NCBI RefSeq assembly: GCF_018881905.1
Contig: NZ_JACVPM010000002.1
Coordinates: 620,001 to 684,000, forward strand
Direction: 5' to 3'
Length of the DNA stretch: 64,000 bases
Source: Polynucleobacter sp. MG-27-Goln-C1
Lineage (GTDB): Bacteria > Pseudomonadota > Gammaproteobacteria > Burkholderiales > Burkholderiaceae
In this document: one piece after another, positions 1-64,000 of the stretch
How positions within the stretch are numbered: position 1 is the stretch's first letter
Layout: each line of letters begins with the position of its first letter
The notes under the pieces: generated by a model
Seen by the model: only the letters and a program-made list of their open reading frames with translations
What the model was told of the DNA's origin: nothing
Databases searched by the model: none
Position numbers and translations under genes: made by a program

Positions 1-53
1 TGGGAGGTATTTTTAGGCAAATTAGCGAGGATAGTTTGGCGAACTTCTGACAT
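1..53 (-). CDS. possible 5' end of a leftward gene, cut by the window edge
   Basis: Reading leftward from an ATG (complement of 51-53), 17 codons stay open to the window edge. The peptide begins [15 protein letters not shown], which reads like a real N-terminus, a short amphipathic helix. Only a weak GAG lies before the start. It would be divergent from ychF with about 40 bases between. A competing reading is a rightward frame ending at the stop at 48-50. Too little is visible to assign a family. Confidence 0.25.
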
Positions 54-92
54 ATCTCGATGATATCGAAACTAGCCCTTTACAATACTGCT

Positions 93-1187
93 ATGTCTTT
101 AAAATGTGGCATCGTCGGCCTGCCTAACGTCGGCAAATCTACCCTCTTCAATGCGCTTACCAAAGCTGGAATCGCGGCAGAAAACTATCCCTTCTGCACG
201 ATCGAGCCTAATGTGGGTGTAGTCGAGGTTCCTGACCCCCGTCTTGCCGCTTTGGCTGAGATCGTAAAGCCTGAGCGCATCCTGCCTGCAGCTGTCGAGT
301 TTGTCGATATTGCGGGTTTGGTGGCTGGAGCCTCTAAAGGCGAAGGTCTCGGGAATCAATTTTTAGCGAATATTCGCGAAACTGACGCTATCACCCATGT
401 GGTGCGCTGTTTTGAGGATGCTAACGTAATCCACGTAGCGGGTAAGATCGATCCGATCTCCGATATCGCGGTGATTGATACCGAGCTGGCCTTATCCGAC
501 TTAACCACTGTAGAAAAAACTCTGCAGCGTTCCAGTAAGGCTGCAAAGTCTGGAAACGACAAAGAGGCAGCTGCTCTCGTAGCTGTGCTAACTAAGGTGC
601 AAGCTCATTTGGATCAAGCTCAGCCAGTTCGTAGCTTGAAACTGACTGAGGAAGAAAATCTGCTCTTGAAGCCACTCTGCTTGATTACAGCAAAACCGGC
701 GATGTATATTGCCAACGTCAAAGAAGATGGCTTTGCCAACAATCCGCATCTAGAGGCAGTGATTCAGCACGCAGCTAAAGAGGGTGCACCAGTTGTTGCG
801 GTTTGCGCAGCAATCGAGGCAGAAATCGCTGATTTAGATGATGCTGACAAGATTGAGTTCTTGGCAGATCTCGGCATGGAAGAGTCTGGATTAGACCGCG
901 TGATTCGTGCGGGCTATAAGTTATTGGGCTTGCAGACTTACTTTACGGCCGGCGTTAAAGAGGTTCGCGCCTGGACGATTCATCAAGGCGATACCGCTCC
1001 GCAGGCTGCCGGGGTGATTCATACCGACTTTGAGCGTGGCTTTATTCGTGCTCAAACTATTGCATTTGAAGATTTCGTTCAATTCAAGGGTGAGTCTGGT
1101 GCAAAAGAGGCTGGAAAGATGCGGGCTGAAGGTAAAGAGTATGTGGTTAAGGACGGCGACGTCTTGAACTTCCTGTTTAACGTATAA
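93..1187 (+). CDS. ychF: ribosome-binding ATPase YchF (OLA1 family)
   Basis: YchF is a TRAFAC-class P-loop protein that prefers ATP over GTP, binds the 70S ribosome and is tied to stress and translation control. The 364-residue product starts [17 protein letters not shown], the usual start of the family, so I chose the internal ATG at 93 rather than the in-frame ATG at 60. The Walker A motif GLPNVGKST is at residues 9-17. The switch II motif [16 protein letters not shown] follows near residue 70. The NVKE element near residue 210 replaces the NKxD of true GTPases, as expected for this family. A C-terminal TGS domain ends the protein. Length is normal. Confidence 0.97.
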
Positions 1188-1205
1188 AACCAGTCCCGCT
1201 AAATA

Positions 1206-1235
1206 AAAAAGCCCTTACTTACTAAGGGCTTTTTT
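1206..1235. terminator. bidirectional intrinsic terminator
   Basis: The stem GCCCTTA (1211-1217) pairs with TAAGGGC (1223-1229) across the loop CTTAC. An A-run precedes it and a T-run follows it, so it can stop transcription from both sides. It sits between convergent ychF and the leftward winged-helix gene. Confidence 0.9.
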
Positions 1236-1252
1236 ATTGCATTGAGATTAAA

Positions 1253-1603
1253 TCAACTTGCTTTGACAGCCTTCTCTAAGCACTTGGAAATTTCTTCATA
1301 GCGCTTGATAGCGATCTTGCTGGGGACCACTTCTTTTTTGCGCCCATCTTCATTAGCTGCCATCTTGATATATCCCATGGCACTGAGATTCTTGAGTCGC
1401 CCATGAAGGGTTGCCTGGGATCCAAGCTCAGAAAGCGAAATCAGATCGCCTACCAAAATGGACTTTTTGGCATGAAAGCTCAAAACAATCTTATCTAGAA
1501 GACTTTCTTCAATAGAGTCGAGCTTTTTCCCAGGATTGATGCGGTCTAGAACATCAATCAGGTTTAAAAAACGAATGTAGCAAGAGGATTTAATGGTGGA
1601 CAT
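1253..1603 (-). CDS. winged-helix (MarR-like) DNA-binding protein
   Basis: This 116-residue protein has a predicted winged helix-turn-helix over roughly residues 30-95. A segment ILVGDLISLSELGSQATLHGRL reads as the helix-turn-helix, and LKNLSAMGYIKMAANEDGRKKEV as the following helix and beta-wing, which resembles MarR-type regulators. No ligand or sensor domain is visible, so it is a minimal DNA-binding protein. It faces away from the downstream membrane-protein gene with about 100 bases between them, which would suit control of that gene or of itself. The target is unknown. The family assignment rests on pattern only. Confidence 0.65.
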   Translation of the reverse strand: MSTIKSSCYIRFLNLIDVLDRINPGKKLDSIEESLLDKIVLSFHAKKSILVGDLISLSELGSQATLHGRLKNLSAMGYIKMAANEDGRKKEVVPSKIAIKRYEEISKCLEKAVKAS

Positions 1604-1704
1604 ATCTTTATATCGATGTTTAGGAGCTTATTAGCCTCAGGGTTAATCTTAGTATATTCCCTAATTCAAGGGCGGTAGTATGAGCTATTAATTCATAAAT
1701 AACC

Positions 1705-2271
1705 ATGCTAACAGTCATGAAAAGAATATTCTCGGAATCGACCGCAGGCTTTTTGGTTAGCATTTTCCTTTACACAACCCTGTTTTATCTCAATGATTGG
1801 CTGACAAGTCACCTGACATTTGGTCTGGGAGTGAGCTGGATTTATCTGCCAGCTGGTCTACGCCTATTTCTTACCCTAATATTTGGATTGCCAGGAGCTT
1901 TGGGAATAGCCATGGCATCCTTTTTAATTAGTTATTTGGGACCATTCCCACATGAACTCACAACTTGTGTTGGTGTGGGGCTGATATCAGGCTTTGCCCC
2001 TTATTTAGCCACGATCTTTGTATTGAGCAATCTAAAAATATCACCGAATCTGAGTAACTTGAGTTTGCCTAAACTAGCAATTTGTACTTTTATCTACGCA
2101 GCTCTAAGTGCTGGCTTACATCAATGGTGGTTTGCTGTACGAGGGCTTGATGAGACTGGAAGCTTTAATCACTTCTTAGTGATGCTAATTGGTGATGTGC
2201 TTGGCACAGTAGTGCTCGTGGGGCTGATTAAGGTAGGACTTGATTTACTGAAGCCCTCCAAGCTTGCCTAG
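1705..2271 (+). CDS. orphan MASE1-like integral membrane protein
   Basis: The 188-residue product is almost all membrane segments, about five or six helices, with no soluble domain. The segment [18 protein letters not shown] followed by [11 protein letters not shown] resembles the MASE1-type sensory membrane domain (LPAG then R near the membrane face) usually fused to GGDEF, EAL or kinase domains. Here the output domain is missing. Two in-frame ATGs (1705 and 1717) lack a clear ribosome-binding site, so the start is uncertain. It converges on trpC with a 4-base overlap of the 3' ends. Function is unknown. Confidence 0.6.
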
Positions 2272-3071
2272 TTAAACAGTTCGCCTAAAGCTACGCCCGG
2301 ATCGCTCGCACGCATAAAGGCTTCGCCCACTAAAAATGCATTGATTTGATGATCACGCATCAACTGTACATCCGCGCGACTCATGATGCCCGATTCAGTA
2401 ACCAAAGTTTTTCCTTTTGGCACCATTGATAGTAAAGACAGGGTTGTTTGAAGGGTAACTTCAAATGTTTTGAGATTGCGATTATTAATTCCGAGCAGTG
2501 GGGTTTTTAATTCAAGGGCTTGCTCTAGCTCGGGAGCGTTATGAACCTCAACCAGAACATCTAAGCCCAGCTCATGCGCGCAGGCTTCTAACTCTTTCAT
2601 TTGATTGAGCTCTAAGCAAGCCACAATTAATAAGATAGCATCAGCACCAATCGCTCTTGCCTCATAGATTTGATAGGGATCAATCGTAAAGTCTTTGCGT
2701 AGGACTGGAATACTGCAAGCAGCCCTTGCAGCTTGCAGGTAAGCATTCGCCCCCTGGAAATAATCTTTGTCCGTGAGAACGGATAAACAGGCGGCGCCAT
2801 TTTTTTCATAAGATTGAGCAATCTCAGCCGGCTGAAAGTTTTCTCGCAAGATGCCTTTACTAGGGCTCGCCTTCTTAATCTCGGTAATCACGCCAGCTTT
2901 ACCTGCCGCTATCTTATTTTCGATAGATTGAATAAAGCCCCGAGGCTTTAACGGTGCATTACGATTATTTTCTTCAGCCTGATCGCGTTGATTGGCTAAA
3001 GAGATTTTTTTTGAATCAGCGGCAACCTCAATTTTTTTGGTGGCAACAATTTTGTCGAGGATATCGCTCAT
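2268..3071 (-). CDS. trpC: indole-3-glycerol phosphate synthase
   Basis: TrpC closes the indole ring, turning carboxyphenylamino-deoxyribulose phosphate into indole-3-glycerol phosphate in tryptophan synthesis. The 267-residue single-domain TIM barrel carries the expected motifs in order: [10 protein letters not shown] with the catalytic lysine, VLRKDF, AILLI, LVEVHN, GINNRNL and VTESGI. There is no fused TrpF domain, unlike the E. coli protein. It is the last gene of the leftward trp group, 11 bases after trpD. Length is normal for the monofunctional enzyme. Confidence 0.97.
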
Positions 3072-3082
3072 GAAGATCTTAA

Positions 3083-4105
3083 TTAGTTTTGGGTTGCGGC
3101 TACAAATTGGTCTAGCTTTTGACGGGCAGCGCCAGAAGCGATGGCTGCTTGCGCCATCTGAATGCCGCTAGCAATGCTTGGGGCTACATCAGCTACATAC
3201 AGCACTGCACCAGCGTTGAGGCAAACAATGTCACTTGCTGGGCCAGATTTTTTATTGAGTACATCTAAAACAATGGCTTTAGATTCTTCGGCGTCAGCTA
3301 CCTTGAAGCTATTAGTTGGGGCTGCGCTTAAACCAAAGTCTTTTGGATGAATTTCATATTCACGGACCTGACCATCTTTTAATTCGCCTACTAGGGTGGA
3401 GCCTTCAAGAGAGATCTCATCTAAACCATCGCGGCCATACACAACAAGTGCGTGATCCATGCCCATGGCCTGCAGTACGCGCGCCTGAATTCCGACTAAG
3501 TCTGCATGAAACACGCCCATGAGGATGCGCTTGGCATCTGCTGGGTTCGTAAGGGGTCCTAGAATATTGAAAATCGTGCGCACACCCAAATCTTTGCGAA
3601 TTGGGACGACATTCTTCATTGCAGGGTGATGGTTGGGTGCAAACATAAAGCCTGCCCCCACTTCTGAAATGCATTTTGCGACTTGCTCTGGTGAGAGAGA
3701 CAGCTTCACGCCTAGCGACTCCAGAATGTCTGCGCTTCCGGATTTGCTGCTGACACTGCGATTGCCATGCTTAGCAATTTTTGCGCCAGCTGCTGCCGCA
3801 ACAAACATCGCAGCGGTAGAGATATTGAAGGTATGGGCGCCATCGCCACCAGTACCCACTACATCCACTAAATTTTTTCTATCTTCTACATGTACTGGCG
3901 TCGCAAACTCACGCATTACTTGAGCGGCTGCAGCAATCTCACCAACAGTCTCTTTTTTGGTGCGCAGTGCAACTAGTAGACCGGCTACTAAAGTTGGCGG
4001 CATCTCACCACTCATGATTAGACGCATCATTGCTGTCATCTCATCATGAAAAAGTTCACGATGTTCAATGCAACGTTGCAGTGCTTCCTGAGGCGTAATA
4101 GGCAT
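3083..4105 (-). CDS. trpD: anthranilate phosphoribosyltransferase
   Basis: TrpD transfers phosphoribosyl from PRPP to anthranilate. The 340-residue protein shows the PRPP loop VGTGGDG near residue 85, the [15 protein letters not shown] segment near residue 115 and the family GLDE motif near residue 230. It is a stand-alone enzyme, not fused to TrpG. It follows trpG after 24 bases on the same strand, consistent with one transcript. Length and motifs are normal. Confidence 0.97.
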
Positions 4106-4129
4106 AGGGATCGAGTGAATGATTTTGAA

Positions 4130-4696
4130 TTATTTGGCTTGCAAGAAATTCTTCAGCAGCGCATGACCATGTTCAGAAAGAATGGATTCCGGATGAAATT
4201 GCACGCCCTCTACCGCCAGTTCTTTATGGCGTACACCCATAATTTCACCATCGGAAGAAGTAGCCGTGACTTCAAGAGCTGCCGGTAATGAACTCTTCTC
4301 AATCGCGAGAGAGTGATAACGCGTTACCTTGAATGGGTTTGGCAAGTCTTTGAAAACGCCAACACCAGTATGGTGGATATCATCCGTCTTGCCGTGCATC
4401 ACTTTCTGGGCGCGAATAATCTTGCCGCCGAATGCCTCACCAATTGCCTGGTGTCCTAGGCAGACACCGAGAATCGGAATCTGTCCGGCATAGCGCTGAA
4501 TCGTGGCTACAGAAATACCTGCTTCAGCTGGACTGCAAGGCCCTGGTGAAATACAAATGCGCGCAGGATTGATTTTGGCAATCTCGTCAACGGAAATTTC
4601 ATCATTACGGAAAACTTTGACCTCTTCACCAAGCTCCGCAAAATACTGAACGAGGTTGTAGGTAAATGAATCGTAGTTATCAATCATGAGGAGCAT
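4130..4696 (-). CDS. trpG: anthranilate synthase glutamine amidotransferase subunit
   Basis: TrpG hydrolyses glutamine and feeds ammonia to TrpE; the same type of subunit (PabA) can serve p-aminobenzoate synthesis. The 188 residues form a class I glutaminase. The nucleophile cysteine lies in [11 protein letters not shown] near residue 79, and the His-Glu pair is in GVQFHPESI near residue 168. The start [18 protein letters not shown] is classical. Its 5' end overlaps the 3' end of trpE by 17 bases, which suggests coupled translation of the two subunits. No separate pabA is seen here, so it may be amphibolic. Confidence 0.95.
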
Positions 4697-6185
4697 CGAG
4701 TCCTCCTTGTACTAAATCAGCCGCCATTAATACTGCTCGGGCTTTGGCTTCGGTTTCTTTCCACTCGGTGGTAGGGTCGGAGTCTGCAACTACGCCAGCA
4801 CCGGCTTGGGAGTGCAATACACCATCGCGAATCACACCAGTGCGAATGGCGATCGCCACATCCATATCTCCAGAGAAAGAAAGGTAGCCTACTGCGCCAC
4901 CGTAGACACCGCGTTTCACAATTTCCATCTCATCAATAATTTCCATCGCCCGAATTTTTGGCGCACCGGATAATGTGCCAGCTGGAAAGGTTGCGCGTAG
5001 AACATCCATATTGCTCATATTGTCTAGTAATTCCCCTTCAACAGAGCTCACAATGTGCTGTACGTGAGAATACTTTTCGATTGACATCGAATCGGTTACC
5101 TTGACGGTGCCCGTCTTTGCGATACGACCCACATCGTTGCGCGCTAAGTCAATCAACATGACGTGCTCAGCAATTTCTTTTGGATCGGCAAGCAATTCGG
5201 TGGCAAGGCGTTCATCTTCTTCAGGTGTGGCACCACGAGGGCGTGTGCCAGCTAGTGGACGAATCGTCACAATCTTTTGGTTCTCACGTTGCTCTTGGCG
5301 CACCAGGATCTCAGGAGATGAGCCTACTACTTGCAGGTCACCAAAGTCATAGAAGTACATATATGGAGATGGATTCAAAGAGCGTAATGCACGGTAGAGG
5401 GCGAGAGGCGAATCTGTGAATGGCTTGCTGATGCGTTGACCGATCACCACTTGCATGCAATCGCCAGCCAAAATATATTCTTTGGTTTTGAGAACGGCAT
5501 TTTCAAAATCAGCCGCTTTGAACTTGCGTACCAATTCTGTTTTGGTGCTTGGTAATGACGCTGGCATGCTTACTGGTTTGCTGAGGCAAGCAAGTAATTC
5601 TTTTAATCGAGTTTGACCCTTTTCAAAACTATCGCCAACACTGGGGTCTGCATAGACGATTAAGTAAATGCGACCTGCAACGTTATCAACCACTGCTAAC
5701 TCTTCGGTGAGCATCAATTGAATATCAGGCACACCTAACTCATCTGGCAGATGATGTTTAGCCAAACGCGATTCGATGTAGCGAACCGTGTCATAACCAA
5801 AGTAGCCAGCAAGCCCGCCACAGAAGCGCGGGAGACCAGGTTGCACAGCTACTTTGAATCGTTTGAAATAGGCATCTACAAAATCCAATGGGTTGTCATG
5901 ATTGGTTTCAATCACTTTGTCATTGAAGAGCACTTCAGTCAGTGGCGCATCTGGAGTGCCAACCGTTCTTAAAACAGTTTTAGCAGGCAGGCCAATAAAA
6001 GAGAAACGACCAAAGCGCTCACCACCTAGAACAGACTCAAGTAAATACGTATTTTTTTGTCCAAAAGCTTGTGTGAGTTTGACGTACAGCGACAGAGGCG
6101 TTTCTAGGTCAGCCAATACTTCTTTTACTAAGGGAATGCGATTGAAACCCTGTTTTGCTAGGGCAAGAAATTCTTCGTGCTGCAT
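4680..6185 (-). CDS. trpE: anthranilate synthase component I
   Basis: TrpE makes anthranilate from chorismate with ammonia supplied by TrpG. The 501-residue protein has the N-terminal regulatory part with the [18 protein letters not shown] segment, whose LLES serine is the known site of tryptophan feedback inhibition. The C-terminal chorismate-binding domain shows [40 protein letters not shown] and [14 protein letters not shown]. All key catalytic residues appear present. It starts next to the stop of rpe with a 1-base overlap. I see no leader peptide or attenuator, since no free leader exists. Confidence 0.97.
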
Positions 6186-6910
6186 TACGCTTTTCCTGAC
6201 GTCGCTAGTTCTGCGCGCATCGCTTTAATCACATCGGCATAATTTTCTTTGCCAAAGATTGCGGAGCCTGCAACAAATGTATCTGCACCAGCTTTAGCTA
6301 CTTCTGCAATATTGTCGACTTTAATTCCACCATCAACTTCAAGTCGAATATGGCGACCAGTTTCTTGTTGGTGACGATCTAAGCGTGCACGTACCTGTGC
6401 AATTTTATTGAGAGTGCTTGGAATAAATGATTGACCACCAAAGCCTGGGTTCACTGACATCAACAAAACTAGATCAAGTAATTCAAGCGTGTGATCGAGG
6501 TGATCAAGTGGAGTGGCTGGATTTAAAACTAAGCCAGCCTGACAACCTTGATCGCGAATCAAATTAATTGTGCGATTCACATGAGGACTTGCCTCTGGAT
6601 GAAAGCTAATGAGGTTGGCACCAGCTTTTGCAAAATCTGGAATGAGGCGGTCTACCGGCTCAACCATTAAATGCACATCAATCATCGCTGGCTTGCCATC
6701 TTTTGTTGCATGCGGGCGTATCGCCTCGCAAACTAAAGGCCCAATAGTCAGGTTCGGAACGTAATGGTTGTCCATCACATCAAAGTGAATCCAGTCGGCG
6801 CCTGCCAATAGAACATCTTGAACTTCTTTGCCTAGGCAGGCAAAGTCAGCCGACAAAATGGAGGGGGCGATGACAAACTGGCTATTTGAGGGTGATTTCT
6901 GGCTATCCAT
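6185..6910 (-). CDS. rpe: ribulose-phosphate 3-epimerase
   Basis: Rpe interconverts ribulose 5-phosphate and xylulose 5-phosphate in the pentose phosphate pathway. The 241-residue TIM barrel shows [51 protein letters not shown] and LEVDGGI, covering the metal-binding His/Asp residues. It heads the leftward rpe-trpEGDC group. In many relatives a phosphoglycolate phosphatase gene (gph) sits between rpe and trpE; here the two genes overlap by one base and gph is absent. Divergent from apaG with only about 50 bases between, so both promoters must share this small space. Confidence 0.96.
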
Positions 6911-6959
6911 CCCTAGATTCTAGCTTGCAGTTGGGCTTAGGATGGAGCAGAATTCGAGC

Positions 6960-7334
6960 ATGAATCCTCATGAAATCAGCATTACGGTCAAAACCCAGTA
7001 TTTGTCCGACCAGTCTGACCCCGATAACCGCCAATTTGCGTTTGCCTATACCGTCACCATTAGAAATACGGGTACGGCTAGTATTCAGCTTATTGCCCGC
7101 CATTGGTTCATTACTGATGGGGACAATGATGTCCAGGAAGTCCGTGGCTTGGGGGTTGTAGGGCAACAACCGCTTCTACGGGCGGGTGAGCAGTTTGAGT
7201 ACACCAGCTGGGCTACTTTGCCGACGCCAGCGGGAACTATGCGTGGTGAGTACTTCTGCGTGACTGAAGAGGCTCAGTTTTTCCAGGCCCCAATCCCGGA
7301 ATTTGCCTTGGTAATGCCAAGAACCCTGCACTAG
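6960..7334 (+). CDS. apaG: ApaG-domain protein
   Basis: ApaG (DUF525) is a small beta-sandwich protein, linked in enterics to Co2+ and Mg2+ handling and to diadenosine tetraphosphate metabolism; its biochemical role is still unclear. I chose the ATG at 6960 (MNPHEISITVKTQYL, 124 residues) because it matches the usual family start; the ATG at 6942 would add six residues. The motifs YTVTIRNTG, ARHWFITD, VRGLGVVGQQPLL and MRGEYFC are clear. It sits between rpe (divergent) and mltA, the usual place in this group of bacteria. Confidence 0.93.
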   Translation: MNPHEISITVKTQYLSDQSDPDNRQFAFAYTVTIRNTGTASIQLIARHWFITDGDNDVQEVRGLGVVGQQPLLRAGEQFEYTSWATLPTPAGTMRGEYFCVTEEAQFFQAPIPEFALVMPRTLH

Positions 7335-7346
7335 GACCTCAAGGCG

Positions 7347-7460
7347 CTATTTTTTACCCTTACCGGTCCAAAGGACAATAAAGAGCAGAAGGGCTAAAGC
7401 CAAGCCACCCTCTAATGCAAACAAGATCATTGGGTATTCATCTAGTAAATTGGCAATCAT
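7347..7460 (-). CDS. small single-pass membrane protein, 37 residues
   Basis: On the minus strand an ATG at 7460 opens a 37-codon frame ending in TAG at 7347. The product has an acidic N-terminal segment (NLLDEYPM), one hydrophobic helix (ILFALEGGLALALLLFIVLW) and a basic tail (TGKGKK), the plan of a real small membrane protein. A GGA lies about 10 bases before the start. It fills almost the whole gap between apaG and mltA. Its start codon interlocks with the mltA ATG in the palindrome CATG. No family recognised. Expression is unproven. Confidence 0.45.
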   Translation of the reverse strand: MIANLLDEYPMILFALEGGLALALLLFIVLWTGKGKK

Positions 7461-8613
7461 GATTTTTATATCCAAATTAATAAGTCGCAAGAATTCCTCG
7501 CGAATTCTTCTCTGCAGTGTATTCGTAATCAGTATTGCCAGCCTATTAGCCTCTTGCTCTACGCCTTCTACTCGTGGATCTGGTTACCGGTCTAGCGGTG
7601 GCGCCCCATCTTCCTATACCTCCTCGATTGCCAGCTTTAGATCAGTTTCATGGCAAGACTTGCCGGGTTGGCAAGAGGATGATTTAACGCAGGCTTGGCC
7701 AGCTTGGCTCAAAAGTTGTGATGCCCTGCGCAAACGCAATAGTGAAATTAATTGGCGCCAGGCATGTGCTCAAGCTGGTAGCGTTTCAGGCCGTGATGGA
7801 CGTGCAATTCGCCAATATTTTGAGGGGAATTTTCAGGCATATGAGGTGCGTAACAGCGCTACAGGCAATGAATCCGGTCTCATCACGGGGTATTACGAGC
7901 CGGTCATGAATGGTTCCCAGACCCGTACCGCTACTTATTCTGTTCCTTTATATGGCTTGCCAACTGCGTGGAAGACCGCTAAGCCAAACCCTGCACCGAC
8001 ACGCGCAGAGTTAATGAGTTCTGGGGTGCTGCGTGGTTCCGAGATTGCTTGGGTGCAAGATCCTGTAGCTGCTGCTTTTATGCAAATTCAAGGTTCTGGA
8101 AAAATTCGTTTGGAAGATGGGCGCGTATTGCGACTTGGCTATGCCGGCACCAATGATCAGCCGTTTAAGTCATTTGCGCAGTGGTTGCTGGACCGGAAAG
8201 AAATCACTCGGAGCGAGGCAACGATGCAAGGCATCTCTGCTTGGGCTAAGCGCAATCCAGGACGTGTAGAGGAGATGTTGAATGCCAATCCTCGCTTTGT
8301 GTTCTTCAAAGAGCTTCCTGGGAATGTCAGCGCAGATCTTGGCCCTAACGGCGCTTTGGGAGTGCCTTTGACTGCCGAGCGCAGTATCGCCATTGATTTG
8401 AAAGCTATGCCTTTAGGTGCCCCAGTATTTCTGAGTACAACTAAGCCCTTAAGTAGTCAGGCATTGCAGAGGCTGGTGATGGCCCAGGATACGGGTAAAG
8501 CCATTGTGGGCGGGGTGCGAGCAGATTACTATTGGGGATCAGGGGATTCTGCAGGCGAATTAGCGGGACGTATGAAGCAAGATGGCAAGATGTGGTTATT
8601 GTTGCCGCGCTGA
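7459..8613 (+). CDS. mltA: membrane-bound lytic murein transglycosylase A
   Basis: MltA cleaves the MurNAc-GlcNAc bond of peptidoglycan with formation of 1,6-anhydro-MurNAc. From the ATG at 7459 the product is 384 residues with a lipoprotein signal: basic start, hydrophobic stretch, lipobox LASC with Cys33. A TTG at 7450 would add three residues. The MltA domain shows GLITGYYEPVMNGS and AAFMQIQGSGKIRL; the C-terminal 3D domain shows MAQDTGKAIVGGVRADYYWG with the conserved aspartates. It likely acts at the outer membrane. It may feed anhydro-muropeptides to the AmpD amidase encoded at the other end of the window. Confidence 0.94.
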   Translation: MIFISKLISRKNSSRILLCSVFVISIASLLASCSTPSTRGSGYRSSGGAPSSYTSSIASFRSVSWQDLPGWQEDDLTQAWPAWLKSCDALRKRNSEINWRQACAQAGSVSGRDGRAIRQYFEGNFQAYEVRNSATGNESGLITGYYEPVMNGSQTRTATYSVPLYGLPTAWKTAKPNPAPTRAELMSSGVLRGSEIAWVQDPVAAAFMQIQGSGKIRLEDGRVLRLGYAGTNDQPFKSFAQWLLDRKEITRSEATMQGISAWAKRNPGRVEEMLNANPRFVFFKELPGNVSADLGPNGALGVPLTAERSIAIDLKAMPLGAPVFLSTTKPLSSQALQRLVMAQDTGKAIVGGVRADYYWGSGDSAGELAGRMKQDGKMWLLLPR

Positions 8614-8637
8614 ACCAATCATTTTTGAAAGAGATCG

Positions 8638-9414
8638 ATGACTTACAACACCATATTGACTGAAGTGGATGGCAAGGTTGCTGTCATTACTCTCAACCGC
8701 CCGCAAGTATTGAATGCCCTAAATGATGAGTTAATGGATGAGTTAGGTGCAGCGCTATTAAGTTTTGATGCTGATGACAATATTGGTTGCATCATTGTTA
8801 CCGGCAGTGAAAAAGCATTTGCTGCTGGGGCGGATATTGCAACGATGGCGAAATATGGATTCGCTGATGTTTATCGCGGTGACTTTATCTCTCGCAATTG
8901 GGAAGAGATTAGAAAAGTACGTAAGCCAGTGATTGCGGCAGTATCTGGATATGCTCTTGGTGGCGGATGTGAATTAGCGATGATGTGCGACACCATCATG
9001 GCAGCGGACAGTGCTAAGTTTGCACAGCCAGAAGTGAAGTTGGGAATCATCCCTGGCGCTGGTGGTACTCAGCGTTTACCGCGCGCGGTTTCCAAAGCAA
9101 AAGCAATGGACTTGGCCTTGACGGGTCGCATGATGGATGCTGCTGAAGCTGAGCGCTCGGGCCTGGTTGCCCGTATTTTCCCTCAAGCGGATTTGCTAAA
9201 AGAAGTTAAAGCGATTGCTAAGACAATTGCAGATATGCCCTTGCTAACCGCAATGATGGTGAAAGAAGCAATTAATACCGCTTATGAAACTACGCTCTCA
9301 GAGGGCATTCATTTTGAGCGTCGTTTGTTCCACTCTTGCTTTGCAACAAATGATCAAAAAGAAGGTATGGCAGCTTTTATGGAAAAGCGCCCAGCTAAAT
9401 TTACGAACTCGTAA
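8638..9414 (+). CDS. enoyl-CoA hydratase (crotonase family)
   Basis: This 258-residue crotonase-fold enzyme adds water to trans-2-enoyl-CoA in beta-oxidation-type pathways. The oxyanion-hole segment [12 protein letters not shown] and the second one [13 protein letters not shown] are intact. The two catalytic glutamates fit the pattern in CELAMM and [17 protein letters not shown]. The whole is close to the FadB1x/PaaF type that acts on short-chain substrates. It follows mltA by 24 bases and has no pathway partners beside it, so the physiological substrate cannot be read from context. Confidence 0.92.
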
Positions 9415-9435
9415 AACTTCAGCGCTCAGAGTAAA

Positions 9436-10629
9436 TTATTTTTCTAAGAAGCGTTGGGCTAACTTAACCCAGTAGCTCACGCCAACAGGGATTAATGCAT
9501 CATTGAAGTCATAAGAAGGATTGTGGAGTTGGCATGGACCCATGCCATGACCCACTGCACGATGATCGCCATCACCGTTCCCTAGGAACACATAGCAACC
9601 AGGTTTCTCCAGCAGCATGAATGCAAAGTCTTCTGCACCCATCGTGGGATCGATCGAGGTATTGACGTTTTGCGCCCCAACTAATTCACTCATGACCTCG
9701 CTGGCGAAATCTACTTCTTTGTCATGATTAATGAGTGGGGGGTAGTTGCGAGAAAAACTCACTTCTGCTTGGCAGTCAAATGCGCTCGATACGTTATGAG
9801 AGATTTCCCTCAAACGTTGTTCAATTAAATCTAATACTTCTATCGTGAATGTGCGAACGGTTCCGCCAATAAAAGCGCTATCCGGAATGACATTGCTCGT
9901 CTCGCCCGCATGAAACTGGGTAACTGATAACACCGCTGCATCCACTGGACGTTTGTTTCGGGTAATGATGCTTTGTAGTGCTTGTACAACTTGAGTTCCT
10001 GCTAGTAGGGGGTCAGCGCTGTTGTGTGGCAAAGCAGCATGCCCACCTTTACCGCGGATAGTGATTTCAAACGTATTGCTTGAAGCCATCATCGGGCCAG
10101 AGGTCACACCAAAATGGCCTTCGGCAAGTCCTGGCCAGTTGTGCAAACCAAAAACGGCATCGCAAGGAAATTGCTTAAATAACCCATCGTTAATCATTTC
10201 TTGCGCGCCAGCACCGCCTTCTTCAGCTGGCTGAAAAATAAAAATGACTGAGCCTTTGAAATCGCGATGGTTTGATAAATATTGCGCCGCACCCAAGAGC
10301 ATTGCAGTGTGACCATCATGGCCACAGGCATGCATCTTGCCGGGATTCTTTGAAGTGTGTTCAAAGGTATTGTGTTCTTGTAGTGGTAGCGCATCCATAT
10401 CGGCACGCAAGCCAATCATCTTGCCTTGACCTAAGTCGCCATCGAGTTTGCCGACAACCCCAGTTTTTCCTAGGCCGCGATACACCGTGATACCCCAACT
10501 TGAAAGCGCTTCTGCTACTAGGTCGGAAGTGCGATTTTCTTCAAAGCGCAATTCTGGATGCGCATGAATATTGCGTCGAATCTCTTGAATGGCTGATGCG
10601 GAGTCGATGATTTCTGGAAGTAATCGCAT
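9436..10629 (-). CDS. M20 family amidohydrolase (hippurate hydrolase-like)
   Basis: This 397-residue zinc-type peptidase of the M20D family likely removes an N-acyl group from an amino acid or splits a related amide. Metal ligands are visible in GLRADMDALPLQEHN, HACGHDGHTAMLLG and QPAEEGGAGAQEM, where the double Glu holds the catalytic base; the C-terminal His is in LHNPSYDFND. A central lid or dimerisation domain starts near GKGGHAALPH. It lies 19 bases after bioD on the same strand, so it may be the last gene of the biotin transcript, but no biotin role is known for the family. Confidence 0.9.
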   Translation of the reverse strand: MRLLPEIIDSASAIQEIRRNIHAHPELRFEENRTSDLVAEALSSWGITVYRGLGKTGVVGKLDGDLGQGKMIGLRADMDALPLQEHNTFEHTSKNPGKMHACGHDGHTAMLLGAAQYLSNHRDFKGSVIFIFQPAEEGGAGAQEMINDGLFKQFPCDAVFGLHNWPGLAEGHFGVTSGPMMASSNTFEITIRGKGGHAALPHNSADPLLAGTQVVQALQSIITRNKRPVDAAVLSVTQFHAGETSNVIPDSAFIGGTVRTFTIEVLDLIEQRLREISHNVSSAFDCQAEVSFSRNYPPLINHDKEVDFASEVMSELVGAQNVNTSIDPTMGAEDFAFMLLEKPGCYVFLGNGDGDHRAVGHGMGPCQLHNPSYDFNDALIPVGVSYWVKLAQRFLEK

Positions 10630-10648
10630 AACTTCATCTTATCTGAAT

Positions 10649-11371
10649 TTACTCAGGCAGTTTTATATGCTCCGCAGCAAATCGTAAAGCCTCTATGGAG
10701 TAGGGGGCATTCTCCGGCTTCTGAAGCTGCTTAGGAAGAGCAGGAATGACGCCTAAAAAAGGCGCAAAAATTCGGTCTTTTAGGGTTTGAATATTTTCTT
10801 CTAAAAGAGGCATTTCCTCTGAAAGCGTGTTCGCTACCCACCCAGCAATCGTCAACTGGCGAGACACAATTGCTTCACAAGTGAGTAAGGCGTGATTAAT
10901 GCAGCCCAAACGCATGCCGACTACAAGGATGACCGGTAAATCCATTGCCTGAGCGAGATCACCCAAATCTTCCTGCTCATTTAGAGGAACTAAAAATCCA
11001 CCTGCACCTTCAACAACCACCACCTCAAATTGTTGGCTTAAGGAATGTAAATCACCCAAGATGATGGAAGAGTCTAGGTAAACATCATTTTTCTTGGCAA
11101 CAAGGTGTGGGGCGGCTGCCTCATCTAGAACATAGGGGCAGAGACTTGGCTCCTGAGAATTCAATCCTGACGCGATCCGTAATGTTTCTAGGTCTTCATT
11201 CAGTTTCTGACCGTTGGAGTCAATATAGGTGCCGGCGACTACAGGCTTAAAACCGATTGCGCGGATGTCTGCCTCTCTTAGTTTGAGAATGAGAGCGCCG
11301 CTAAGTAAAGTTTTGCCAACTTCGGTATCGGTGCCGGTGACAAAAAAACCAGTAGGGGTATTGATTTTCAT
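10649..11371 (-). CDS. bioD: dethiobiotin synthetase
   Basis: BioD carboxylates 7,8-diaminopelargonate and closes the ureido ring of dethiobiotin with ATP. The 240-residue product starts MKINTPTGFFVTGTDTEVGKT, a classical Walker A. VVEGAGGFLVPL near residue 115 is the second signature of the family. Its start overlaps the bioF stop by 4 bases. Order bioA-bioF-bioD is shared with other Burkholderiales. Confidence 0.96.
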   Translation of the reverse strand: MKINTPTGFFVTGTDTEVGKTLLSGALILKLREADIRAIGFKPVVAGTYIDSNGQKLNEDLETLRIASGLNSQEPSLCPYVLDEAAAPHLVAKKNDVYLDSSIILGDLHSLSQQFEVVVVEGAGGFLVPLNEQEDLGDLAQAMDLPVILVVGMRLGCINHALLTCEAIVSRQLTIAGWVANTLSEEMPLLEENIQTLKDRIFAPFLGVIPALPKQLQKPENAPYSIEALRFAAEHIKLPE

Positions 11372-12597
11372 AACTTACCTTCTACTGTTTGCTCAATGAT
11401 TTTTAATTCCTGAATTAACTCGCGTAAGTCATCAACGCTATGGTTTGCAGAAAAAGTAATGCGTAGGCGAGAAGTACCAACAGGAACGGTGGGCGGACGG
11501 ATTGCTGGAATCCAATAGCCTGCTTCATCCAAGAGCTTAGCTACTGCTAATGCATTGGCATTGCTTCCTAAAATAACGGGTTGAATTGGGGTAGATGAAG
11601 GAGTTTTTTCCCAGCTTGAGAAAATCATTTCATCACGCCAAACCTGAATCAGTTCATTCAATATTTTACGACGAGAAATACCTTCATCGCCTTCGATCAA
11701 CTCAAGGCTGCTGAGTAAGGTGTGGGCAATCGCCGGTGGTGTAGCCGTACTATAAATATAGGGGCGTCCCTTTTGGATGAGCCATTCAATAAACGGTGCA
11801 GCTGCACAAATAAATGCACCACTAACGCCAGCCGCCTTACCAAGTGTGCCGACATAAATAATTCGCTCTGAATGCACGCCTGCTTGTTCCAAAATACCGT
11901 GGCCCTGTTCGCCAAGTACACCAAATCCATGTGCATCATCTACCATCAACAAAGCATCATATTGTTCAGCAATGTGCAGGAGTTTTTCTACGGGCGCGAT
12001 ATCCCCATCCATGCTGAATACACCATCGACCACAATCAACTTGAGAGCGTGGGTATCTTGCTTGAGCGATTCTTCCAGTGAGTCGAGATTTTGGTGATCA
12101 AATAATGTCACCTTAGCTTTAGTTTGTGCGCTTGCTAAGCGAACACCATCAATCAAAGAGGCGTGATTGAGTTTGGCCGAGTAAATACTGGCTTGCCCCT
12201 GCTCAGCAAGTCTAGAAATTCCGGTAATGGCATTGATATTTGCGAGATAGCCAGTACTAAAGAACAGAGCTCTTGCGTTAGGAATATGCTTTTCCTCGCA
12301 GGCAGCCAATTTCTTTTCAAGCAAGCTATGTGCAATGCTGTGACCGCTAATGAGGTGCGATGCACCGCTCCCAACCCCATACAGGTTCGCGCCTTCCGAA
12401 AGCGCAGCAACTAATGCGGGGTGGTTTGCTAGACCTAGGTAGTCATTGCTACAAAACGCTTTTAGTTCTCGCTCACCAACGCGAGCCTTGGTGTCGCAGG
12501 GTGATTCGGTAGTACGCAGTTTGCGTCTGAGTAACTGCTCATCCAGATCGGCAATCTGGTGCTCTGCCATATCGCGAGCTTTAAAGTTTGTACTCAT
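11368..12597 (-). CDS. bioF: 8-amino-7-oxononanoate synthase
   Basis: BioF condenses pimeloyl thioester with alanine, releasing CO2, in a PLP reaction. The 409-residue alpha-oxoamine synthase shows FSTGYLANINAI, HASLIDGVRLA, VDDAHGFGVLGEQG (the aspartate and histidine that hold PLP) and VGTLGKAAGVSGAF with the Schiff-base lysine. The start overlaps the bioA stop by 4 bases, so translation is probably coupled. Length is a little above the usual 385-390 residues because of an N-terminal stretch. Confidence 0.96.
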   Translation of the reverse strand: MSTNFKARDMAEHQIADLDEQLLRRKLRTTESPCDTKARVGERELKAFCSNDYLGLANHPALVAALSEGANLYGVGSGASHLISGHSIAHSLLEKKLAACEEKHIPNARALFFSTGYLANINAITGISRLAEQGQASIYSAKLNHASLIDGVRLASAQTKAKVTLFDHQNLDSLEESLKQDTHALKLIVVDGVFSMDGDIAPVEKLLHIAEQYDALLMVDDAHGFGVLGEQGHGILEQAGVHSERIIYVGTLGKAAGVSGAFICAAAPFIEWLIQKGRPYIYSTATPPAIAHTLLSSLELIEGDEGISRRKILNELIQVWRDEMIFSSWEKTPSSTPIQPVILGSNANALAVAKLLDEAGYWIPAIRPPTVPVGTSRLRITFSANHSVDDLRELIQELKIIEQTVEGKL

Positions 12598-13940
12598 GCC
12601 AACACCTGATTGAGCGCGCGTTGTACGGAAGCACCCATTTGCATAGTTTCCTCTGAAGAGAGAATGTACGGAGGCATGACATAAATCGTATTACTAATTG
12701 GCCTAATGAGGATGCCTTCCGCCATGCTTGCTGAAAACATGTCTCGTGAAAACGTAGCTGAATTTTTTAGCTCTGTAGATTTGATATCAAACGCTAGGAT
12801 CATGCCCTGCTGGCGCCAATGTTCGATGCGAGGATCTGCTTTTGCCCAAGCAAATGCGTTGGCAAGATCTTTGCTGCGTTCAAGATTTTTTTCAAGAACA
12901 GATTCAGTTTCAAAAATCTCTAGACACGCAAGCGCTGCAGCGCATGCCAATGGATTTCCTGTATAGGAATGCGAATGTAAGAAGCCTTGTTGCATTTGAT
13001 CGCCATAAAAGGCGCGATAAATTTTGTCAGTTGTCATGGAGAGCGACAGCGGAAGATAGCCGCCGCTAATGCCTTTAGACAGAGTCAAGAAGTCCGGCCA
13101 AATTGCTGCATGTTCGCAAGCAAAAAATTTTCCTGACCGACCGCAGCCTACTGCAATCTCATCGGCAATGAGGTGAACGCTATAGCGATCGCAGAGTGAG
13201 CGCACTAAGCGTAAATATTCTGGTGAGTACATCGCCATTTGTCCTGCGCACTGAACGAGTGGCTCAACAATGATGGCCGCAATATGGTGATGCTCTACTT
13301 CTAGTAGAGCCTCTAATTTTTTTGCAGCTTGCCTAGCGACATCATCAGCACTTTCACCAGACTTTGCCTTACGCGCATCAGGTGAAGGTACAGTGAAAAC
13401 ATCTTGTAAAAGTGAGCCATAGGCTTCGCGAAAAATCGCAACATCTGTGACCGCTAATGCGCCTAAAGTTTCACCATGGTAGCCATTTTCTAAGCAGACA
13501 AATTTTTTCTTTTGCGGTTGATTGTTCAGGCGCCAAAAGTGATGACTCATCTTCAAAGCAATTTCTACTGCAGAGGCGCCATCCGATGCAAAAAATACGT
13601 GACCCAAATGGCCTTGAGTTAAGGCGGACAGCTTCTCGGAAAGCTCCACTACTGGTGGGTGCGTAAATCCGGCGAGCATGACGTGCTCAATTTTTTCAAG
13701 CTGATTAGTAATGGCTTGATTGATGCGCGGATTGGAGTGACCAAACAGATTGGTCCACCAAGAACTAATGCAATCGAGTAGCGCATTTTCTTTGTCATCA
13801 AAGAGCCAAGCACCCTTACCCTTAGTAATGGCAATCAAGGGCAATGACTCGTGATGCTTCATCTGAGTGCAGGGATGCCAAACGGCATCTAGGCTGCGAT
13901 CAACCAGTGAGGTTTGATTTGGATCAGAAATAAGCTTCAT
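12594..13940 (-). CDS. bioA: adenosylmethionine-8-amino-7-oxononanoate aminotransferase
   Basis: BioA makes 7,8-diaminopelargonate, with S-adenosylmethionine as the amino donor. The 448-residue class III aminotransferase begins with the diagnostic AVWHPCTQMKHHE segment, then SSWWTNLFGHSNP. The PLP aspartate is in IADEIAVGCGRSG and the Schiff-base lysine in LTLSKGISGGYLPL. It is the first gene of the leftward bio transcript and is divergent from bioB with about 90 bases between. Confidence 0.97.
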   Translation of the reverse strand: MKLISDPNQTSLVDRSLDAVWHPCTQMKHHESLPLIAITKGKGAWLFDDKENALLDCISSWWTNLFGHSNPRINQAITNQLEKIEHVMLAGFTHPPVVELSEKLSALTQGHLGHVFFASDGASAVEIALKMSHHFWRLNNQPQKKKFVCLENGYHGETLGALAVTDVAIFREAYGSLLQDVFTVPSPDARKAKSGESADDVARQAAKKLEALLEVEHHHIAAIIVEPLVQCAGQMAMYSPEYLRLVRSLCDRYSVHLIADEIAVGCGRSGKFFACEHAAIWPDFLTLSKGISGGYLPLSLSMTTDKIYRAFYGDQMQQGFLHSHSYTGNPLACAAALACLEIFETESVLEKNLERSKDLANAFAWAKADPRIEHWRQQGMILAFDIKSTELKNSATFSRDMFSASMAEGILIRPISNTIYVMPPYILSSEETMQMGASVQRALNQVLA

Positions 13941-14029
13941 GTTTGGTATTTGACCACTAGTTTTTCCTAATTTAGGCCTGTATCTGTTATGTTTATGCCT
14001 TGAATTGATCTATTTTCTGGAATTCGACT

Positions 14030-15067
14030 ATGCAGGCCACCCAAACTACTGAAAAACCCCTCACCCAAGTCAAGTCTCAAAAGGATTTGCACAAAGAGGT
14101 CGACGCATCGGGTGCTTGGTCAGTCGCCCAGATTGAGGCTCTATTCGACCTCCCATTTAGTGAATTAATGTTCAAGGCACAAGAGACTCATCGCGCCAAC
14201 TTCCCTGATGGCGATGTGGAATTAGCTACGCTTTTGTCAATCAAGACTGGTGGGTGCCCCGAAGATTGTGGCTATTGCCCCCAGGCAGCTCGTTACGACA
14301 CTGACGTGAAGGCCAATAAGTTGATGGATCTGGACGAGGTGCTTGAGGCTGCCAAGGCTGCCAAGGCTGCTGGATCTAACCGTTTTTGTATGGGTGCCGC
14401 CTGGCGGGAACCCAAAGACCGCGATATTGAAAAAGTCACCGCCATGATTAAGGGCGTGAAGGCCTTGGGGCTTGAAACCTGCGCTACTTTAGGGATGCTG
14501 GAGGCAAATCAGGCCCAAGCCCTGCAAGAGGCTGGCCTGGACTTCTATAACCATAACTTAGACACCAGCGAGGACTTTTATCGCTCGGTTATCTCCACGC
14601 GGGGCTATCAAGACCGTTTGGATACGATTTCTAATGTGCGTGCTGCCGGCATGTCAGTGTGTTGCGGCGGCATTGTGGGCATGGGTGAGTCCCGTGAGCA
14701 GCGTGCGGCTTTCTTGGCCCGTTTGGCCAATTTAAGCCCGTATCCAGAGTCAGTTCCAATTAATCACCTAGTTCCTGTTGCAGGCACCCCATTAGAGAAT
14801 CAGAAGCCCTTGGATCCGCTCGAATTCGTGAGAACTATTGCTGTAGCTCGCATCACGATGCCGCGCGCACGGGTGCGCTTATCAGCTGGTCGGCAGGAGC
14901 TCGGCAGGGCAGTTCAGGCCATGTGCTTCCAGGCTGGCGCGAATTCTATTTTCTATGGTGAGCAACTACTCACTACCGGTAATCCTGAGGCAGAACAAGA
15001 CCGCGAGCTTTTGGCTGAGTTAGGTTTGAAGACTAAACAAAGCTTCAAAGCAGAGGTTTTAGTCTAG
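14030..15067 (+). CDS. bioB: biotin synthase
   Basis: BioB inserts sulfur into dethiobiotin with a radical SAM mechanism. The 345-residue product holds the radical SAM triad CPEDCGYC near residue 80, the [10 protein letters not shown] segment, [12 protein letters not shown] and the late RVRLSAGR motif whose arginine binds the auxiliary 2Fe-2S cluster. Length is normal. The gap to divergent bioA holds a small 11-bp palindrome, CCTAATTTAGG at 13966-13976, that could be an operator, but I recognise no known biotin regulator site. No bioC or bioH is in the window. Confidence 0.97.
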
Positions 15068-15080
15068 TTTTTGCAAGCCT

Positions 15081-15710
15081 ATGGCGCTAATTGACCGCTT
15101 CATTATTGAGTTTGATACAGCCTTGCGCTCGGTAGTTGGGGGTGCTCATGCTCATCGCCCAACCCCAGGTTCGGATATTCAATCTACCGCTTTGCTAGAT
15201 GTCAAAGAACGAGAGCATGCTGCCGGATTAATGCGCGTCAATCATGTGGGTGAGGTCTGCGCTCAAGCCCTCTATCAATCGCAAAAAATAGTGGCCCGTA
15301 GTCCTGAAATTCGCCAGATGTTAGATCACTCTGCTCAAGAGGAAATGGATCACTTGGCTTGGTGTGAAACTCGCCTTCAAGAACTAGGTTCGCACACGAG
15401 TTATCTCAATCCAATTTGGTATGCAGGATCCTTTGCAATCGGCTTGGCTGCTGGCTTAGCGGGCGATAAGTGGAGCTTGGGATTTGTTGCGGAAACAGAA
15501 AAGCAAGTCGAAAATCATCTCGCAAGTCACCTCCAAAAATTGCCCGTAGAAGATGAGCGTTCTCGCGCCATTGTTGATCAAATGCGCATTGATGAAATCG
15601 AACATGGACAGGCTGCAATTTCTGCTGGAGGTGCGGTCTTGCCGGAGCCGATTCAGAAGCTAATGCAGGCGATGTCAAAAGTCATGACAAGCACTGCTTA
15701 CAAAATCTAA
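15081..15710 (+). CDS. coq7: 3-demethoxyubiquinol 3-hydroxylase (Coq7)
   Basis: Coq7 is a di-iron hydroxylase of late ubiquinone biosynthesis. The 209 residues show the repeated ferritin-like ligands: [12 protein letters not shown] with the first glutamate, [13 protein letters not shown] with Exx[14 protein letters not shown], and [11 protein letters not shown] as the second ExxH. The protein is an interfacial enzyme on the inner membrane, consistent with the hydrophobic stretch near residues 110-130. It follows bioB by 13 bases and precedes the dcw cluster after a 271-base gap. Length is normal for betaproteobacteria. Confidence 0.95.
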
Positions 15711-15746
15711 TTCCGAATTAATTATTTTGCATATTTTTATTTCGGA

Positions 15747-15766
15747 TACTGTTTATTAATACAGTA
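15747..15766. promoter_or_regulatory. LexA-type SOS box
   Basis: TACTGT (15747-15752) and ACAGTA (15761-15766) form perfect 6-bp arms around eight AT-rich bases. This fits the E. coli type LexA operator CTG-N10-CAG and the CTGT-N8-ACAG type used by betaproteobacteria. It lies 37 bases past the coq7 stop and 160 bases before the predicted mraZ -35. I see no convincing ORF of its own between it and mraZ, and no clear -10/-35 pair on it, so its target is open. Confidence 0.55.
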
Positions 15767-15925
15767 TATTTACCCATTATTGGGCTAAATAGCTAAGACC
15801 TATTCTTAAGTATATTTTCCAAGCCGTTGTTTCAAGTAGCATTTTTATAGTCACCATTTTATCAAGACATGACGCTAAGTGTTTGTAATCACTAGGAAAT
15901 TTCCTAAAAAATTACCCAAAAACAC

Positions 15926-15954
15926 TTGACCCTCTTATTGCGATCCTCTAAAGT
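15926..15954 (+). promoter_or_regulatory. predicted sigma-70 promoter of the dcw cluster
   Basis: TTGACC (15926-15931) and TAAAGT (15949-15954) are separated by exactly 17 bases. The first matches the -35 consensus in 5 of 6 positions and the second the -10 in 4 of 6. The start would be near 15961, giving a leader of only about 20 bases. It overlaps the MraZ repeats. Confidence 0.6.
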
Positions 15955-15978
15955 GGGAGGAAGTGTGAAAAAGTGGGG
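15953..15978 (+). promoter_or_regulatory. MraZ operator: three GTGGGA-type repeats
   Basis: GTGGGA, GTGTGA and GTGGGG start at 15953, 15963 and 15973, a strict 10-base period. Known MraZ sites are TGGGN repeats spaced by 5 bases, so this is the expected triple operator, with one imperfect middle repeat. It covers the presumed transcription start and ends just before the mraZ start codon, consistent with autorepression. Confidence 0.8.
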
Positions 15979-15981
15979 TAA

Positions 15982-16413
15982 ATGGTGTTTCAAGGTGCGT
16001 CAGCTCTCAATTTAGATGCAAAAGGCCGCATGTCTGTGCCGGCAAAGCATCGTGACGCCTTGTTAGTTCAAGGTGAGGGCCGAGTTACGCTCACAAAACA
16101 CCCCGATGGATGCCTCTTGTTGTTCCCCCGCCCTGAGTGGGAAACATTCCGTTCACGTGTCGCGCAATTGCCGATGGATGCCCATTGGTGGCGCCGAATC
16201 TTCCTTGGTAATGCTGCAGAGGTAGATTTGGACAGCGCAGGAAGAATTTTGGTGAGCCCAGAGCTCCGATCAGCTGCCGGCATTGAAAAAGAAGTGATGC
16301 TACTCGGCATGGGTAGTCATCTGGAATTGTGGGACGCCGCTACTTACGCTGCAAAAGAACAGGCTGCCATTGCACAAGGTATGCCTGAAGCCCTGAAGCA
16401 ATTTAATTTTTGA
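15982..16413 (+). CDS. mraZ: transcriptional regulator MraZ
   Basis: MraZ binds its own promoter region and represses the dcw cluster; it forms rings of AbrB-like subunits. The 143-residue product holds two SpoVT-AbrB units, near [17 protein letters not shown] and [16 protein letters not shown]. Many relatives begin M-FQGASAL, so the GTG at 15985 is an equally good start, giving a better distance from the GGGG at 15975-15978. The upstream repeats fit its known binding site. First gene of the cluster. Confidence 0.95.
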
Positions 16414-16425
16414 TGACAGGGTGCC

Positions 16426-17376
16426 ATGAACATAACTCATCGCCCAGTATTACTGGCCGAGGCGGTGACGGCGCTGATCAGTGGCCCACGCATCACCTCT
16501 CCCGAGGCATCAAAAAATTCACTCTTGATCGATGGAACCTTTGGGCGTGGCGGACATACGCAAGCACTGCTTTCACAATTGCCTCCGAGCGCGCGAATGA
16601 TTTCCTTCGACAAGGACTTGGATGCGATCGCAGTCGCGGAAAAAATCAACGATCCTCGTTTACGAATCGTGCACGACAGTTTTGCGCAGATGGATCAATA
16701 CGCAGAGCCAGAATCAGTCGATGGCATTTTGTTGGATCTTGGAATCAGCTCTCCACAAGTAGACGAAGCACATCGTGGATTTTCCTTTCGCAAGGATGGT
16801 CCGCTCGATATGCGCATGAACACGGATCATGGTTTGACAGCGGCAGAATGGTTGGAGCAAGCATCACAAGAGGACATCACGCGCGTGATTAAGACTTATG
16901 GTGAAGAACGTTTTGCATTTCAGATCGCAAAAGCTATCGTAGCTAAGCGAGAAGAGGGTTTGTCGCCAAAAACAACTTTGCAATTAGCAAGCTTGGTTGC
17001 CAGTGTCGTTCGCACAAGAGAAGTGGGACAAGATCCAGCCACTAGAACTTTCCAGGCACTACGCATTTTCATTAATCGCGAGTTAGAAGATCTTGAACTC
17101 GGATTAAAAGCTGCCCTCAATTTATTAAAGCCAGGCGCGCGCTTAGCAGTGATTAGTTTTCATTCGCTAGAAGATCGCATCGTTAAGCAATTTTTGCAGT
17201 CACATGCGAAGGTTGAGGTGCCTCGTGGTTTACCGGTCCGCGATAGGGATTTGCCGCAAAGTGCCCTAGAGATTATTGGACGCGTTAAGCCAAGTGATGA
17301 AGAAGTCCGAGAGAATCCTCGTGCACGTTCAGCCATCATGCGAGTTGCTGAAAAACGTGCGGGAGTTTCAACTTGA
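16426..17376 (+). CDS. rsmH: 16S rRNA (cytosine1402-N4)-methyltransferase
   Basis: RsmH (MraW) methylates N4 of C1402 in 16S rRNA with S-adenosylmethionine. The 316-residue product starts [14 protein letters not shown]. The SAM motif [14 protein letters not shown] is near residue 32, followed by [22 protein letters not shown] and [13 protein letters not shown], all family signatures. It is 12 bases after mraZ. A slightly overlapping long frame starting at 16410 in another phase is not real. Confidence 0.97.
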
Positions 17377-17639
17377 ATCGCGCTACGCTGACCTTACTTG
17401 TCTTGCTATTGGTCTGTGCCCTCTCTTTGGTTGCAGCCCAGCAGCGTGCGCGTAAATTATTTATCTCATTAGAGCGTGCGCAAATTGAAGAGCGCAAACT
17501 GAATCAAGATTGGTTGCGCTTAGAGTATGAGCAGCGCAACCTTTCTAAGTCGGCACGTATTCGTGATGTTGCGCGTAATCAATTGCACATGGTTCCTATT
17601 TCTCCAGAGCGTACTTTGTACTTGAAGGAGGCTAGATGA
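17373..17639 (+). CDS. ftsL: cell division protein FtsL
   Basis: FtsL is a bitopic divisome protein that works with FtsB and FtsQ to activate FtsWI. The 88-residue product has one membrane helix near residues 5-22 and a periplasmic coiled-coil. It starts with TTG; the TTG overlaps the rsmH stop as TTGA, and I see no ATG that would give a full protein. The weak codon and the overlap suggest that translation depends on rsmH. Its end overlaps the ftsI start by 4 bases. Confidence 0.93.
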
Positions 17640-19408
17640 GGCCGGTAGGTTTTTCAACTACGCCAAATTTAGTATTGCGTCTGCCAATGTGGCGGTCACG
17701 CCTGATGCTGTTCATGCTGTTCTTCGTCTTCATGTTGCTCTTAATTCGCGCCTTCTGGATTCAAGGTCCGGGAAATGCTTTCTATGAAGCTAAAGGTGTG
17801 CGCGGTACACAGCGAGAGTTGGAGTTGCCTGCTTCTCGTGGAAAAATATTGGATCGCAATGGCCAAGTGATTGCTACCAGCTTGGAGGCAAAGTCAGTGA
17901 TCGCCTATAACGACACTGTGCCTGATGATTTGGCTGCAGATAAAGTGCAGAAATTAGCGAGTCTTTTACAGATTAGCGAAGCAGAGTTGCGTAAAAAGCT
18001 AAGAGAAGAGCGTAAGCAAATTTTCTTGAAGCGCCAAGTAGACCCAGAAGTTGCGCAACAGATTAAGCAATTAGAAATTCCGGGCATTGGCTTAAATAAC
18101 GAATACCGTCGCTTCTATCCTGAGGGTGAGGCGATGGCGCACGTTGTTGGCTTTACCAATGTGGAAGATCGCGGTCAAGAAGGCATGGAGCTCTCTCGGG
18201 AAAAAGAGTTGGCTGGACATCCAGGTGCTCGTCGAGTGGTTGTGGATCGTCTAGGTCGTGTTGTTGAAGATGTTGCGATTTTGCAGTTGCCACAAAATGG
18301 TAAAGATTTGCAACTCTCTATTGATAGCAAGATTCAGTTTCTGGCTTACAACGCTGTTAAAAATGCAGTCGAACAGCATCATGCAAGTGCTGGTGGTGCA
18401 GTTGTACTGGATACCCAAACTGGCGAGATCTTAGCTTTAGCAAATTATCCAAGTTACAACCCGAACGATCGTAAGAAGTTGACGGGTGAGCAGTTGCGTA
18501 ATCGCGTTTTAACTGACACCTTTGAGCCTGGCTCAACGATGAAGCCTTTAACAGTAGCGATTGCTTTGGAGAAGGGGGTCATCACTCCTAGTACCAATAT
18601 GATGATTGGCGCTAAATATTTGGTTGGTCCAAAGCCGATTACAGATACCCATCCTTACGGCAACCTCACTGTGGCGCAAATTATTCAAAAATCGAGCAAT
18701 ATTGGTACGGCCAAAATTGCGATGAATAATTTATCCGCAGAAGAGATGTGGAATTTCTATACATCAGTTGGTTTAGGTCAGGCACCGAAGATTGGCTTTC
18801 CTGGTGCTGTAGCTGGCACTGTGCATCCCTTTAAAAAATGGATGCCAACAGACCAGGCGCGGATTGCGTTTGGTTATGGCATTTCAGGCTCACTCTTTCA
18901 GGTAGCTCGTGCTTACACGATTTTTGCACGTGATGGTGAATTGGTACCGCTCACGATTGAGCGTAGTCCAGAATTTAAGCCAGGTACACACATCATTTCT
19001 GCCAAGACGGCCATTGAGATGCGCAGCATGATGGAGTCAGTAACGGAGCCAGGTGGCACTGCCATTAAAGCGCAAGCTGAAGGTTATCGAGTTGGTGGAA
19101 AAACAGGTACAGCCCATAAATTGGTAGGTAAGGGATATGGGAATAAATACCGTGCTTACTTTGCGGGCTTAGCACCCATTAGTGCGCCACGCATTGTGGT
19201 GGCCGTCATGATTGATGAGCCGACTGGTGGCAGTCACTACGGTGGGGATGTTGCAGCACCAGTGTTTTCTACTATCGTGAGTGAGACTCTGCGCACCTTG
19301 AATGTCTTGCCAGATAGCCCTATTAAGCAGAAAGCAATGCAGGATCAAAGTCCCGCTGAAATACAGAGTGCCGCAGTCAAAACAAATACAGCGGTTTTAA
19401 AAAGATGA
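17636..19408 (+). CDS. ftsI: peptidoglycan transpeptidase FtsI (PBP3)
   Basis: FtsI cross-links septal peptidoglycan and partners with FtsW. The 590-residue class B penicillin-binding protein has a short cytosolic start, one membrane helix near residues 20-42, a dimerisation domain beginning at GTQRELELPASRGKILDRNG, and the transpeptidase domain. The active-site motifs are STMK with Ser300, SSN in SSNIGTAKI, and KTG in GGKTGTAHK. All three are intact. Overlaps ftsL and murE by 4 bases each. Confidence 0.97.
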   Translation: MRPVGFSTTPNLVLRLPMWRSRLMLFMLFFVFMLLLIRAFWIQGPGNAFYEAKGVRGTQRELELPASRGKILDRNGQVIATSLEAKSVIAYNDTVPDDLAADKVQKLASLLQISEAELRKKLREERKQIFLKRQVDPEVAQQIKQLEIPGIGLNNEYRRFYPEGEAMAHVVGFTNVEDRGQEGMELSREKELAGHPGARRVVVDRLGRVVEDVAILQLPQNGKDLQLSIDSKIQFLAYNAVKNAVEQHHASAGGAVVLDTQTGEILALANYPSYNPNDRKKLTGEQLRNRVLTDTFEPGSTMKPLTVAIALEKGVITPSTNMMIGAKYLVGPKPITDTHPYGNLTVAQIIQKSSNIGTAKIAMNNLSAEEMWNFYTSVGLGQAPKIGFPGAVAGTVHPFKKWMPTDQARIAFGYGISGSLFQVARAYTIFARDGELVPLTIERSPEFKPGTHIISAKTAIEMRSMMESVTEPGGTAIKAQAEGYRVGGKTGTAHKLVGKGYGNKYRAYFAGLAPISAPRIVVAVMIDEPTGGSHYGGDVAAPVFSTIVSETLRTLNVLPDSPIKQKAMQDQSPAEIQSAAVKTNTAVLKR

Positions 19409-20958
19409 TGGCAATGATTAATATCGAACCCCATCTCTTGATCTCTCATTTACGTGATCTCACATCAGCAGATGCAAAAGCAACTGCTGATAGTCGTCAA
19501 ATTCAATCTGGCGATATCTTCTTTGCATACCCTGTTGGTCATGGCAATGCCTTACGTGACGGCCGCGATTACATTGCAGCCGCCTTAGCAAATGGTGCGG
19601 CAGCTGTCGTATTTGATCCCGCAGATGGTGTTGCTAACGAATACTTAGATCGCTCAGAGTGTTTTGCTGTTGATAATTTATCCAGCTTAGCTGGAGAACT
19701 CTGTGCCGAGTGGTACGACTATCCAAGTAAACAGCTGAATGTTATCGGTGTTACCGGTACCAACGGAAAAACTAGTATTACTCAGTGGTTGGCGCAGGCT
19801 TTGTATGAATCTAACCATCGCACTGCAGTTTTGGGTACCTTGGGTACTGGCTTCCCGGGTGCATTGACCGAGACTGGCTACACCACACCCGATGCGCCGC
19901 GTTTACAGACTCAATTAAAAGAATTGCTTGATGCAGGTGCTCAGCAGGTGGCCATAGAGATCTCTTCTCATGCGCTTGATCAAGATCGCGTTTCTGGTTT
20001 GGATGTACGTACTGCGGTATTTACCAATTTGACTCAAGATCATTTGGATTATCACGGCACGATGGGTGAATATGCTGAGGCAAAAGCAAAGCTATTCCAA
20101 CTGCCTCAGCTTGAAAATGCCATCATCAATTTTGACGATACATTTGGGCGCGAATTAGCAATGAAGCTTCTCGCTGTTGACGGTCCTCAAGTATGGGGCT
20201 ACGCATTAAGCAGTAATGCATTTGCTGGATTTGAAAAATTTGGCGATCGTCTGAAACGTGCCTATACAGAAAAAACTCTGTTTACGAGTTCGGGATATGA
20301 ATCTCAATTTAACTGTGATGCGTCAGGTGCAAGCGCTGTTCAACTTGCAGTATTGGGTGAATTTAATCTGAGCAATTGCCTTGCTGTTTGGGCGGTTCTG
20401 TTGGCCCAAGGCTTGAGCACCAGTGAAGCCTCTAAGCGCATGAATAAGTTGAGTGCCGTTCCAGGTCGGATGGAACTGATTCGCTTAAATAAAACGCAGA
20501 GAACTGAGGGACCATTAATTGTTGTGGACTATGCACATACACCAGATGCTCTCACTAAAGCATTGAATGCATTGCGCCCCATTGCAAATCAACGTAACGG
20601 AAAAGTATGGTGTGTCTTCGGTTGCGGCGGTGATCGAGATTCAGGTAAGCGTCCACAAATGGGTCGTGCAGCGCAAGAGTTTGCTGATCATATTGTGATT
20701 ACGAGTGACAATCCCAGATCGGAAGATCCAGCTTCTATTATTGCCATGATTCAAGCTGGTATGTCAGGCGACCTATCGAATGTGCAAGCATTGCCCGATA
20801 GAGCAGCTGCCATTATGGCTGCGGTCCGACATGCCGACATCCAGGATATCGTTCTAGTTGCTGGTAAAGGACATGAGTCTACTCAAGAGATCAATGGCAA
20901 GAAATTTGATTTTTCTGATCAAGAGCATATTCGTTTGGCTGCAGGGGGTAGCGTATGA
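19405..20958 (+). CDS. murE: UDP-MurNAc-L-Ala-D-Glu:meso-diaminopimelate ligase
   Basis: MurE adds the third residue to the muropeptide. The 517-residue Mur ligase has the ATP loop GVTGTNGKTSITQW near residue 117. The DNPRSEDP motif near residue 435 is the known marker for meso-diaminopimelate rather than lysine, so the cell wall is predicted to be of the usual Gram-negative type. Three ATGs are available at 19405, 19408 and 19414. The first overlaps the ftsI stop as ATGA. Confidence 0.96.
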   Translation: MMAMINIEPHLLISHLRDLTSADAKATADSRQIQSGDIFFAYPVGHGNALRDGRDYIAAALANGAAAVVFDPADGVANEYLDRSECFAVDNLSSLAGELCAEWYDYPSKQLNVIGVTGTNGKTSITQWLAQALYESNHRTAVLGTLGTGFPGALTETGYTTPDAPRLQTQLKELLDAGAQQVAIEISSHALDQDRVSGLDVRTAVFTNLTQDHLDYHGTMGEYAEAKAKLFQLPQLENAIINFDDTFGRELAMKLLAVDGPQVWGYALSSNAFAGFEKFGDRLKRAYTEKTLFTSSGYESQFNCDASGASAVQLAVLGEFNLSNCLAVWAVLLAQGLSTSEASKRMNKLSAVPGRMELIRLNKTQRTEGPLIVVDYAHTPDALTKALNALRPIANQRNGKVWCVFGCGGDRDSGKRPQMGRAAQEFADHIVITSDNPRSEDPASIIAMIQAGMSGDLSNVQALPDRAAAIMAAVRHADIQDIVLVAGKGHESTQEINGKKFDFSDQEHIRLAAGGSV

Positions 20959-22403
20959 GTACGCCTATGACTACTCTCGCCCAAGTTCATGCCATGTTGC
21001 CGGGCAGTCAGTTGATTCATGCTGATGCAAAGTCTGCTGAAGGAATTTCTATTTCTCATGTTGGCAGTGATAGTCGTCAGATTCAATCCGGCGAATTATT
21101 TATTGCTTTGTCTGGCGATCGTTTTGATGCGCATGATTTCTTGGGTGATGTGGCAACAGCGGGAGCAAGTGCAGCGCTTATTAGCCATAAAGAAAAATGC
21201 CCTTCAAGCTTACCTGCAGTGTGTGTCCAGGATGTTAAACAGGGCTTGGGTGAGTTGGCAAAGGCATGGCGTGCACAGTTTTCTATCCCAGTAGCTTTAG
21301 TAACTGGATCTAATGGTAAGACCACTGTAAAAGAGATGATTGCTTCGATCTTCAAGGCTGCTGCCGGTGAAGGACAGACTCTAGTTACTAAAGGTAACTT
21401 CAATAATGATATTGGCCTACCTTTAACCTTGTTACGCATGCGATCAACCGATCGCCTAGCGGTGATTGAGTTGGGAATGAATCATCCTGGCGAAACAGCG
21501 GAGTTAGCCCTGATTGCTCAAGCCAATATTGCCCTTATCAACAATGCCCAGCGTGAGCATCAAGAATTTATGGCGACTGTAGAAGCGGTTGCAAAAGAGC
21601 ATGCAACTGCTTTGAGCGCACTTCCTGCGGATGGTGTTGCAGTATTTCCAGCGGACTCTGAATTCTCTTCGGTTTGGCATCAAGCTGCCGGAGGACGCAA
21701 GGTAATTGACTTTGCTTTATCTGCGGATTCGGCGTTAGTCAAAGCCTCTGTAACTGGAAAGTTATTAGCTAGCGGAAGAATTGAAATTTCAACTGAACTT
21801 GGCAAGCTTGAGGTTCAACTCAATACCTTAGGAAACCATAATGTGCGCAATGCTCTAGCGGCTAGCGCAGTTGCTTTAGGTGCTGGATTGAGTTTGGATC
21901 AAATCAAAGCCGGTCTGGAATCTTTTGTTCCGGTAAATGGACGCATGCAATCAAAGCCTTTGAATGCGGGTCGCACCTTGATTGATGATAGTTACAACGC
22001 GAACCCAGATTCTGTAAGGGCTGCTATTGATGCGCTTAAACAGTCTGGCAATGCTTCTTGGTTGGTATTGGGTGATATGGGCGAAGTAGGTGATCAAGGT
22101 CCTGCGTTCCATGAGGAAGTTGGAGCCTATGCTGCTGAGCAGGGAATAGTTAAGTTATTTGCGCTCGGAGAGCAGTGCAAATTTGCGGTGCAGGGCTTTA
22201 ATGATTCAGGAAAGACTCAGTCTGCTAGCAGTGCTACTCACTTCACCACGTTAGATCAGTTGCTTGAAGAGCTTAATGTGGCGCTCGCAGATCAAGAGTC
22301 AGGTAAGCAGTTGCACTTAGATATTTTGGTTAAGGGATCTCGTTTTATGCGTATGGAGCGTGTAGTACAGGCCTTATTAGAGGAGGCTAAAACATGCTCT
22401 TGA
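20955..22403 (+). CDS. murF: UDP-MurNAc-tripeptide:D-Ala-D-Ala ligase
   Basis: MurF adds D-Ala-D-Ala and completes the UDP-MurNAc-pentapeptide. The 482-residue Mur ligase shows [14 protein letters not shown] near residue 115, [20 protein letters not shown], and [12 protein letters not shown], which is specific for MurF. The start overlaps the murE stop as ATGA. Its substrate D-Ala-D-Ala would come from ddlB further down the cluster. Confidence 0.96.
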
Positions 22404-23563
22404 TATTGGCGCAATGGTTGCAGGATGATTTTGGATTCTTCCGAGTCTTTAACTACATCACTTTTAGAGCGGTTATGGCAACAGTGACTGCTTTGCTGAT
22501 TGGCTTGGCGGCTGGTCCATGGGTTATACGCAAGTTGACTGCATTGAAGATGGGTCAAGCGGTTCGTACGGATGGCCCGCAAACCCATTTAGTGAAATCA
22601 GGTACCCCAACAATGGGTGGCGTATTAATCCTTTTAGGTATTTTTATCTCCTGCATGTTGTGGGCTGATTTGAGCAATCGCTTTATTTGGATTGTGATGA
22701 TTGTGACCTTTGGATTTGGTTTGGTAGGTTGGGTTGATGATTACCGCAAAGTAGCGCGCAAAGATCCCAAAGGAATGGCCTCACGGGAAAAATTCTTTTG
22801 GCAGACTTTGATTGGATTATTTGCCGCTATTTATTTAGCCTTCTCCGTATCTGAAGTAAATAACCTCAAAGTCTTGCAATTATTCTTTGAGTGGCTCAAA
22901 AGTGGCTTCGCTTTGGATCTGCCGGCCAAATCAAACTTGCTCATTCCTTTTATGAAAGAGATTAGCTACCCACTGGGCGTAATGGGCTTCATCATTTTGA
23001 GTTACTTAGTTATTGTTGGCAGTAGTAACGCTGTGAACTTAACTGATGGTCTTGATGGCCTAGTCATCATGCCAGTGATATTGGTTGGTGCCGCTCTAGG
23101 CGCTTTTGCTTATGTGATGGGTAATGCAATTTACGCAAAGTATTTGCTATTCCCATACATTCCTGGGGCAGGTGAACTCATGATTTTCTGTGGTGCTATG
23201 GGTGGTGCGGGATTGGCATTCCTTTGGTACAACACGCATCCTGCTCAAGTATTTATGGGTGATGTTGGCGCACTCGCATTGGGTGGTGCACTCGGCACTA
23301 TTGCGGTGATTGTTCGCCAGGAAATTGTGCTCTTTGTTATGGGCGGAATCTTTGTGGCAGAAACACTGTCAGTGATGTTGCAAGTCTTTTGGTTCAAATT
23401 TACCAAGAAGCGTTTTGGTGAAGGCCGTCGTATTTTTAGGATGGCACCACTTCATCACCATTTTGAATTGGGTGGCTGGCGCGAAACACAAGTAGTAGTT
23501 CGTTTCTGGATCATCACCATTTTATTAGTTCTCATTGGCCTCTCCAGTCTGAAATTAAGGTAA
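22394..23563 (+). CDS. mraY: phospho-MurNAc-pentapeptide translocase MraY
   Basis: MraY transfers phospho-MurNAc-pentapeptide to undecaprenyl phosphate, making lipid I at the inner membrane. The 389-residue protein has about ten membrane helices. Diagnostic segments are [24 protein letters not shown] with the catalytic Asp pair, [24 protein letters not shown] and [11 protein letters not shown]. An AGGAGG ribosome-binding site lies inside the end of murF, and the two genes overlap by 10 bases. Confidence 0.98.
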
Positions 23564-23573
23564 GCCAAAGAAT

Positions 23574-25193
23574 ATGCATAACTTAGATCAAGCCTTCGCT
23601 AATCCAGCTCTCATCGCAGATGAGGGCTATCAAGCGCCTCAGCATTTCTTAATCTTAGGATTGGGGGAGTCTGGCTACGCAATGGCTAAGTGGTGTTTGC
23701 GGAACGCTGCTAAGGTTAGCCTAGCTGATACGCGTGATCGTGAAAAGCTAAATGAGCGCCAAAAAGCCTGGTTGGCCGATCTTGAATTTGCAGGGCTTCA
23801 AGAGGCCTTCTTTGGACCTCTTGATGACATTAATTTAAAGAATATTGATGTCATCGGAATTAGCCCTGGCTTATCTCCACTTCAAGAACCAATAGCTTCA
23901 TTCTTGGTTAAGGCGCAAGAATCTAGCATTGATATCTGGGGAGAATTGGAATTTTTTGCCAGAGCTATTGCTGCATTAGATCGCATGGCTCAAGTCGTAG
24001 AGTCTGACTATAAGCCAGCCTTATTAGCAATCACCGGAACAAATGGCAAGACAACTACGACTGCACTGACAGGTCAGTTGTGCGAGCGTGCCGGCAAGAG
24101 GGTTGCTGTTGCTGGAAATATCAGTCCAGCAGCTTTAGATAAGTTGATGTCTTGTCTAGATGAATCTGATCAGGTTGCTGATATGCCTGAGATTTGGGTG
24201 CTAGAACTCTCTAGCTTCCAATTGGTTTACACGAGCACCTTTAATGCAACGGCGGCAACTGTATTAAATATTACGCAAGATCACTTGGATTGGCATGGTG
24301 ATATGCAGGCCTATGTCGCTGCAAAAGCAAATATTTTTGGGCAAGACACTATCTGTATTCTGAATCGTGATGATTCACTGGTAATGAACCTCCTGACTGA
24401 CGAGCAAAAAGCAAATAAATCAGTTATTACTTTTGGCGCAAGCCGCCCTGATGAGCAGGGTGCCTTTGGCATTGAGCATGATCTTCGCGCCGGTGGTATT
24501 GATTGGCTAGTCTGGGCTGAGGTGGATGAAGAGCTTGAGCCTCAACCTAAGCGTCGTCGTAAAGCTGCCGCTGTAGAGGAAGAGCCATTAAGACTAAAGC
24601 GTTTAATACCTGCTGATGCTTTACGGATTCGTGGCCGCCACAATGCTTTAAATGCATTAGCTTCATTAGCCTTGGCACGCGCAGCTGGTTTGCCCATGAA
24701 TATGCTTTTACATGGTTTGCGTGACTACCATGGTGAACCACATCGTGTTCAAAGTGTTTCGATTGTGTCGAATGTTGAGTATGTGGATGACAGTAAGGGC
24801 ACCAATGTAGGGGCAACTGTAGCTGCGCTAAATGGTTTAAGTGCCAATGAATCTGGCAAGCGGATCTGGTTGATTGCTGGTGGTGAAGGTAAGGGCCAGG
24901 ACTTTAGCCCCTTACGTGATCCTGCACTGCGTTTTGTAAAAGGCGTTTTCCTGATTGGTAAGGATGCGCCAATTATTGCCGAGGCTTTGGCTGACTCAGT
25001 ACCCTGCGTAATGAGTGAGACTCTCCAAAACGCAGTGGCAGAAGCTGCAAAACATGCTCAGTCTGGCGATATTGTTTTACTTTCACCAGCTTGCGCTAGT
25101 TTTGATCAGTTCAGCGATTACGTGGCACGTGCCGAAGCATTCGTTGCTGAAGTTCAAGAGCTAGGAATGCAATTCGAAGGAGTCCATGCATGA
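23574..25193 (+). CDS. murD: UDP-MurNAc-L-Ala:D-glutamate ligase
   Basis: MurD adds D-glutamate to UDP-MurNAc-L-Ala. The ATP loop AITGTNGKTTTTALTG lies near residue 153. At 539 residues it is about 100 longer than the E. coli enzyme. Part of the excess is a charged insert near residues 312-345 with KRRRK at 326-330 flanked by Glu-rich stretches, joined to RLIPADALRIRGRHNALNA. I recall similar MurD inserts in Burkholderiales, so this is probably a lineage feature. The C-terminal domain with YVDDSKGTN is normal. Confidence 0.95.
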   Translation: MHNLDQAFANPALIADEGYQAPQHFLILGLGESGYAMAKWCLRNAAKVSLADTRDREKLNERQKAWLADLEFAGLQEAFFGPLDDINLKNIDVIGISPGLSPLQEPIASFLVKAQESSIDIWGELEFFARAIAALDRMAQVVESDYKPALLAITGTNGKTTTTALTGQLCERAGKRVAVAGNISPAALDKLMSCLDESDQVADMPEIWVLELSSFQLVYTSTFNATAATVLNITQDHLDWHGDMQAYVAAKANIFGQDTICILNRDDSLVMNLLTDEQKANKSVITFGASRPDEQGAFGIEHDLRAGGIDWLVWAEVDEELEPQPKRRRKAAAVEEEPLRLKRLIPADALRIRGRHNALNALASLALARAAGLPMNMLLHGLRDYHGEPHRVQSVSIVSNVEYVDDSKGTNVGATVAALNGLSANESGKRIWLIAGGEGKGQDFSPLRDPALRFVKGVFLIGKDAPIIAEALADSVPCVMSETLQNAVAEAAKHAQSGDIVLLSPACASFDQFSDYVARAEAFVAEVQELGMQFEGVHA

Positions 25194-26461
25194 GTTTGAA
25201 GGAAAAACTTTTTCCTGAGAATCGTTTGGGCCTTGGTCGCTTCTGGAATTTCTCCAGAGGCGGGATTGATAATTTCCGTAGCGGCTTGAGAGATGCGGTT
25301 TCTGGTGTTGAGCAAACTCGCTCACGCATGATGGACTATGACCAGTTGTTAGTTTGGGCGGTACTGTCTTTGGCTTTGATCGGTTTGGTCATGGTCTATT
25401 CCGCATCCATTACCCTGGCTGATGGTCCTAAGTACGCAAATTACAGTAGCAACTTCTTCTTAATTCGGCATTGCATTTCATTGGCAATTGCCATTGGTGT
25501 TGGTATTTGGGCATTCAAGATCCCAACCAAAGTTTGGGATCGTTATTCACCAGTCATTTTTGGCTTTACGGTTTTACTCTTAATTGCTGTTCTTATCCCT
25601 GGTGTGGGTAAGGGTGTAAATGGTGCGAAGCGTTGGATTCCATTGGGACTCATGAACTTCCAGCCATCTGAATTAATGAAATTTGCCGCGGTGATTTTTG
25701 CCGCAAGCTACACGGTGCAGCGCCAAGAGTATCTACACTCATTTGTTAAGGGCATGTTGCCAATGGGCATTGCGGTTGCATTGGTTGGTGGCTTATTAAT
25801 GGCTGAGCCAGATATGGGCGCATTCGTAGTTGTGGCTTTAATTGCATTTGGAATTTTGTTCTTAGGCGGTATTAGCGCTAAGTTATTTGGTGGTCTGATC
25901 TTGGTTGGCTTGCTGAGTGGTGCCACGATGATTGCCCTTTCACCATTCCGTCGTGGTCGCATGCTGGCGTTTATGGATCCATGGCAAGTCGACAATGCAG
26001 CAAATAAAGGTTATCAATTAACCCATTCACTCATGGCATTTGGACGTGGCGAATGGTTCGGCTTAGGCCTAGGTGGCAGTGTTGAAAAATTACATTACCT
26101 TCCTGAAGCGCATACCGATTTCATCATGGCTGTGATTGGTGAAGAGCTTGGATTCGTTGGCGTAGTAGTGATGATCTTCTTGTTCTATTGGATCGTACGT
26201 CGTGCATTCCTCATTGGCCGCACAGCGTTGCAATTGGATCGCAGTTTTGCTGGCCTTGCTGCTAAAGGTGTGGCGATATGGATTGGTTGGCAGGCATTTA
26301 TCAATATGGGTGTGAACTTAGGCTTGCTGCCTACCAAAGGCTTGACTCTTCCTTTGGTCAGTTATGGTGGTTCAGGAATTTTGATGAATGCAGTTGCGGT
26401 CGCTATGCTTCTGCGCATTGATTATGAGAACCGAATCTTGATGCGGGGTGGTAAGTTATGA
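25190..26461 (+). CDS. ftsW: septal peptidoglycan polymerase FtsW
   Basis: FtsW is the SEDS-family glycosyltransferase that polymerises septal glycan with FtsI. The 423-residue product has a cytosolic start of about 50 residues followed by about ten membrane helices. Segments VMVYSAS, KRWIPLGLMNFQPSELMK, EAHTDFIMAVIGEELGF and PLVSYGGSGILMN are the family signatures; the aspartate in HTDF is the residue thought essential. Overlaps murD and murG as ATGA on both sides. Confidence 0.97.
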   Translation: MSLKEKLFPENRLGLGRFWNFSRGGIDNFRSGLRDAVSGVEQTRSRMMDYDQLLVWAVLSLALIGLVMVYSASITLADGPKYANYSSNFFLIRHCISLAIAIGVGIWAFKIPTKVWDRYSPVIFGFTVLLLIAVLIPGVGKGVNGAKRWIPLGLMNFQPSELMKFAAVIFAASYTVQRQEYLHSFVKGMLPMGIAVALVGGLLMAEPDMGAFVVVALIAFGILFLGGISAKLFGGLILVGLLSGATMIALSPFRRGRMLAFMDPWQVDNAANKGYQLTHSLMAFGRGEWFGLGLGGSVEKLHYLPEAHTDFIMAVIGEELGFVGVVVMIFLFYWIVRRAFLIGRTALQLDRSFAGLAAKGVAIWIGWQAFINMGVNLGLLPTKGLTLPLVSYGGSGILMNAVAVAMLLRIDYENRILMRGGKL

Positions 26462-27531
26462 CTAAGCCATCTATCTTGATTATGGCCGGCGGTACTGGGG
26501 GACATATTTTCCCGGGCCTTGCTGTTGCTGAATATCTACGCATCTGTGGCTGGAAAGTTTTTTGGCTTGGCAATCAAGGCGGTATGGAATATCGCCTAGT
26601 AAAAGCTTGTGACTTCCCATTCGAGGCAGTTGAGTTTGGCGGTTTGCGTGGTAAAGGCATCAAAGCAAAATTGATGCTGCCATTTAATCTCGCAAGGGCG
26701 AGTGTTCAGAGTTTGAAGATCATGCGCCGTATCAAGCCAAATGTCGTTTTAGGTATGGGCGGGTACATTACATTCCCTGGCGGCTTGATGACGAAGTTTT
26801 TGAAGAAGCCATTGGTTCTTCATGAAGCAAATTCTGTAGCGGGAAGTGCTAATCGCGCTCTTGCCAAAATTGCTATGCGTACATTGACTGGCTTCCCAGA
26901 TACGATGGCTCATGCTGAATGGGTTGGCAATCCAATCCGTGAAGAATTTGAAGATGTGGGCGCACCAGCAAAGCGATATGAAACACGCACTGGACCTTTG
27001 TCGATCCTAGTAGTTGGTGGCAGCTTGGGTGCGGCAGCTTTAAATGAAGCAATTCCGGCAGCCTTGGCATTGATGGATAAAGACGCACGCCCTCAGGTGA
27101 TTCATCAGGCGGGCGATAAACATCTCGCAGATTTACAACAGCGTTATGCTGACTTAGCCGTTACTGCTGACATTCGTCCTTTTATTGACGACATGCCAAC
27201 TGCTTACGCTCAAGCAGATTTAGTGATCTGCCGCTCTGGAGCAATGACTGTTTCAGAAATCGCAGCGTGTGGTGTTGCATCCTGCTTGATTCCATTCCCA
27301 TACGCAATTGATGATCATCAGACTGCGAATGCGCGATTTTTATCGGATGCAGATGCAGCAATTCTGCTTCCACAACAAGATCTCAATCCGCAGGATCTCG
27401 CATCCATGATTCAAAACTTTAGCCGCCAAGATTTACAGGCGATGGCTGAACGTGCCCATACTTTGGCTAAGCCTCATGCAACTCAGCGTGTGGCTGAGGT
27501 ATGTGCAGACTGTGCAGGAGTAGGTATATGA
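26458..27531 (+). CDS. murG: lipid II synthase MurG
   Basis: MurG transfers GlcNAc from UDP-GlcNAc to lipid I on the inner face of the membrane. The 357-residue GT-B fold has the N-terminal loop [18 protein letters not shown], the [11 protein letters not shown] loop, and the C-terminal UDP site with VVGGSLGA and [16 protein letters not shown]. Length and motifs are normal. It overlaps ftsW and murC with ATGA junctions. Confidence 0.97.
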
Positions 27532-28964
27532 AACATATCGTTCAGCAAATACATTTTGTTGGTATTGGCGGCGCAGGCATGAGTGGTATTGCTGAAGTGC
27601 TTCTGAATCTGGGTTATCAAGTATCTGGATCTGACTTGGCTGAAGGTGCTGCTACTAAGCGTTTAACGGATTTGGGCGCAGTCATTCATATTGGGCATGA
27701 CCCTAAAAATATTGGTACTGCAGAGGCTGTAGTGATTTCTACTGCAGTTGCAGGCAACAATCCTGAGGTACTTGCTGCTCGCGCAGCTAAGGTGCCTGTG
27801 ATTCAACGTGCTGTCATGCTCGGTGAACTCATGCGTTTGAAGCAGGGCATTGCGATTGCAGGCACACATGGCAAAACAACCACAACCAGTTTAGTTGCCT
27901 CAGTATTGGCTGAGGGTGGATTGGATCCTACCTTTGTGATTGGTGGAAAACTAAATTCCGCAGGTGCTAATGCACGCTTAGGTCAGGGCGACTTTATTGT
28001 GGTGGAAGCGGATGAGTCTGATGCCTCATTCCTGCAATTATTCCCAGCGATGGAAGTAGTCACCAATATCGATGCTGATCATATGGATACCTATCAGCAT
28101 GACATGGCAAGGTTGAAGCAAGCGTTTGTCCAGTTCATTCAGCGTATGCCTTTTTATGGTGTTGCTGTGCTTTGTATTGATGATGCGAATGTTCGCGACA
28201 TTATTCCATTTGTGTCACAGCCAGTATTGCGCTATGGCTTATCTGAAGATGCGGATATTCGCGCAAGTAATGTGCGCGCTGAAGGTACTCGCATGCACTT
28301 TACGGTTGATCGTAAAACTGTACGCCGTCATGGCAATAAGCCAGGTCGACTTGAAGTGCAATTAAATTTACCGGGCTTACATAACGTTCGCAATGCCTTG
28401 GCGGCGATTGGTATTGCTACAGAGCTTGGTGTGGGTGATGAAGCTATTGTGAAGGCCTTGTCTGAGTTTAGTGGCGTTGGTCGCCGCTTCCAAAGATATG
28501 GAGAGATTCCTTTGGCATCTGGTGGAAGTTTCACGCTAATAGATGACTATGGACATCATCCTGTTGAAATGGCGGCTACCCTATCTGCAGCGCGTGGGGC
28601 ATATCCTGACCGACGCTTGGTATTGGCATTCCAGCCCCATCGCTTTACAAGAACGCGTGACTGCTTTGGTGAATTTGTACAGGTACTCAAAAACTTTGAT
28701 GCCCTTGTATTAACCGAGGTCTATCCCGCTGGCGAAGCTAAGATTCCAGGTGCTGATGGTCAAAGCCTCATGAAAGCAGCTCTGACAGTTGATAAAGCTT
28801 TAAAGGCCTCTTTAGATAGCTCAGCCGTGGCCTTTGCCCCTAGTGTTGCTGAGATGCCAGAAAAACTCAGTACTTTATTGCGTGATGGTGATGTATTAAT
28901 CACGATGGGCGCAGGATCTATTTCTGGATTGCCTCATGTATTGGCGGAGGCAAAGCATGTCTAA
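27528..28964 (+). CDS. murC: UDP-MurNAc:L-alanine ligase
   Basis: MurC adds the first residue, L-alanine, to UDP-MurNAc. I chose the ATG at 27528 ([25 protein letters not shown]), which overlaps the murG stop as ATGA; the frame is open nine codons further up. The 478-residue Mur ligase has the UDP-binding [10 protein letters not shown], the ATP loop [13 protein letters not shown] and [12 protein letters not shown]. The C-terminal domain has [10 protein letters not shown] and FQPHRFTRT. Length is normal. Confidence 0.97.
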
Positions 28965-29970
28965 GCAAAATCAACAAATGCTTTCTTGGGGTGAGCGAGT
29001 GAAGCAAGAACTCGCAAACCTAGATGTTCAATCTCTTGGTCGAGTCGGTGTATTGCTTGGCGGTCGTTCTGGTGAGCGTGAGATTTCCTTGATGTCGGGT
29101 AACGGCGTATTAGATGCGCTGCTCTCCAAAGGGGTTGATGCGCATCCATTTGACACAGGATTACGTTGCCCAACAGAATTGGCAAGTGAAAAGTTTGACC
29201 GCATCTTTATTTCCCTGCATGGACGTTATGGTGAAGATGGCACGATCCAGGGATTGCTTGAGCTATTGGGTTTACCTTATACCGGTAGCGGTGTACTGGC
29301 ATCTGCATTGGCGATAGACAAAATTGCAACTAAGCTTTTCTGGCTCAGTAGCAGTCTTTCAACTCCAGAATTTCAGGAGCTGAAAGCTGATAGCGATTGG
29401 AATGCGGTAGTGAAGCACTTAGGTTTGCCATTGATTGTCAAGCCAGCACATGAAGGCTCTTCACTTGGTCTGACTAAAGTGAAATCCGTCGACGAGTTGC
29501 CTGCCGCTTATAAGTTGGCTGCAGGGATGGATAAAAAGGTGATTGCTGAAACTTGTATTGTTGGCGATGAGTTAACTTGCCCATTGGTTGGATTTGGAGA
29601 AAATGCTGAGGCATTGCCTGTAATCAAAATCATTCCACCAGAGGCCAATTATGATTTCCACAATAAGTATTTTTCTGATGAGACTAAATACTTGTGCCCA
29701 ACTGGCTTAGCGCCAGAAGTCAATAAAGCGGTTCAAGATTTAGCCTTAGCTGCATATCGCACCCTCGGCTGTAAGACTTGGGGTCGTGCCGATGTGATGC
29801 TCGACCAAAAAACTGGCAAACCATATCTTTTGGAGATGAATACATCTCCTGGCATGACTTCACATTCTTTAGTTCCAATGGCCGCAAAAGCAGCGGGTGT
29901 TGAATATGCTGAATTAGTTCTCTGGGTCATTAGTCAAACCTTAAATACCAAAGGGGCTGCGCAAGCATGA
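28957..29970 (+). CDS. ddlB: D-alanine:D-alanine ligase
   Basis: Ddl makes D-Ala-D-Ala with ATP for MurF. The start at 28957 (MSKQNQQM) gives 337 residues and overlaps murC by 8 bases. An N-terminal extension of about 25 residues precedes [21 protein letters not shown]. The ATP-grasp segments are [16 protein letters not shown], the catalytic GRADVMLD and [12 protein letters not shown] with its metal-binding Glu and Asn. The protein ends near ELVLW. Length is a little above the E. coli DdlB. Confidence 0.96.
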
Positions 29971-30833
29971 GTCGGATGAGCGCTTTCCTAAACGGTTTCG
30001 GTGAAGTGTTTGCTTCACTGGCATCCCCACTTTGGAATCATCCAGAGCGGATGCAGAAGCTGAGCCGTTTCTTGATGCGCTGTTTCGCGGTTATGGTTTG
30101 CGTGGGAATTTTGGTGTGGTTAAGCCAGCGACCCGTCTTTGCATTGCGCCAAGTAGTGATTGAGCCGGTGGCTGGACAAACGCTCAAGCATATTAATAAG
30201 CCTGTAGTGAAGCAACAAGTCTTAGAGACGGTCCAAGGAAACTTCTTTAGCGTGAGATTAGAGGATGTGAAGCGTGGTTTCGAGTCTATGCCTTGGGTGC
30301 GTCATGCCAATGTTCGCAGAGTTTGGCCTAACGGATTAATTGTAAGTATTGAAGAGCAAAAACCATTTGGTACTTGGGGTGGGGCTGATAGTCATACCTT
30401 AATGAATACCCATGGCGAGCTTTTTGCTGGTCGTGTTTCTGATGTGGGAGACGGAATTCAGTTAATTGATTTCTCTGGACCGGAAGATACAAGCAAAGAA
30501 GTGATGCGCTTATATGAAAAAGCGAACGCTTGGTTTAAGCCTTGGAGTGCAGAGGTAAAAAGCTTAACCCTCTCCGAGCGCTATGCCTGGCATGTGAAGT
30601 TATCCAACGGCATGAAGGTGGAGTTCGGCAGGGATGAAGAGAACTCCGACAAAACATTAACTGAGGATCGTGTAGCGCGCCTCTTTAAGTATTGGCCGCA
30701 GGTTCAAGAGAAGTGGGCTAATCGCGTAGATGCAATTGATTTGCGCTATGCAAACGGTTTTGCAGTGCATCTTGCTTCGGCAAGTTTGAAAAAGAATGAA
30801 GCAGATGGCAAGAAAAGTGAGCAGAAGCAATGA
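29967..30833 (+). CDS. ftsQ: cell division protein FtsQ
   Basis: FtsQ links the cytosolic and periplasmic halves of the divisome through FtsB and FtsL. The 288-residue product has a cytosolic start, one membrane helix near residues 30-55, a POTRA domain ([11 protein letters not shown] to [22 protein letters not shown]) and an FtsQ beta domain. The basic Lys-rich tail is not part of the core. It overlaps ddlB as ATGA and ends just before ftsA. Confidence 0.95.
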
Positions 30834-30842
30834 GGAATGAGA

Positions 30843-32072
30843 ATGAGTAAAGACAACCGCGATTTATTGGTCGGATTGGATATTGGTACCTCCAAGGTGG
30901 TTGCTTTGGTTGCTGAATTGGCGCCGGATGGCCAATTCAATGTAGTTGGCGTTGGCCAAACTGCATCTAAAGGCTTGAAGAAGGGGGTAGTTGTCAATAT
31001 TGAGGCTACTGTCCAATCCATTCAAAAAGCACTAGAAGAAGCTGAGGTCATGGCAGATCGCCAGATCGTACAGGTCTTTACTGGCATTGCTGGAAATCAC
31101 ATTGTGAGCTTTAACTCCAGCGGTATGGTGGCCATTCGGGATAAAGAGGTCAGTGCTGGAGATGTTGAGCGCGTCTTAGAAACTGCTAAAGCAATCAACA
31201 TCCCTACGGATCAACAAATCCTTCACATCCTTGTTCAAGAATTCATTATTGATGGACAGGAAGATGTGCGTGAGCCAATTGGTATGAGTGGTTTGCGTCT
31301 AGAGGTAAAAGTGCACATTGTTACTGGTGCAGTTAGTGCTGCGCAAAATATTGTGAAGTGCGTGCGTCGTTGTGGCTTGGAAGTAAATGATCTCATCTTG
31401 CAGCCACTAGCATCTAGCTTAGCCGTCTTAACGGAGGACGAAAAAGAGCTGGGCGTTGTCTTAGTCGATATTGGTGGCGGCACAACCGACATCGCTATCT
31501 ATTGCCAGGGCTCCATTCGACATACTGCTGTGATTCCGATTGCAGGCGATCAAATTACCAATGACATTGCGATGGCATTGCGTACGCCGACGATTGATGC
31601 GGAAGATCTCAAGATTCAATACGGTATTGCTCGCCAAGATATGGCGGATCCAACCACCATGATTGATGTACCTGGTGTTGGAGATCGCGAACCACGCCCA
31701 ATGTCTAAGCAAGCTTTAGCGGCTGTCATTGAGCCGCGTGTAGAAGAGTTATTTACCTTGGTGCGTGGCGTAGTTCGTGATTCTGGTTACGAAGATATGG
31801 TGTCCTCAGGAATCGTACTAACGGGTGGAACTTCTTTGATGCCAGGCATGGTTGAGCTTGCTGAACAAGTGTTCTTGCGCCCAGCGCGTATCGGTACTCC
31901 TGAGTACCGTGGACACCTGCATGAAGTTTTGCGTAGCCCACGTTTTGCTACCAGTATCGGTTTATTAATGGAAGGCCAGGCGCAGTTGTTGCGTGGCCGT
32001 CGAGTATCGCAATCAGGCGCGTTGCAAAGTGTGATTTCGCGCATGAAGGAATGGTTCGCAGGAAATTTTTAA
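30843..32072 (+). CDS. ftsA: cell division protein FtsA
   Basis: FtsA is an actin-like ATPase that anchors FtsZ to the membrane. I chose the ATG at 30843 (MSKDNRDLLVGLDIGTSKV, 409 residues) because the AGGA at 30833-30836 is 6 bases before it, while the in-frame ATG at 30837 touches that AGGA. Motifs are DIGTSKVVALVAEL, VVLVDIGGGTTDIAIY and LTGGTSLMPG. The C-terminal amphipathic helix MKEWFAGNF for membrane attachment is present. Confidence 0.96.
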   Translation: MSKDNRDLLVGLDIGTSKVVALVAELAPDGQFNVVGVGQTASKGLKKGVVVNIEATVQSIQKALEEAEVMADRQIVQVFTGIAGNHIVSFNSSGMVAIRDKEVSAGDVERVLETAKAINIPTDQQILHILVQEFIIDGQEDVREPIGMSGLRLEVKVHIVTGAVSAAQNIVKCVRRCGLEVNDLILQPLASSLAVLTEDEKELGVVLVDIGGGTTDIAIYCQGSIRHTAVIPIAGDQITNDIAMALRTPTIDAEDLKIQYGIARQDMADPTTMIDVPGVGDREPRPMSKQALAAVIEPRVEELFTLVRGVVRDSGYEDMVSSGIVLTGGTSLMPGMVELAEQVFLRPARIGTPEYRGHLHEVLRSPRFATSIGLLMEGQAQLLRGRRVSQSGALQSVISRMKEWFAGNF

Positions 32073-32107
32073 GTTTTTCGTCGTCGTCAATGTAGTACTT
32101 ATTACCT

Positions 32108-32114
32108 AGGAGGG
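32108..32114 (+). promoter_or_regulatory. strong ribosome-binding site of ftsZ
   Basis: AGGAGGG just before the ftsZ ATG is the strongest Shine-Dalgarno match I saw in the dcw cluster. Most upstream genes depend on overlap coupling, whereas ftsZ has its own strong site and a 45-base spacer after ftsA. This fits its need for higher output. Confidence 0.7.
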
Positions 32115-32117
32115 TAT

Positions 32118-33458
32118 ATGGAATTTGAAATGTTAGATCAAGAAACAGCCGGCAAAACCATTATTAAAGTGGTTGGAGTTGGTGGTGCAGGTGGTAATGC
32201 AGTTCAGCACATGATTCGTCGCGGTGTTAACGGCGTAGAGTTTATTTGCATGAACACCGATGCTGGCGCTTTACAGCGTTCTGAGGCATCTGTGAATTTG
32301 CAACTAGGCTCTAGCGGACTCGGTGCTGGTGCAAAACCTGAAATCGGTGCAGCTTCTGCTGAAGAAGCGCGTGCACGTATTGCAGACACATTGCAAGGTG
32401 CACACATGGTGTTTATCACTGCTGGTATGGGTGGTGGCACAGGTACTGGTGCAGCGCCAATCGTTGCTCAAGTTGCTAAAGAGATGGGTATTTTGACTGT
32501 TGGCGTTATCAGCAAGCCATTTGACTTTGAAGGCGTTAAGCGTTTGAAGGTTGCTGAAAATGGAGCTTCTGAGCTCGAGTCTTATGTAGATTCATTGATC
32601 GTAGTTCTCAATGAGAAATTGTTCGAAGTGATGGGTGAAGATGCTGAGTTTGATAAGGCATTCGCATGTGCTGATGATGTATTGCATAACGCTGTTTCAG
32701 GTATTGCGGAAATCATTAACGTACAAGGGTTGATCAACGTCGACTTTGAGGACGTGAAAACAGTGATGGGCGAACAAGGCAAGGCGATGATGGGAACTGC
32801 AACAGTTTCTGGCATGGATCGTGCACGTTTAGCTGCTGAAGCTGCAGTTGCATCACCATTGCTCGAAGGTGTTGATTTGTCTGGTGCACGTGGCGTATTG
32901 GTGAATATCACTGCTAGCCGTTCATTGAAGTTGTCTGAGACTCGTGAAGTGATGGCAGCGATTCGTGGCTATGCTGCAGATGATGCTACTGTGATCTTTG
33001 GTACCGTATATGACGAGAGCTTAGGTGATGCCTTGCGCGTTACTGTGGTGGCTACTGGCTTGAATAATCCACAAGCACGTCAACATCATCAACCAGAAGT
33101 AGTTTGGAGACAAGCTACTGGTACGCATGATGCGATGCCAACAATGGCTGACTTGAATAGCTTTGCTCCAGCAAGTGCTTCAGCAGCAATGAGCAAGGTA
33201 AGTCTTGATTCAGCTTTGAGCACTAGCGCTGGTTTGGCAATGACAGGTGCTGGTAGTGCGCCTTCAATGGCTGCTCAACCAGCAACCAGCGGAGTCGATT
33301 ACAGCCAATATGATTTGCCACGCGTATTCCGTAGTTCGCGTGAAGCTACACCAGCCCCTACATTAGGCGCTGATAGCTCACCACAGGCAAAAACCATGTT
33401 GGATAAAGGGGCTGATTACTACGAAATCCCAGCCTTTTTACGTAAGCAAGCAGACTAA
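32118..33458 (+). CDS. ftsZ: cell division protein FtsZ
   Basis: FtsZ is the tubulin-like GTPase that forms the division ring. The 446-residue product has the nucleotide-binding segments [15 protein letters not shown] and [15 protein letters not shown], the T7 loop in [14 protein letters not shown], and a variable Ala/Ser/Pro-rich linker near residues 325-430. The C-terminal conserved peptide [12 protein letters not shown] binds FtsA and other partners such as ZapD, whose gene is also in this window. The linker is long compared with E. coli FtsZ (383 residues). Confidence 0.98.
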
Positions 33459-33489
33459 ACCACTGCTCAATACAATATGTAGTTGCAGA

Positions 33490-33540
33490 ATGCCAGCGCG
33501 GCGCCCCTCCGGACGACGAATCCCGCGCTAGCGTTGGCAT
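33490..33540. repeat. large GC-rich inverted repeat between ftsZ and the peroxiredoxin gene
   Basis: ATGCCA (33490-33495) plus GCGCGG (33496-33501) pair with CCGCGC (33523-33528) and TGGCAT (33535-33540). A 6-base bulge, TAGCGT, sits on the 3' arm, and the loop is GC-rich. No T-run follows, so a simple intrinsic terminator is unlikely; it may protect mRNA ends or be a REP-like element. Confidence 0.55.
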
Positions 33541-33570
33541 ACTCATGACAACTATTTCATTGGAGATCTT

Positions 33571-34071
33571 ATGATCGCAGTCGGACAAAAATTACCAAAC
33601 GCTACTCTTTATGAGTTTTTAGATGAAGCTAGTGAAGGTTGCGCTATTGGCCCAAACGCATTCGAAGTTGAAAAACTCACCGCTGGCAAAAAGATTGTGA
33701 TCTTTGCTTTGCCTGGCGCATTTACACCGACTTGTTCAGCAAAGCACGTTCCTAGCTATGTTGAGCACTTTGATGCAATCAAAGCAAAAGGTGTCGATGA
33801 AATTTGGTGCATCTCAGTAAACGACCCATTTGTAATGGGTGCTTGGGGACGAGATCAAAAAGTTGGTAAAAAGATCCGTATGTTAGGTGATGGTAGCGCC
33901 GAGTTCACTAAGAAACTTGGTCTCGAATTGGATTTGACTGCTCGTGGTTTGGGTGTTCGTTCAGATCGTTATGCCATGATTGTTGAAGACGGTGTAGTAA
34001 CAACTTTAGATCGTGAAGCACCTGGCAAGTTTGAAGTGAGTGATGCCGCTTCAATTTTGAAGAAGCTTTAA
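33571..34071 (+). CDS. peroxiredoxin (Prx5-type)
   Basis: This 166-residue thiol peroxidase reduces hydrogen peroxide and alkyl peroxides. The active-site segment [19 protein letters not shown] holds the peroxidatic cysteine near residue 51 with the conserved Pro and Thr. A second cysteine (WCISVN) lies near residue 73 and could matter for the resolving step. The gene stands between ftsZ and lpxC, a placement I recall from other Burkholderiales. No OxyR-type site was recognised upstream. Confidence 0.93.
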
Positions 34072-34099
34072 GAAATTATTCCTGAATTTAGATAAAACC

Positions 34100-35014
34100 A
34101 TGATGAAGCAACGCACAATCGCCACCCCGATTAAAACCGTGGGGATTGGCTTGCACTCTGGGCGCAAGGTGACTTTGGCTATTAAGCCTGCGCCGATAAA
34201 TTCAGGAATCTTATTTGTACGTGTAGATACCCCAGAGCAATCGGTTGTACCGGCTACTGCTCTGGCGGTTTGCGATACTCGCTTGGCCTCAGTAATTCAA
34301 AAAGATGGAGTGCGTGTTTCCACAGTGGAGCACTTGCTTTCAGCTTGTGCAGGCTTAGGGCTTGATAATTTATTGATTGAGCTTGATGGTGAAGAGGTTC
34401 CCATCATGGATGGCAGTGCAGCTTCATTTTTGTTCCTAATGGAATCGGCTGGTATTGCTGAGCAAGATGCGCCAAGACAGTTTGTAGTTATTAAGAAGCC
34501 TATAGAGGTGAGAGAGGGTGACAAGCTCGCGCGTCTAGAACCTTTCTTTGGATATAAGTTAGATTTCACAATCGACTTTAAGCACCCGGCAGTAGATAAA
34601 ACTGGTCAGCGCTTTGTAGTGGATTTTGCAGAACATGCATATCGAAGCGAGATTGGCCGTGCGCGCACTTTTGGCTTTGCACATGAAGTTGAAGCTTTGC
34701 GAGAGATGGGATTGGCGCGTGGCGGAAGTTTAGATAATGCGATCGTGCTTGATGAGCATCGCATTCTGAATAACGAAGAGTTACGTTATGAAGATGAGTT
34801 TGTTCGCCACAAAATTTTGGACGCTATCGGCGATCTGTATTTAGTTGGTCATCCGATTGTGGGCTCTTATGTCGCTGAAAAATCAGGACATGCCCTCAAT
34901 AACGCGCTCTTGCGTAAGCTTTTAGAAGACCCCAGTTCTTACGAAGTTAGCAGTTTTCCAGAAAATAAGGCTCCCGCCGCCTATTCCAAAGAGAGTCAAC
35001 CCCTCTTTTTCTAG
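34100..35014 (+). CDS. lpxC: UDP-3-O-acyl-N-acetylglucosamine deacetylase
   Basis: LpxC performs the committed step of lipid A synthesis with zinc. The 304-residue product starts [21 protein letters not shown], matching the family. The zinc ligands are in TVEHLLSA near residue 80 and in [17 protein letters not shown] near residue 235, where the last part also holds the catalytic residues. The gene ends the division and envelope cluster. It converges on the DciA-like gene with 2 bases between stops. Confidence 0.97.
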
Positions 35015-35016
35015 GT

Positions 35017-35550
35017 TTATTTGGGTTTGCTTTGAAGTAGGCGTTCAACCGCCTTACGCAGATCAGAATCTGGTGCCAATTTCTCTAATAAGGATTCCCA
35101 GGAAGCCCTCGCTACGGCATTAAAGCCTTTTGGCTTCTGGCTGACCTGCTGACCCTGACGGGGTTTAACGTCCCAAGTGGGTGGCGCTGGCTTGAGGCGT
35201 ACTTTAATGCTGGCACAAGTCACCCCTTTTTTAGCTAACTCATTGATTAGACTAGGTAAAACCTGTTGAAGACGGGTGGCAATACTTGCCCCATTCACCA
35301 ATAAAAATAATTCATTCTGACCTCCAGAACGCCAGCCGGCCTCAATTTTGGGCGCCAAGTTATCTAGATCCAGCTCAAATAGGGCCGCTTTAAGGGCAAT
35401 TTTGAGTTTGGCCAGATCTTCTGTTTTGGCCAAAATTCCACCCAAGCCCTCAGAGTCGCGCAAATACTCTAGCCACTCATGGGCGGCTTTCGTGCGGACA
35501 GGTTTAGGGGCAAAGTTCATATAAAAAGAGGGTGCGGGTGATAAACTCAA
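35017..35550 (-). CDS. DciA-like protein (DUF721)
   Basis: The 177-residue product has a DUF721-type segment in its first half ([21 protein letters not shown] through SINELAKKG), the fold of DciA, the replicative helicase loader of bacteria that lack DnaC. A Lys/Pro-rich linker and a short C-terminal helix follow. A DUF721 gene between lpxC and secA is a known placement in gammaproteobacteria. Here it runs opposite to both neighbours. The assignment to DciA is inferred from fold and context; helicase loading is not shown. Confidence 0.7.
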
Positions 35551-35574
35551 GGTCTTAATTTACTTCAATATCCC

Positions 35575-38340
35575 ATGGTAATCGGTCTTCTTAAAACCCT
35601 GGTCGGCAGTCGTAACGACCGCCTCTTAAAACAGTATCGCAAAGTAGTTGCTAAAGTTAGCGCTTTCGAGCCTAGCCTGCAAGCTTTGGATGATGCCGCA
35701 TTGCAAGCAAAAACTGCTGAGTTCAAGTCGCGTTTGGCTGCGGGTGAGTCATTAGATGATATTGCTCCTGAGGCTTTTGCGGTAGTTCGTGAGGCAAGTT
35801 CACGAGTGATGAAGATGCGCCACTTTGATGCGCAGATGATGGGTGGCCTTGCATTACATCAAGGCAAGATTGCTGAAATGGGAACAGGTGAAGGTAAAAC
35901 TTTAACTGCCACGCTCCCAGTCTATTTAAATGCTTTAACAGGCAAGGGCGTTCACGTCATCACGGTGAATGATTACTTGGCTCAGCGTGATGCTGAGTGG
36001 ATGTCAACGCTCTATAACTTCTTAGGTATGAAGGTTGGCGTGAATCTATCTCAGATGGATCACACAACCAAGCAAGAAGCTTATGCAGCGGATATCACCT
36101 ACGGCACCAATAATGAGTTTGGTTTTGATTACCTCCGTGACAACATGGTGCAAGATTTAGGTCAACGTGTTCAACGCGGCCTAGCTTATGCGATTGTTGA
36201 TGAGGTTGACTCCATTCTGATTGATGAGGCGCGTACTCCATTGATCATTTCTGGTCAGGCTGAAGACCACACTGATTTGTACATCAAGATCAATGCATTG
36301 CCTGCTTACTTAGAGCGCCAAATTGGCGAAGAAAAAGCAGATGGCACTGGTGTGGAAAAGCCGGGCGATTACTGGGTTGATGAGAAGTCACAGCAAGTCT
36401 ACTTAACAGAGCGCGGCCACGATAAGGCAGAGACAGTTTTAGTTGAGCTTGGCGCTTTGAATGATGGCGACTCTTTGTATGCTCCGCAAAATATTACATT
36501 GATGCATCACGTGTATGCAGCATTACGTGCGCACACGCTGTACAACCGCGATCAACAATATGTTGTGCAGAATGGTGAAGTCATTATTGTTGATGAGTTC
36601 ACGGGACGTCTAATGCAGGGTCGTCGTTGGTCTGATGGCTTGCATCAAGCTGTTGAGGCTAAAGAGGGTGTGCAGATTCAGAATGAGAATCAGACCTTAG
36701 CCACAATTACTTTCCAGAACTACTTCCGTATGTACGGCAAGCTGGCTGGTATGACCGGTACTGCAGATACCGAAGCTTATGAGTTCAAGGAAATTTATAA
36801 CCTTGAGACCGTAGTTATTCCTCCAAATCGCATCAGTCAAAGAAAAGATCGCCAAGATCAGATCTACAAGACCTCGCGCGAGCGCTACGATGCAGTAATT
36901 AAAGATATTGAGGATTGCTACAAACGTGGCCAACCTGTATTAGTTGGTACAACCTCGATTGAGAATTCAGAATTAATTGCTGGTTTGCTAGATAAGCGTC
37001 AATTACCACATCAAGTATTGAACGCGAAGCAGCATGCTCGCGAAGCGGAGATCATTGCTCAAGCTGGTAGGCCAAAGATGATCACCATTGCCACCAATAT
37101 GGCTGGCCGTGGAACAGACATTGTTTTGGGCGGTAACGTTGGCAAACAATCTTCCTTAATTGAAATGGATGCAGCTCTATCTGACGCAGAAAAAGCAGCC
37201 AAGATTAAGACCTTGCAGGATGAGTGGCAAAGTTTGCATGATCAAGTATTAGCTGCGGGTGGCTTGCACATTATTGGTACAGAGCGTCACGAGAGCCGTC
37301 GTATTGACAATCAGCTTCGCGGTCGTGCTGGTCGTCAGGGTGATTCTGGTTCTTCCCGTTTTTATCTTTCTTTAGACGATTCACTACTGCGTATTTTTGC
37401 TGGTGATCGTCTGCGCGCAGTCATGGATCGTCTCAAGATGCCCGATGGCGAGCCGATTGAAGCTGGTATGGTGACTCGTTCAATTGAGTCTGCTCAGCGC
37501 AAGGTTGAAGGCCGTAACTTTGATATTCGTAAGCAATTACTGGAATACGACGACGTTGCAAATGATCAGCGTAAAGAAACTTATCGCTTAAGAAATGAAG
37601 TTCTTGAAAGTGCTGATGTTGGTGAGTTGATTGCCAATTTGCGTGAAGATGTGTTGCGTGGCATTTGTGCCTTATACGTTCCCCTGGAATCGATGGAAGA
37701 GCAGTGGGACTTAGTTGGCCTGGAGAAGGTATTGGCTAGCGACTGGGGTTTAACGATTGACCTAAAAAATTGGGTTGAAAATGCTGCATCTATGGACGAT
37801 GAACAGATTGTTGAGCGTGTATTAGAGGCTGCAAAAGAAGCCTACGATGCAAAAGTAGAGCTTTCTGGACGCGCATCCTTCGCTGGATTTGAACGTTCAG
37901 TTTTGCTCTATAGCCTAGATACCCATTGGCGTGAACATTTAGCCGCTTTGGATCATTTACGTCAAGGTATCCATTTGCGTGGTTATGCCCAGAAGGATCC
38001 AAAACAAGAGTACCGTCGCGAAGCATTCGAGCTATATGGTGAGTTGCTTAACGTCATTAAGAATGATGTTGTGAAAAGCATCATGACAGTACAGATTCGT
38101 AGCGCAAGTGAGTTGGATGAAGCTTCTGAGTCAATGAATGAAGATTTAGCCAAACTCTCAGATGTACAGTATCAGCATGCCGATGCAGATCTTGAGGTGG
38201 CTGGGTCGACTGGTGATCGTGGTGCAGCGATTGAAATTGCTCCTGCACCTATGCGCACTGGCCCTAAAGTAGGTCGCAATGATCCTTGTACCTGCGGTAG
38301 TGGTAAGAAGTTCAAGAACTGCTGCGGCGCATTAGGTTAA
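35575..38340 (+). CDS. secA: preprotein translocase ATPase SecA
   Basis: SecA drives export through SecYEG. The 921-residue product has all parts: the GTGEGKT Walker A near residue 105, [19 protein letters not shown] (DEAD type) near residue 210, the second nucleotide domain with [13 protein letters not shown] and [14 protein letters not shown], the helical scaffold, and the C-terminal zinc finger [16 protein letters not shown]. The zinc tail indicates SecB or ribosome binding. No clear ribosome-binding site precedes the ATG. It lies 24 bases from the divergent DciA-like gene, so the promoters must overlap. Confidence 0.98.
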
Positions 38341-38359
38341 ATTTAGCGGGATTAAAAAA

Positions 38360-38381
38360 GAGCTGCCAGTCCCGGCAGCTC
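38360..38381. terminator. hairpin after secA, possible terminator
   Basis: GAGCTGCC (38360-38367) pairs perfectly with GGCAGCTC (38374-38381) across six bases, and an A-rich stretch precedes it. There is no T-run after it on the plus strand, but the A-rich left side gives a T-run on the minus strand. On the plus strand it may protect the secA mRNA 3' end rather than terminate. Confidence 0.5.
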
Positions 38382-38410
38382 TGCAATGCCTCATCTACAA
38401 TTGTCAGATC

Positions 38411-39646
38411 ATGACAGTTAACTTACCACTCCCCCAAAAAGACCAACTTAAGCCTGTTAAAGGTTTTCAGATGGGCATCGCCGAAGCTGGAATCAAAAAA
38501 GCCAATCGTAAAGATTTATTGGTAATGACCTTGGTTCCTGGCTCACAAGTTGCCGGCGTTTTTACTTTAAATCGTTTCTGTGCTGCGCCGGTTCAGGTTT
38601 GCCGTGAGCATTTGGCCTTGGATGGATCTAAGGGTGAGATTCGCGCTTTGGTGGTCAACACTGGTAATGCCAATGCTGGTACTGGTGAGCGAGGCATGCA
38701 AGATGCTTTAGCAACTTGTGCTGAGTTGGCTAAAGAGCTCAAACTCAATCCAGAACAAATTCTGCCTTTTTCAACTGGCGTGATTCTAGAGCCACTTCCA
38801 ATTAATAAATTGATTTCTGCTTTACCGAAAGCCGTGGCTAACTTAGGTGAGGACCATTGGTTCGATGCTGCAGAGGCCATCATGACTACGGATACTCAGC
38901 CTAAAGCTACATCTATAACGGTAGAAACTCCAGCTGGCCCTGTGACTATGACTGGTATTTGTAAGGGCGCAGGAATGATTCATCCCAATATGGCGACCAT
39001 GTTGGGATTCATTGCAGCAGACGCTGGTTTTGCGCCTGGCTTGCTCTCCAAATTAACTCAAGAAATTGCTGATCAGTCATTTAACGCTATTACGATTGAT
39101 GGTGATACCTCGACGAATGATTCATTCATCATCATGGCGACTGGCCAGTCAGCTGTTCAGATTCAATCTACAAGCGATGCCAGCTATGGCATGATCCGGA
39201 CTGCCTTAATTGATCTCGCACGTAAGCTTGCTCAAATGATTGTGAGAGACGGCGAAGGAGCAACTAAATTTATAACGATTGATGTGCAAGGCGGCAAGAC
39301 TGAAGAAGAATGTCGCCTAGTTGCAGAGGCAATCGCCCACTCACCTTTAGTAAAAACAGCCTTCTTTGCCAGCGATCCTAATTTAGGCCGCATCCTGGCT
39401 GCGATTGGCTATGCTGGCATTACCGACCTTGATGTTAATCAAGTGCAAATGTGGCTTGGGGATGTGTGGGTTGCCAAGAATGGTGGCCGTAACCCGGATT
39501 ACCAAGAGGTTGATGGACAAAGAGTCATGCAGGCTCCAGAAATTACCATCAAGATTGATTTGGGTCGCGGATCAGCTCAGCAGATGATGTGGACTTGCGA
39601 CTTATCGCATGACTACGTTTCCATTAATGCTGATTACCGTTCATAG
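38411..39646 (+). CDS. argJ: bifunctional ornithine acetyltransferase / N-acetylglutamate synthase
   Basis: ArgJ moves the acetyl group from N-acetylornithine to glutamate and in many bacteria also acetylates glutamate from acetyl-CoA. The 411-residue precursor cleaves itself inside [16 protein letters not shown] between Ala and Thr near residue 195, making alpha and beta chains. The segment [13 protein letters not shown] and the ending [15 protein letters not shown] are typical. It is the first gene of a small rightward group with a DUF815 ATPase and a Nudix gene. Confidence 0.97.
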
Positions 39647-39657
39647 GAACTCGTTAC

Positions 39658-40518
39658 ATGAATGAAAAACTAGAGCAGCTCTTAAGTCATCTTGAGACAT
39701 TTCTACCTAAAGCGTTAACTGAAGAGCAGTGGAAATCCTCAACTGCTTTCAGATGGCGTCGTCGCGATAGCATCTTTGGAAGTATTGGTTTTTTACAACC
39801 AGTTAAACATGTTGCCGATATTTCTTTTGAAGATCTAAAAAATATTGATCGTCAACGCGATGCCATTCGTGACAACACAAAAAACTTTATTCAGAAGAAG
39901 CCTGCTAATAATATTTTGCTAACTGGCGCACGTGGCACTGGAAAGTCCTCACTCATTAAAGCGAGTTTGCATGAGTTTGCTAGCCAGGGCTTGCGCTTAG
40001 TTGAAGTTGAAAAAGAGCATTTAGCCGACTTGGCTGACATCACGGATTTATTGGCTGATCGTCCAGAGCGCTTTATTATTTTTTGTGATGACCTCTCATT
40101 TGAAGATGGTGAGTCTGGCTATAAAGCGATGAAGTCTGCATTAGACGGCTCTGTATCGGCTCAGGTCGACAATATCTTGATATACGCGACCTCGAATCGT
40201 CGCCATCTCTTGCCTGAATACATGAAGGATAACGAGGGCTATGTCCACGGTGATGATGGAGAAATTCATCCGGGGGAAGTGGTTGAGGAAAAAATTTCTC
40301 TCTCAGAGCGTTTTGGATTATGGCTTTCTTTTTATCCGCCAAAGCAAGATGAGTATCTAGAGATTGTTGCTCATTGGTTACATCATTTTGGTTTAAATGA
40401 TGCGCAGATTGAGGGCGCTAGAGCTGAAGCTTTGGTTTGGGCCTTAGAGCGTGGCTCACGATCTGGTCGCGTGGCTTGGCAGTTTGCTAAGCACTGGGCC
40501 GGATCGCATGCTGCTTAA
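39658..40518 (+). CDS. AAA-family ATPase of the DUF815 type
   Basis: The 286-residue product has a P-loop NILLTGARGTGKSSLIKASL near residue 82 and a Walker B-like FIIFCDDLSFED near residue 140, with arginine-finger-like and sensor regions beyond (YATSNRRHLLPEYM). DUF815 proteins occur widely in proteobacteria, often near argJ and secA, and their function is not settled. It follows argJ by 11 bases. No membrane segment is visible. Confidence 0.9.
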   Translation: MNEKLEQLLSHLETFLPKALTEEQWKSSTAFRWRRRDSIFGSIGFLQPVKHVADISFEDLKNIDRQRDAIRDNTKNFIQKKPANNILLTGARGTGKSSLIKASLHEFASQGLRLVEVEKEHLADLADITDLLADRPERFIIFCDDLSFEDGESGYKAMKSALDGSVSAQVDNILIYATSNRRHLLPEYMKDNEGYVHGDDGEIHPGEVVEEKISLSERFGLWLSFYPPKQDEYLEIVAHWLHHFGLNDAQIEGARAEALVWALERGSRSGRVAWQFAKHWAGSHAA

Positions 40519-40531
40519 TCATTGACGACTC

Positions 40532-40948
40532 ATGAGTGACTCTAATCGTCCTGTTACAGAAGTTGCTGCCGGAATCTTGTTGGATGAGGAGGGGCGCTAT
40601 CTTCTGGGGCAACGACCAGAAGGAAAGCCTTATGCAGGTTACTGGGAAGTTCCGGGCGGAAAAATAGAGGCCGGTGAATCCGTTTTCACAGCGCTGAAAC
40701 GTGAATTACAAGAAGAGATCGGCATTGATATCGAGTCGAGTGAAGAGTTGGTTATCTTAGAGCATGACTATCCACATGCTTATGTCCGATTGCATGTCAG
40801 TATTATTCGCAAATGGACTGGAATACCTCAGGGGTGTGAGGGTCAGGCACTGTCTTGGCAGTTGCTTAGTGATGCGCTTCCAACCGTAGAACCTTTGTTG
40901 CCAGCTGCATGGCCCATGCTGGAAAAGCTTAAGCTACTAAAGGTTTAG
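40532..40948 (+). CDS. MutT-type Nudix hydrolase
   Basis: The 138-residue product carries a full Nudix box, GGKIEAGESVFTALKRELQEEIGI, near residues 46-70. The closeness to MutT suggests hydrolysis of 8-oxo-dGTP to prevent transversions. A C-terminal thiamine-synthase-like domain, present in some fused MutT forms, is absent. The gene follows the DUF815 ATPase by 13 bases and converges on zapD with a 4-base overlap. Confidence 0.88.
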   Translation: MSDSNRPVTEVAAGILLDEEGRYLLGQRPEGKPYAGYWEVPGGKIEAGESVFTALKRELQEEIGIDIESSEELVILEHDYPHAYVRLHVSIIRKWTGIPQGCEGQALSWQLLSDALPTVEPLLPAAWPMLEKLKLLKV

Positions 40949-41697
40949 AGCTGGCAGAGTGTGAGTCTAAAGGGCACATCCTCATTTATGACTTGAGGCT
41001 TTTTGTCTCCATCCGCCTTTAAAAAACGAATCGATAGTAAATATTTGTTAGCGCTGATTTCTGAGAAAAGAGAGTCATCTTCTACAGTAATGCGCATCAA
41101 TTGATAGACCTTGCCAGATGGTGCTTGTTGATAAGAGCCTTGATGCGCAACAACATCTTTGGCTTCGCCAGACTGACGCAACAATCTTAAGAAAATTTGA
41201 CAAGCTTCATGCCATGGCAAAAGTGGGGCAACATATTTTTCTAGTAACTCTCTACGTTGAGTTGAGGGAGTATTTTTCCAAGCATGGTAGCTAGGCAAAT
41301 CAATCGGGCTAGTGCCACCAGGAATATTCAATCGTGTGCGAATGGCGTTAAGCCATTCACTCTCAGTAATTACTGAATTTGGCTTGCCCATCGATTGATT
41401 AATATTGAGTGCGGCTTTATCAATTTCAGATAGTGTTTGTGTCAGCGCCTCTTGGTCAACCTTCTGGGAAGACTTTAAACCGTTCAAGGCATATTTCTGA
41501 CGCTCAAATTCTTTGAGTAACAGTGATTTGATATCACCGCGAGAGCCAATGTCACCTAAGTCAAATAACATCGCAATCGCATTGTGATGCAGTTCAGGAT
41601 CATCGGATCGAAGGAAGTGATTAAAGCGGGCGAACAAATACTCCAGTCGAAGCATGCTTCGAACTAATTCATTGAAGGGGTATTCGTAAACAATCAC
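40945..41697 (-). CDS. zapD: cell division protein ZapD
   Basis: ZapD (YacF, DUF1342) crosslinks FtsZ filaments by binding the FtsZ C-terminal peptide. The 250-residue product shows the usual start MIVYEYPFNELVRSMLRLEYLF, a long helical first domain and a beta-rich second part (TVEDDSLFSEISANKYLLSIRF). It follows coaE by 11 bases. The usual downstream partner yacG, a small zinc protein that inhibits gyrase, is not visible between zapD and the Nudix gene. Confidence 0.95.
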   Translation of the reverse strand: MIVYEYPFNELVRSMLRLEYLFARFNHFLRSDDPELHHNAIAMLFDLGDIGSRGDIKSLLLKEFERQKYALNGLKSSQKVDQEALTQTLSEIDKAALNINQSMGKPNSVITESEWLNAIRTRLNIPGGTSPIDLPSYHAWKNTPSTQRRELLEKYVAPLLPWHEACQIFLRLLRQSGEAKDVVAHQGSYQQAPSGKVYQLMRITVEDDSLFSEISANKYLLSIRFLKADGDKKPQVINEDVPFRLTLCQL

Positions 41698-41708
41698 AAG
41701 CCTATATT

Positions 41709-42395
41709 CTATGACGAACTTAAAGGTTCTTCTAAAATTTTGAGTAATTTTTGGTGCAGCTTTAGAGCCTCTAATTTGAGCTCATCCATGCTGCCTTGAT
41801 TTTCAATAACAACGTTAGCGGCTGCTAGACGGGCATTGCGGCTAGTTTGTGCTTTCAGAACATTTTCCACGTCTGCGCGGGTCATATTGTTGCGGTGCAT
41901 CACTCTTTGGATTTGGGTTTCCTCTGGGCAGTCCACCACCACAAGATAGTCAATGAGCTTTATCCAAGAACCAGACTCAATGAGTAGGGGGACCACAAAA
42001 AGAAGATAGGGCGCTCCAGACTTGGCCAACTCAATGGCTTGCCTGGCAGTTTCCTCTTGAATTAAGGGGTGAGTGATTTGCTCTAGAACTTTGCGGGCAC
42101 CGGGATCTTCGAAGACTACGGTCCGCATCTTGGGGCGAATAAGGGCGCCTTGGGGATCAATAAAGTCAGCCCCAAATGCCTTTGCAATCAATGGAATGGC
42201 TTTTCCACCAGGGGCAGTGATTTGATGGGAAATCAGGTCTGTATCAATAATCCCAGCCCCAAGCTTACCCAGCAAGTCGCTGACTGCAGTTTTGCCAGAT
42301 CCAATGCCGCCAGTTAAGCCAATTAAAGGAATTTCCCCCCTTAAGGCTTTTAAATCAGCTTGGGCAGAATCAATGTTGGAATGAGTTGAGGCCAT
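41709..42395 (-). CDS. coaE: dephospho-CoA kinase
   Basis: CoaE phosphorylates dephospho-CoA in the last step of CoA synthesis. The 228-residue product has the P-loop [18 protein letters not shown] near residue 25, the family segment [13 protein letters not shown] and the late [19 protein letters not shown]. The ATG start gives an extension of about 20 residues and overlaps pilD by 46 bases, unusually long here. A shorter form would need a rare start codon, so I kept the ATG. Confidence 0.93.
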
Positions 42396-42850
42396 AACAA
42401 TTCAATAATGCCAGCAATCACTAAAAAAGGGCCAAAAGGAAAAGCCTGTTGGAGTTGATGACCCCGCCATTTAAGCCAGATAATGCCCCCCGCGATTCCT
42501 GTAGCTGAGGCTATTAAAAGGATGCTGGGTAAAGAGCTCCATCCTAACCAAGCACCCAGTGCAGCCAAGAGCTTGGCATCACCCATTCCAATCCCATTCC
42601 GGTTTTTTAGAAGGCGATAGCCGGCATTTAATGCCCACAGTGATGCATATCCTAGGAGCGCACCAAGGAGTGCCGAGCTTGGATCGACTAAGCGCAGGTC
42701 CGAGATCCAATTAAAAGCAATACCTAAAATAATCAGGGGGAAGGTAATGACGTTGGGAAGGCGGAGGGTGCGCCAGTCAATATAAGCTAAATAAATCAAA
42801 GCCAGCATCAGCAGAGATTTGATGATCCAGAAACTTATTTTGGGATCCAC
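42350..42850 (-). CDS. pilD: prepilin peptidase, peptidase-only form
   Basis: Prepilin peptidases cleave the leader of type IV pilins and in most bacteria also methylate the new N-terminus. The 166-residue product holds only the A24 aspartic peptidase part: [13 protein letters not shown] with Asp25 and [19 protein letters not shown] with Asp91, the two catalytic aspartates, across several membrane helices. The N-terminal methylase domain with its CxxC pairs, giving PilD its usual 270-290 residues, is missing. It overlaps pilC by one base, so no upstream part is lost. Confidence 0.88.
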
Positions 42851-43923
42851 TAAACGATTTGTCCTAAATTAAAGATGGGTAGATATAGGATTATGACTAA
42901 ACTACCAATAATGGCGCCAACCAGAAGAATCAGTGCAGGCTCCAAATTTTGGCTGAGTGCATTGAGTTGACTACTCAACTGTGAGCCTAGGGTAGCAGCA
43001 CGCTTATTTAACATCTCAGCCAATGCGCCACTTTCGGCACCAATATGCAGCAGTAATAAAGTCTCTACATCCAGAATTCTTGATTGAGGGTCTGCTCGCT
43101 TGAGTGATTCCCCCAAGGGCCAGCCACGAGTGAGGTGTTTAAATATCTCAGCGCTAAAGTCGTGACTCACCCAGTGATTAGATGATTGCGCAGTTACCCT
43201 CAGTGCGTCTGGAAGCGGTAAACCAGTCTCCAGAAGATGTCCTAAAGTTCGACACCAATGACTCAGTGTTGCCAGTCTAAATAGATTGCCAAAAAACGGA
43301 ATGCGCAACAAGAGGGCATCACAGAATTTTTGGAGTGCAATAGATTTGAGCCAGGTGTACACAAAGCTTGCGACTACTACGAGCGCGCCTAGTGCTATCT
43401 CTAGATAGTGGCTTTGGACACCTGTGGAGATGAAGATGAGGATTCTAGTAGGCGCTGGAAGTTCCGCGTTAAAGTGCCCAAAGACCTCTTTGAATACAGG
43501 CACTACCCAAATCATCATTACCAGCACGAGTAGAAAAGAAGTGGTCAAAGTGATTACGGGATAGGTTAGTGACTGCTGCACTTTTCTTCGTAGCTCAATC
43601 TGAGCCTCCAGCTGCTGTGAGATTGTGCGTAGTGCCAAGCTGAGGTCACCCGTTCTCTCGCTCACCCTGATGAGGTTGGAAAACTCTGGGGAAAATTTTC
43701 CGCCTTGTGCGCTGAGGCAAAAAGAAAAGCTATTACCCTTTTGAAGTTGCTTACGAATATCTTCCAGCCAAATTTTCCAGGATATTGGCGCGGACTGGAT
43801 TAATAGCTGGATTGCATTGAGCAAGGGAAGTCCAGCTTGAAGGAGGGCAAGCATTTGTTGCGCAAAATGTAGTTGCTCAGACTTGCTGAGATTTCTGTTT
43901 AAAAGCATTTGGGTTAATGCCAA
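42850..43923 (-). CDS. pilC: type IV pilus inner-membrane platform protein PilC
   Basis: PilC (GspF family) is the membrane platform that PilB turns during pilus growth. The 357-residue product has two GspF units with membrane helices near residues 120-145, 165-190 and 325-350. The segment EFSNLIRVSERTGDLSLALRTISQQLE is the first GspF unit and LLLHIGAESGALAEMLNKRA the second. At 357 residues it is about 50 shorter than typical PilC. It overlaps pilB by 10 bases. Confidence 0.9.
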   Translation of the reverse strand: MALTQMLLNRNLSKSEQLHFAQQMLALLQAGLPLLNAIQLLIQSAPISWKIWLEDIRKQLQKGNSFSFCLSAQGGKFSPEFSNLIRVSERTGDLSLALRTISQQLEAQIELRRKVQQSLTYPVITLTTSFLLVLVMMIWVVPVFKEVFGHFNAELPAPTRILIFISTGVQSHYLEIALGALVVVASFVYTWLKSIALQKFCDALLLRIPFFGNLFRLATLSHWCRTLGHLLETGLPLPDALRVTAQSSNHWVSHDFSAEIFKHLTRGWPLGESLKRADPQSRILDVETLLLLHIGAESGALAEMLNKRAATLGSQLSSQLNALSQNLEPALILLVGAIIGSLVIILYLPIFNLGQIV

Positions 43924-44984
43924 GTACCAAGCTCTGAATCTAGTGATATTTGATCTATTAAGCCGGACTTCAGTAATTGCATTCCTGCTGAGTAGATATC
44001 TAGCGCTTGAGCTGAATTAAACAAGTGTTTGCTTCCCAAAACTTCATGGACGCCAATACGACCGAAATATCCCGACCCCTTGCAAAGATCGCAAGATTTT
44101 TTGCTTGAGGTTGGATAGCATTGCTTACAACGTTTTCGAATTAATCTTTGAGAGCTGACACAACGAAGACAAGATTCAATAGACTCTTGATCTATGCCGA
44201 GACTTTTAAGTCGACATAGGGCGCCAATGGCATTGCGAGTATGAAGGGTGCTGAGTACTAAGTGTCCCGTTTGTGCGGCCTGGATAGCGAGTTGTGCGCT
44301 TGCTGAATCACGTATTTCACCAATCATGATGACATCTGGATCTTGGCGCAGAAGGGCGCGAATAATGGTCGGAAAGTCCAATCCTGCTTTTGGGTGATAA
44401 GCTACTTGATTCACTCCAGGAAGTCGGATTTCGATGGGGTCCTCGACTGAGCAAATATTACGTTGTACTTGGTTCAGCGCGCTCAAGCAGCTGTACAAGG
44501 TCCGTGTCTTGCCGCTACCGGTCGGCCCTGTAACCAGTATCAACCCATTGGTTTGATTTATAGCCTCTCGGATTATCTCTAGTTGGCCTGGTAGCAAACC
44601 AAGCTGATCTAAAGCCAACTCTTCGAGGCGGCTTGGCAAAATGCGGATAACTGCTTTTTCACCATGCAAAGTAGGAAGGATTGATACCCGACAATCAATA
44701 TTGGGATGGCTAAAGTCATGACCAATAGCAAGGCGTCCATCTTGAGGTAAACGCTTTTCTGCAATATCGAGACGTGCCAATATTTTGATACGCGTTATTA
44801 ATCGTTCATGAAGATCAATGGGATATTGGCTTTGTAATGTAAGGCGCCCATCTATTCTCGTGCGTACTACCGTTTCTTGAGATCTTGCCTCAATATGAAT
44901 ATCCGTAGACCGAGCATTTAATGCATTAACAGCGATTTCATGCCAAGTCCGAATAATGTGAGAGTCATGTAGCAGTTCGCTCAA
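43914..44984 (-). CDS. pilB: type IV pilus assembly ATPase PilB, lacking the N1 domain
   Basis: PilB powers pilus extension. The 356-residue product starts straight in the N2 part (ARSTDIHIEARSQETVVRTRIDG), so the N-terminal N1 (MshEN-type) domain of the usual 560-residue PilB is absent. The core is complete: Walker A GPTGSGKT at 153-160, Asp box EDPIE, Walker B-like DVIMIGEIRD and the His box TLHTRNA. The zinc motif has Cys286, Cys289, Cys298 and Cys301. The start overlaps the end of the CorC-like gene by 4 bases. pilB, pilC and pilD form one run. Confidence 0.88.
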   Translation of the reverse strand: MSELLHDSHIIRTWHEIAVNALNARSTDIHIEARSQETVVRTRIDGRLTLQSQYPIDLHERLITRIKILARLDIAEKRLPQDGRLAIGHDFSHPNIDCRVSILPTLHGEKAVIRILPSRLEELALDQLGLLPGQLEIIREAINQTNGLILVTGPTGSGKTRTLYSCLSALNQVQRNICSVEDPIEIRLPGVNQVAYHPKAGLDFPTIIRALLRQDPDVIMIGEIRDSASAQLAIQAAQTGHLVLSTLHTRNAIGALCRLKSLGIDQESIESCLRCVSSQRLIRKRCKQCYPTSSKKSCDLCKGSGYFGRIGVHEVLGSKHLFNSAQALDIYSAGMQLLKSGLIDQISLDSELGTWH

Positions 44985-46270
44985 TCTTGATTTGCTTGAG
45001 CAAGGGGTCGGTATAGCTTCACTGTTTTTACGCCATGCTCATCAAATTGAACAATATCCATCACCACACCAGCAATTCGAATGCTGACATCGTAATCAGG
45101 AATCGCTTCGAGTTTTTCTAAAATGAGACCATTCAAGGTGCGTGGCCCATCGAGCGGAAGATCCAGTTTCAGCAGGCGATTTAAATCTCGTAATGATGCG
45201 GTACCGCTTGCAAGATAGGTGCCATCTGCAAGCCAATGAGGGTCATTGGAAAGATTGGAGAATGAGGTAGTGAACTCACCAATCAGTTCCTCAACAATGT
45301 CTTCAAAGGTCACCAGGCCAAGCACTTCACCATATTCATTCACAACCAGGCTTAAGCGTTGTTGGTTATCCTGGAAAAATTGCATCTGTTGTAGAACGGG
45401 AGTTCCGCTCGGAATGAAATAGGGCTCGTTTAACAACGATCTGAAGTCTTCGTGATGAAGCTCTGCATCACCAAGCAAGGAGAGCACTTTCTTTACAGAC
45501 AGAATGCCAATGATGCGCTCAGAGTCGCCATCACATACTGGCAGCTTGTTGTGGTAACAAGTTTCTAATTGTTCAACTACCTCACCAATAGGTCTTGAGA
45601 GATCCAGCACTTCAATTTTGGAGCGAGGTGTCATCACATCATCAACCAAAATATTTTCAAGATTGAAAAGATTGAGCAAGATATTGCGATGATGAGCGGA
45701 AACAAATCGGTTAGATTCCAGAACTAAGCTGCGCAATTCTTCTTTACTCATCACTCTGCTATCAGTTGAGGCCTGTAGTCCAGAGACTTTCATTAGCCCT
45801 GATACAAAACTATTAATGAACCAGAGTAGCGGCTTAAGAATGAACGTGAGGGGAAGAATGAGCCAACCAACATTGCTGGCAATTTTTTCAGGAAAAGCTG
45901 CGCCGATCACTTTCGGGGTGATCTCACTAAAAATGATGATTAGTAGTGCAACTACTAAAGTGGCAATTGACAATACCAGCCCGCTATCGCCAAAAATATG
46001 TAAGGCGATGCCGGTAACTAAGATCGGCAAGATCGTATTGATGAGGTTGTTAGAAATTAGCAGCACTGAAAGTAATGAATCAATGCGCTTTAACAGCCTC
46101 TCTGCAAGCGCGGCTCCAGCATTGCCACCAATCGCCATTGCACGGAGGCGATGGCGATTGGAAGACAGCATGCTGGTTTCGGCCATGGAAAAGAAGCCGG
46201 AGAGTGCGAGTAAAAATAGGACTAATGCGACTTGGCCAATAAAGGGCCAATCATCAAAAAAGGTGTCCAT
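44981..46270 (-). CDS. HlyC/CorC family protein (CNNM-type membrane, CBS domains)
   Basis: The 429-residue protein has an N-terminal DUF21 (CNNM) domain with about four membrane helices (residues 1-135), a pair of CBS domains (LVDDVMTPRSKIEVLDL to EYGEVLGLVTFEDIVEELIGE) and a C-terminal CorC_HlyC domain (GTYLASGTASLRDLNRLL). This architecture is linked to magnesium or cobalt efflux. It is the first gene of the leftward run with pilB-pilC-pilD and likely shares its transcript; a functional link to pili is not implied. Confidence 0.92.
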   Translation of the reverse strand: MDTFFDDWPFIGQVALVLFLLALSGFFSMAETSMLSSNRHRLRAMAIGGNAGAALAERLLKRIDSLLSVLLISNNLINTILPILVTGIALHIFGDSGLVLSIATLVVALLIIIFSEITPKVIGAAFPEKIASNVGWLILPLTFILKPLLWFINSFVSGLMKVSGLQASTDSRVMSKEELRSLVLESNRFVSAHHRNILLNLFNLENILVDDVMTPRSKIEVLDLSRPIGEVVEQLETCYHNKLPVCDGDSERIIGILSVKKVLSLLGDAELHHEDFRSLLNEPYFIPSGTPVLQQMQFFQDNQQRLSLVVNEYGEVLGLVTFEDIVEELIGEFTTSFSNLSNDPHWLADGTYLASGTASLRDLNRLLKLDLPLDGPRTLNGLILEKLEAIPDYDVSIRIAGVVMDIVQFDEHGVKTVKLYRPLAQANQD

Positions 46271-46387
46271 CAGTTATGCCTGCAAAGAATAAGGAACAAC
46301 CAATATAGCAAAGTGCCATTTCACTAGCTATAGCCATTTCAGAATCCTGCCTGAATTTATCCCTCAATATGTGTCAGAATCTTCTTC

Positions 46388-46882
46388 ATGCCCACCCCTA
46401 CATCTACTGAGTATTGCGTGATATCAGCCCCTTTTGGGTGCCTAGGCGTGCAAACGGAGTTGGTCGACGGTAGTTTGATGATTTCAAAAATTGATTACTT
46501 GCCTCCGGATACCACTTTAATTTCCCCTGGAAATGCTCTGGCTAAAGCATTCTCAAAACAGTGCGATCAGTATTTCAAAGACGCTTTATCAAGTTTTGAG
46601 GTTCCACTGAAGCCTGCAGGAACAGCGCACCAGCAAAAGGTGTGGAACGCCACTCAAGGAATTGGAGTCGGGGAGACAAGCACCTATGGAGAGATCGCAA
46701 AAATGATTAAGAGTGGTCCGCGTGCAGTCGGAACGGCTTGCGGCGCAAATCCATACCCCTTAGTAACTCCGTGCCATCGAATTATCTCAGCACAAGGTCT
46801 TGGGGGTTTTATGAAGGAGGATGCCCCTGGTTTTTATCGCCAGATCAAAATTTGGCTTTTAAAGCATGAGGGTGCGCTTTAA
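46388..46882 (+). CDS. ogt: methylated-DNA--protein-cysteine methyltransferase
   Basis: This suicide enzyme removes alkyl groups from O6-guanine in DNA. The 164-residue product has the acceptor motif VTPCHRIISAQG near residue 136, the helix-turn-helix region STYGEIAKMIKSGPRAVGTACGANP with the arginine finger, and no Ada regulatory domain. The short form matches Ogt. It converges on the squalene synthase gene with a 4-base overlap and is divergent from the CorC-like gene. Confidence 0.93.
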   Translation: MPTPTSTEYCVISAPFGCLGVQTELVDGSLMISKIDYLPPDTTLISPGNALAKAFSKQCDQYFKDALSSFEVPLKPAGTAHQQKVWNATQGIGVGETSTYGEIAKMIKSGPRAVGTACGANPYPLVTPCHRIISAQGLGGFMKEDAPGFYRQIKIWLLKHEGAL

Positions 46883-47868
46883 GGATTTTCTATGGCCAGT
46901 TTTCTGAGCTGCTTAGATGTTACGTAAAAAAATGCCTTCATCAGAAGTGGATTACTGGCTGCAATTTTTGTAAAGGCATAGAAAGCCCAAACCGTATTTC
47001 TAGAAAGCTTCACCTCAGATTTATTGCTAAATTCTTTTCTTGTAGAAATTTTTTCAAGCGTCATGACCGCAAGACCGAAAGCAAGAAAGCAGAAGCGTCT
47101 CATGCCTATTTCATTTTCTGGAATCAGAAGAATGTAGCTCATAGAGTCTTGTAGTTTTTCGTAGGCAATCTTGAGCAGCTCACTTTGGCTCATTGAAGCT
47201 GGTTTCCAGGAAACTCCGCGTGCACGATCTTCTGGTGAGTCTTTCAGAATATTGGTCATCTGTAAGGCCTGACCAAATGCGATAGCCAGCTGCTCATGCC
47301 CTTTAATTTGCTTTGCAAACTCAATAGAGTAGTTGCTAAAGATGCTAGTGAGTAGTTCACCAACTACGCCAGCCACCACATAGCAATATTCCTCAAATTC
47401 TGCGAAGTCTTTTAGTCCTGCTTGCGTTTGTCTTCCGTGGAAATGCGACATGCCATCGGACATGATTGAAACGCAACGACTAATTGCAGCCCGATCTTGG
47501 TCGGGGAAGGTATGCAGAATGCGAAGAACGGTGGGGGTGTGCGCAATTAAATCGAGCTCATCGATATTAGAGTAGCCCTTCAGCGCATCTAGGCAGGGGC
47601 TTACAAAAGCCTCTACCGGAATCATTCCTAGAACTGCCTCTAAAAATAGTTTAGATAAGCTTTGCTTTTCCGTTGGACTGAGTTCGGCTGCATCTTCGAT
47701 AGTGTCGACAATTCGACACAGTAAATAGGTATTGCCAACCACGACCTCAATTGCTGGGGGGAGGAGGGGGATTGTGAGCGCAAAAGTACGCGAGACCGAA
47801 CCCAAAATCGCCTTTTGGTAGGCTAGATCGTTGTTGGTATTCACTTTGGGGTGTATGGCGGAATTCAC
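46879..47868 (-). CDS. squalene/phytoene synthase family protein
   Basis: The 329-residue all-alpha prenyltransferase joins two prenyl diphosphates head to head. The first Asp-rich motif DTIED (Asp55-Asp59) follows SRTFALTIPLLP and YLLCRIV, which looks like the squalene type. The second, NILKDSPEDRARG, includes Asp210 and Asp214. A C-terminal helix near residues 310-325 may touch the membrane. No hopanoid cyclase or carotenoid genes are beside it, so product identity is open. It is divergent from a sodium:solute symporter, with an operator-like inverted repeat between. Confidence 0.85.
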   Translation of the reverse strand: MNSAIHPKVNTNNDLAYQKAILGSVSRTFALTIPLLPPAIEVVVGNTYLLCRIVDTIEDAAELSPTEKQSLSKLFLEAVLGMIPVEAFVSPCLDALKGYSNIDELDLIAHTPTVLRILHTFPDQDRAAISRCVSIMSDGMSHFHGRQTQAGLKDFAEFEEYCYVVAGVVGELLTSIFSNYSIEFAKQIKGHEQLAIAFGQALQMTNILKDSPEDRARGVSWKPASMSQSELLKIAYEKLQDSMSYILLIPENEIGMRRFCFLAFGLAVMTLEKISTRKEFSNKSEVKLSRNTVWAFYAFTKIAASNPLLMKAFFYVTSKQLRKLAIENP

Positions 47869-47875
47869 CCATGAA

Positions 47876-47927
47876 TTATGTCAGACCAGCTCGCCCAAAT
47901 TTGGCTCTTATTGATTAAATGACATAA
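47876..47927. repeat. inverted repeat in the divergent promoter region
   Basis: TTATGTCA (47876-47883) and TGACATAA (47920-47927) are perfect inverted repeats of each other with a 36-base spacer. The spacer holds a 10-base palindrome, CCAAATTTGG, at 47895-47904. The right arm overlaps the predicted -35 of the symporter gene, so it may be an operator for a dimeric regulator. Confidence 0.4.
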
Positions 47928-47945
47928 GTAACAAGGCCATATAAT
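47919..47945 (+). promoter_or_regulatory. predicted promoter of the symporter gene
   Basis: ATGACA (47919-47924) matches 5 of 6 bases of the -35 consensus, and TATAAT (47940-47945) is a perfect -10. The spacer is 15 bases, shorter than ideal, which may make the promoter depend on an activator. It overlaps the right arm of the inverted repeat. The gene starts 31 bases beyond the -10, after a GAAGGAGAA ribosome-binding site. Confidence 0.55.
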
Positions 47946-47976
47946 TTGAGCAAATTCCTGAAGGAGAAATTAGGCG

Positions 47977-49392
47977 ATGTTGATTTGGTTTGTCATCATC
48001 TATTGGGTGGTATCTGTAGGCATTGGTCTTTGGGCTGCGCTACGGGTCAAAAATACGGCTGACTTTGCTGCTGCTGGTCATAGCCTCCCTTTGCCGATTG
48101 TTACTGCTACGGTATTTGCCACCTGGTTTGGCTCCGAAGCGGTTTTAGGTATCCCAGCCACCTTTCTAAAGGATGGGCTTGGTGGGATTGTTTCGGATCC
48201 TTTTGGATCCTCCCTATGTCTTATCTTAGTCGGACTCTTTTTTGCTCGTCATCTCTATAACCGCCGAATGCTCACCATCGGTGACTTCTTTCGGGAGAAA
48301 TATGGCCGTACCGTAGAGGTTTTGGTAACCCTTTGTATTGTGGTTTCCTATTTAGGGTGGGTAGCTGCGCAGATTAAAGCTTTGGGACTTGTCTTTAATG
48401 TTGTGTCTGAAGGTAGCATCACACAAACGGCCGGCATGTTAATTGGCGCTGGTAGCGTTCTGATTTATACACTTTTTGGTGGCATGTGGTCAGTGGCAAT
48501 TACCGACTTTATCCAGATGATCATCATTGTGGTGGGCATGCTTTATATCGGCGGCGAGATAACAGCTCAAACTGGGGGTGTTGGTGTAGTGTTTGAGCAT
48601 GCAGCTGCTGCTGGCCAGTTTTCCAACTTCTGGCCCGAGATGAATCTCGCCTCTATCCTTGGCTTTACAGCCGCCTTGTGCACGATGATGCTAGGTTCTA
48701 TTCCACAGCAAGATGTGTTTCAGCGAATCACATCTTCTAAGAATGTAAACATTGCAGTGCAAGCTGCCTTGTTAGGTGGAGTGTTGTATTTTGTCTTCGC
48801 ATTTGTTCCGCTTTATTTGGCTTACTCTGCAACCATCATTAGTCCAGATCTAGTGAAGCAGTATTTATATACAGATCCACAAATGATTTTGCCTAAGCTG
48901 ATCTTGGATCACGCACCACTTATTGCTCAGGTGATGTTTTTTGGTGCACTACTATCAGCTATCAAGAGTTGTGCCAGTGCGACATTACTCGCACCTTCAG
49001 TCACTTTTGCTGAGAACATTGTGCGTGGCTTCTTTAAGCACCTATCTGATCAAGACTTGTTGAAGGTCATGCGCATTACTGTGCTCTGCTTCACTCTAGT
49101 AGTCACTTTCTTTGCTATTAACTCTAATTTATCGATTTTTAGGATGGTTGAGAACGCTTACAAAGTGACCTTGGTTGCAGCTTTTGTACCACTGGCTTTT
49201 GGGGTGTACTGGTCTAGGGCAAATTCCTTAGGTGGATTGTTATCGGTAGTTTGCGGCCTCGTTGTCTGGATTAGCTGTGAAGTGCTCGCTCCTGAGTCTA
49301 TTCTCCCCCCTCAGTTAGCGGGCCTTATGGCGAGCATTGTTGGCATGCTTTTGGGTGGATTGGTACCCCGTGCCAGATTGGCTGCGAGTTAA
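47977..49392 (+). CDS. sodium:solute symporter family protein
   Basis: This 471-residue protein has about 12 to 13 membrane helices of the SSS (LeuT-fold) family. Signature segments are TADFAAAGHSLPLPIV near residue 25, ATWFGSEAVLGIPATFLKDGLGGIV, and QQDVFQRITSSKN near residue 250, all typical of proline/pantothenate-type transporters. The substrate cannot be read from sequence. A clear GAAGGAG ribosome-binding site precedes the ATG. Its neighbours (squalene synthase and a ketopantoate-reductase-like enzyme) give no firm hint, although the latter makes pantothenate-related uptake imaginable. Confidence 0.9.
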   Translation: MLIWFVIIYWVVSVGIGLWAALRVKNTADFAAAGHSLPLPIVTATVFATWFGSEAVLGIPATFLKDGLGGIVSDPFGSSLCLILVGLFFARHLYNRRMLTIGDFFREKYGRTVEVLVTLCIVVSYLGWVAAQIKALGLVFNVVSEGSITQTAGMLIGAGSVLIYTLFGGMWSVAITDFIQMIIIVVGMLYIGGEITAQTGGVGVVFEHAAAAGQFSNFWPEMNLASILGFTAALCTMMLGSIPQQDVFQRITSSKNVNIAVQAALLGGVLYFVFAFVPLYLAYSATIISPDLVKQYLYTDPQMILPKLILDHAPLIAQVMFFGALLSAIKSCASATLLAPSVTFAENIVRGFFKHLSDQDLLKVMRITVLCFTLVVTFFAINSNLSIFRMVENAYKVTLVAAFVPLAFGVYWSRANSLGGLLSVVCGLVVWISCEVLAPESILPPQLAGLMASIVGMLLGGLVPRARLAAS

Positions 49393-49417
49393 CTTAAATT
49401 GCTTAAATATTAGGCAC

Positions 49418-49443
49418 AATATTTTGTTGCACCGCAAAATATT
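49418..49443. repeat. perfect 9-bp inverted repeat
   Basis: AATATTTTG (49418-49426) and CAAAATATT (49435-49443) flank the 8-base centre TTGCACCG. It lies 51 bases before the ketopantoate-reductase-like gene and 25 bases after the symporter. No T-run follows, so an operator is as likely as a terminator. Confidence 0.45.
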
Positions 49444-49493
49444 CTCCTCTAATATGACATTAATTCAAAATTTTTTATCTTTATGGAGTTTTT

Positions 49494-50513
49494 ATGAAAA
49501 TCTGTGTGATCGGTGGAGGGGGCGCAATTGGCGGTTACCTTGCTGTGATGTTGGCGCGAGCCGGCAATGACGTCACGGTTGTAGCGCGTGGTGCCACATT
49601 GGCTGCGATTAAAGAGCGCGGCCTCGCATTAATTATGGATGACCAACCTGAGCCTTTAGTGGCGCAGGTAAAAGCAGTTGAAAAAATTCGCGATGCGGAA
49701 ACTCCTGATGTAGTGATCTTGGCCGTGAAGGCGCATCAGGTTGAGCCGATCATTGAAGATCTCGCTGCAATCATGGGTCCAGAAACCATTTTGATTCCGA
49801 TGCAAAACGGAATTCCTTGGTGGTACTTTCAGAAGTTGGGTGGCGACTATCAAGACCACTCCGTTGAAACAGTCGATGCTGGTGGTGTTGCTAAGAATGC
49901 AATTAATCCAAATAACATTATTGGTTGCGTAGTTTATCCAGCTACTTTCACCCAAGCCCCTGGCGTGATTCGTCACGTTGAAGGCAATCGTTTCCCATTG
50001 GGTGAGTTGGATGGCAAGCAGACCGAGCGCATTCAGAAGATGTCTGAAATGATGTCAGCAGCTGGATTTAAATCACCAATCCTAGAAGATATTCGTTCTG
50101 AGATTTGGTTGAAATTGTGGGGCAATATGACCTTCAACCCAATCAGCTCTTTAACTCACGGAACCTTGGAAGGCATTTGCCAATATCCACTCACTAAAGA
50201 GTTGGCTCGTAATATGATGGCTGAAGCGCAAACCATTGCTGAGAAATTGGGTGTGACTTTCCGGGTGGATATTGAGCGTCGTATTGCTGGTGCCGAAAAA
50301 GTTGGTAAACACAAAACATCGATGTTGCAAGACTTGGAAGCGGGCCGTAGCTTAGAGATCGATGCCTTATTGGGTTCCGTGATTGAGCTTGGCAAGATTA
50401 CCGAAACGCCAACACCTTGCCTCAACACAGTCTTTGCGTTAACGAAGTATCTTGATGAAAATGTTCAGGCCTCTAAAGGTAGCTTGGCATTGCCATCTGT
50501 TTCTGGTTATTAA
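49494..50513 (+). CDS. 2-dehydropantoate 2-reductase family oxidoreductase
   Basis: The 339-residue NAD(P)-dependent enzyme has the Rossmann start MKICVIGGGGAIGGYLAVMLARAG, the HVE-type segment PMQNGIPWWYFQ, and the catalytic region SEIWLKLWGNMTFNPISSLTHG, where the lysine and asparagine fit the known roles. The C-terminal segment KTSMLQDLEAGRSLEIDALLGSV is classical ApbA/PanE. It could be the pantothenate-pathway enzyme or one of the many paralogues on other 2-oxo acids; the family is full of paralogues and no panB/panC is beside it. Confidence 0.85.
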   Translation: MKICVIGGGGAIGGYLAVMLARAGNDVTVVARGATLAAIKERGLALIMDDQPEPLVAQVKAVEKIRDAETPDVVILAVKAHQVEPIIEDLAAIMGPETILIPMQNGIPWWYFQKLGGDYQDHSVETVDAGGVAKNAINPNNIIGCVVYPATFTQAPGVIRHVEGNRFPLGELDGKQTERIQKMSEMMSAAGFKSPILEDIRSEIWLKLWGNMTFNPISSLTHGTLEGICQYPLTKELARNMMAEAQTIAEKLGVTFRVDIERRIAGAEKVGKHKTSMLQDLEAGRSLEIDALLGSVIELGKITETPTPCLNTVFALTKYLDENVQASKGSLALPSVSGY

Positions 50514-50560
50514 GAATCTACAGAAATATTTACATTCAACATCTACAGTAAGTAAGCATT

Positions 50561-50598
50561 AAAAAAACCCTCACCACTAATCATGGTGAGGGTTTTTT
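50561..50598. terminator. bidirectional intrinsic terminator
   Basis: CCCTCACCA (50568-50576) pairs with TGGTGAGGG (50584-50592) across a 7-base loop. Seven A's precede and six T's follow. It serves the convergent reductase (plus) and fumarylacetoacetase-family gene (minus). Confidence 0.93.
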
Positions 50599-50637
50599 GT
50601 TTTTCGATCTTAGCTTTAGATCGGAGAAACAAATGGC

Positions 50638-51405
50638 TTATTCAAAACGATTATCTAAGCGTCCAACGCCATCAATGATGATGCTGACATTGCTGCCGGG
50701 TTTCATGGAGCCAACCCCAACAGAGGTGCCGCAAGCAATAATGTCGCCAGCTTGCAGTGGTATATCTTGAGAGATCAGGCTGACCAATTTTGCTGGTGGG
50801 AAAATCATGTCGGCAATGGAATAGTTTTGACGTTCTTGCTCATTCAAGATCGTTTTGATCGTTAGCTTGCTTGGATCTACATCGGTGGTGATGTAAGGAC
50901 CGAAGACGCCAAAGGTATTGAAACTCTTTGAGCGTGTCCACTGTGCGTATCCAGGATCGCGATTCAAAATCTCAATTGCAGTGACATCGTTAATACAGGT
51001 GTAACCAAAAATTGCAGCAGCTGCCTGCGACTCATCTACTTCATGGCATGCTTTGCCGATGACGATTCCAAGTTCCCCCTCATATACAACTTTTCCAGAG
51101 TAGGACTTTGGAGTGCGAATTACTTGATTGGCTGCCAGGAAAGAGTTGTTACCTTTCAGAAAATACAAAGGCTCAGCTGGTACCGCATGCTCAAGCTTGG
51201 TGACAAGCGCATGAAAGTTATCAACCATAGCAACCATTTTTGAGGGAGTGCATGGGATATCAATAGTGACATCAGATAGCTTTACTGTCTCGCCAGTAGA
51301 TTGGGGGTGATTAAATAGATCGCCTGTATACACAGCAATTTGATCGCCTTGTACTTGCCCCAAGCCGGATTTGCCTTGATGTTGAAACCTGAGCCATTGA
51401 GCCAT
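50638..51405 (-). CDS. fumarylacetoacetate hydrolase family protein
   Basis: This 255-residue enzyme of the FAH superfamily likely cleaves or isomerises a 2-oxo acid from aromatic or other catabolism. Metal ligands fit YEGELGIVIGKACHEV and the following acidic residues; FGYTCINDVTAIEILNRDPGYAQWTRSKSFNTFG is the canonical core. The N-terminal part (MAQWLRFQHQGKSGLGQVQGD) is a small FAH N-domain. It is divergent from the GrdB-like gene with 56 bases between, which hints at shared control. Substrate unknown. Confidence 0.9.
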   Translation of the reverse strand: MAQWLRFQHQGKSGLGQVQGDQIAVYTGDLFNHPQSTGETVKLSDVTIDIPCTPSKMVAMVDNFHALVTKLEHAVPAEPLYFLKGNNSFLAANQVIRTPKSYSGKVVYEGELGIVIGKACHEVDESQAAAAIFGYTCINDVTAIEILNRDPGYAQWTRSKSFNTFGVFGPYITTDVDPSKLTIKTILNEQERQNYSIADMIFPPAKLVSLISQDIPLQAGDIIACGTSVGVGSMKPGSNVSIIIDGVGRLDNRFE

Positions 51406-51461
51406 AATGAATTCTCCTGATAGTTAATATTTGATAAGCAATATCTTACAGGGATGGATTG

Positions 51462-52397
51462 ATGACCAAGAATTCTGAATTGCTGTTTGCACCTGAATTG
51501 GACCAGCCAGTTCGCTATATTGAGCGTACTCGTAATTACTATCTTGGATTGGGGTATGAGACGCCGTATGTTTGGGCGCATTACCTTGATGTACCTTTTG
51601 CTCCACTGCAAAAGCCCCTCAATCAATCGACCCTAGGTTTAGTCACTACGGCAGTACCCTTTGATGCCAGCAAGGGCCCCCAAGGACCTGGGGCAGCATA
51701 CAACGCTGCTGCGAAGTTTTATGACCCCTATAGTCGATCGATTGATGAGGACGCAGACTTACGTATTGCGCATGTTGGTATTGATAGGCGCAATGCCAAC
51801 ATGCAGGATGGCAATTGTTGGTTTCCATTGGATGCTGCGAAACGCGCTCTTGCAAGTGGTCGCATTCAATCTCTGTCTAAAAATTTTTACGGGCTACCAA
51901 CTAATCGCAGTCAACGCCATACTCTGGAGATTGATGCACCATTGATCCTCAGCAAGATGCGCGCAGATCAGGTTGACCTTGCTGTATTGATTCCGAATTG
52001 CCCTATCTGTCACCAAAGCCAAAGTTTATTGGCGCGCTATTTGGAAGCTGCTGGTATTTCTACAGTCATCATGGGCGCAGCGAAAGATATTGTGGAGTAT
52101 TGCGGTGTGCCACGTTTGGTCTTTAGTGACTTTCCGCTAGGCAACGCCGCAGCGCTACCGAATAACATTGAATCGCAAGACTCCAATTTTGAATTAGCTC
52201 TGCGTTTACTTGAAGGCGCTCCAGGACCACGAACAACGGTGCAGTCGCCTTTAGTATGGTCTTCTGATCCTGTGTGGAAATTAGATTACTCCAATTTGGA
52301 ACGACTCAGTGCAGAGGAAATTGCGCGCTTGCGTGATGAGGCAGAAAAAGCACGCATCACTGCGCGCGATATCAGAGTAAAGAGTGTTGGTGCTTAG
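51462..52397 (+). CDS. GrdB-like protein with a CPIC motif
   Basis: From the ATG at 51462 (ribosome-binding site AGGG 8 bases before) the product is 311 residues. The family resembles the C-terminal part of glycine/sarcosine/betaine reductase selenoprotein B (GrdB) of clostridia, but the likely redox site is CPIC (Cys180 and Cys183) in VLIPNCPICHQSQSLLARYL, with no in-frame TGA and so no selenocysteine. Downstream are the GISTVIMGAAKDIVEYCGVPR and FSDFPLGNAAALP segments. A TTG at 51459 is a weaker start. Function unknown; none of the other glycine reductase subunits is in the window. Confidence 0.65.
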   Translation: MTKNSELLFAPELDQPVRYIERTRNYYLGLGYETPYVWAHYLDVPFAPLQKPLNQSTLGLVTTAVPFDASKGPQGPGAAYNAAAKFYDPYSRSIDEDADLRIAHVGIDRRNANMQDGNCWFPLDAAKRALASGRIQSLSKNFYGLPTNRSQRHTLEIDAPLILSKMRADQVDLAVLIPNCPICHQSQSLLARYLEAAGISTVIMGAAKDIVEYCGVPRLVFSDFPLGNAAALPNNIESQDSNFELALRLLEGAPGPRTTVQSPLVWSSDPVWKLDYSNLERLSAEEIARLRDEAEKARITARDIRVKSVGA

Positions 52398-53398
52398 GTC
52401 TGTCTAGATAAAGAGTATTTGCACAAGGCATGTAGCGCTGAAGTGGCCTCGTTTGCAGGGAAATCTTTGAGACATTCAAGCGCTAAATCAACCTCTCGTT
52501 TCGCGGCGGCTTGGGTGTAATCCAAAGCACCGGAGTTTTGTACTGCACTCAGAATCTGTTGGAATACATCATCCGGCAAGTCTTGATTTTGTTCAATTGC
52601 CGCACGAACCAGTAGGCGCTCTTCGGTGCTGCCATTTTCAAGGAGGTAAATGAGCGGTAATGTAGGTTTGCCCTCCCTTAAATCATCACCAGCATTTTTC
52701 CCCATTTGGGATGCATCGGCGGTGTAATCGAGAAGGTCATCCATTAATTGGAAGGCGGTACCAATGTGGCGACCAAATGCTGCGGACTGCTCTCTTTGTT
52801 TGGCATCAGTCCCAGCCAAAATTGCCCCAAGCTCTGTAGATGCTTCAAATAACTTAGCGGTTTTATAGCGAATAACCCGTAAATAGCTCTCTTCGTCTAC
52901 TTCAGGGTCGTTCATGTTGAGGAGTTGTAAAACCTCTCCCTCGGCAATCGTGTTGGTTGCATCGGATAGGATTTCCATCACCCGCAGGTCGTTTGGCCCA
53001 ACCATCATCTGAAAGGCTCTGGAATAGAGAAAATCGCCCACCAGCACGCTCGCAGCATTACCAAAAGCAGCATTGGCAGTCTCACGACCTCTTCTCAGGG
53101 TCGATTCGTCGACCACATCATCATGCAAAAGGGTGGCTGTGTGGATAAATTCCACAACGGCCGCTAGTTCTAGGGCATGGGGGGTTTCTTTACCATTGGC
53201 CAAAGCCTTGCTGACTAGGAGCAAAAGGGCTGGCCGAACCCGTTTTCCGCCCGCTTGGATGATATAGGTGGAGATTTGGTCGATTAAAGCCACTTTTGAG
53301 GCTAATCGTAGGCGAATAACTTCATCTAAGGCCTTGAAATCTAAGGCAATTGGGGCCAATATTTGGCTTAATTCATTGATTTTGACAGTGCTCGTCAT
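52394..53398 (-). CDS. ispB: octaprenyl diphosphate synthase (trans-polyprenyl synthase)
   Basis: This 334-residue enzyme makes the long prenyl tail of ubiquinone, probably octaprenyl diphosphate. The first Asp-rich motif LLHDDVVDESTLRRGR is near residue 82, the second LMDDLLDYTADASQMGK near residue 218, and GGKRVRPALLLL near residue 50. Product length cannot be read exactly. It is divergent from rplU and the rplU -35 lies within its first codons. Coq7, acting on the same quinone, is also in the window. Confidence 0.92.
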   Translation of the reverse strand: MTSTVKINELSQILAPIALDFKALDEVIRLRLASKVALIDQISTYIIQAGGKRVRPALLLLVSKALANGKETPHALELAAVVEFIHTATLLHDDVVDESTLRRGRETANAAFGNAASVLVGDFLYSRAFQMMVGPNDLRVMEILSDATNTIAEGEVLQLLNMNDPEVDEESYLRVIRYKTAKLFEASTELGAILAGTDAKQREQSAAFGRHIGTAFQLMDDLLDYTADASQMGKNAGDDLREGKPTLPLIYLLENGSTEERLLVRAAIEQNQDLPDDVFQQILSAVQNSGALDYTQAAAKREVDLALECLKDFPANEATSALHALCKYSLSRQT

Positions 53399-53410
53399 GC
53401 AAGATATAAT
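53382..53410 (+). promoter_or_regulatory. consensus sigma-70 promoter of rplU-rpmA
   Basis: TTGACA (53382-53387) and TATAAT (53405-53410) are both perfect consensus boxes with the optimal 17-base spacer. The -35 lies inside the first codons of the divergent ispB gene. The start would be near 53417. Confidence 0.88.
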
Positions 53411-53417
53411 AATCGGC

Positions 53418-53444
53418 TTAGCTCATCCAGGGTGGATTAGCTTA
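53418..53444 (+). promoter_or_regulatory. hairpin in the rplU leader, possible autoregulatory site
   Basis: ATCC (53425-53428) pairs with GGAT (53434-53437) over the loop AGGGT, and the stem goes on through a C-T mismatch to GCT with AGC and A with T. It lies just past the predicted start. Ribosomal protein operons often control translation by leader structures, but a specific L21 or L27 site is not proven here. Confidence 0.4.
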
Positions 53445-53473
53445 AATGTAGATATTAATTGAGGTTTCAAACC

Positions 53474-53785
53474 ATGTACGCGGTCATAAAAACCGGTGGC
53501 AAACAGTATAAAGTTGCTGCAGGCGAAAAATTGAAAATAGAACAGATACCAGCGGAAATCGGCAGCGAAATCACTCTTGACCAAGTCTTAGCCGTAGGCG
53601 AAGGCGCTTCACTCAAATTGGGTGATCCATTGGTTAATGGTGCAGCTGTGATGGCCACTGTCGTCTCCCAGGGACGTCACGATAAAGTGACAATCTTTAA
53701 GATGCGCCGTCGCAAGCATTATCAAAAGCACCAAGGCCATCGTCAGAATTACACAGAAATTCTGATTAACACGATTAAAGCCTAA
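53474..53785 (+). CDS. rplU: 50S ribosomal protein L21
   Basis: L21 binds 23S rRNA in the large subunit. The ATG at 53474 gives 103 residues beginning [24 protein letters not shown], the exact family start; the open frame begins five codons earlier at 53459. The end [20 protein letters not shown] is typical. It is transcribed with rpmA 33 bases downstream. Length is normal. Confidence 0.98.
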
Positions 53786-53818
53786 GTTAGGCTAACGGCT
53801 AAATAGCAGGAGAAAGAT

Positions 53819-54079
53819 ATGGCACAGAAAAAAGGCGGCGGCTCGACACGAAATGGCCGCGACTCAGAATCGAAACGCTTAGGCGTTAAAGTTTTTGGCG
53901 GCGAGCAAATCAACGCTGGCAGCATCATCATTCGTCAACGTGGTACACGAGTACATCCAGGTATGAACGTTGGTATTGGTAAAGATCACACTTTGTTTGC
54001 CTTAGTTGACGGACAAGTGGAATTTGGCGTTAAGGGTGCTTTGAAGAAGGCCCAGGTTTCAGTTCTCCCGCGTTCATAA
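53819..54079 (+). CDS. rpmA: 50S ribosomal protein L27
   Basis: L27 sits near the peptidyl transferase centre. The 86 residues start [20 protein letters not shown], the mature-type N-terminus without the propeptide found in Firmicutes. The core [29 protein letters not shown] is exact. A strong AGGAGA ribosome-binding site precedes the ATG. It ends 57 bases before the terminator hairpin. Confidence 0.98.
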
Positions 54080-54136
54080 GACGCCTGACTGAGACACGTT
54101 TGATTCAGATTTATTCCGAATTTAACTCTTAGGAAC

Positions 54137-54163
54137 AGGCCTCGCTAAGCGAGGCCTTTTTTA
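54137..54163 (+). terminator. intrinsic terminator abutting the obgE start
   Basis: AGGCCTCGC (54137-54145) pairs perfectly with GCGAGGCCT (54149-54157) over a 3-base loop, followed by a T-run. It is a strong rho-independent terminator for rplU-rpmA. The obgE ATG starts at 54167, just after the T-run. Confidence 0.93.
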
Positions 54164-54166
54164 TTC

Positions 54167-55261
54167 ATGAAATTTATAGACGAAGCTCGTATTGAAGTCA
54201 TAGCTGGCCAGGGTGGCGCCGGGAGTGCCTCTATGCGCCGCGAAAAGTTTATCGAATTCGGCGGCCCTGATGGTGGTGACGGCGGTAAAGGCGGAAGCGT
54301 TTGGGCTACTGCTGATCGCAACATCAATACGCTGATTGACTATCGCTACGCTAAAACGCACACCGCAAAAAATGGTGAGCCTGGTCGTGGTGCAGACTGC
54401 TATGGTCGCGCCGGCGACGATATTGAGTTGCGCATGCCAGTTGGCACAATCATTTCTGATTACGAAACTGGTGAGCCAATTGCTGATTTAACTACCCACG
54501 GCGAACGTCTTTGTTTAGCGCAGGGCGGTGTTGGTGGTTGGGGAAATATTCACTTCAAAAGTAGTACGAACCGCGCTCCTCGCCAAAAGACGAATGGCAA
54601 AGAGGGTGAGCGTCGTAAGCTCAAGCTCGAATTAAAAGTATTGGCTGACGTTGGTTTATTGGGTATGCCTAACGCGGGTAAATCGACTTTGATTACCGCT
54701 GTGTCTAACGCACGCCCAAAAATTGCAGATTATCCGTTTACAACCTTGCATCCAAATTTGGGTGTGGTGCGTGTAGGCGCTGAGCGTAGCTTTGTAATTG
54801 CCGATATTCCAGGATTGATTGAGGGTGCCGCAGAAGGTGCTGGCTTAGGTCATCGCTTCTTAAGGCACTTACAGCGCACTGGTGTGCTGTTGCATTTAGT
54901 TGATATCGCACCATTTGATGACAATATTGATCCAGTAGCAGATGCTGTTGCTATCGTGAATGAATTGCGTAAATACGATGAAGCTCTAGTTGAAAAGCCA
55001 CGTTGGTTGGTGCTTAATAAAGTCGATATGATTCCCGAGGAAGATCGCAAGAAAGTAGTTGCGGACTTTATTAAACGGTTTAAGTGGAAGGGTCCTGTAT
55101 TTGAGATCTCCGCTTTAACTGGATTAGGTTGCGATAAGCTGTGCTACTCATTGCAGGATTATTTAGACTCTATTCGCAAGGATAGGGATGATGAGGATGA
55201 GCGTGCCGCTGATCCGCGTTATCAAGAGCAAGCCCAGCCAGAAGATAAAGCCCCAGATTAA
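54167..55261 (+). CDS. obgE: GTPase ObgE/CgtA
   Basis: ObgE is an essential GTPase of 50S assembly and stress signalling. The 364-residue product has the glycine-rich Obg domain ([28 protein letters not shown]) and the GTPase domain: P-loop [12 protein letters not shown] near residue 163, [16 protein letters not shown] and NKVDMI. The C-terminal tail is short and acidic. The only ribosome-binding-like sequence, GAGG, lies within the 3' arm of the terminator hairpin, so translation and transcription start are unclear. Confidence 0.95.
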
Positions 55262-55290
55262 GCAGTAGTCATTTGAGATCTACATTTGAT

Positions 55291-56073
55291 ATGAATACTC
55301 AGAAAGCTAAACGAATCGTAGTGAAAGTAGGTTCAAGCCTAGTCACCAATAATGGTGAGGGTTTGGATCGAGCTGCAATCGGCATGTGGGCAGAGCAAAT
55401 GGCTGCCTTGTTAGCTGCTGGTCATGAGGTGTTGATGGTGAGTTCTGGTGCGATTGCTGAGGGCATGCAACGCCTTGGTTGGAGTAAGCGTCCTACTGAA
55501 ATTCATCAACTACAAGCTGCGGCTGCAGTTGGTCAGATGGGCTTGGTGCAGGTTTATGAAAGTTGTTTTGCGCGCTTTAATTTACGCAGTGCGCAAGTGC
55601 TGTTAACTAATGCAGACTTAGCGCATGCCGAGCGCAATGCTAATGCTAAGGCAACCCTAGATACTTTATTGAAACTCGGCGTTGTTCCAATCATTAATGA
55701 AAACGATACCGTTGTTACGGATGAAATTAAGTTTGGCGATAACGATAGTCTTGCCGCTTTAGTTACCAACTTAATTCATGCAGATTTATTGGTAATCCTG
55801 ACTGATCAAGGCGGATTATTTACCGCTGATCCGCGTCAAGATACCTCTGCGACTCTTTTGAGTAATGCGATTGCTGGCGATCCTGCTTTAGAAAAAATGG
55901 CTGGTGGTGCCGCAAGCCAGCTCAGTAAGGGCGGTATGCTGACTAAAGTGCTCGCCGCAAAGGTTGCTGCTCAAACAGGTGCTGCGACTGTGATTGCTTC
56001 AGGACGAGAATCGAATGTATTAACTCGTTTAATGAATGGCGAAAAAATTGGTACTTTCCTGACCACTTGTTGA
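55291..56073 (+). CDS. proB: glutamate 5-kinase, lacking the PUA domain
   Basis: ProB phosphorylates glutamate in the first step of proline synthesis. The ATG at 55291 ([20 protein letters not shown]) gives 260 residues; the frame also has a TTG at 55273. The amino-acid kinase domain is intact: [51 protein letters not shown] and [10 protein letters not shown]. The C-terminal PUA domain of E. coli ProB (367 residues) is absent, so the enzyme resembles the short bacterial forms. Confidence 0.93.
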
Positions 56074-56117
56074 TTGCCTAAATCACGTGGCAATTGACTC
56101 AGCAACCTTTCGGCTGG

Positions 56118-56681
56118 TCACATTACCCCAAATGAATTGGTAGGCTTTGTGCCACCCGTAAATCCGTTCGGATTTAGTGAGTTAATAATGTCTTTGATGT
56201 TCTTTTCTTGGGAGGAGAAGTTGCAAAAAGCGCCTTGAGCTAGTGCGGCTTGGTAGCGATTTGGCGTGTGATCTTTAATGGGTTTCCAGCTTGAGAGGGG
56301 ATTTTCTTTCCAAGCCCCGCTTTCAAAAGTGCCATAAAGACGCCACTGGAAAGAGTCACAGCGAATTCCTTCGTACTGAACTTGGCTGTTGCCATTCGGG
56401 CTGGTCAGAATAACGATGTATCTTGTGATGCCATCGTTGCCAATCAAAATGGAGTCAGTGTCGACTGCAAACTTAAAAATAGTTTGCTGTGATACGTAAA
56501 AAGGTTGAATAGTTACTGTATTGGGAGGGTTTAGTGGCATTGCCGTCGCACCCTCTTTAAAAATCATTGGGGCAAAAGGATCAAGTCCACTTTCTAAAGG
56601 ATCGCCAGCACATCCTGCTAAGGCAAAACCCAGGGCTAGGGTGAGGATGAAAAGTCGAAGACCGCAAATAGAGAGTTTCAT
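56118..56681 (-). CDS. CNP1-like outer membrane lipoprotein
   Basis: The 187-residue product has a lipoprotein signal peptide with the box LAGC at Cys24. The following region ([41 protein letters not shown] to [17 protein letters not shown]) matches the CNP1-like family known from neisserial and other betaproteobacteria, whose function is unknown. Its end converges on proB with 44 bases between; its start overlaps the rppH stop by 4 bases, so both genes are probably one transcript. Confidence 0.8.
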
Positions 56682-57280
56682 GATGGCTTACCAGTAGGTT
56701 TTGTTTCTTTAGATTCCCCTTCCTCGCCCCCACCATACAGGGATTGAAAGAGATCAAGCGGAGATCCCCAAGCAAGTTCCTGCATTCTCATGCCGCGAGA
56801 AAGGTAACGTGCAAGTTCGGATAGGGCTAATTGATAGACTTCGCGCTTGAAATCAATAACGGAGTCTAGTTGAATCCAAAAAGGAATCCAGCGCCAGGCA
56901 TCAAATTCTGGATGTTCAGTAGCGCGTAAGTGAATATCGCTATCTAGACCTACCAAACGCAGTAAAAACCAGATTTGCTTTTGGCCACGATAGCTTGCGC
57001 GATGATTTTTGGAGGCATGTTGGCGACGCAAGAACTCCTCAGGGACGTCGTAACGAAGCCAGTCCCTAGTTCGTCCAATAATTTGGACATGTTCCGGTAG
57101 CAAGCCAACTTCCTCATGCAATTCGCGGTACATGGCCTGTTCTGGGCTCTCACCATGCTGAATCCCGCCCTGCGGGAACTGCCACGAATGCTGCCCAACG
57201 CGTTTTCCCCAGAAAACCTCGTTATGGCTGTTGAGGAGGACTATGCCGACATTGGGTCGATACCCTTCACGGTCAAGCAT
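56678..57280 (-). CDS. rppH: RNA pyrophosphohydrolase RppH
   Basis: RppH removes pyrophosphate from the 5' triphosphate of mRNA and so starts decay. I chose the ATG at 57280 ([17 protein letters not shown], 200 residues) as in the family; a start at 57349 would add 23 residues and reach into proS. The Nudix box is [23 protein letters not shown] near residues 35-60. A proline and glutamate-rich tail extends beyond the core. Confidence 0.94.
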
Positions 57281-57330
57281 GAGATCGTGCCTCAAATCCT
57301 TTAAAATCAATGATTTGATTATATCCATAC

Positions 57331-59073
57331 ATGAAAGCTTCACAGTCATTTCTCGCCACCCTAAAAGAAGCCCCCTCCGACGCTGAGGTGGTTTCGCACA
57401 AACTCATGGTGCGTGCTGGTTTAATCCGCAAGCTCAGTGCAGGTATCTACAACTATTTGCCATTGGGTTTGAAGTCCATTCGTAAAGTAGAAAATATCAT
57501 CCGCGAAGAAATGAATCGCGCTGGTGCCATTGAGTTGCTGATGCCAATGATTCAGCCAGCAGAGTTGTGGCAAGAAACAGGTCGTTGGGAAAAGATGGGG
57601 CCAGAGTTGCTCCGTATTAAAGATCGCCATGACCGTGACTTTTTAATTCAGCCGACCTCCGAAGAGGTGGTGACCGATTTAGCGCGTAACGAAATTAAGA
57701 GCTACAAACAGCTCCCGGTAAATTTCTATCAAATTCAGACGAAGTTCCGTGATGAGCGTCGTCCACGTTTTGGGATTATGCGTGGGCGCGAGTTCAGTAT
57801 GAAAGATGCCTATTCATTCGATCGCGATACCGAGGGATTGAAGAAGTCTTACCAAATCATGTTCGATGCGTACACCCGAATTTTTAAACGTATGGGTTTA
57901 AAGTTCCGTGCAGTAACGGCAGATAACGGCGCTATTGGTGGATCAGGTAGTCAAGAGTTTCATGTGATTGCTGATACCGGTGAAGATGCAATTGTGTATT
58001 GCCCGAGCTCGGATTACGCTGCCAATCTAGAGGCTGCTGAATCAGTTTCATTAATTGGGGCACGTGGCGCTGCAACTCAAGCAAAGACAAAGGTCGCAAC
58101 ACCAGATCAAACAAATTGTGCTGACGTGGCGAAGTTTTTGAACTTACCGCTAGAGCAAACTGTGAAGTCGCTTCTGTTTGCCGCTGATCAAGAAGATGGT
58201 CCAGCTAAATTATTTATGGTGCTGGTTCGTGGTGACCATGAGCTTAATGAAATCAAAGCAAGCAAGATTCCTGGAATGGCGGAATCTCGCTTTGCAAGTG
58301 AGGCTGAGATTAAGCAAGCCTGTAATGCACCAGCTGGCTACTTAGGCCCTGTTGGAGTTGCCGCTGATGTAACCATAGTTGCAGATCGTACCGTTGCCAA
58401 TATGGCTGACTTTGTATGTGGCGCTAATGATGCTGGTTATCACTTTACTGGCGTGAACTGGGGTCGTGATTTGCCAGAGCCTTTGGTAATGGATTTGCGC
58501 AATGCTGTAATTGGCGATCCCTCTCCTGATGGCAAGGGTGTTGTCGATATTTGCCGTGGTATCGAAGTGGGCCATGTATTTCAACTGGGTACTCGTTACT
58601 CCGAAGCAATGGGCTGCACTTACTTGGATCAACAGGGCAAAGCGCAACCGATGGTGATGGGTTGCTATGGTATTGGCGTTACTCGATTACTGGGTGCTGC
58701 AATTGAGCAGGGTAATGACGAGCGTGGAATTATTTGGCCGATTTCAATGGCACCATTTGAAGTGGTGATTTGTCCAATGGGCTATGACAAATCAGAGGCA
58801 GTGAAAGCTGCTGCTGATCAATTGCATGTTGAGTTGCTAGCTGCCGGAGTTGATGTGGTACTTGATGATCGTGGAGAAAGGCCGGGCGCAATGTTTGCTG
58901 ATTGGGAACTCATTGGTGTTCCATTCCGCGTGGTGATTGGTGATCGTGGTCTTGCAGATGCTCAAGTGGAATTCAAAGGCCGTACTGATGCTGAATCAGA
59001 AAATATTCCGTTGGCAGAAATTAAAGCAAGGGTGATTGCTGCGGTTGATGCTGCTAAGAAACTGGTTTCTTAA
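57331..59073 (+). CDS. proS: prolyl-tRNA synthetase
   Basis: ProS charges tRNA-Pro. The 580-residue class II enzyme has motif 1 near residues 65-85, motif 2 ([27 protein letters not shown]), the YbaK-like editing insertion near residues 230-380, motif 3 ([18 protein letters not shown]) and the C-terminal anticodon domain. This is the bacterial long form with proofreading against Ala-tRNA. It converges on ffh with about 20 bases between. Confidence 0.98.
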
Positions 59074-59092
59074 GCTAAAAATTTTTTAACTA

Positions 59093-60475
59093 TTATTTTT
59101 TAAAGAGTCCGCCAATACCTTTGGCGGCTCCCTTTGCAGCCATGGATGCCATAGTGCGCGCCATCTTGCCACCCTTGAACTGTTTCATCATGGTTTGCAT
59201 TTGTTCAAACTGCGCCAATAGGCGATTCACTTCTTGAACCTCGACACCTGCACCAGCAGCAATGCGGCGTTTGCGAGTGGCTTTAAGTAACTCCGGTTTC
59301 GCACGCTCTTTTGGCGTCATGCTATCAATGATGCCGCGCATGCGCTTGGTTTGCTTATCAGCAGCACTTAAGTTTGTTTTAGAGGCTGCTTGTGCCATGT
59401 GGTTTGGTAGCTTATCCATCAAGCTGGCCATGCCGCCCATCTGTTGCATTTGCGCCAGTTGATCGCGGAAGTCACCTAGATCAAATCCGCCTTTAGAAAT
59501 CTTACTGGCTAACTTTTCTGCTTTAGCAACATCGACGTTTTGTTGGGCTTGTTCGACCAAGGCAAGAATATCGCCCATACCCAAAATACGGTTTGCCATG
59601 CGGTCAGCATCGAATGCTTCGAGACCATCCATCTTTTCGGCAACACCAATGAATTTAAGTGGCACACCAGTCACTTGACGCACGGAGAGTGCAGCGCCGC
59701 CGCGTGAATCACCATCCAGCTTGGTGAGAATTACACCAGTCAGTGGGAGTGCTTCATGGAATGCTTTGGCTGTGTTGACGGCATCTTGACCTAGCATGGC
59801 ATCAACAACAAACAGCGTTTCAATTGGATTGAGATTAGCGTGCAAGGTTTTGATTTCTTGCATGAGTGCTTCATCAATACCCAGACGACCAGCCGTATCT
59901 ACTAAGAGCACATCAAAATAATGACGACGTGCCCAATCTAAAGCGGCAGCAGCGATTTCACTAGGTTTTTGATTGATATTGCTAGGGAAGAATTCAGCGC
60001 CTACTTGTTTGCTGACGGTTTCTAGCTGCTCGATAGCAGCAGGGCGATAGACGTCACAAGAAACGGTGAGAACTTTCTTTTTCTTCTTCTCTTGCAAAAA
60101 CTTGGCCAACTTACCAACTGAAGTGGTTTTACCTGCACCCTGCAAGCCAGCCATCAGAATTACCGCTGGGGGTTGGGTGGCTAGATTGAGTTCACCACTT
60201 TGAGAAGTATCGCCACGCATGACTTGAGCAATTTCACGCTGCACAACGCCTACTAGCGCTTGGCCGGGGCTGAGGCTACCAACCACTTCTTCGCCAAGGG
60301 CTTTAAATTTAATTTGTTCTAGTAAAGATTTAACGACAGGAAGCGCAACGTCAGCCTCCAACAAGGCCAGACGGATCTCCCGCAGCATTTCTGCAGTGTT
60401 TTCCTCAGTAAGGCGAGCTTGCCCCCGCATTGTCTTAACAACACGAGATAGGCGGTCGGTGAGATTCTCTAGCAT
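59093..60475 (-). CDS. ffh: signal recognition particle protein Ffh
   Basis: Ffh targets membrane proteins with the 4.5S RNA and FtsY. The 460-residue product has the N-domain, the G-domain with LMAGLQGAGKTTSVGKLA near residue 105, DTAGRLG, TKLDGDSRGGAAL, and the Met-rich M-domain (DLGDFRDQLAQMQQMGGMASLMDKLP). It ends with the Gly/Lys-rich stretch GAAKGIGGLFKK. Length is close to E. coli Ffh. It is divergent from a CcsA-like gene, the usual arrangement in proteobacteria. Confidence 0.97.
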   Translation of the reverse strand: MLENLTDRLSRVVKTMRGQARLTEENTAEMLREIRLALLEADVALPVVKSLLEQIKFKALGEEVVGSLSPGQALVGVVQREIAQVMRGDTSQSGELNLATQPPAVILMAGLQGAGKTTSVGKLAKFLQEKKKKKVLTVSCDVYRPAAIEQLETVSKQVGAEFFPSNINQKPSEIAAAALDWARRHYFDVLLVDTAGRLGIDEALMQEIKTLHANLNPIETLFVVDAMLGQDAVNTAKAFHEALPLTGVILTKLDGDSRGGAALSVRQVTGVPLKFIGVAEKMDGLEAFDADRMANRILGMGDILALVEQAQQNVDVAKAEKLASKISKGGFDLGDFRDQLAQMQQMGGMASLMDKLPNHMAQAASKTNLSAADKQTKRMRGIIDSMTPKERAKPELLKATRKRRIAAGAGVEVQEVNRLLAQFEQMQTMMKQFKGGKMARTMASMAAKGAAKGIGGLFKK

Positions 60476-60495
60476 TTATCGATTAGACTTTCCAG

Positions 60496-61344
60496 ATGGA
60501 TATTTTAGGTTACTCAGGCTCGGGATGGCTCCCATCTGCACTTTATTTGCTTCTTTTGGTCTTTTTAAGTTCGCGGCCGAAGGGAAAAATTGAATCCCCA
60601 GCTTTTACAGGCTTGGTTCAGGCATTCATCCTATTGATTTTGCTGGTACACGGAATTCAGTTGCACGATTCGGTCTTTACGCCAGAAGGCTTTGTTTTTG
60701 GTTTTGCCCAGGATCTGTCGCTGATCGCTTGGGTTGGTCTCGCTTTTTATTGGTTTCAGTCTTGGTTTTTACCGATCTCGAGTTTGCGCTGGCTGGTTTT
60801 GTGTTTTGCGCTGATCTGTTCCGCATTGCCCGCCATTTTTTCTGGCACCCTGATTTCCCCAAAGGCTGTCTCTGACCCTTGGTTTAAGGGGCACTTTATT
60901 GTTGCCACTATTTCAGTTGGACTCTTGAGTTTGGCTGCGATGCATGCCATGTTAATGAGTGTTCAGGATCGAGCATTGCATCGTCAGCTGGCCATTATTC
61001 CCAATAGCCGGATAGCGCATTGGCTGGAGGATTTGCCTCCCTTAATGACAATGGAAAGCCTGCTGTTTAATTTGCTCTACGTGGGTGTTGCGCTTCTCAC
61101 CTTGACCGTATTTTCCGGTCTACTCTTTTCGCAAACCTTATTTGGAAAGCCGCTTGTTTTTGATCATAAGACCATTTTTGCATTGATCTCCTGGTTCTTA
61201 TTCTCTGGCCTTCTGATTGCGCGTTGGCGTGTTGGCTTGCGTGGTCGCGTGGCTGTTCGCTGGGTCTTAAGTGCTTATACCGCCTTGCTCCTAGCCTATG
61301 TCGGCAGTAGATTTGTTTTGGAAGTTATTCTTCAGAGAGCATGA
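60496..61344 (+). CDS. cytochrome c assembly (CcsA/YpjD-like) membrane protein
   Basis: The 282-residue protein has about eight membrane helices. The segment PWFKGHFIVATISVGLLSLAAMHAMLMSVQDRALHRQ is the CcmC/CcsA-like core with histidines near residues 129, 151 and 162 that may hold haem; a WWD-like motif is not clear. The same kind of gene (ypjD) lies next to ffh in enterics. Role in haem handling is a family inference only. Its stop lies just before the AmpD fusion gene. Confidence 0.85.
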   Translation: MDILGYSGSGWLPSALYLLLLVFLSSRPKGKIESPAFTGLVQAFILLILLVHGIQLHDSVFTPEGFVFGFAQDLSLIAWVGLAFYWFQSWFLPISSLRWLVLCFALICSALPAIFSGTLISPKAVSDPWFKGHFIVATISVGLLSLAAMHAMLMSVQDRALHRQLAIIPNSRIAHWLEDLPPLMTMESLLFNLLYVGVALLTLTVFSGLLFSQTLFGKPLVFDHKTIFALISWFLFSGLLIARWRVGLRGRVAVRWVLSAYTALLLAYVGSRFVLEVILQRA

Positions 61345-61348
61345 CGTT

Positions 61349-62164
61349 GTGATTAAGTGGCTTCTACTATTTGCTGGCGCAGGGGTTTTGTACCTTTGGA
61401 TCAAAGGAAAAAAACAGGCAAAGCTCAATACGGATCAGGCTGCCAAGATCAAGGCTGAACACAGCAAGGTTGCTGAGCCAGAGGTGATTGTCCAGTGTCA
61501 GCAGTGTTCGGTGCACCTTCCAAAATCTGAGGCAACCAAACAAGTGGATCGCTTTTATTGCTCTCAAGAGCACCTGAATAGTTTGGATGCTCAGGGTTGG
61601 ATAGGTTCTGCCGTTTGGCGAAGCTCACCCAATCAAGATGTTCGACCAGAAGGCCTTGCACCGGATCTGGTTGTGATTCATCACATCAGCTTGCCACCTA
61701 GCGGTTTTGTGGATCGTAGTTCCACCCACTTTATCGTTGATTTTTTCCAAAACAAGTTGGATTCTTCGCTACACCCTTATTTTGAAGAAATTGCTGACCA
61801 AAAGGTATCTAGTCATTTCTTGATTTCACGTAGTGGTGAGGTTTTTCAGTTTGTCTCCACCCAAAACAAGGCCTGGCATGCTGGTGTTTCATCCTTCATG
61901 GGTCGCGAAAAGTGCAATGATTTCTCGATCGGCATTGAGTTAGAGGGTGATAGCAACCATCCTTTTGAAGATATTCAGTATTCGGCCCTCGCCAAATTAA
62001 GCTCCCAATTAAGTGCTGTTTACCCCAATCTTCAATTTGCTGGGCATAGTGATATTGCCCCTGGCAGAAAAACAGATCCCGGGATTCAATTTAGTTGGCA
62101 AAAGTTTCAAACTAAAAGCAACACTCCAGCCAAAAAACTACCCTTTGGTTTAGACCCCCGCTAG
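61349..62164 (+). CDS. ampD: PP0621-family N-terminal region fused to AmpD amidase
   Basis: From the GTG at 61349 the product is 271 residues. The first 75 or so form a membrane anchor (IKWLLLFAGAGVLYLWIKGKK) and a zinc-like Cys/His part (VQCQQCSVHLPKSEA and YCSQEHLN) of the PP0621 kind. The rest is AmpD, the 1,6-anhydro-MurNAc-L-Ala amidase of wall recycling: LVVIHHISLPP, RSGEVFQFV, AWHAGVSSFMGREKCNDFSIGIELEGD and the zinc site AGHSDIAPGRKTDPG. In many relatives the two are separate adjacent genes. An ATG at 61298 would overlap ccsA-like by 47 bases. Confidence 0.85.
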   Translation: MIKWLLLFAGAGVLYLWIKGKKQAKLNTDQAAKIKAEHSKVAEPEVIVQCQQCSVHLPKSEATKQVDRFYCSQEHLNSLDAQGWIGSAVWRSSPNQDVRPEGLAPDLVVIHHISLPPSGFVDRSSTHFIVDFFQNKLDSSLHPYFEEIADQKVSSHFLISRSGEVFQFVSTQNKAWHAGVSSFMGREKCNDFSIGIELEGDSNHPFEDIQYSALAKLSSQLSAVYPNLQFAGHSDIAPGRKTDPGIQFSWQKFQTKSNTPAKKLPFGLDPR

Positions 62165-62202
62165 ATCTCTAAAGTAGTATGTGAGCACCCGCTCACTTTC
62201 TT

Positions 62203-62222
62203 GCCCTTTAGCTAAAAAGGGC
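62203..62222 (+). terminator. weak hairpin after ampD
   Basis: GCCCTTT (62203-62209) pairs with AAAGGGC (62216-62222) over a 6-base loop. The following bases are AAAATTT rather than a T-run, so termination would be poor, but the place between ampD and the nrdA promoter region fits. Confidence 0.4.
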
Positions 62223-62320
62223 TGAAAATTTCGCACCAAAATAGCCCCTAAATTGTTGGAATACCTAGGAAAAATACTTATAAATATTCGTGAGAAATGT
62301 CTTACTAAATTCAGAATATT

Positions 62321-62336
62321 TCCCTATACTTAGTGT
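62321..62336 (+). promoter_or_regulatory. NrdR box 1 (distal, weaker)
   Basis: TCCCTATACTTAGTGT matches about 12 of 16 positions of the NrdR consensus, with a good right arm (TAGTGT). It contains TATACT (62325-62330), a -10-like hexamer, so NrdR bound here could block polymerase. It starts 31 bases before the second box, i.e. three helical turns. Confidence 0.6.
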
Positions 62337-62351
62337 CAAATGCACTTCGAG

Positions 62352-62367
62352 ACACTAGATGTAGTGT
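62352..62367 (+). promoter_or_regulatory. NrdR box 2 (proximal, strong)
   Basis: ACACTAGATGTAGTGT has perfect 6-base inverted arms (ACACTA and TAGTGT) and matches the NrdR consensus in 14 of 16 positions. It lies 71 bases before the nrdA ATG. NrdR is the ATP/dATP-sensing repressor of ribonucleotide reductase genes. Confidence 0.85.
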
Positions 62368-62438
62368 TTGAATACAGCAATACCCTATTGTTTTTTAACG
62401 ATTTTTTATCCTAATAACTATATATAAGCAGGAAAAAT

Positions 62439-64000
62439 ATGACATATGCCAACCCCCAGACAGCAGGACAGACTGCCGGCACAAATAACCCAGGAATGAC
62501 ACCCTCCGAAGCCATGAACCAAGCCCCATCTGCTGGCTTTGTAGCTGGTGGGGTAGGTGGCGGCCAGGCCACCCAGTTGTCTGACTACAAAATCATTCGC
62601 CGAAATGGCTCAGTAGTAGCATTTGAGCCATCCAAAATTGCCATTGCAGTTACAAAGGCATTTTTAGCTGTGAACGGTGGTCAGGGCGCCGCTTCTGCAC
62701 GCGTTCGCGAGCAAGTAGAGCAATTAACGCACTCAGTAGTACGCGCTTTGTTGCGCAGCCGCCCAAATGGTGGCACTTTCCATATTGAAGATATTCAAGA
62801 CCAGGTTGAGTTGGCATTGATGCGTAGCGGTGAGCACAACGTTGCTCGTGCCTATGTTCTTTATCGTGAAAAACGTAATCAAGAACGTGCAACACAACAA
62901 GGTATTACTCAAGAGACTCAAGCCGCAACTCAAGCAGGTGAGTCAGGTATCAAGGTAACTGACAACGGTGTAGAAAAGTGGTTGGATATGGCTGCCTTGC
63001 GCACCATCATCGAGGCAGCATGTGAAGGTCTCGGCAACAACATTGATGCAACTCCGATCATCACTGAAACCATCAAGAATTTGTATGACGGCGTGCCGAT
63101 GGCGCAAGTGTATGACTCCGCAATTTTGGCCTCACGTACATTGATCGAAAAAGATCCTGCATACAGTCAAGTAACAGCACGCATCTTGATGCATGTAATC
63201 CGTAAAGAAATTTTAGGCCGCGAAGTTTTACAAGGCGATATGCAATCCGAATACAGCACTTATTTTGCTAAGTACATCAACGAAGGTATTTCTGCTGAGC
63301 TGTTAGATCCACGCATGCGTGAGTTTGATCTCCCGCGCTTAGCTGCTGCTTTGAATGCCAGCCGCGACTTGCAGTTCAACTACCTCGGTTTGCAAACTTT
63401 GTATGACCGCTATTTCTTGCACATTGAAGATCGCCGTATTGAAATGCCACAAGCATTCTTTATGCGCGTTGCAATGGGCTTGTCTTTGAATGAGTTGGAT
63501 CGTGAGCGTCGTGCTATCGAATTCTATGAAATCCTGTCTACATTTGATTTCATGTCCAGCACACCAACCTTGTTTAACTCAGCGACAACACGTCCACAGT
63601 TATCAAGCTGCTACTTAACAACGGTAGATGATGACCTTGACGGCATTTACGAAGCGTTAAAAGAGAATGCACTCTTGTCTAAGTTTGCTGGTGGATTGGG
63701 TAATGACTGGACTAACGTTCGCGCCTTGGGTAGCCATATCAAAGGTACTAACGGTAAGTCACAAGGTGTTGTACCTTTCTTAAAAGTAGTGAATGACACA
63801 GCGGTTGCCGTGAACCAGGGTGGTAAGCGTAAAGGTGCAGTTTGTGCGTACCTAGAGACATGGCACTTGGATATTGAAGAGTTCCTCGAGTTGCGTAAAA
63901 ACACTGGTGATGATCGTCGCCGTACGCACGATATGAATACTTCTAACTGGATCCCAGATTTGTTTATGAAGCGCGTGATGGAAGGTGGCGAGTGGACATT
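62439..64000 (+). CDS. nrdA: class Ia ribonucleoside-diphosphate reductase alpha chain (3' truncated)
   Basis: NrdA reduces ribonucleotides to deoxyribonucleotides with the NrdB radical subunit. The ATG at 62439 has AGGA five bases before. About 48 residues rich in Gly, Ala, Thr and Gln (NPQTAGQTAGTNNPG) precede the ATP-cone (YKIIRRNGSVVAFEPSKIAIAV), which gives allosteric dATP control. The catalytic domain follows: LPRLAAALNASRDLQFNY, SSTPTLFNSATTRPQLSSCYLTT (active-site Cys), KFAGGLGNDWTNVRALGSHI and NQGGKRKGAVCAYLETWHLDIEEFLELRKN. The window ends after 520 codons, with the frame open. Confidence 0.97.
   Translation, partial: MTYANPQTAGQTAGTNNPGMTPSEAMNQAPSAGFVAGGVGGGQATQLSDYKIIRRNGSVVAFEPSKIAIAVTKAFLAVNGGQGAASARVREQVEQLTHSVVRALLRSRPNGGTFHIEDIQDQVELALMRSGEHNVARAYVLYREKRNQERATQQGITQETQAATQAGESGIKVTDNGVEKWLDMAALRTIIEAACEGLGNNIDATPIITETIKNLYDGVPMAQVYDSAILASRTLIEKDPAYSQVTARILMHVIRKEILGREVLQGDMQSEYSTYFAKYINEGISAELLDPRMREFDLPRLAAALNASRDLQFNYLGLQTLYDRYFLHIEDRRIEMPQAFFMRVAMGLSLNELDRERRAIEFYEILSTFDFMSSTPTLFNSATTRPQLSSCYLTTVDDDLDGIYEALKENALLSKFAGGLGNDWTNVRALGSHIKGTNGKSQGVVPFLKVVNDTAVAVNQGGKRKGAVCAYLETWHLDIEEFLELRKNTGDDRRRTHDMNTSNWIPDLFMKRVMEGGEWT

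Follow-up and report, generated by a model that had tools for sequence, protein, structure and literature searches.

Organization of the coq7-mraZ region

The window, i.e., the whole stretch of 64,000 nucleotides from the freshwater bacterium Polynucleobacter sp. MG-27-Goln-C1 that was analyzed, carries coq7 and, downstream of it on the same strand, the dcw cluster starting with mraZ (Table 1). Of the remaining dcw genes, rsmH, ftsL, ftsW, ftsA, ftsZ and lpxC gave profile matches above cut-off, and the FtsI- and FtsQ-like proteins scored below theirs. The 271-bp gap between coq7 and mraZ contains several conserved elements. The main mraZ promoter was found as a single consensus match in the promoter scan, for which 1.2 matches were expected in shuffled sequences, yet it is strongly conserved genus-wide. 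The repeats at this promoter are likewise conserved and have the layout of MraZ operator repeats. Further upstream lies a near-palindrome with the consensus CTAAGTG[T/A]TTGTAA[A/T]CACTAG, which has CTTGTAATTACAAG-like counterparts in those Polynucleobacter genomes that do not possess the LexA box described below and TAAGTCCTTGTTCTAACAAACAAA-like counterparts in other Burkholderiaceae. Judged by this distribution, the near-palindrome is older than the box and looks like the site of a family-wide regulator of the dcw cluster. The block with the inverted repeat TAAGA-N5-TCTTA is also still recognizable in clades without the box.

Table 1. Features of the coq7-mraZ region and the dcw cluster in the window, and the lexA gene encoded elsewhere in the genome.
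Feature	Position	Strand	Basis or remark
coq7	15081..15710	+	NF033656, 330.6 bits (cut-off 180); ends 36 bases before the box
LexA operator (SOS box), TACTGTTTATTAATACAGTA	15747..15766	.	12/12 arm bases; same-genus conservation
-10-like TATATT of the proposed SOS promoter, overlapping the box at its right end	15765..15770	+	Hexamer conservation; inferred start at about 15777
Conserved block with TAAGA-N5-TCTTA inverted repeat (15794-15808), putative factor site	15789..15834	+	Near-constant spacing from the box
Conserved near-palindrome, CTAAGTGTTTGTAATCACTAG region, putative factor site	15873..15897	+	Upstream of the main mraZ promoter
Main mraZ promoter, TTGACC-17-TAAAGT	15926..15954	+	Consensus match; genus conservation
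Repeats AAAGTGGG (15950-15957, 15970-15977)	15950..15979	+	MraZ operator repeat layout; conserved
mraZ, first dcw gene, proposed first target	15982..16413	+	TIGR00242, 115.3 bits (cut-off 98.35)
Rest of dcw: rsmH, ftsL, ftsI-like PBP, mur genes region, ftsW, ftsQ-like, ftsA, ftsZ, lpxC	16426..35014	+	
lexA	G000:C1:100441-101100	-	TIGR00498, 229.9 bits

A LexA operator upstream of mraZ

A preliminary description of this DNA had noted a LexA-type SOS box in the gap, and its coordinates, arms and AT-rich spacer of 8 bases all proved correct. The assignment to the operator layout of E. coli and betaproteobacteria was borne out as well, with all arm bases of TACTGT-N8-ACAGTA matching and a matrix score in the range of established sites. 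For this, a LexA matrix was built from 16 recA/umuD/lexA-type sites, excluding the sites from coq7-mraZ gaps; the box scored 28.7 bits, within the training range of 26.5-31.5 bits, and the runner-up among the non-overlapping sites of the window reached 9.0 bits. It is the sole perfect TACTGT-N8-ACAGTA in the window. Looser definitions are less telling: with up to two mismatches allowed the window holds 2 sites versus 1.34 expected, which is ordinary for its size, and the core CTGT-N8-ACAG alone was seen once versus 0.67 expected, which falls short of significance. Across the 2,009,108 bases of the genome, three sites were found with at most one mismatch, every one of them perfect, and the reversed control pattern gave six, so that the pattern is discriminating at the perfect level only, at which the genome has three sites versus one for the control. 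Summed over 37 same-genus genomes, there are 108 perfect sites versus 4 for the control. The three perfect sites of the 2.0-Mb genome are located upstream of umuDC, upstream of recA and in the coq7-mraZ gap. By chance about 0.15 perfect sites would be expected per genome and 2.9e-5 in the gap, and among 20000 versions of the gap generated with a first-order Markov model a perfect site occurred in none and a best site with one mismatch in 11. Together with the conservation reported below, this makes it near certain, as far as sequence can tell, that the box is a LexA operator.

The distance from the box to the start codon is 11 bases at umuD, 70 at recA and 215 at mraZ. The lexA gene itself is preceded by a weak site only (TGCTGTATACAATCCCAGTA, two arm mismatches, 9.3 bits), weaker than the mraZ box. 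Furthermore, three other genomes (G031, G029 and G005) were observed to carry a perfect LexA box, each found in that one genome, without an adjoining recognized SOS gene.

The genome encodes a LexA repressor, whose presence the preliminary description had left to be checked (Table 1). The protein aligns with LexA chains of the PDB across the DNA-binding and cleavage regions, and its stretches SANAAEEHL and VAAGSP read SPNAAEEHL and VAAGEP in the PDB chains. Within the genus, 135 of 151 genomes match TIGR00498 above cut-off. This also holds for 24 of the 26 genomes without the box, so that its lack there is not due to a want of LexA.

Conservation and origin of the box

The gene mraZ was located in 148 of the 151 genus genomes; upstream DNA was taken for 144 and was readable for 142, and as four of these loci end 182 bases or less from mraZ, 138 gaps were scored. 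The box is present in 112 of these 138 gaps, in 80 of them perfect, in 26 with one and in six with two mismatches, so that the conservation in sister genomes for which the preliminary description had asked is indeed found. The other 26 gaps have best sites with four to six mismatches, and a best site with three mismatches occurs in none of the 138. The unbroken core CTGT-N8-ACAG is found in 104 of the 112 box genomes. Counted from the FQG codon of mraZ, the box starts at -241 in 77 and between -238 and -243 in 108 of the 112; in the window it starts 235 bases before the mraZ ATG. Its position is thereby nearly fixed, while the DNA to the left of it has drifted. The weighted frequency of the majority base is 0.96 in the arms, 0.74 in the spacer and 0.48 in the left flank, the figure for the arms coming from genomes that were picked for having the box, and in a ranking by the contrast between arm and spacer conservation the box was not among the six best positions. 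The gap in mismatch counts between two and four and the fixed position are thus stronger points than arm conservation.

A second, independent collection comprised 80 loci, 76 of them readable and 16 of these from other genera. Here, the box was found in 50 of the 76 loci (41 perfect), the carriers including P. bastaniensis, P. sinensis, P. sphagniphilus, P. yangtzensis, P. parvulilacunae, P. finlandensis, P. brandtiae, P. alcilacus and P. hirudinilacicola; 10 loci from Polynucleobacter or unnamed bins and the 16 loci from other genera, including Cupriavidus, Trinickia and Paraburkholderia, are boxless. MraZ of the window matches this collection with identities of 99-100%, which agrees with its assignment to Polynucleobacter. 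In one genome of the genus (G016), which is without a perfect LexA site genome-wide, the mraZ box has two mismatches and mraZ was matched in two pieces, as if box and gene were both decaying.

A quick maximum-likelihood tree was calculated from the coq7 and mraZ parts of 142 rows (111 with box, 25 boxless, 6 outgroup); it carries long-branch warnings, chiefly on the outgroups. All 111 box genomes lie on one side of a single branch (SH-aLRT 99), requiring one change, which suggests that the box was gained once within the genus and was retained afterwards in the main clade. Outside the genus, 36 readable Burkholderiaceae genomes, out of 99 non-genus genomes with an mraZ match and with 3 of 20 in the second set having no readable mraZ start, contain no box. 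An ancestral LexA box in these outgroups was considered and rejected: at 19 of 19 loci the best site has four to five mismatches, and at the further 17 readable loci three to five. Several outgroup genera show a recurring element YACYTTCACAA...AGTA some 250-266 bases upstream of the mraZ FQG codon, i.e., near the place that the box has in Polynucleobacter (L214-L216, L223, L228 and several of L193-L211); this element is no LexA site.

A promoter-like element on the box

At its mraZ-facing edge the box overlaps a -10-like hexamer, which reads TATATT in 80 and fits TANNNT in 87 of 111 box genomes. The stretches TATATT and ATTAT (15776-15780), located between the box and the TAAGA block, are more conserved than their neighboring bases, and the second coincides with the proposed transcription start. 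The same overlapping TATATT is present on the umuD box and is missing from the recA box. The -35 region is weak: at a spacing of 16-18 nucleotides the best hexamer matches at five of six positions in three of the 111 genomes, at four in 27 and at three or fewer in 81, and the promoter scan listed no promoter on the box. A minus-strand promoter facing coq7 was considered and rejected, since the left flank is unconserved and TANNNT occurs at the mirrored position in 40 genomes, as against the 87 on the mraZ side. The putative LexA-repressed promoter, which we consider likely, would overlap the box and be directed at mraZ.

Proposed regulation and alternative explanations

The reading that we favor, with moderate confidence, is that the operator represses a second, upstream dcw promoter that reads into mraZ. 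LexA dimers would occupy the box and thereby mask the -10 hexamer; upon DNA damage, RecA-driven cleavage of LexA would free the upstream promoter, and a transcript starting near 15777 would cross about 205 nucleotides of the gap, main mraZ promoter included, and continue into mraZ and the genes for division. DNA damage would then probably alter the reading of the division genes.

It is conceivable, if rather speculative, that in this genus, seemingly devoid of SulA, MraZ itself serves as an SOS brake on division. In E. coli, MraZ overproduction reportedly blocks division, as Eraso et al. are said to have found in 2014. The upstream promoter would first raise MraZ, MraZ would then shut the main dcw promoter via the GTGGG repeats, and septation would pause until LexA returns, by a link gained once and kept in the main clade.

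The preliminary description had proposed a link between SOS response and division without SulA, and this idea stands in part. A match to SulA (PF03846) above cut-off was not found in 37 same-genus genomes, the one sub-threshold match (G015) reaching 20.2 versus 23.1 bits; there is no dedicated SulA-type inhibitor gene under the box and no open reading frame in the gap common to the box genomes, and the -10-like hexamer points toward mraZ. The route via an own small RNA, offered in the same description, found no support and is dealt with below.

An explanation that we regard as possible, if distinctly less probable than a promoter on the box, is that LexA binds without a promoter of its own and acts either as a roadblock to bio-coq7 read-through or by contact with a factor at TAAGA-N5-TCTTA or with the main mraZ promoter. 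The weak -35 region would fit this, as would the lack of any terminator-like site between 15600 and 16100. Moreover, the distance from the end of the box to the CTAAGA block, which among the 112 box genomes is 27 bases in 92, 26 in 14, 28 in one, 37 in three, 16 in one and unread in one, shows large changes of +10 and of -11, each roughly a full turn of the helix, as would suit two proteins facing the same side of the DNA. However, these large changes go back to two independent-looking events only, and the extra conservation of TATATT and ATTAT is better explained by a promoter.

That the box drives a separate gene within the gap, for a small RNA or a small protein, is improbable. The conserved blocks between box and mraZ could be read in its favor, but these recur in boxless genomes; a box-coupled leader was dropped for the same reason, and conservation of the blocks is thus no evidence for an SOS transcript. 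In an Rfam scan, the two matches between 15600 and 16200 both stayed far below the gathering score, no open reading frame of at least 9 amino acids is common to all 112 box genomes (the best occur in 70 on the plus and in 84 on the minus strand), a consensus fold of 36 representatives has seven pairs, none with compensatory change, and a terminator is missing. A chance or inert match is very improbable: loose sites are frequent, as the six control sites within one mismatch illustrate, but a perfect site in the gap is hardly expected and a whole clade keeps it at a fixed position.

Comparison with known systems

Within the genome, the closest comparison is with the LexA-repressed promoters of recA and umuDC, which have operator arms identical to those of the mraZ box, with umuD sharing TATATT as well; the mraZ box differs in that it lies much farther from its gene, with a second promoter in between. 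A search of the openly licensed literature, by titles and the beginnings of abstracts, found nothing on this regulon for SOS or LexA in Polynucleobacter.

In other bacteria, LexA control of mraZ or the dcw cluster is already on record. For E. coli, PMC3265435 lists LexA repression at three SOS boxes among the means of dcw regulation; in E. coli K-12, the best site within 734 bases upstream of mraZ has four arm mismatches, and the boxes referred to in that paper were not located there. Compared with the E. coli dcw boxes, the Polynucleobacter site is perfect and was apparently gained within the genus. For gut Gram-positives, PMC3998124 describes a gel shift in which B. subtilis LexA binds an mraZ promoter site from a metagenome; likewise mraZ is the LexA target, with the difference that motif and hosts are Gram-positive there, whereas here a betaproteobacterium carries the E. 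coli-type motif. MraZ is described in PMC8475190 as a repressor of its own cluster, the loss of which has no evident phenotype in E. coli. In Corynebacterium glutamicum, according to PMC5055667, mraZ mRNA drops after ciprofloxacin, so that mraZ would not be raised by damage everywhere.

A clear betaproteobacterial case thereby joins the scattered reports of LexA control of mraZ and dcw. How the SOS response is coupled to division without SulA is an open question in many bacteria, and in Polynucleobacter one operator, with one inferred gain, sets a large clade apart from sister lineages without the box in the same genus, so that both sides can be compared. SulA, YneA, DivS and Rv2719c, which would likewise couple the SOS response to division, are dedicated inhibitor proteins, and no such gene lies at the mraZ box.
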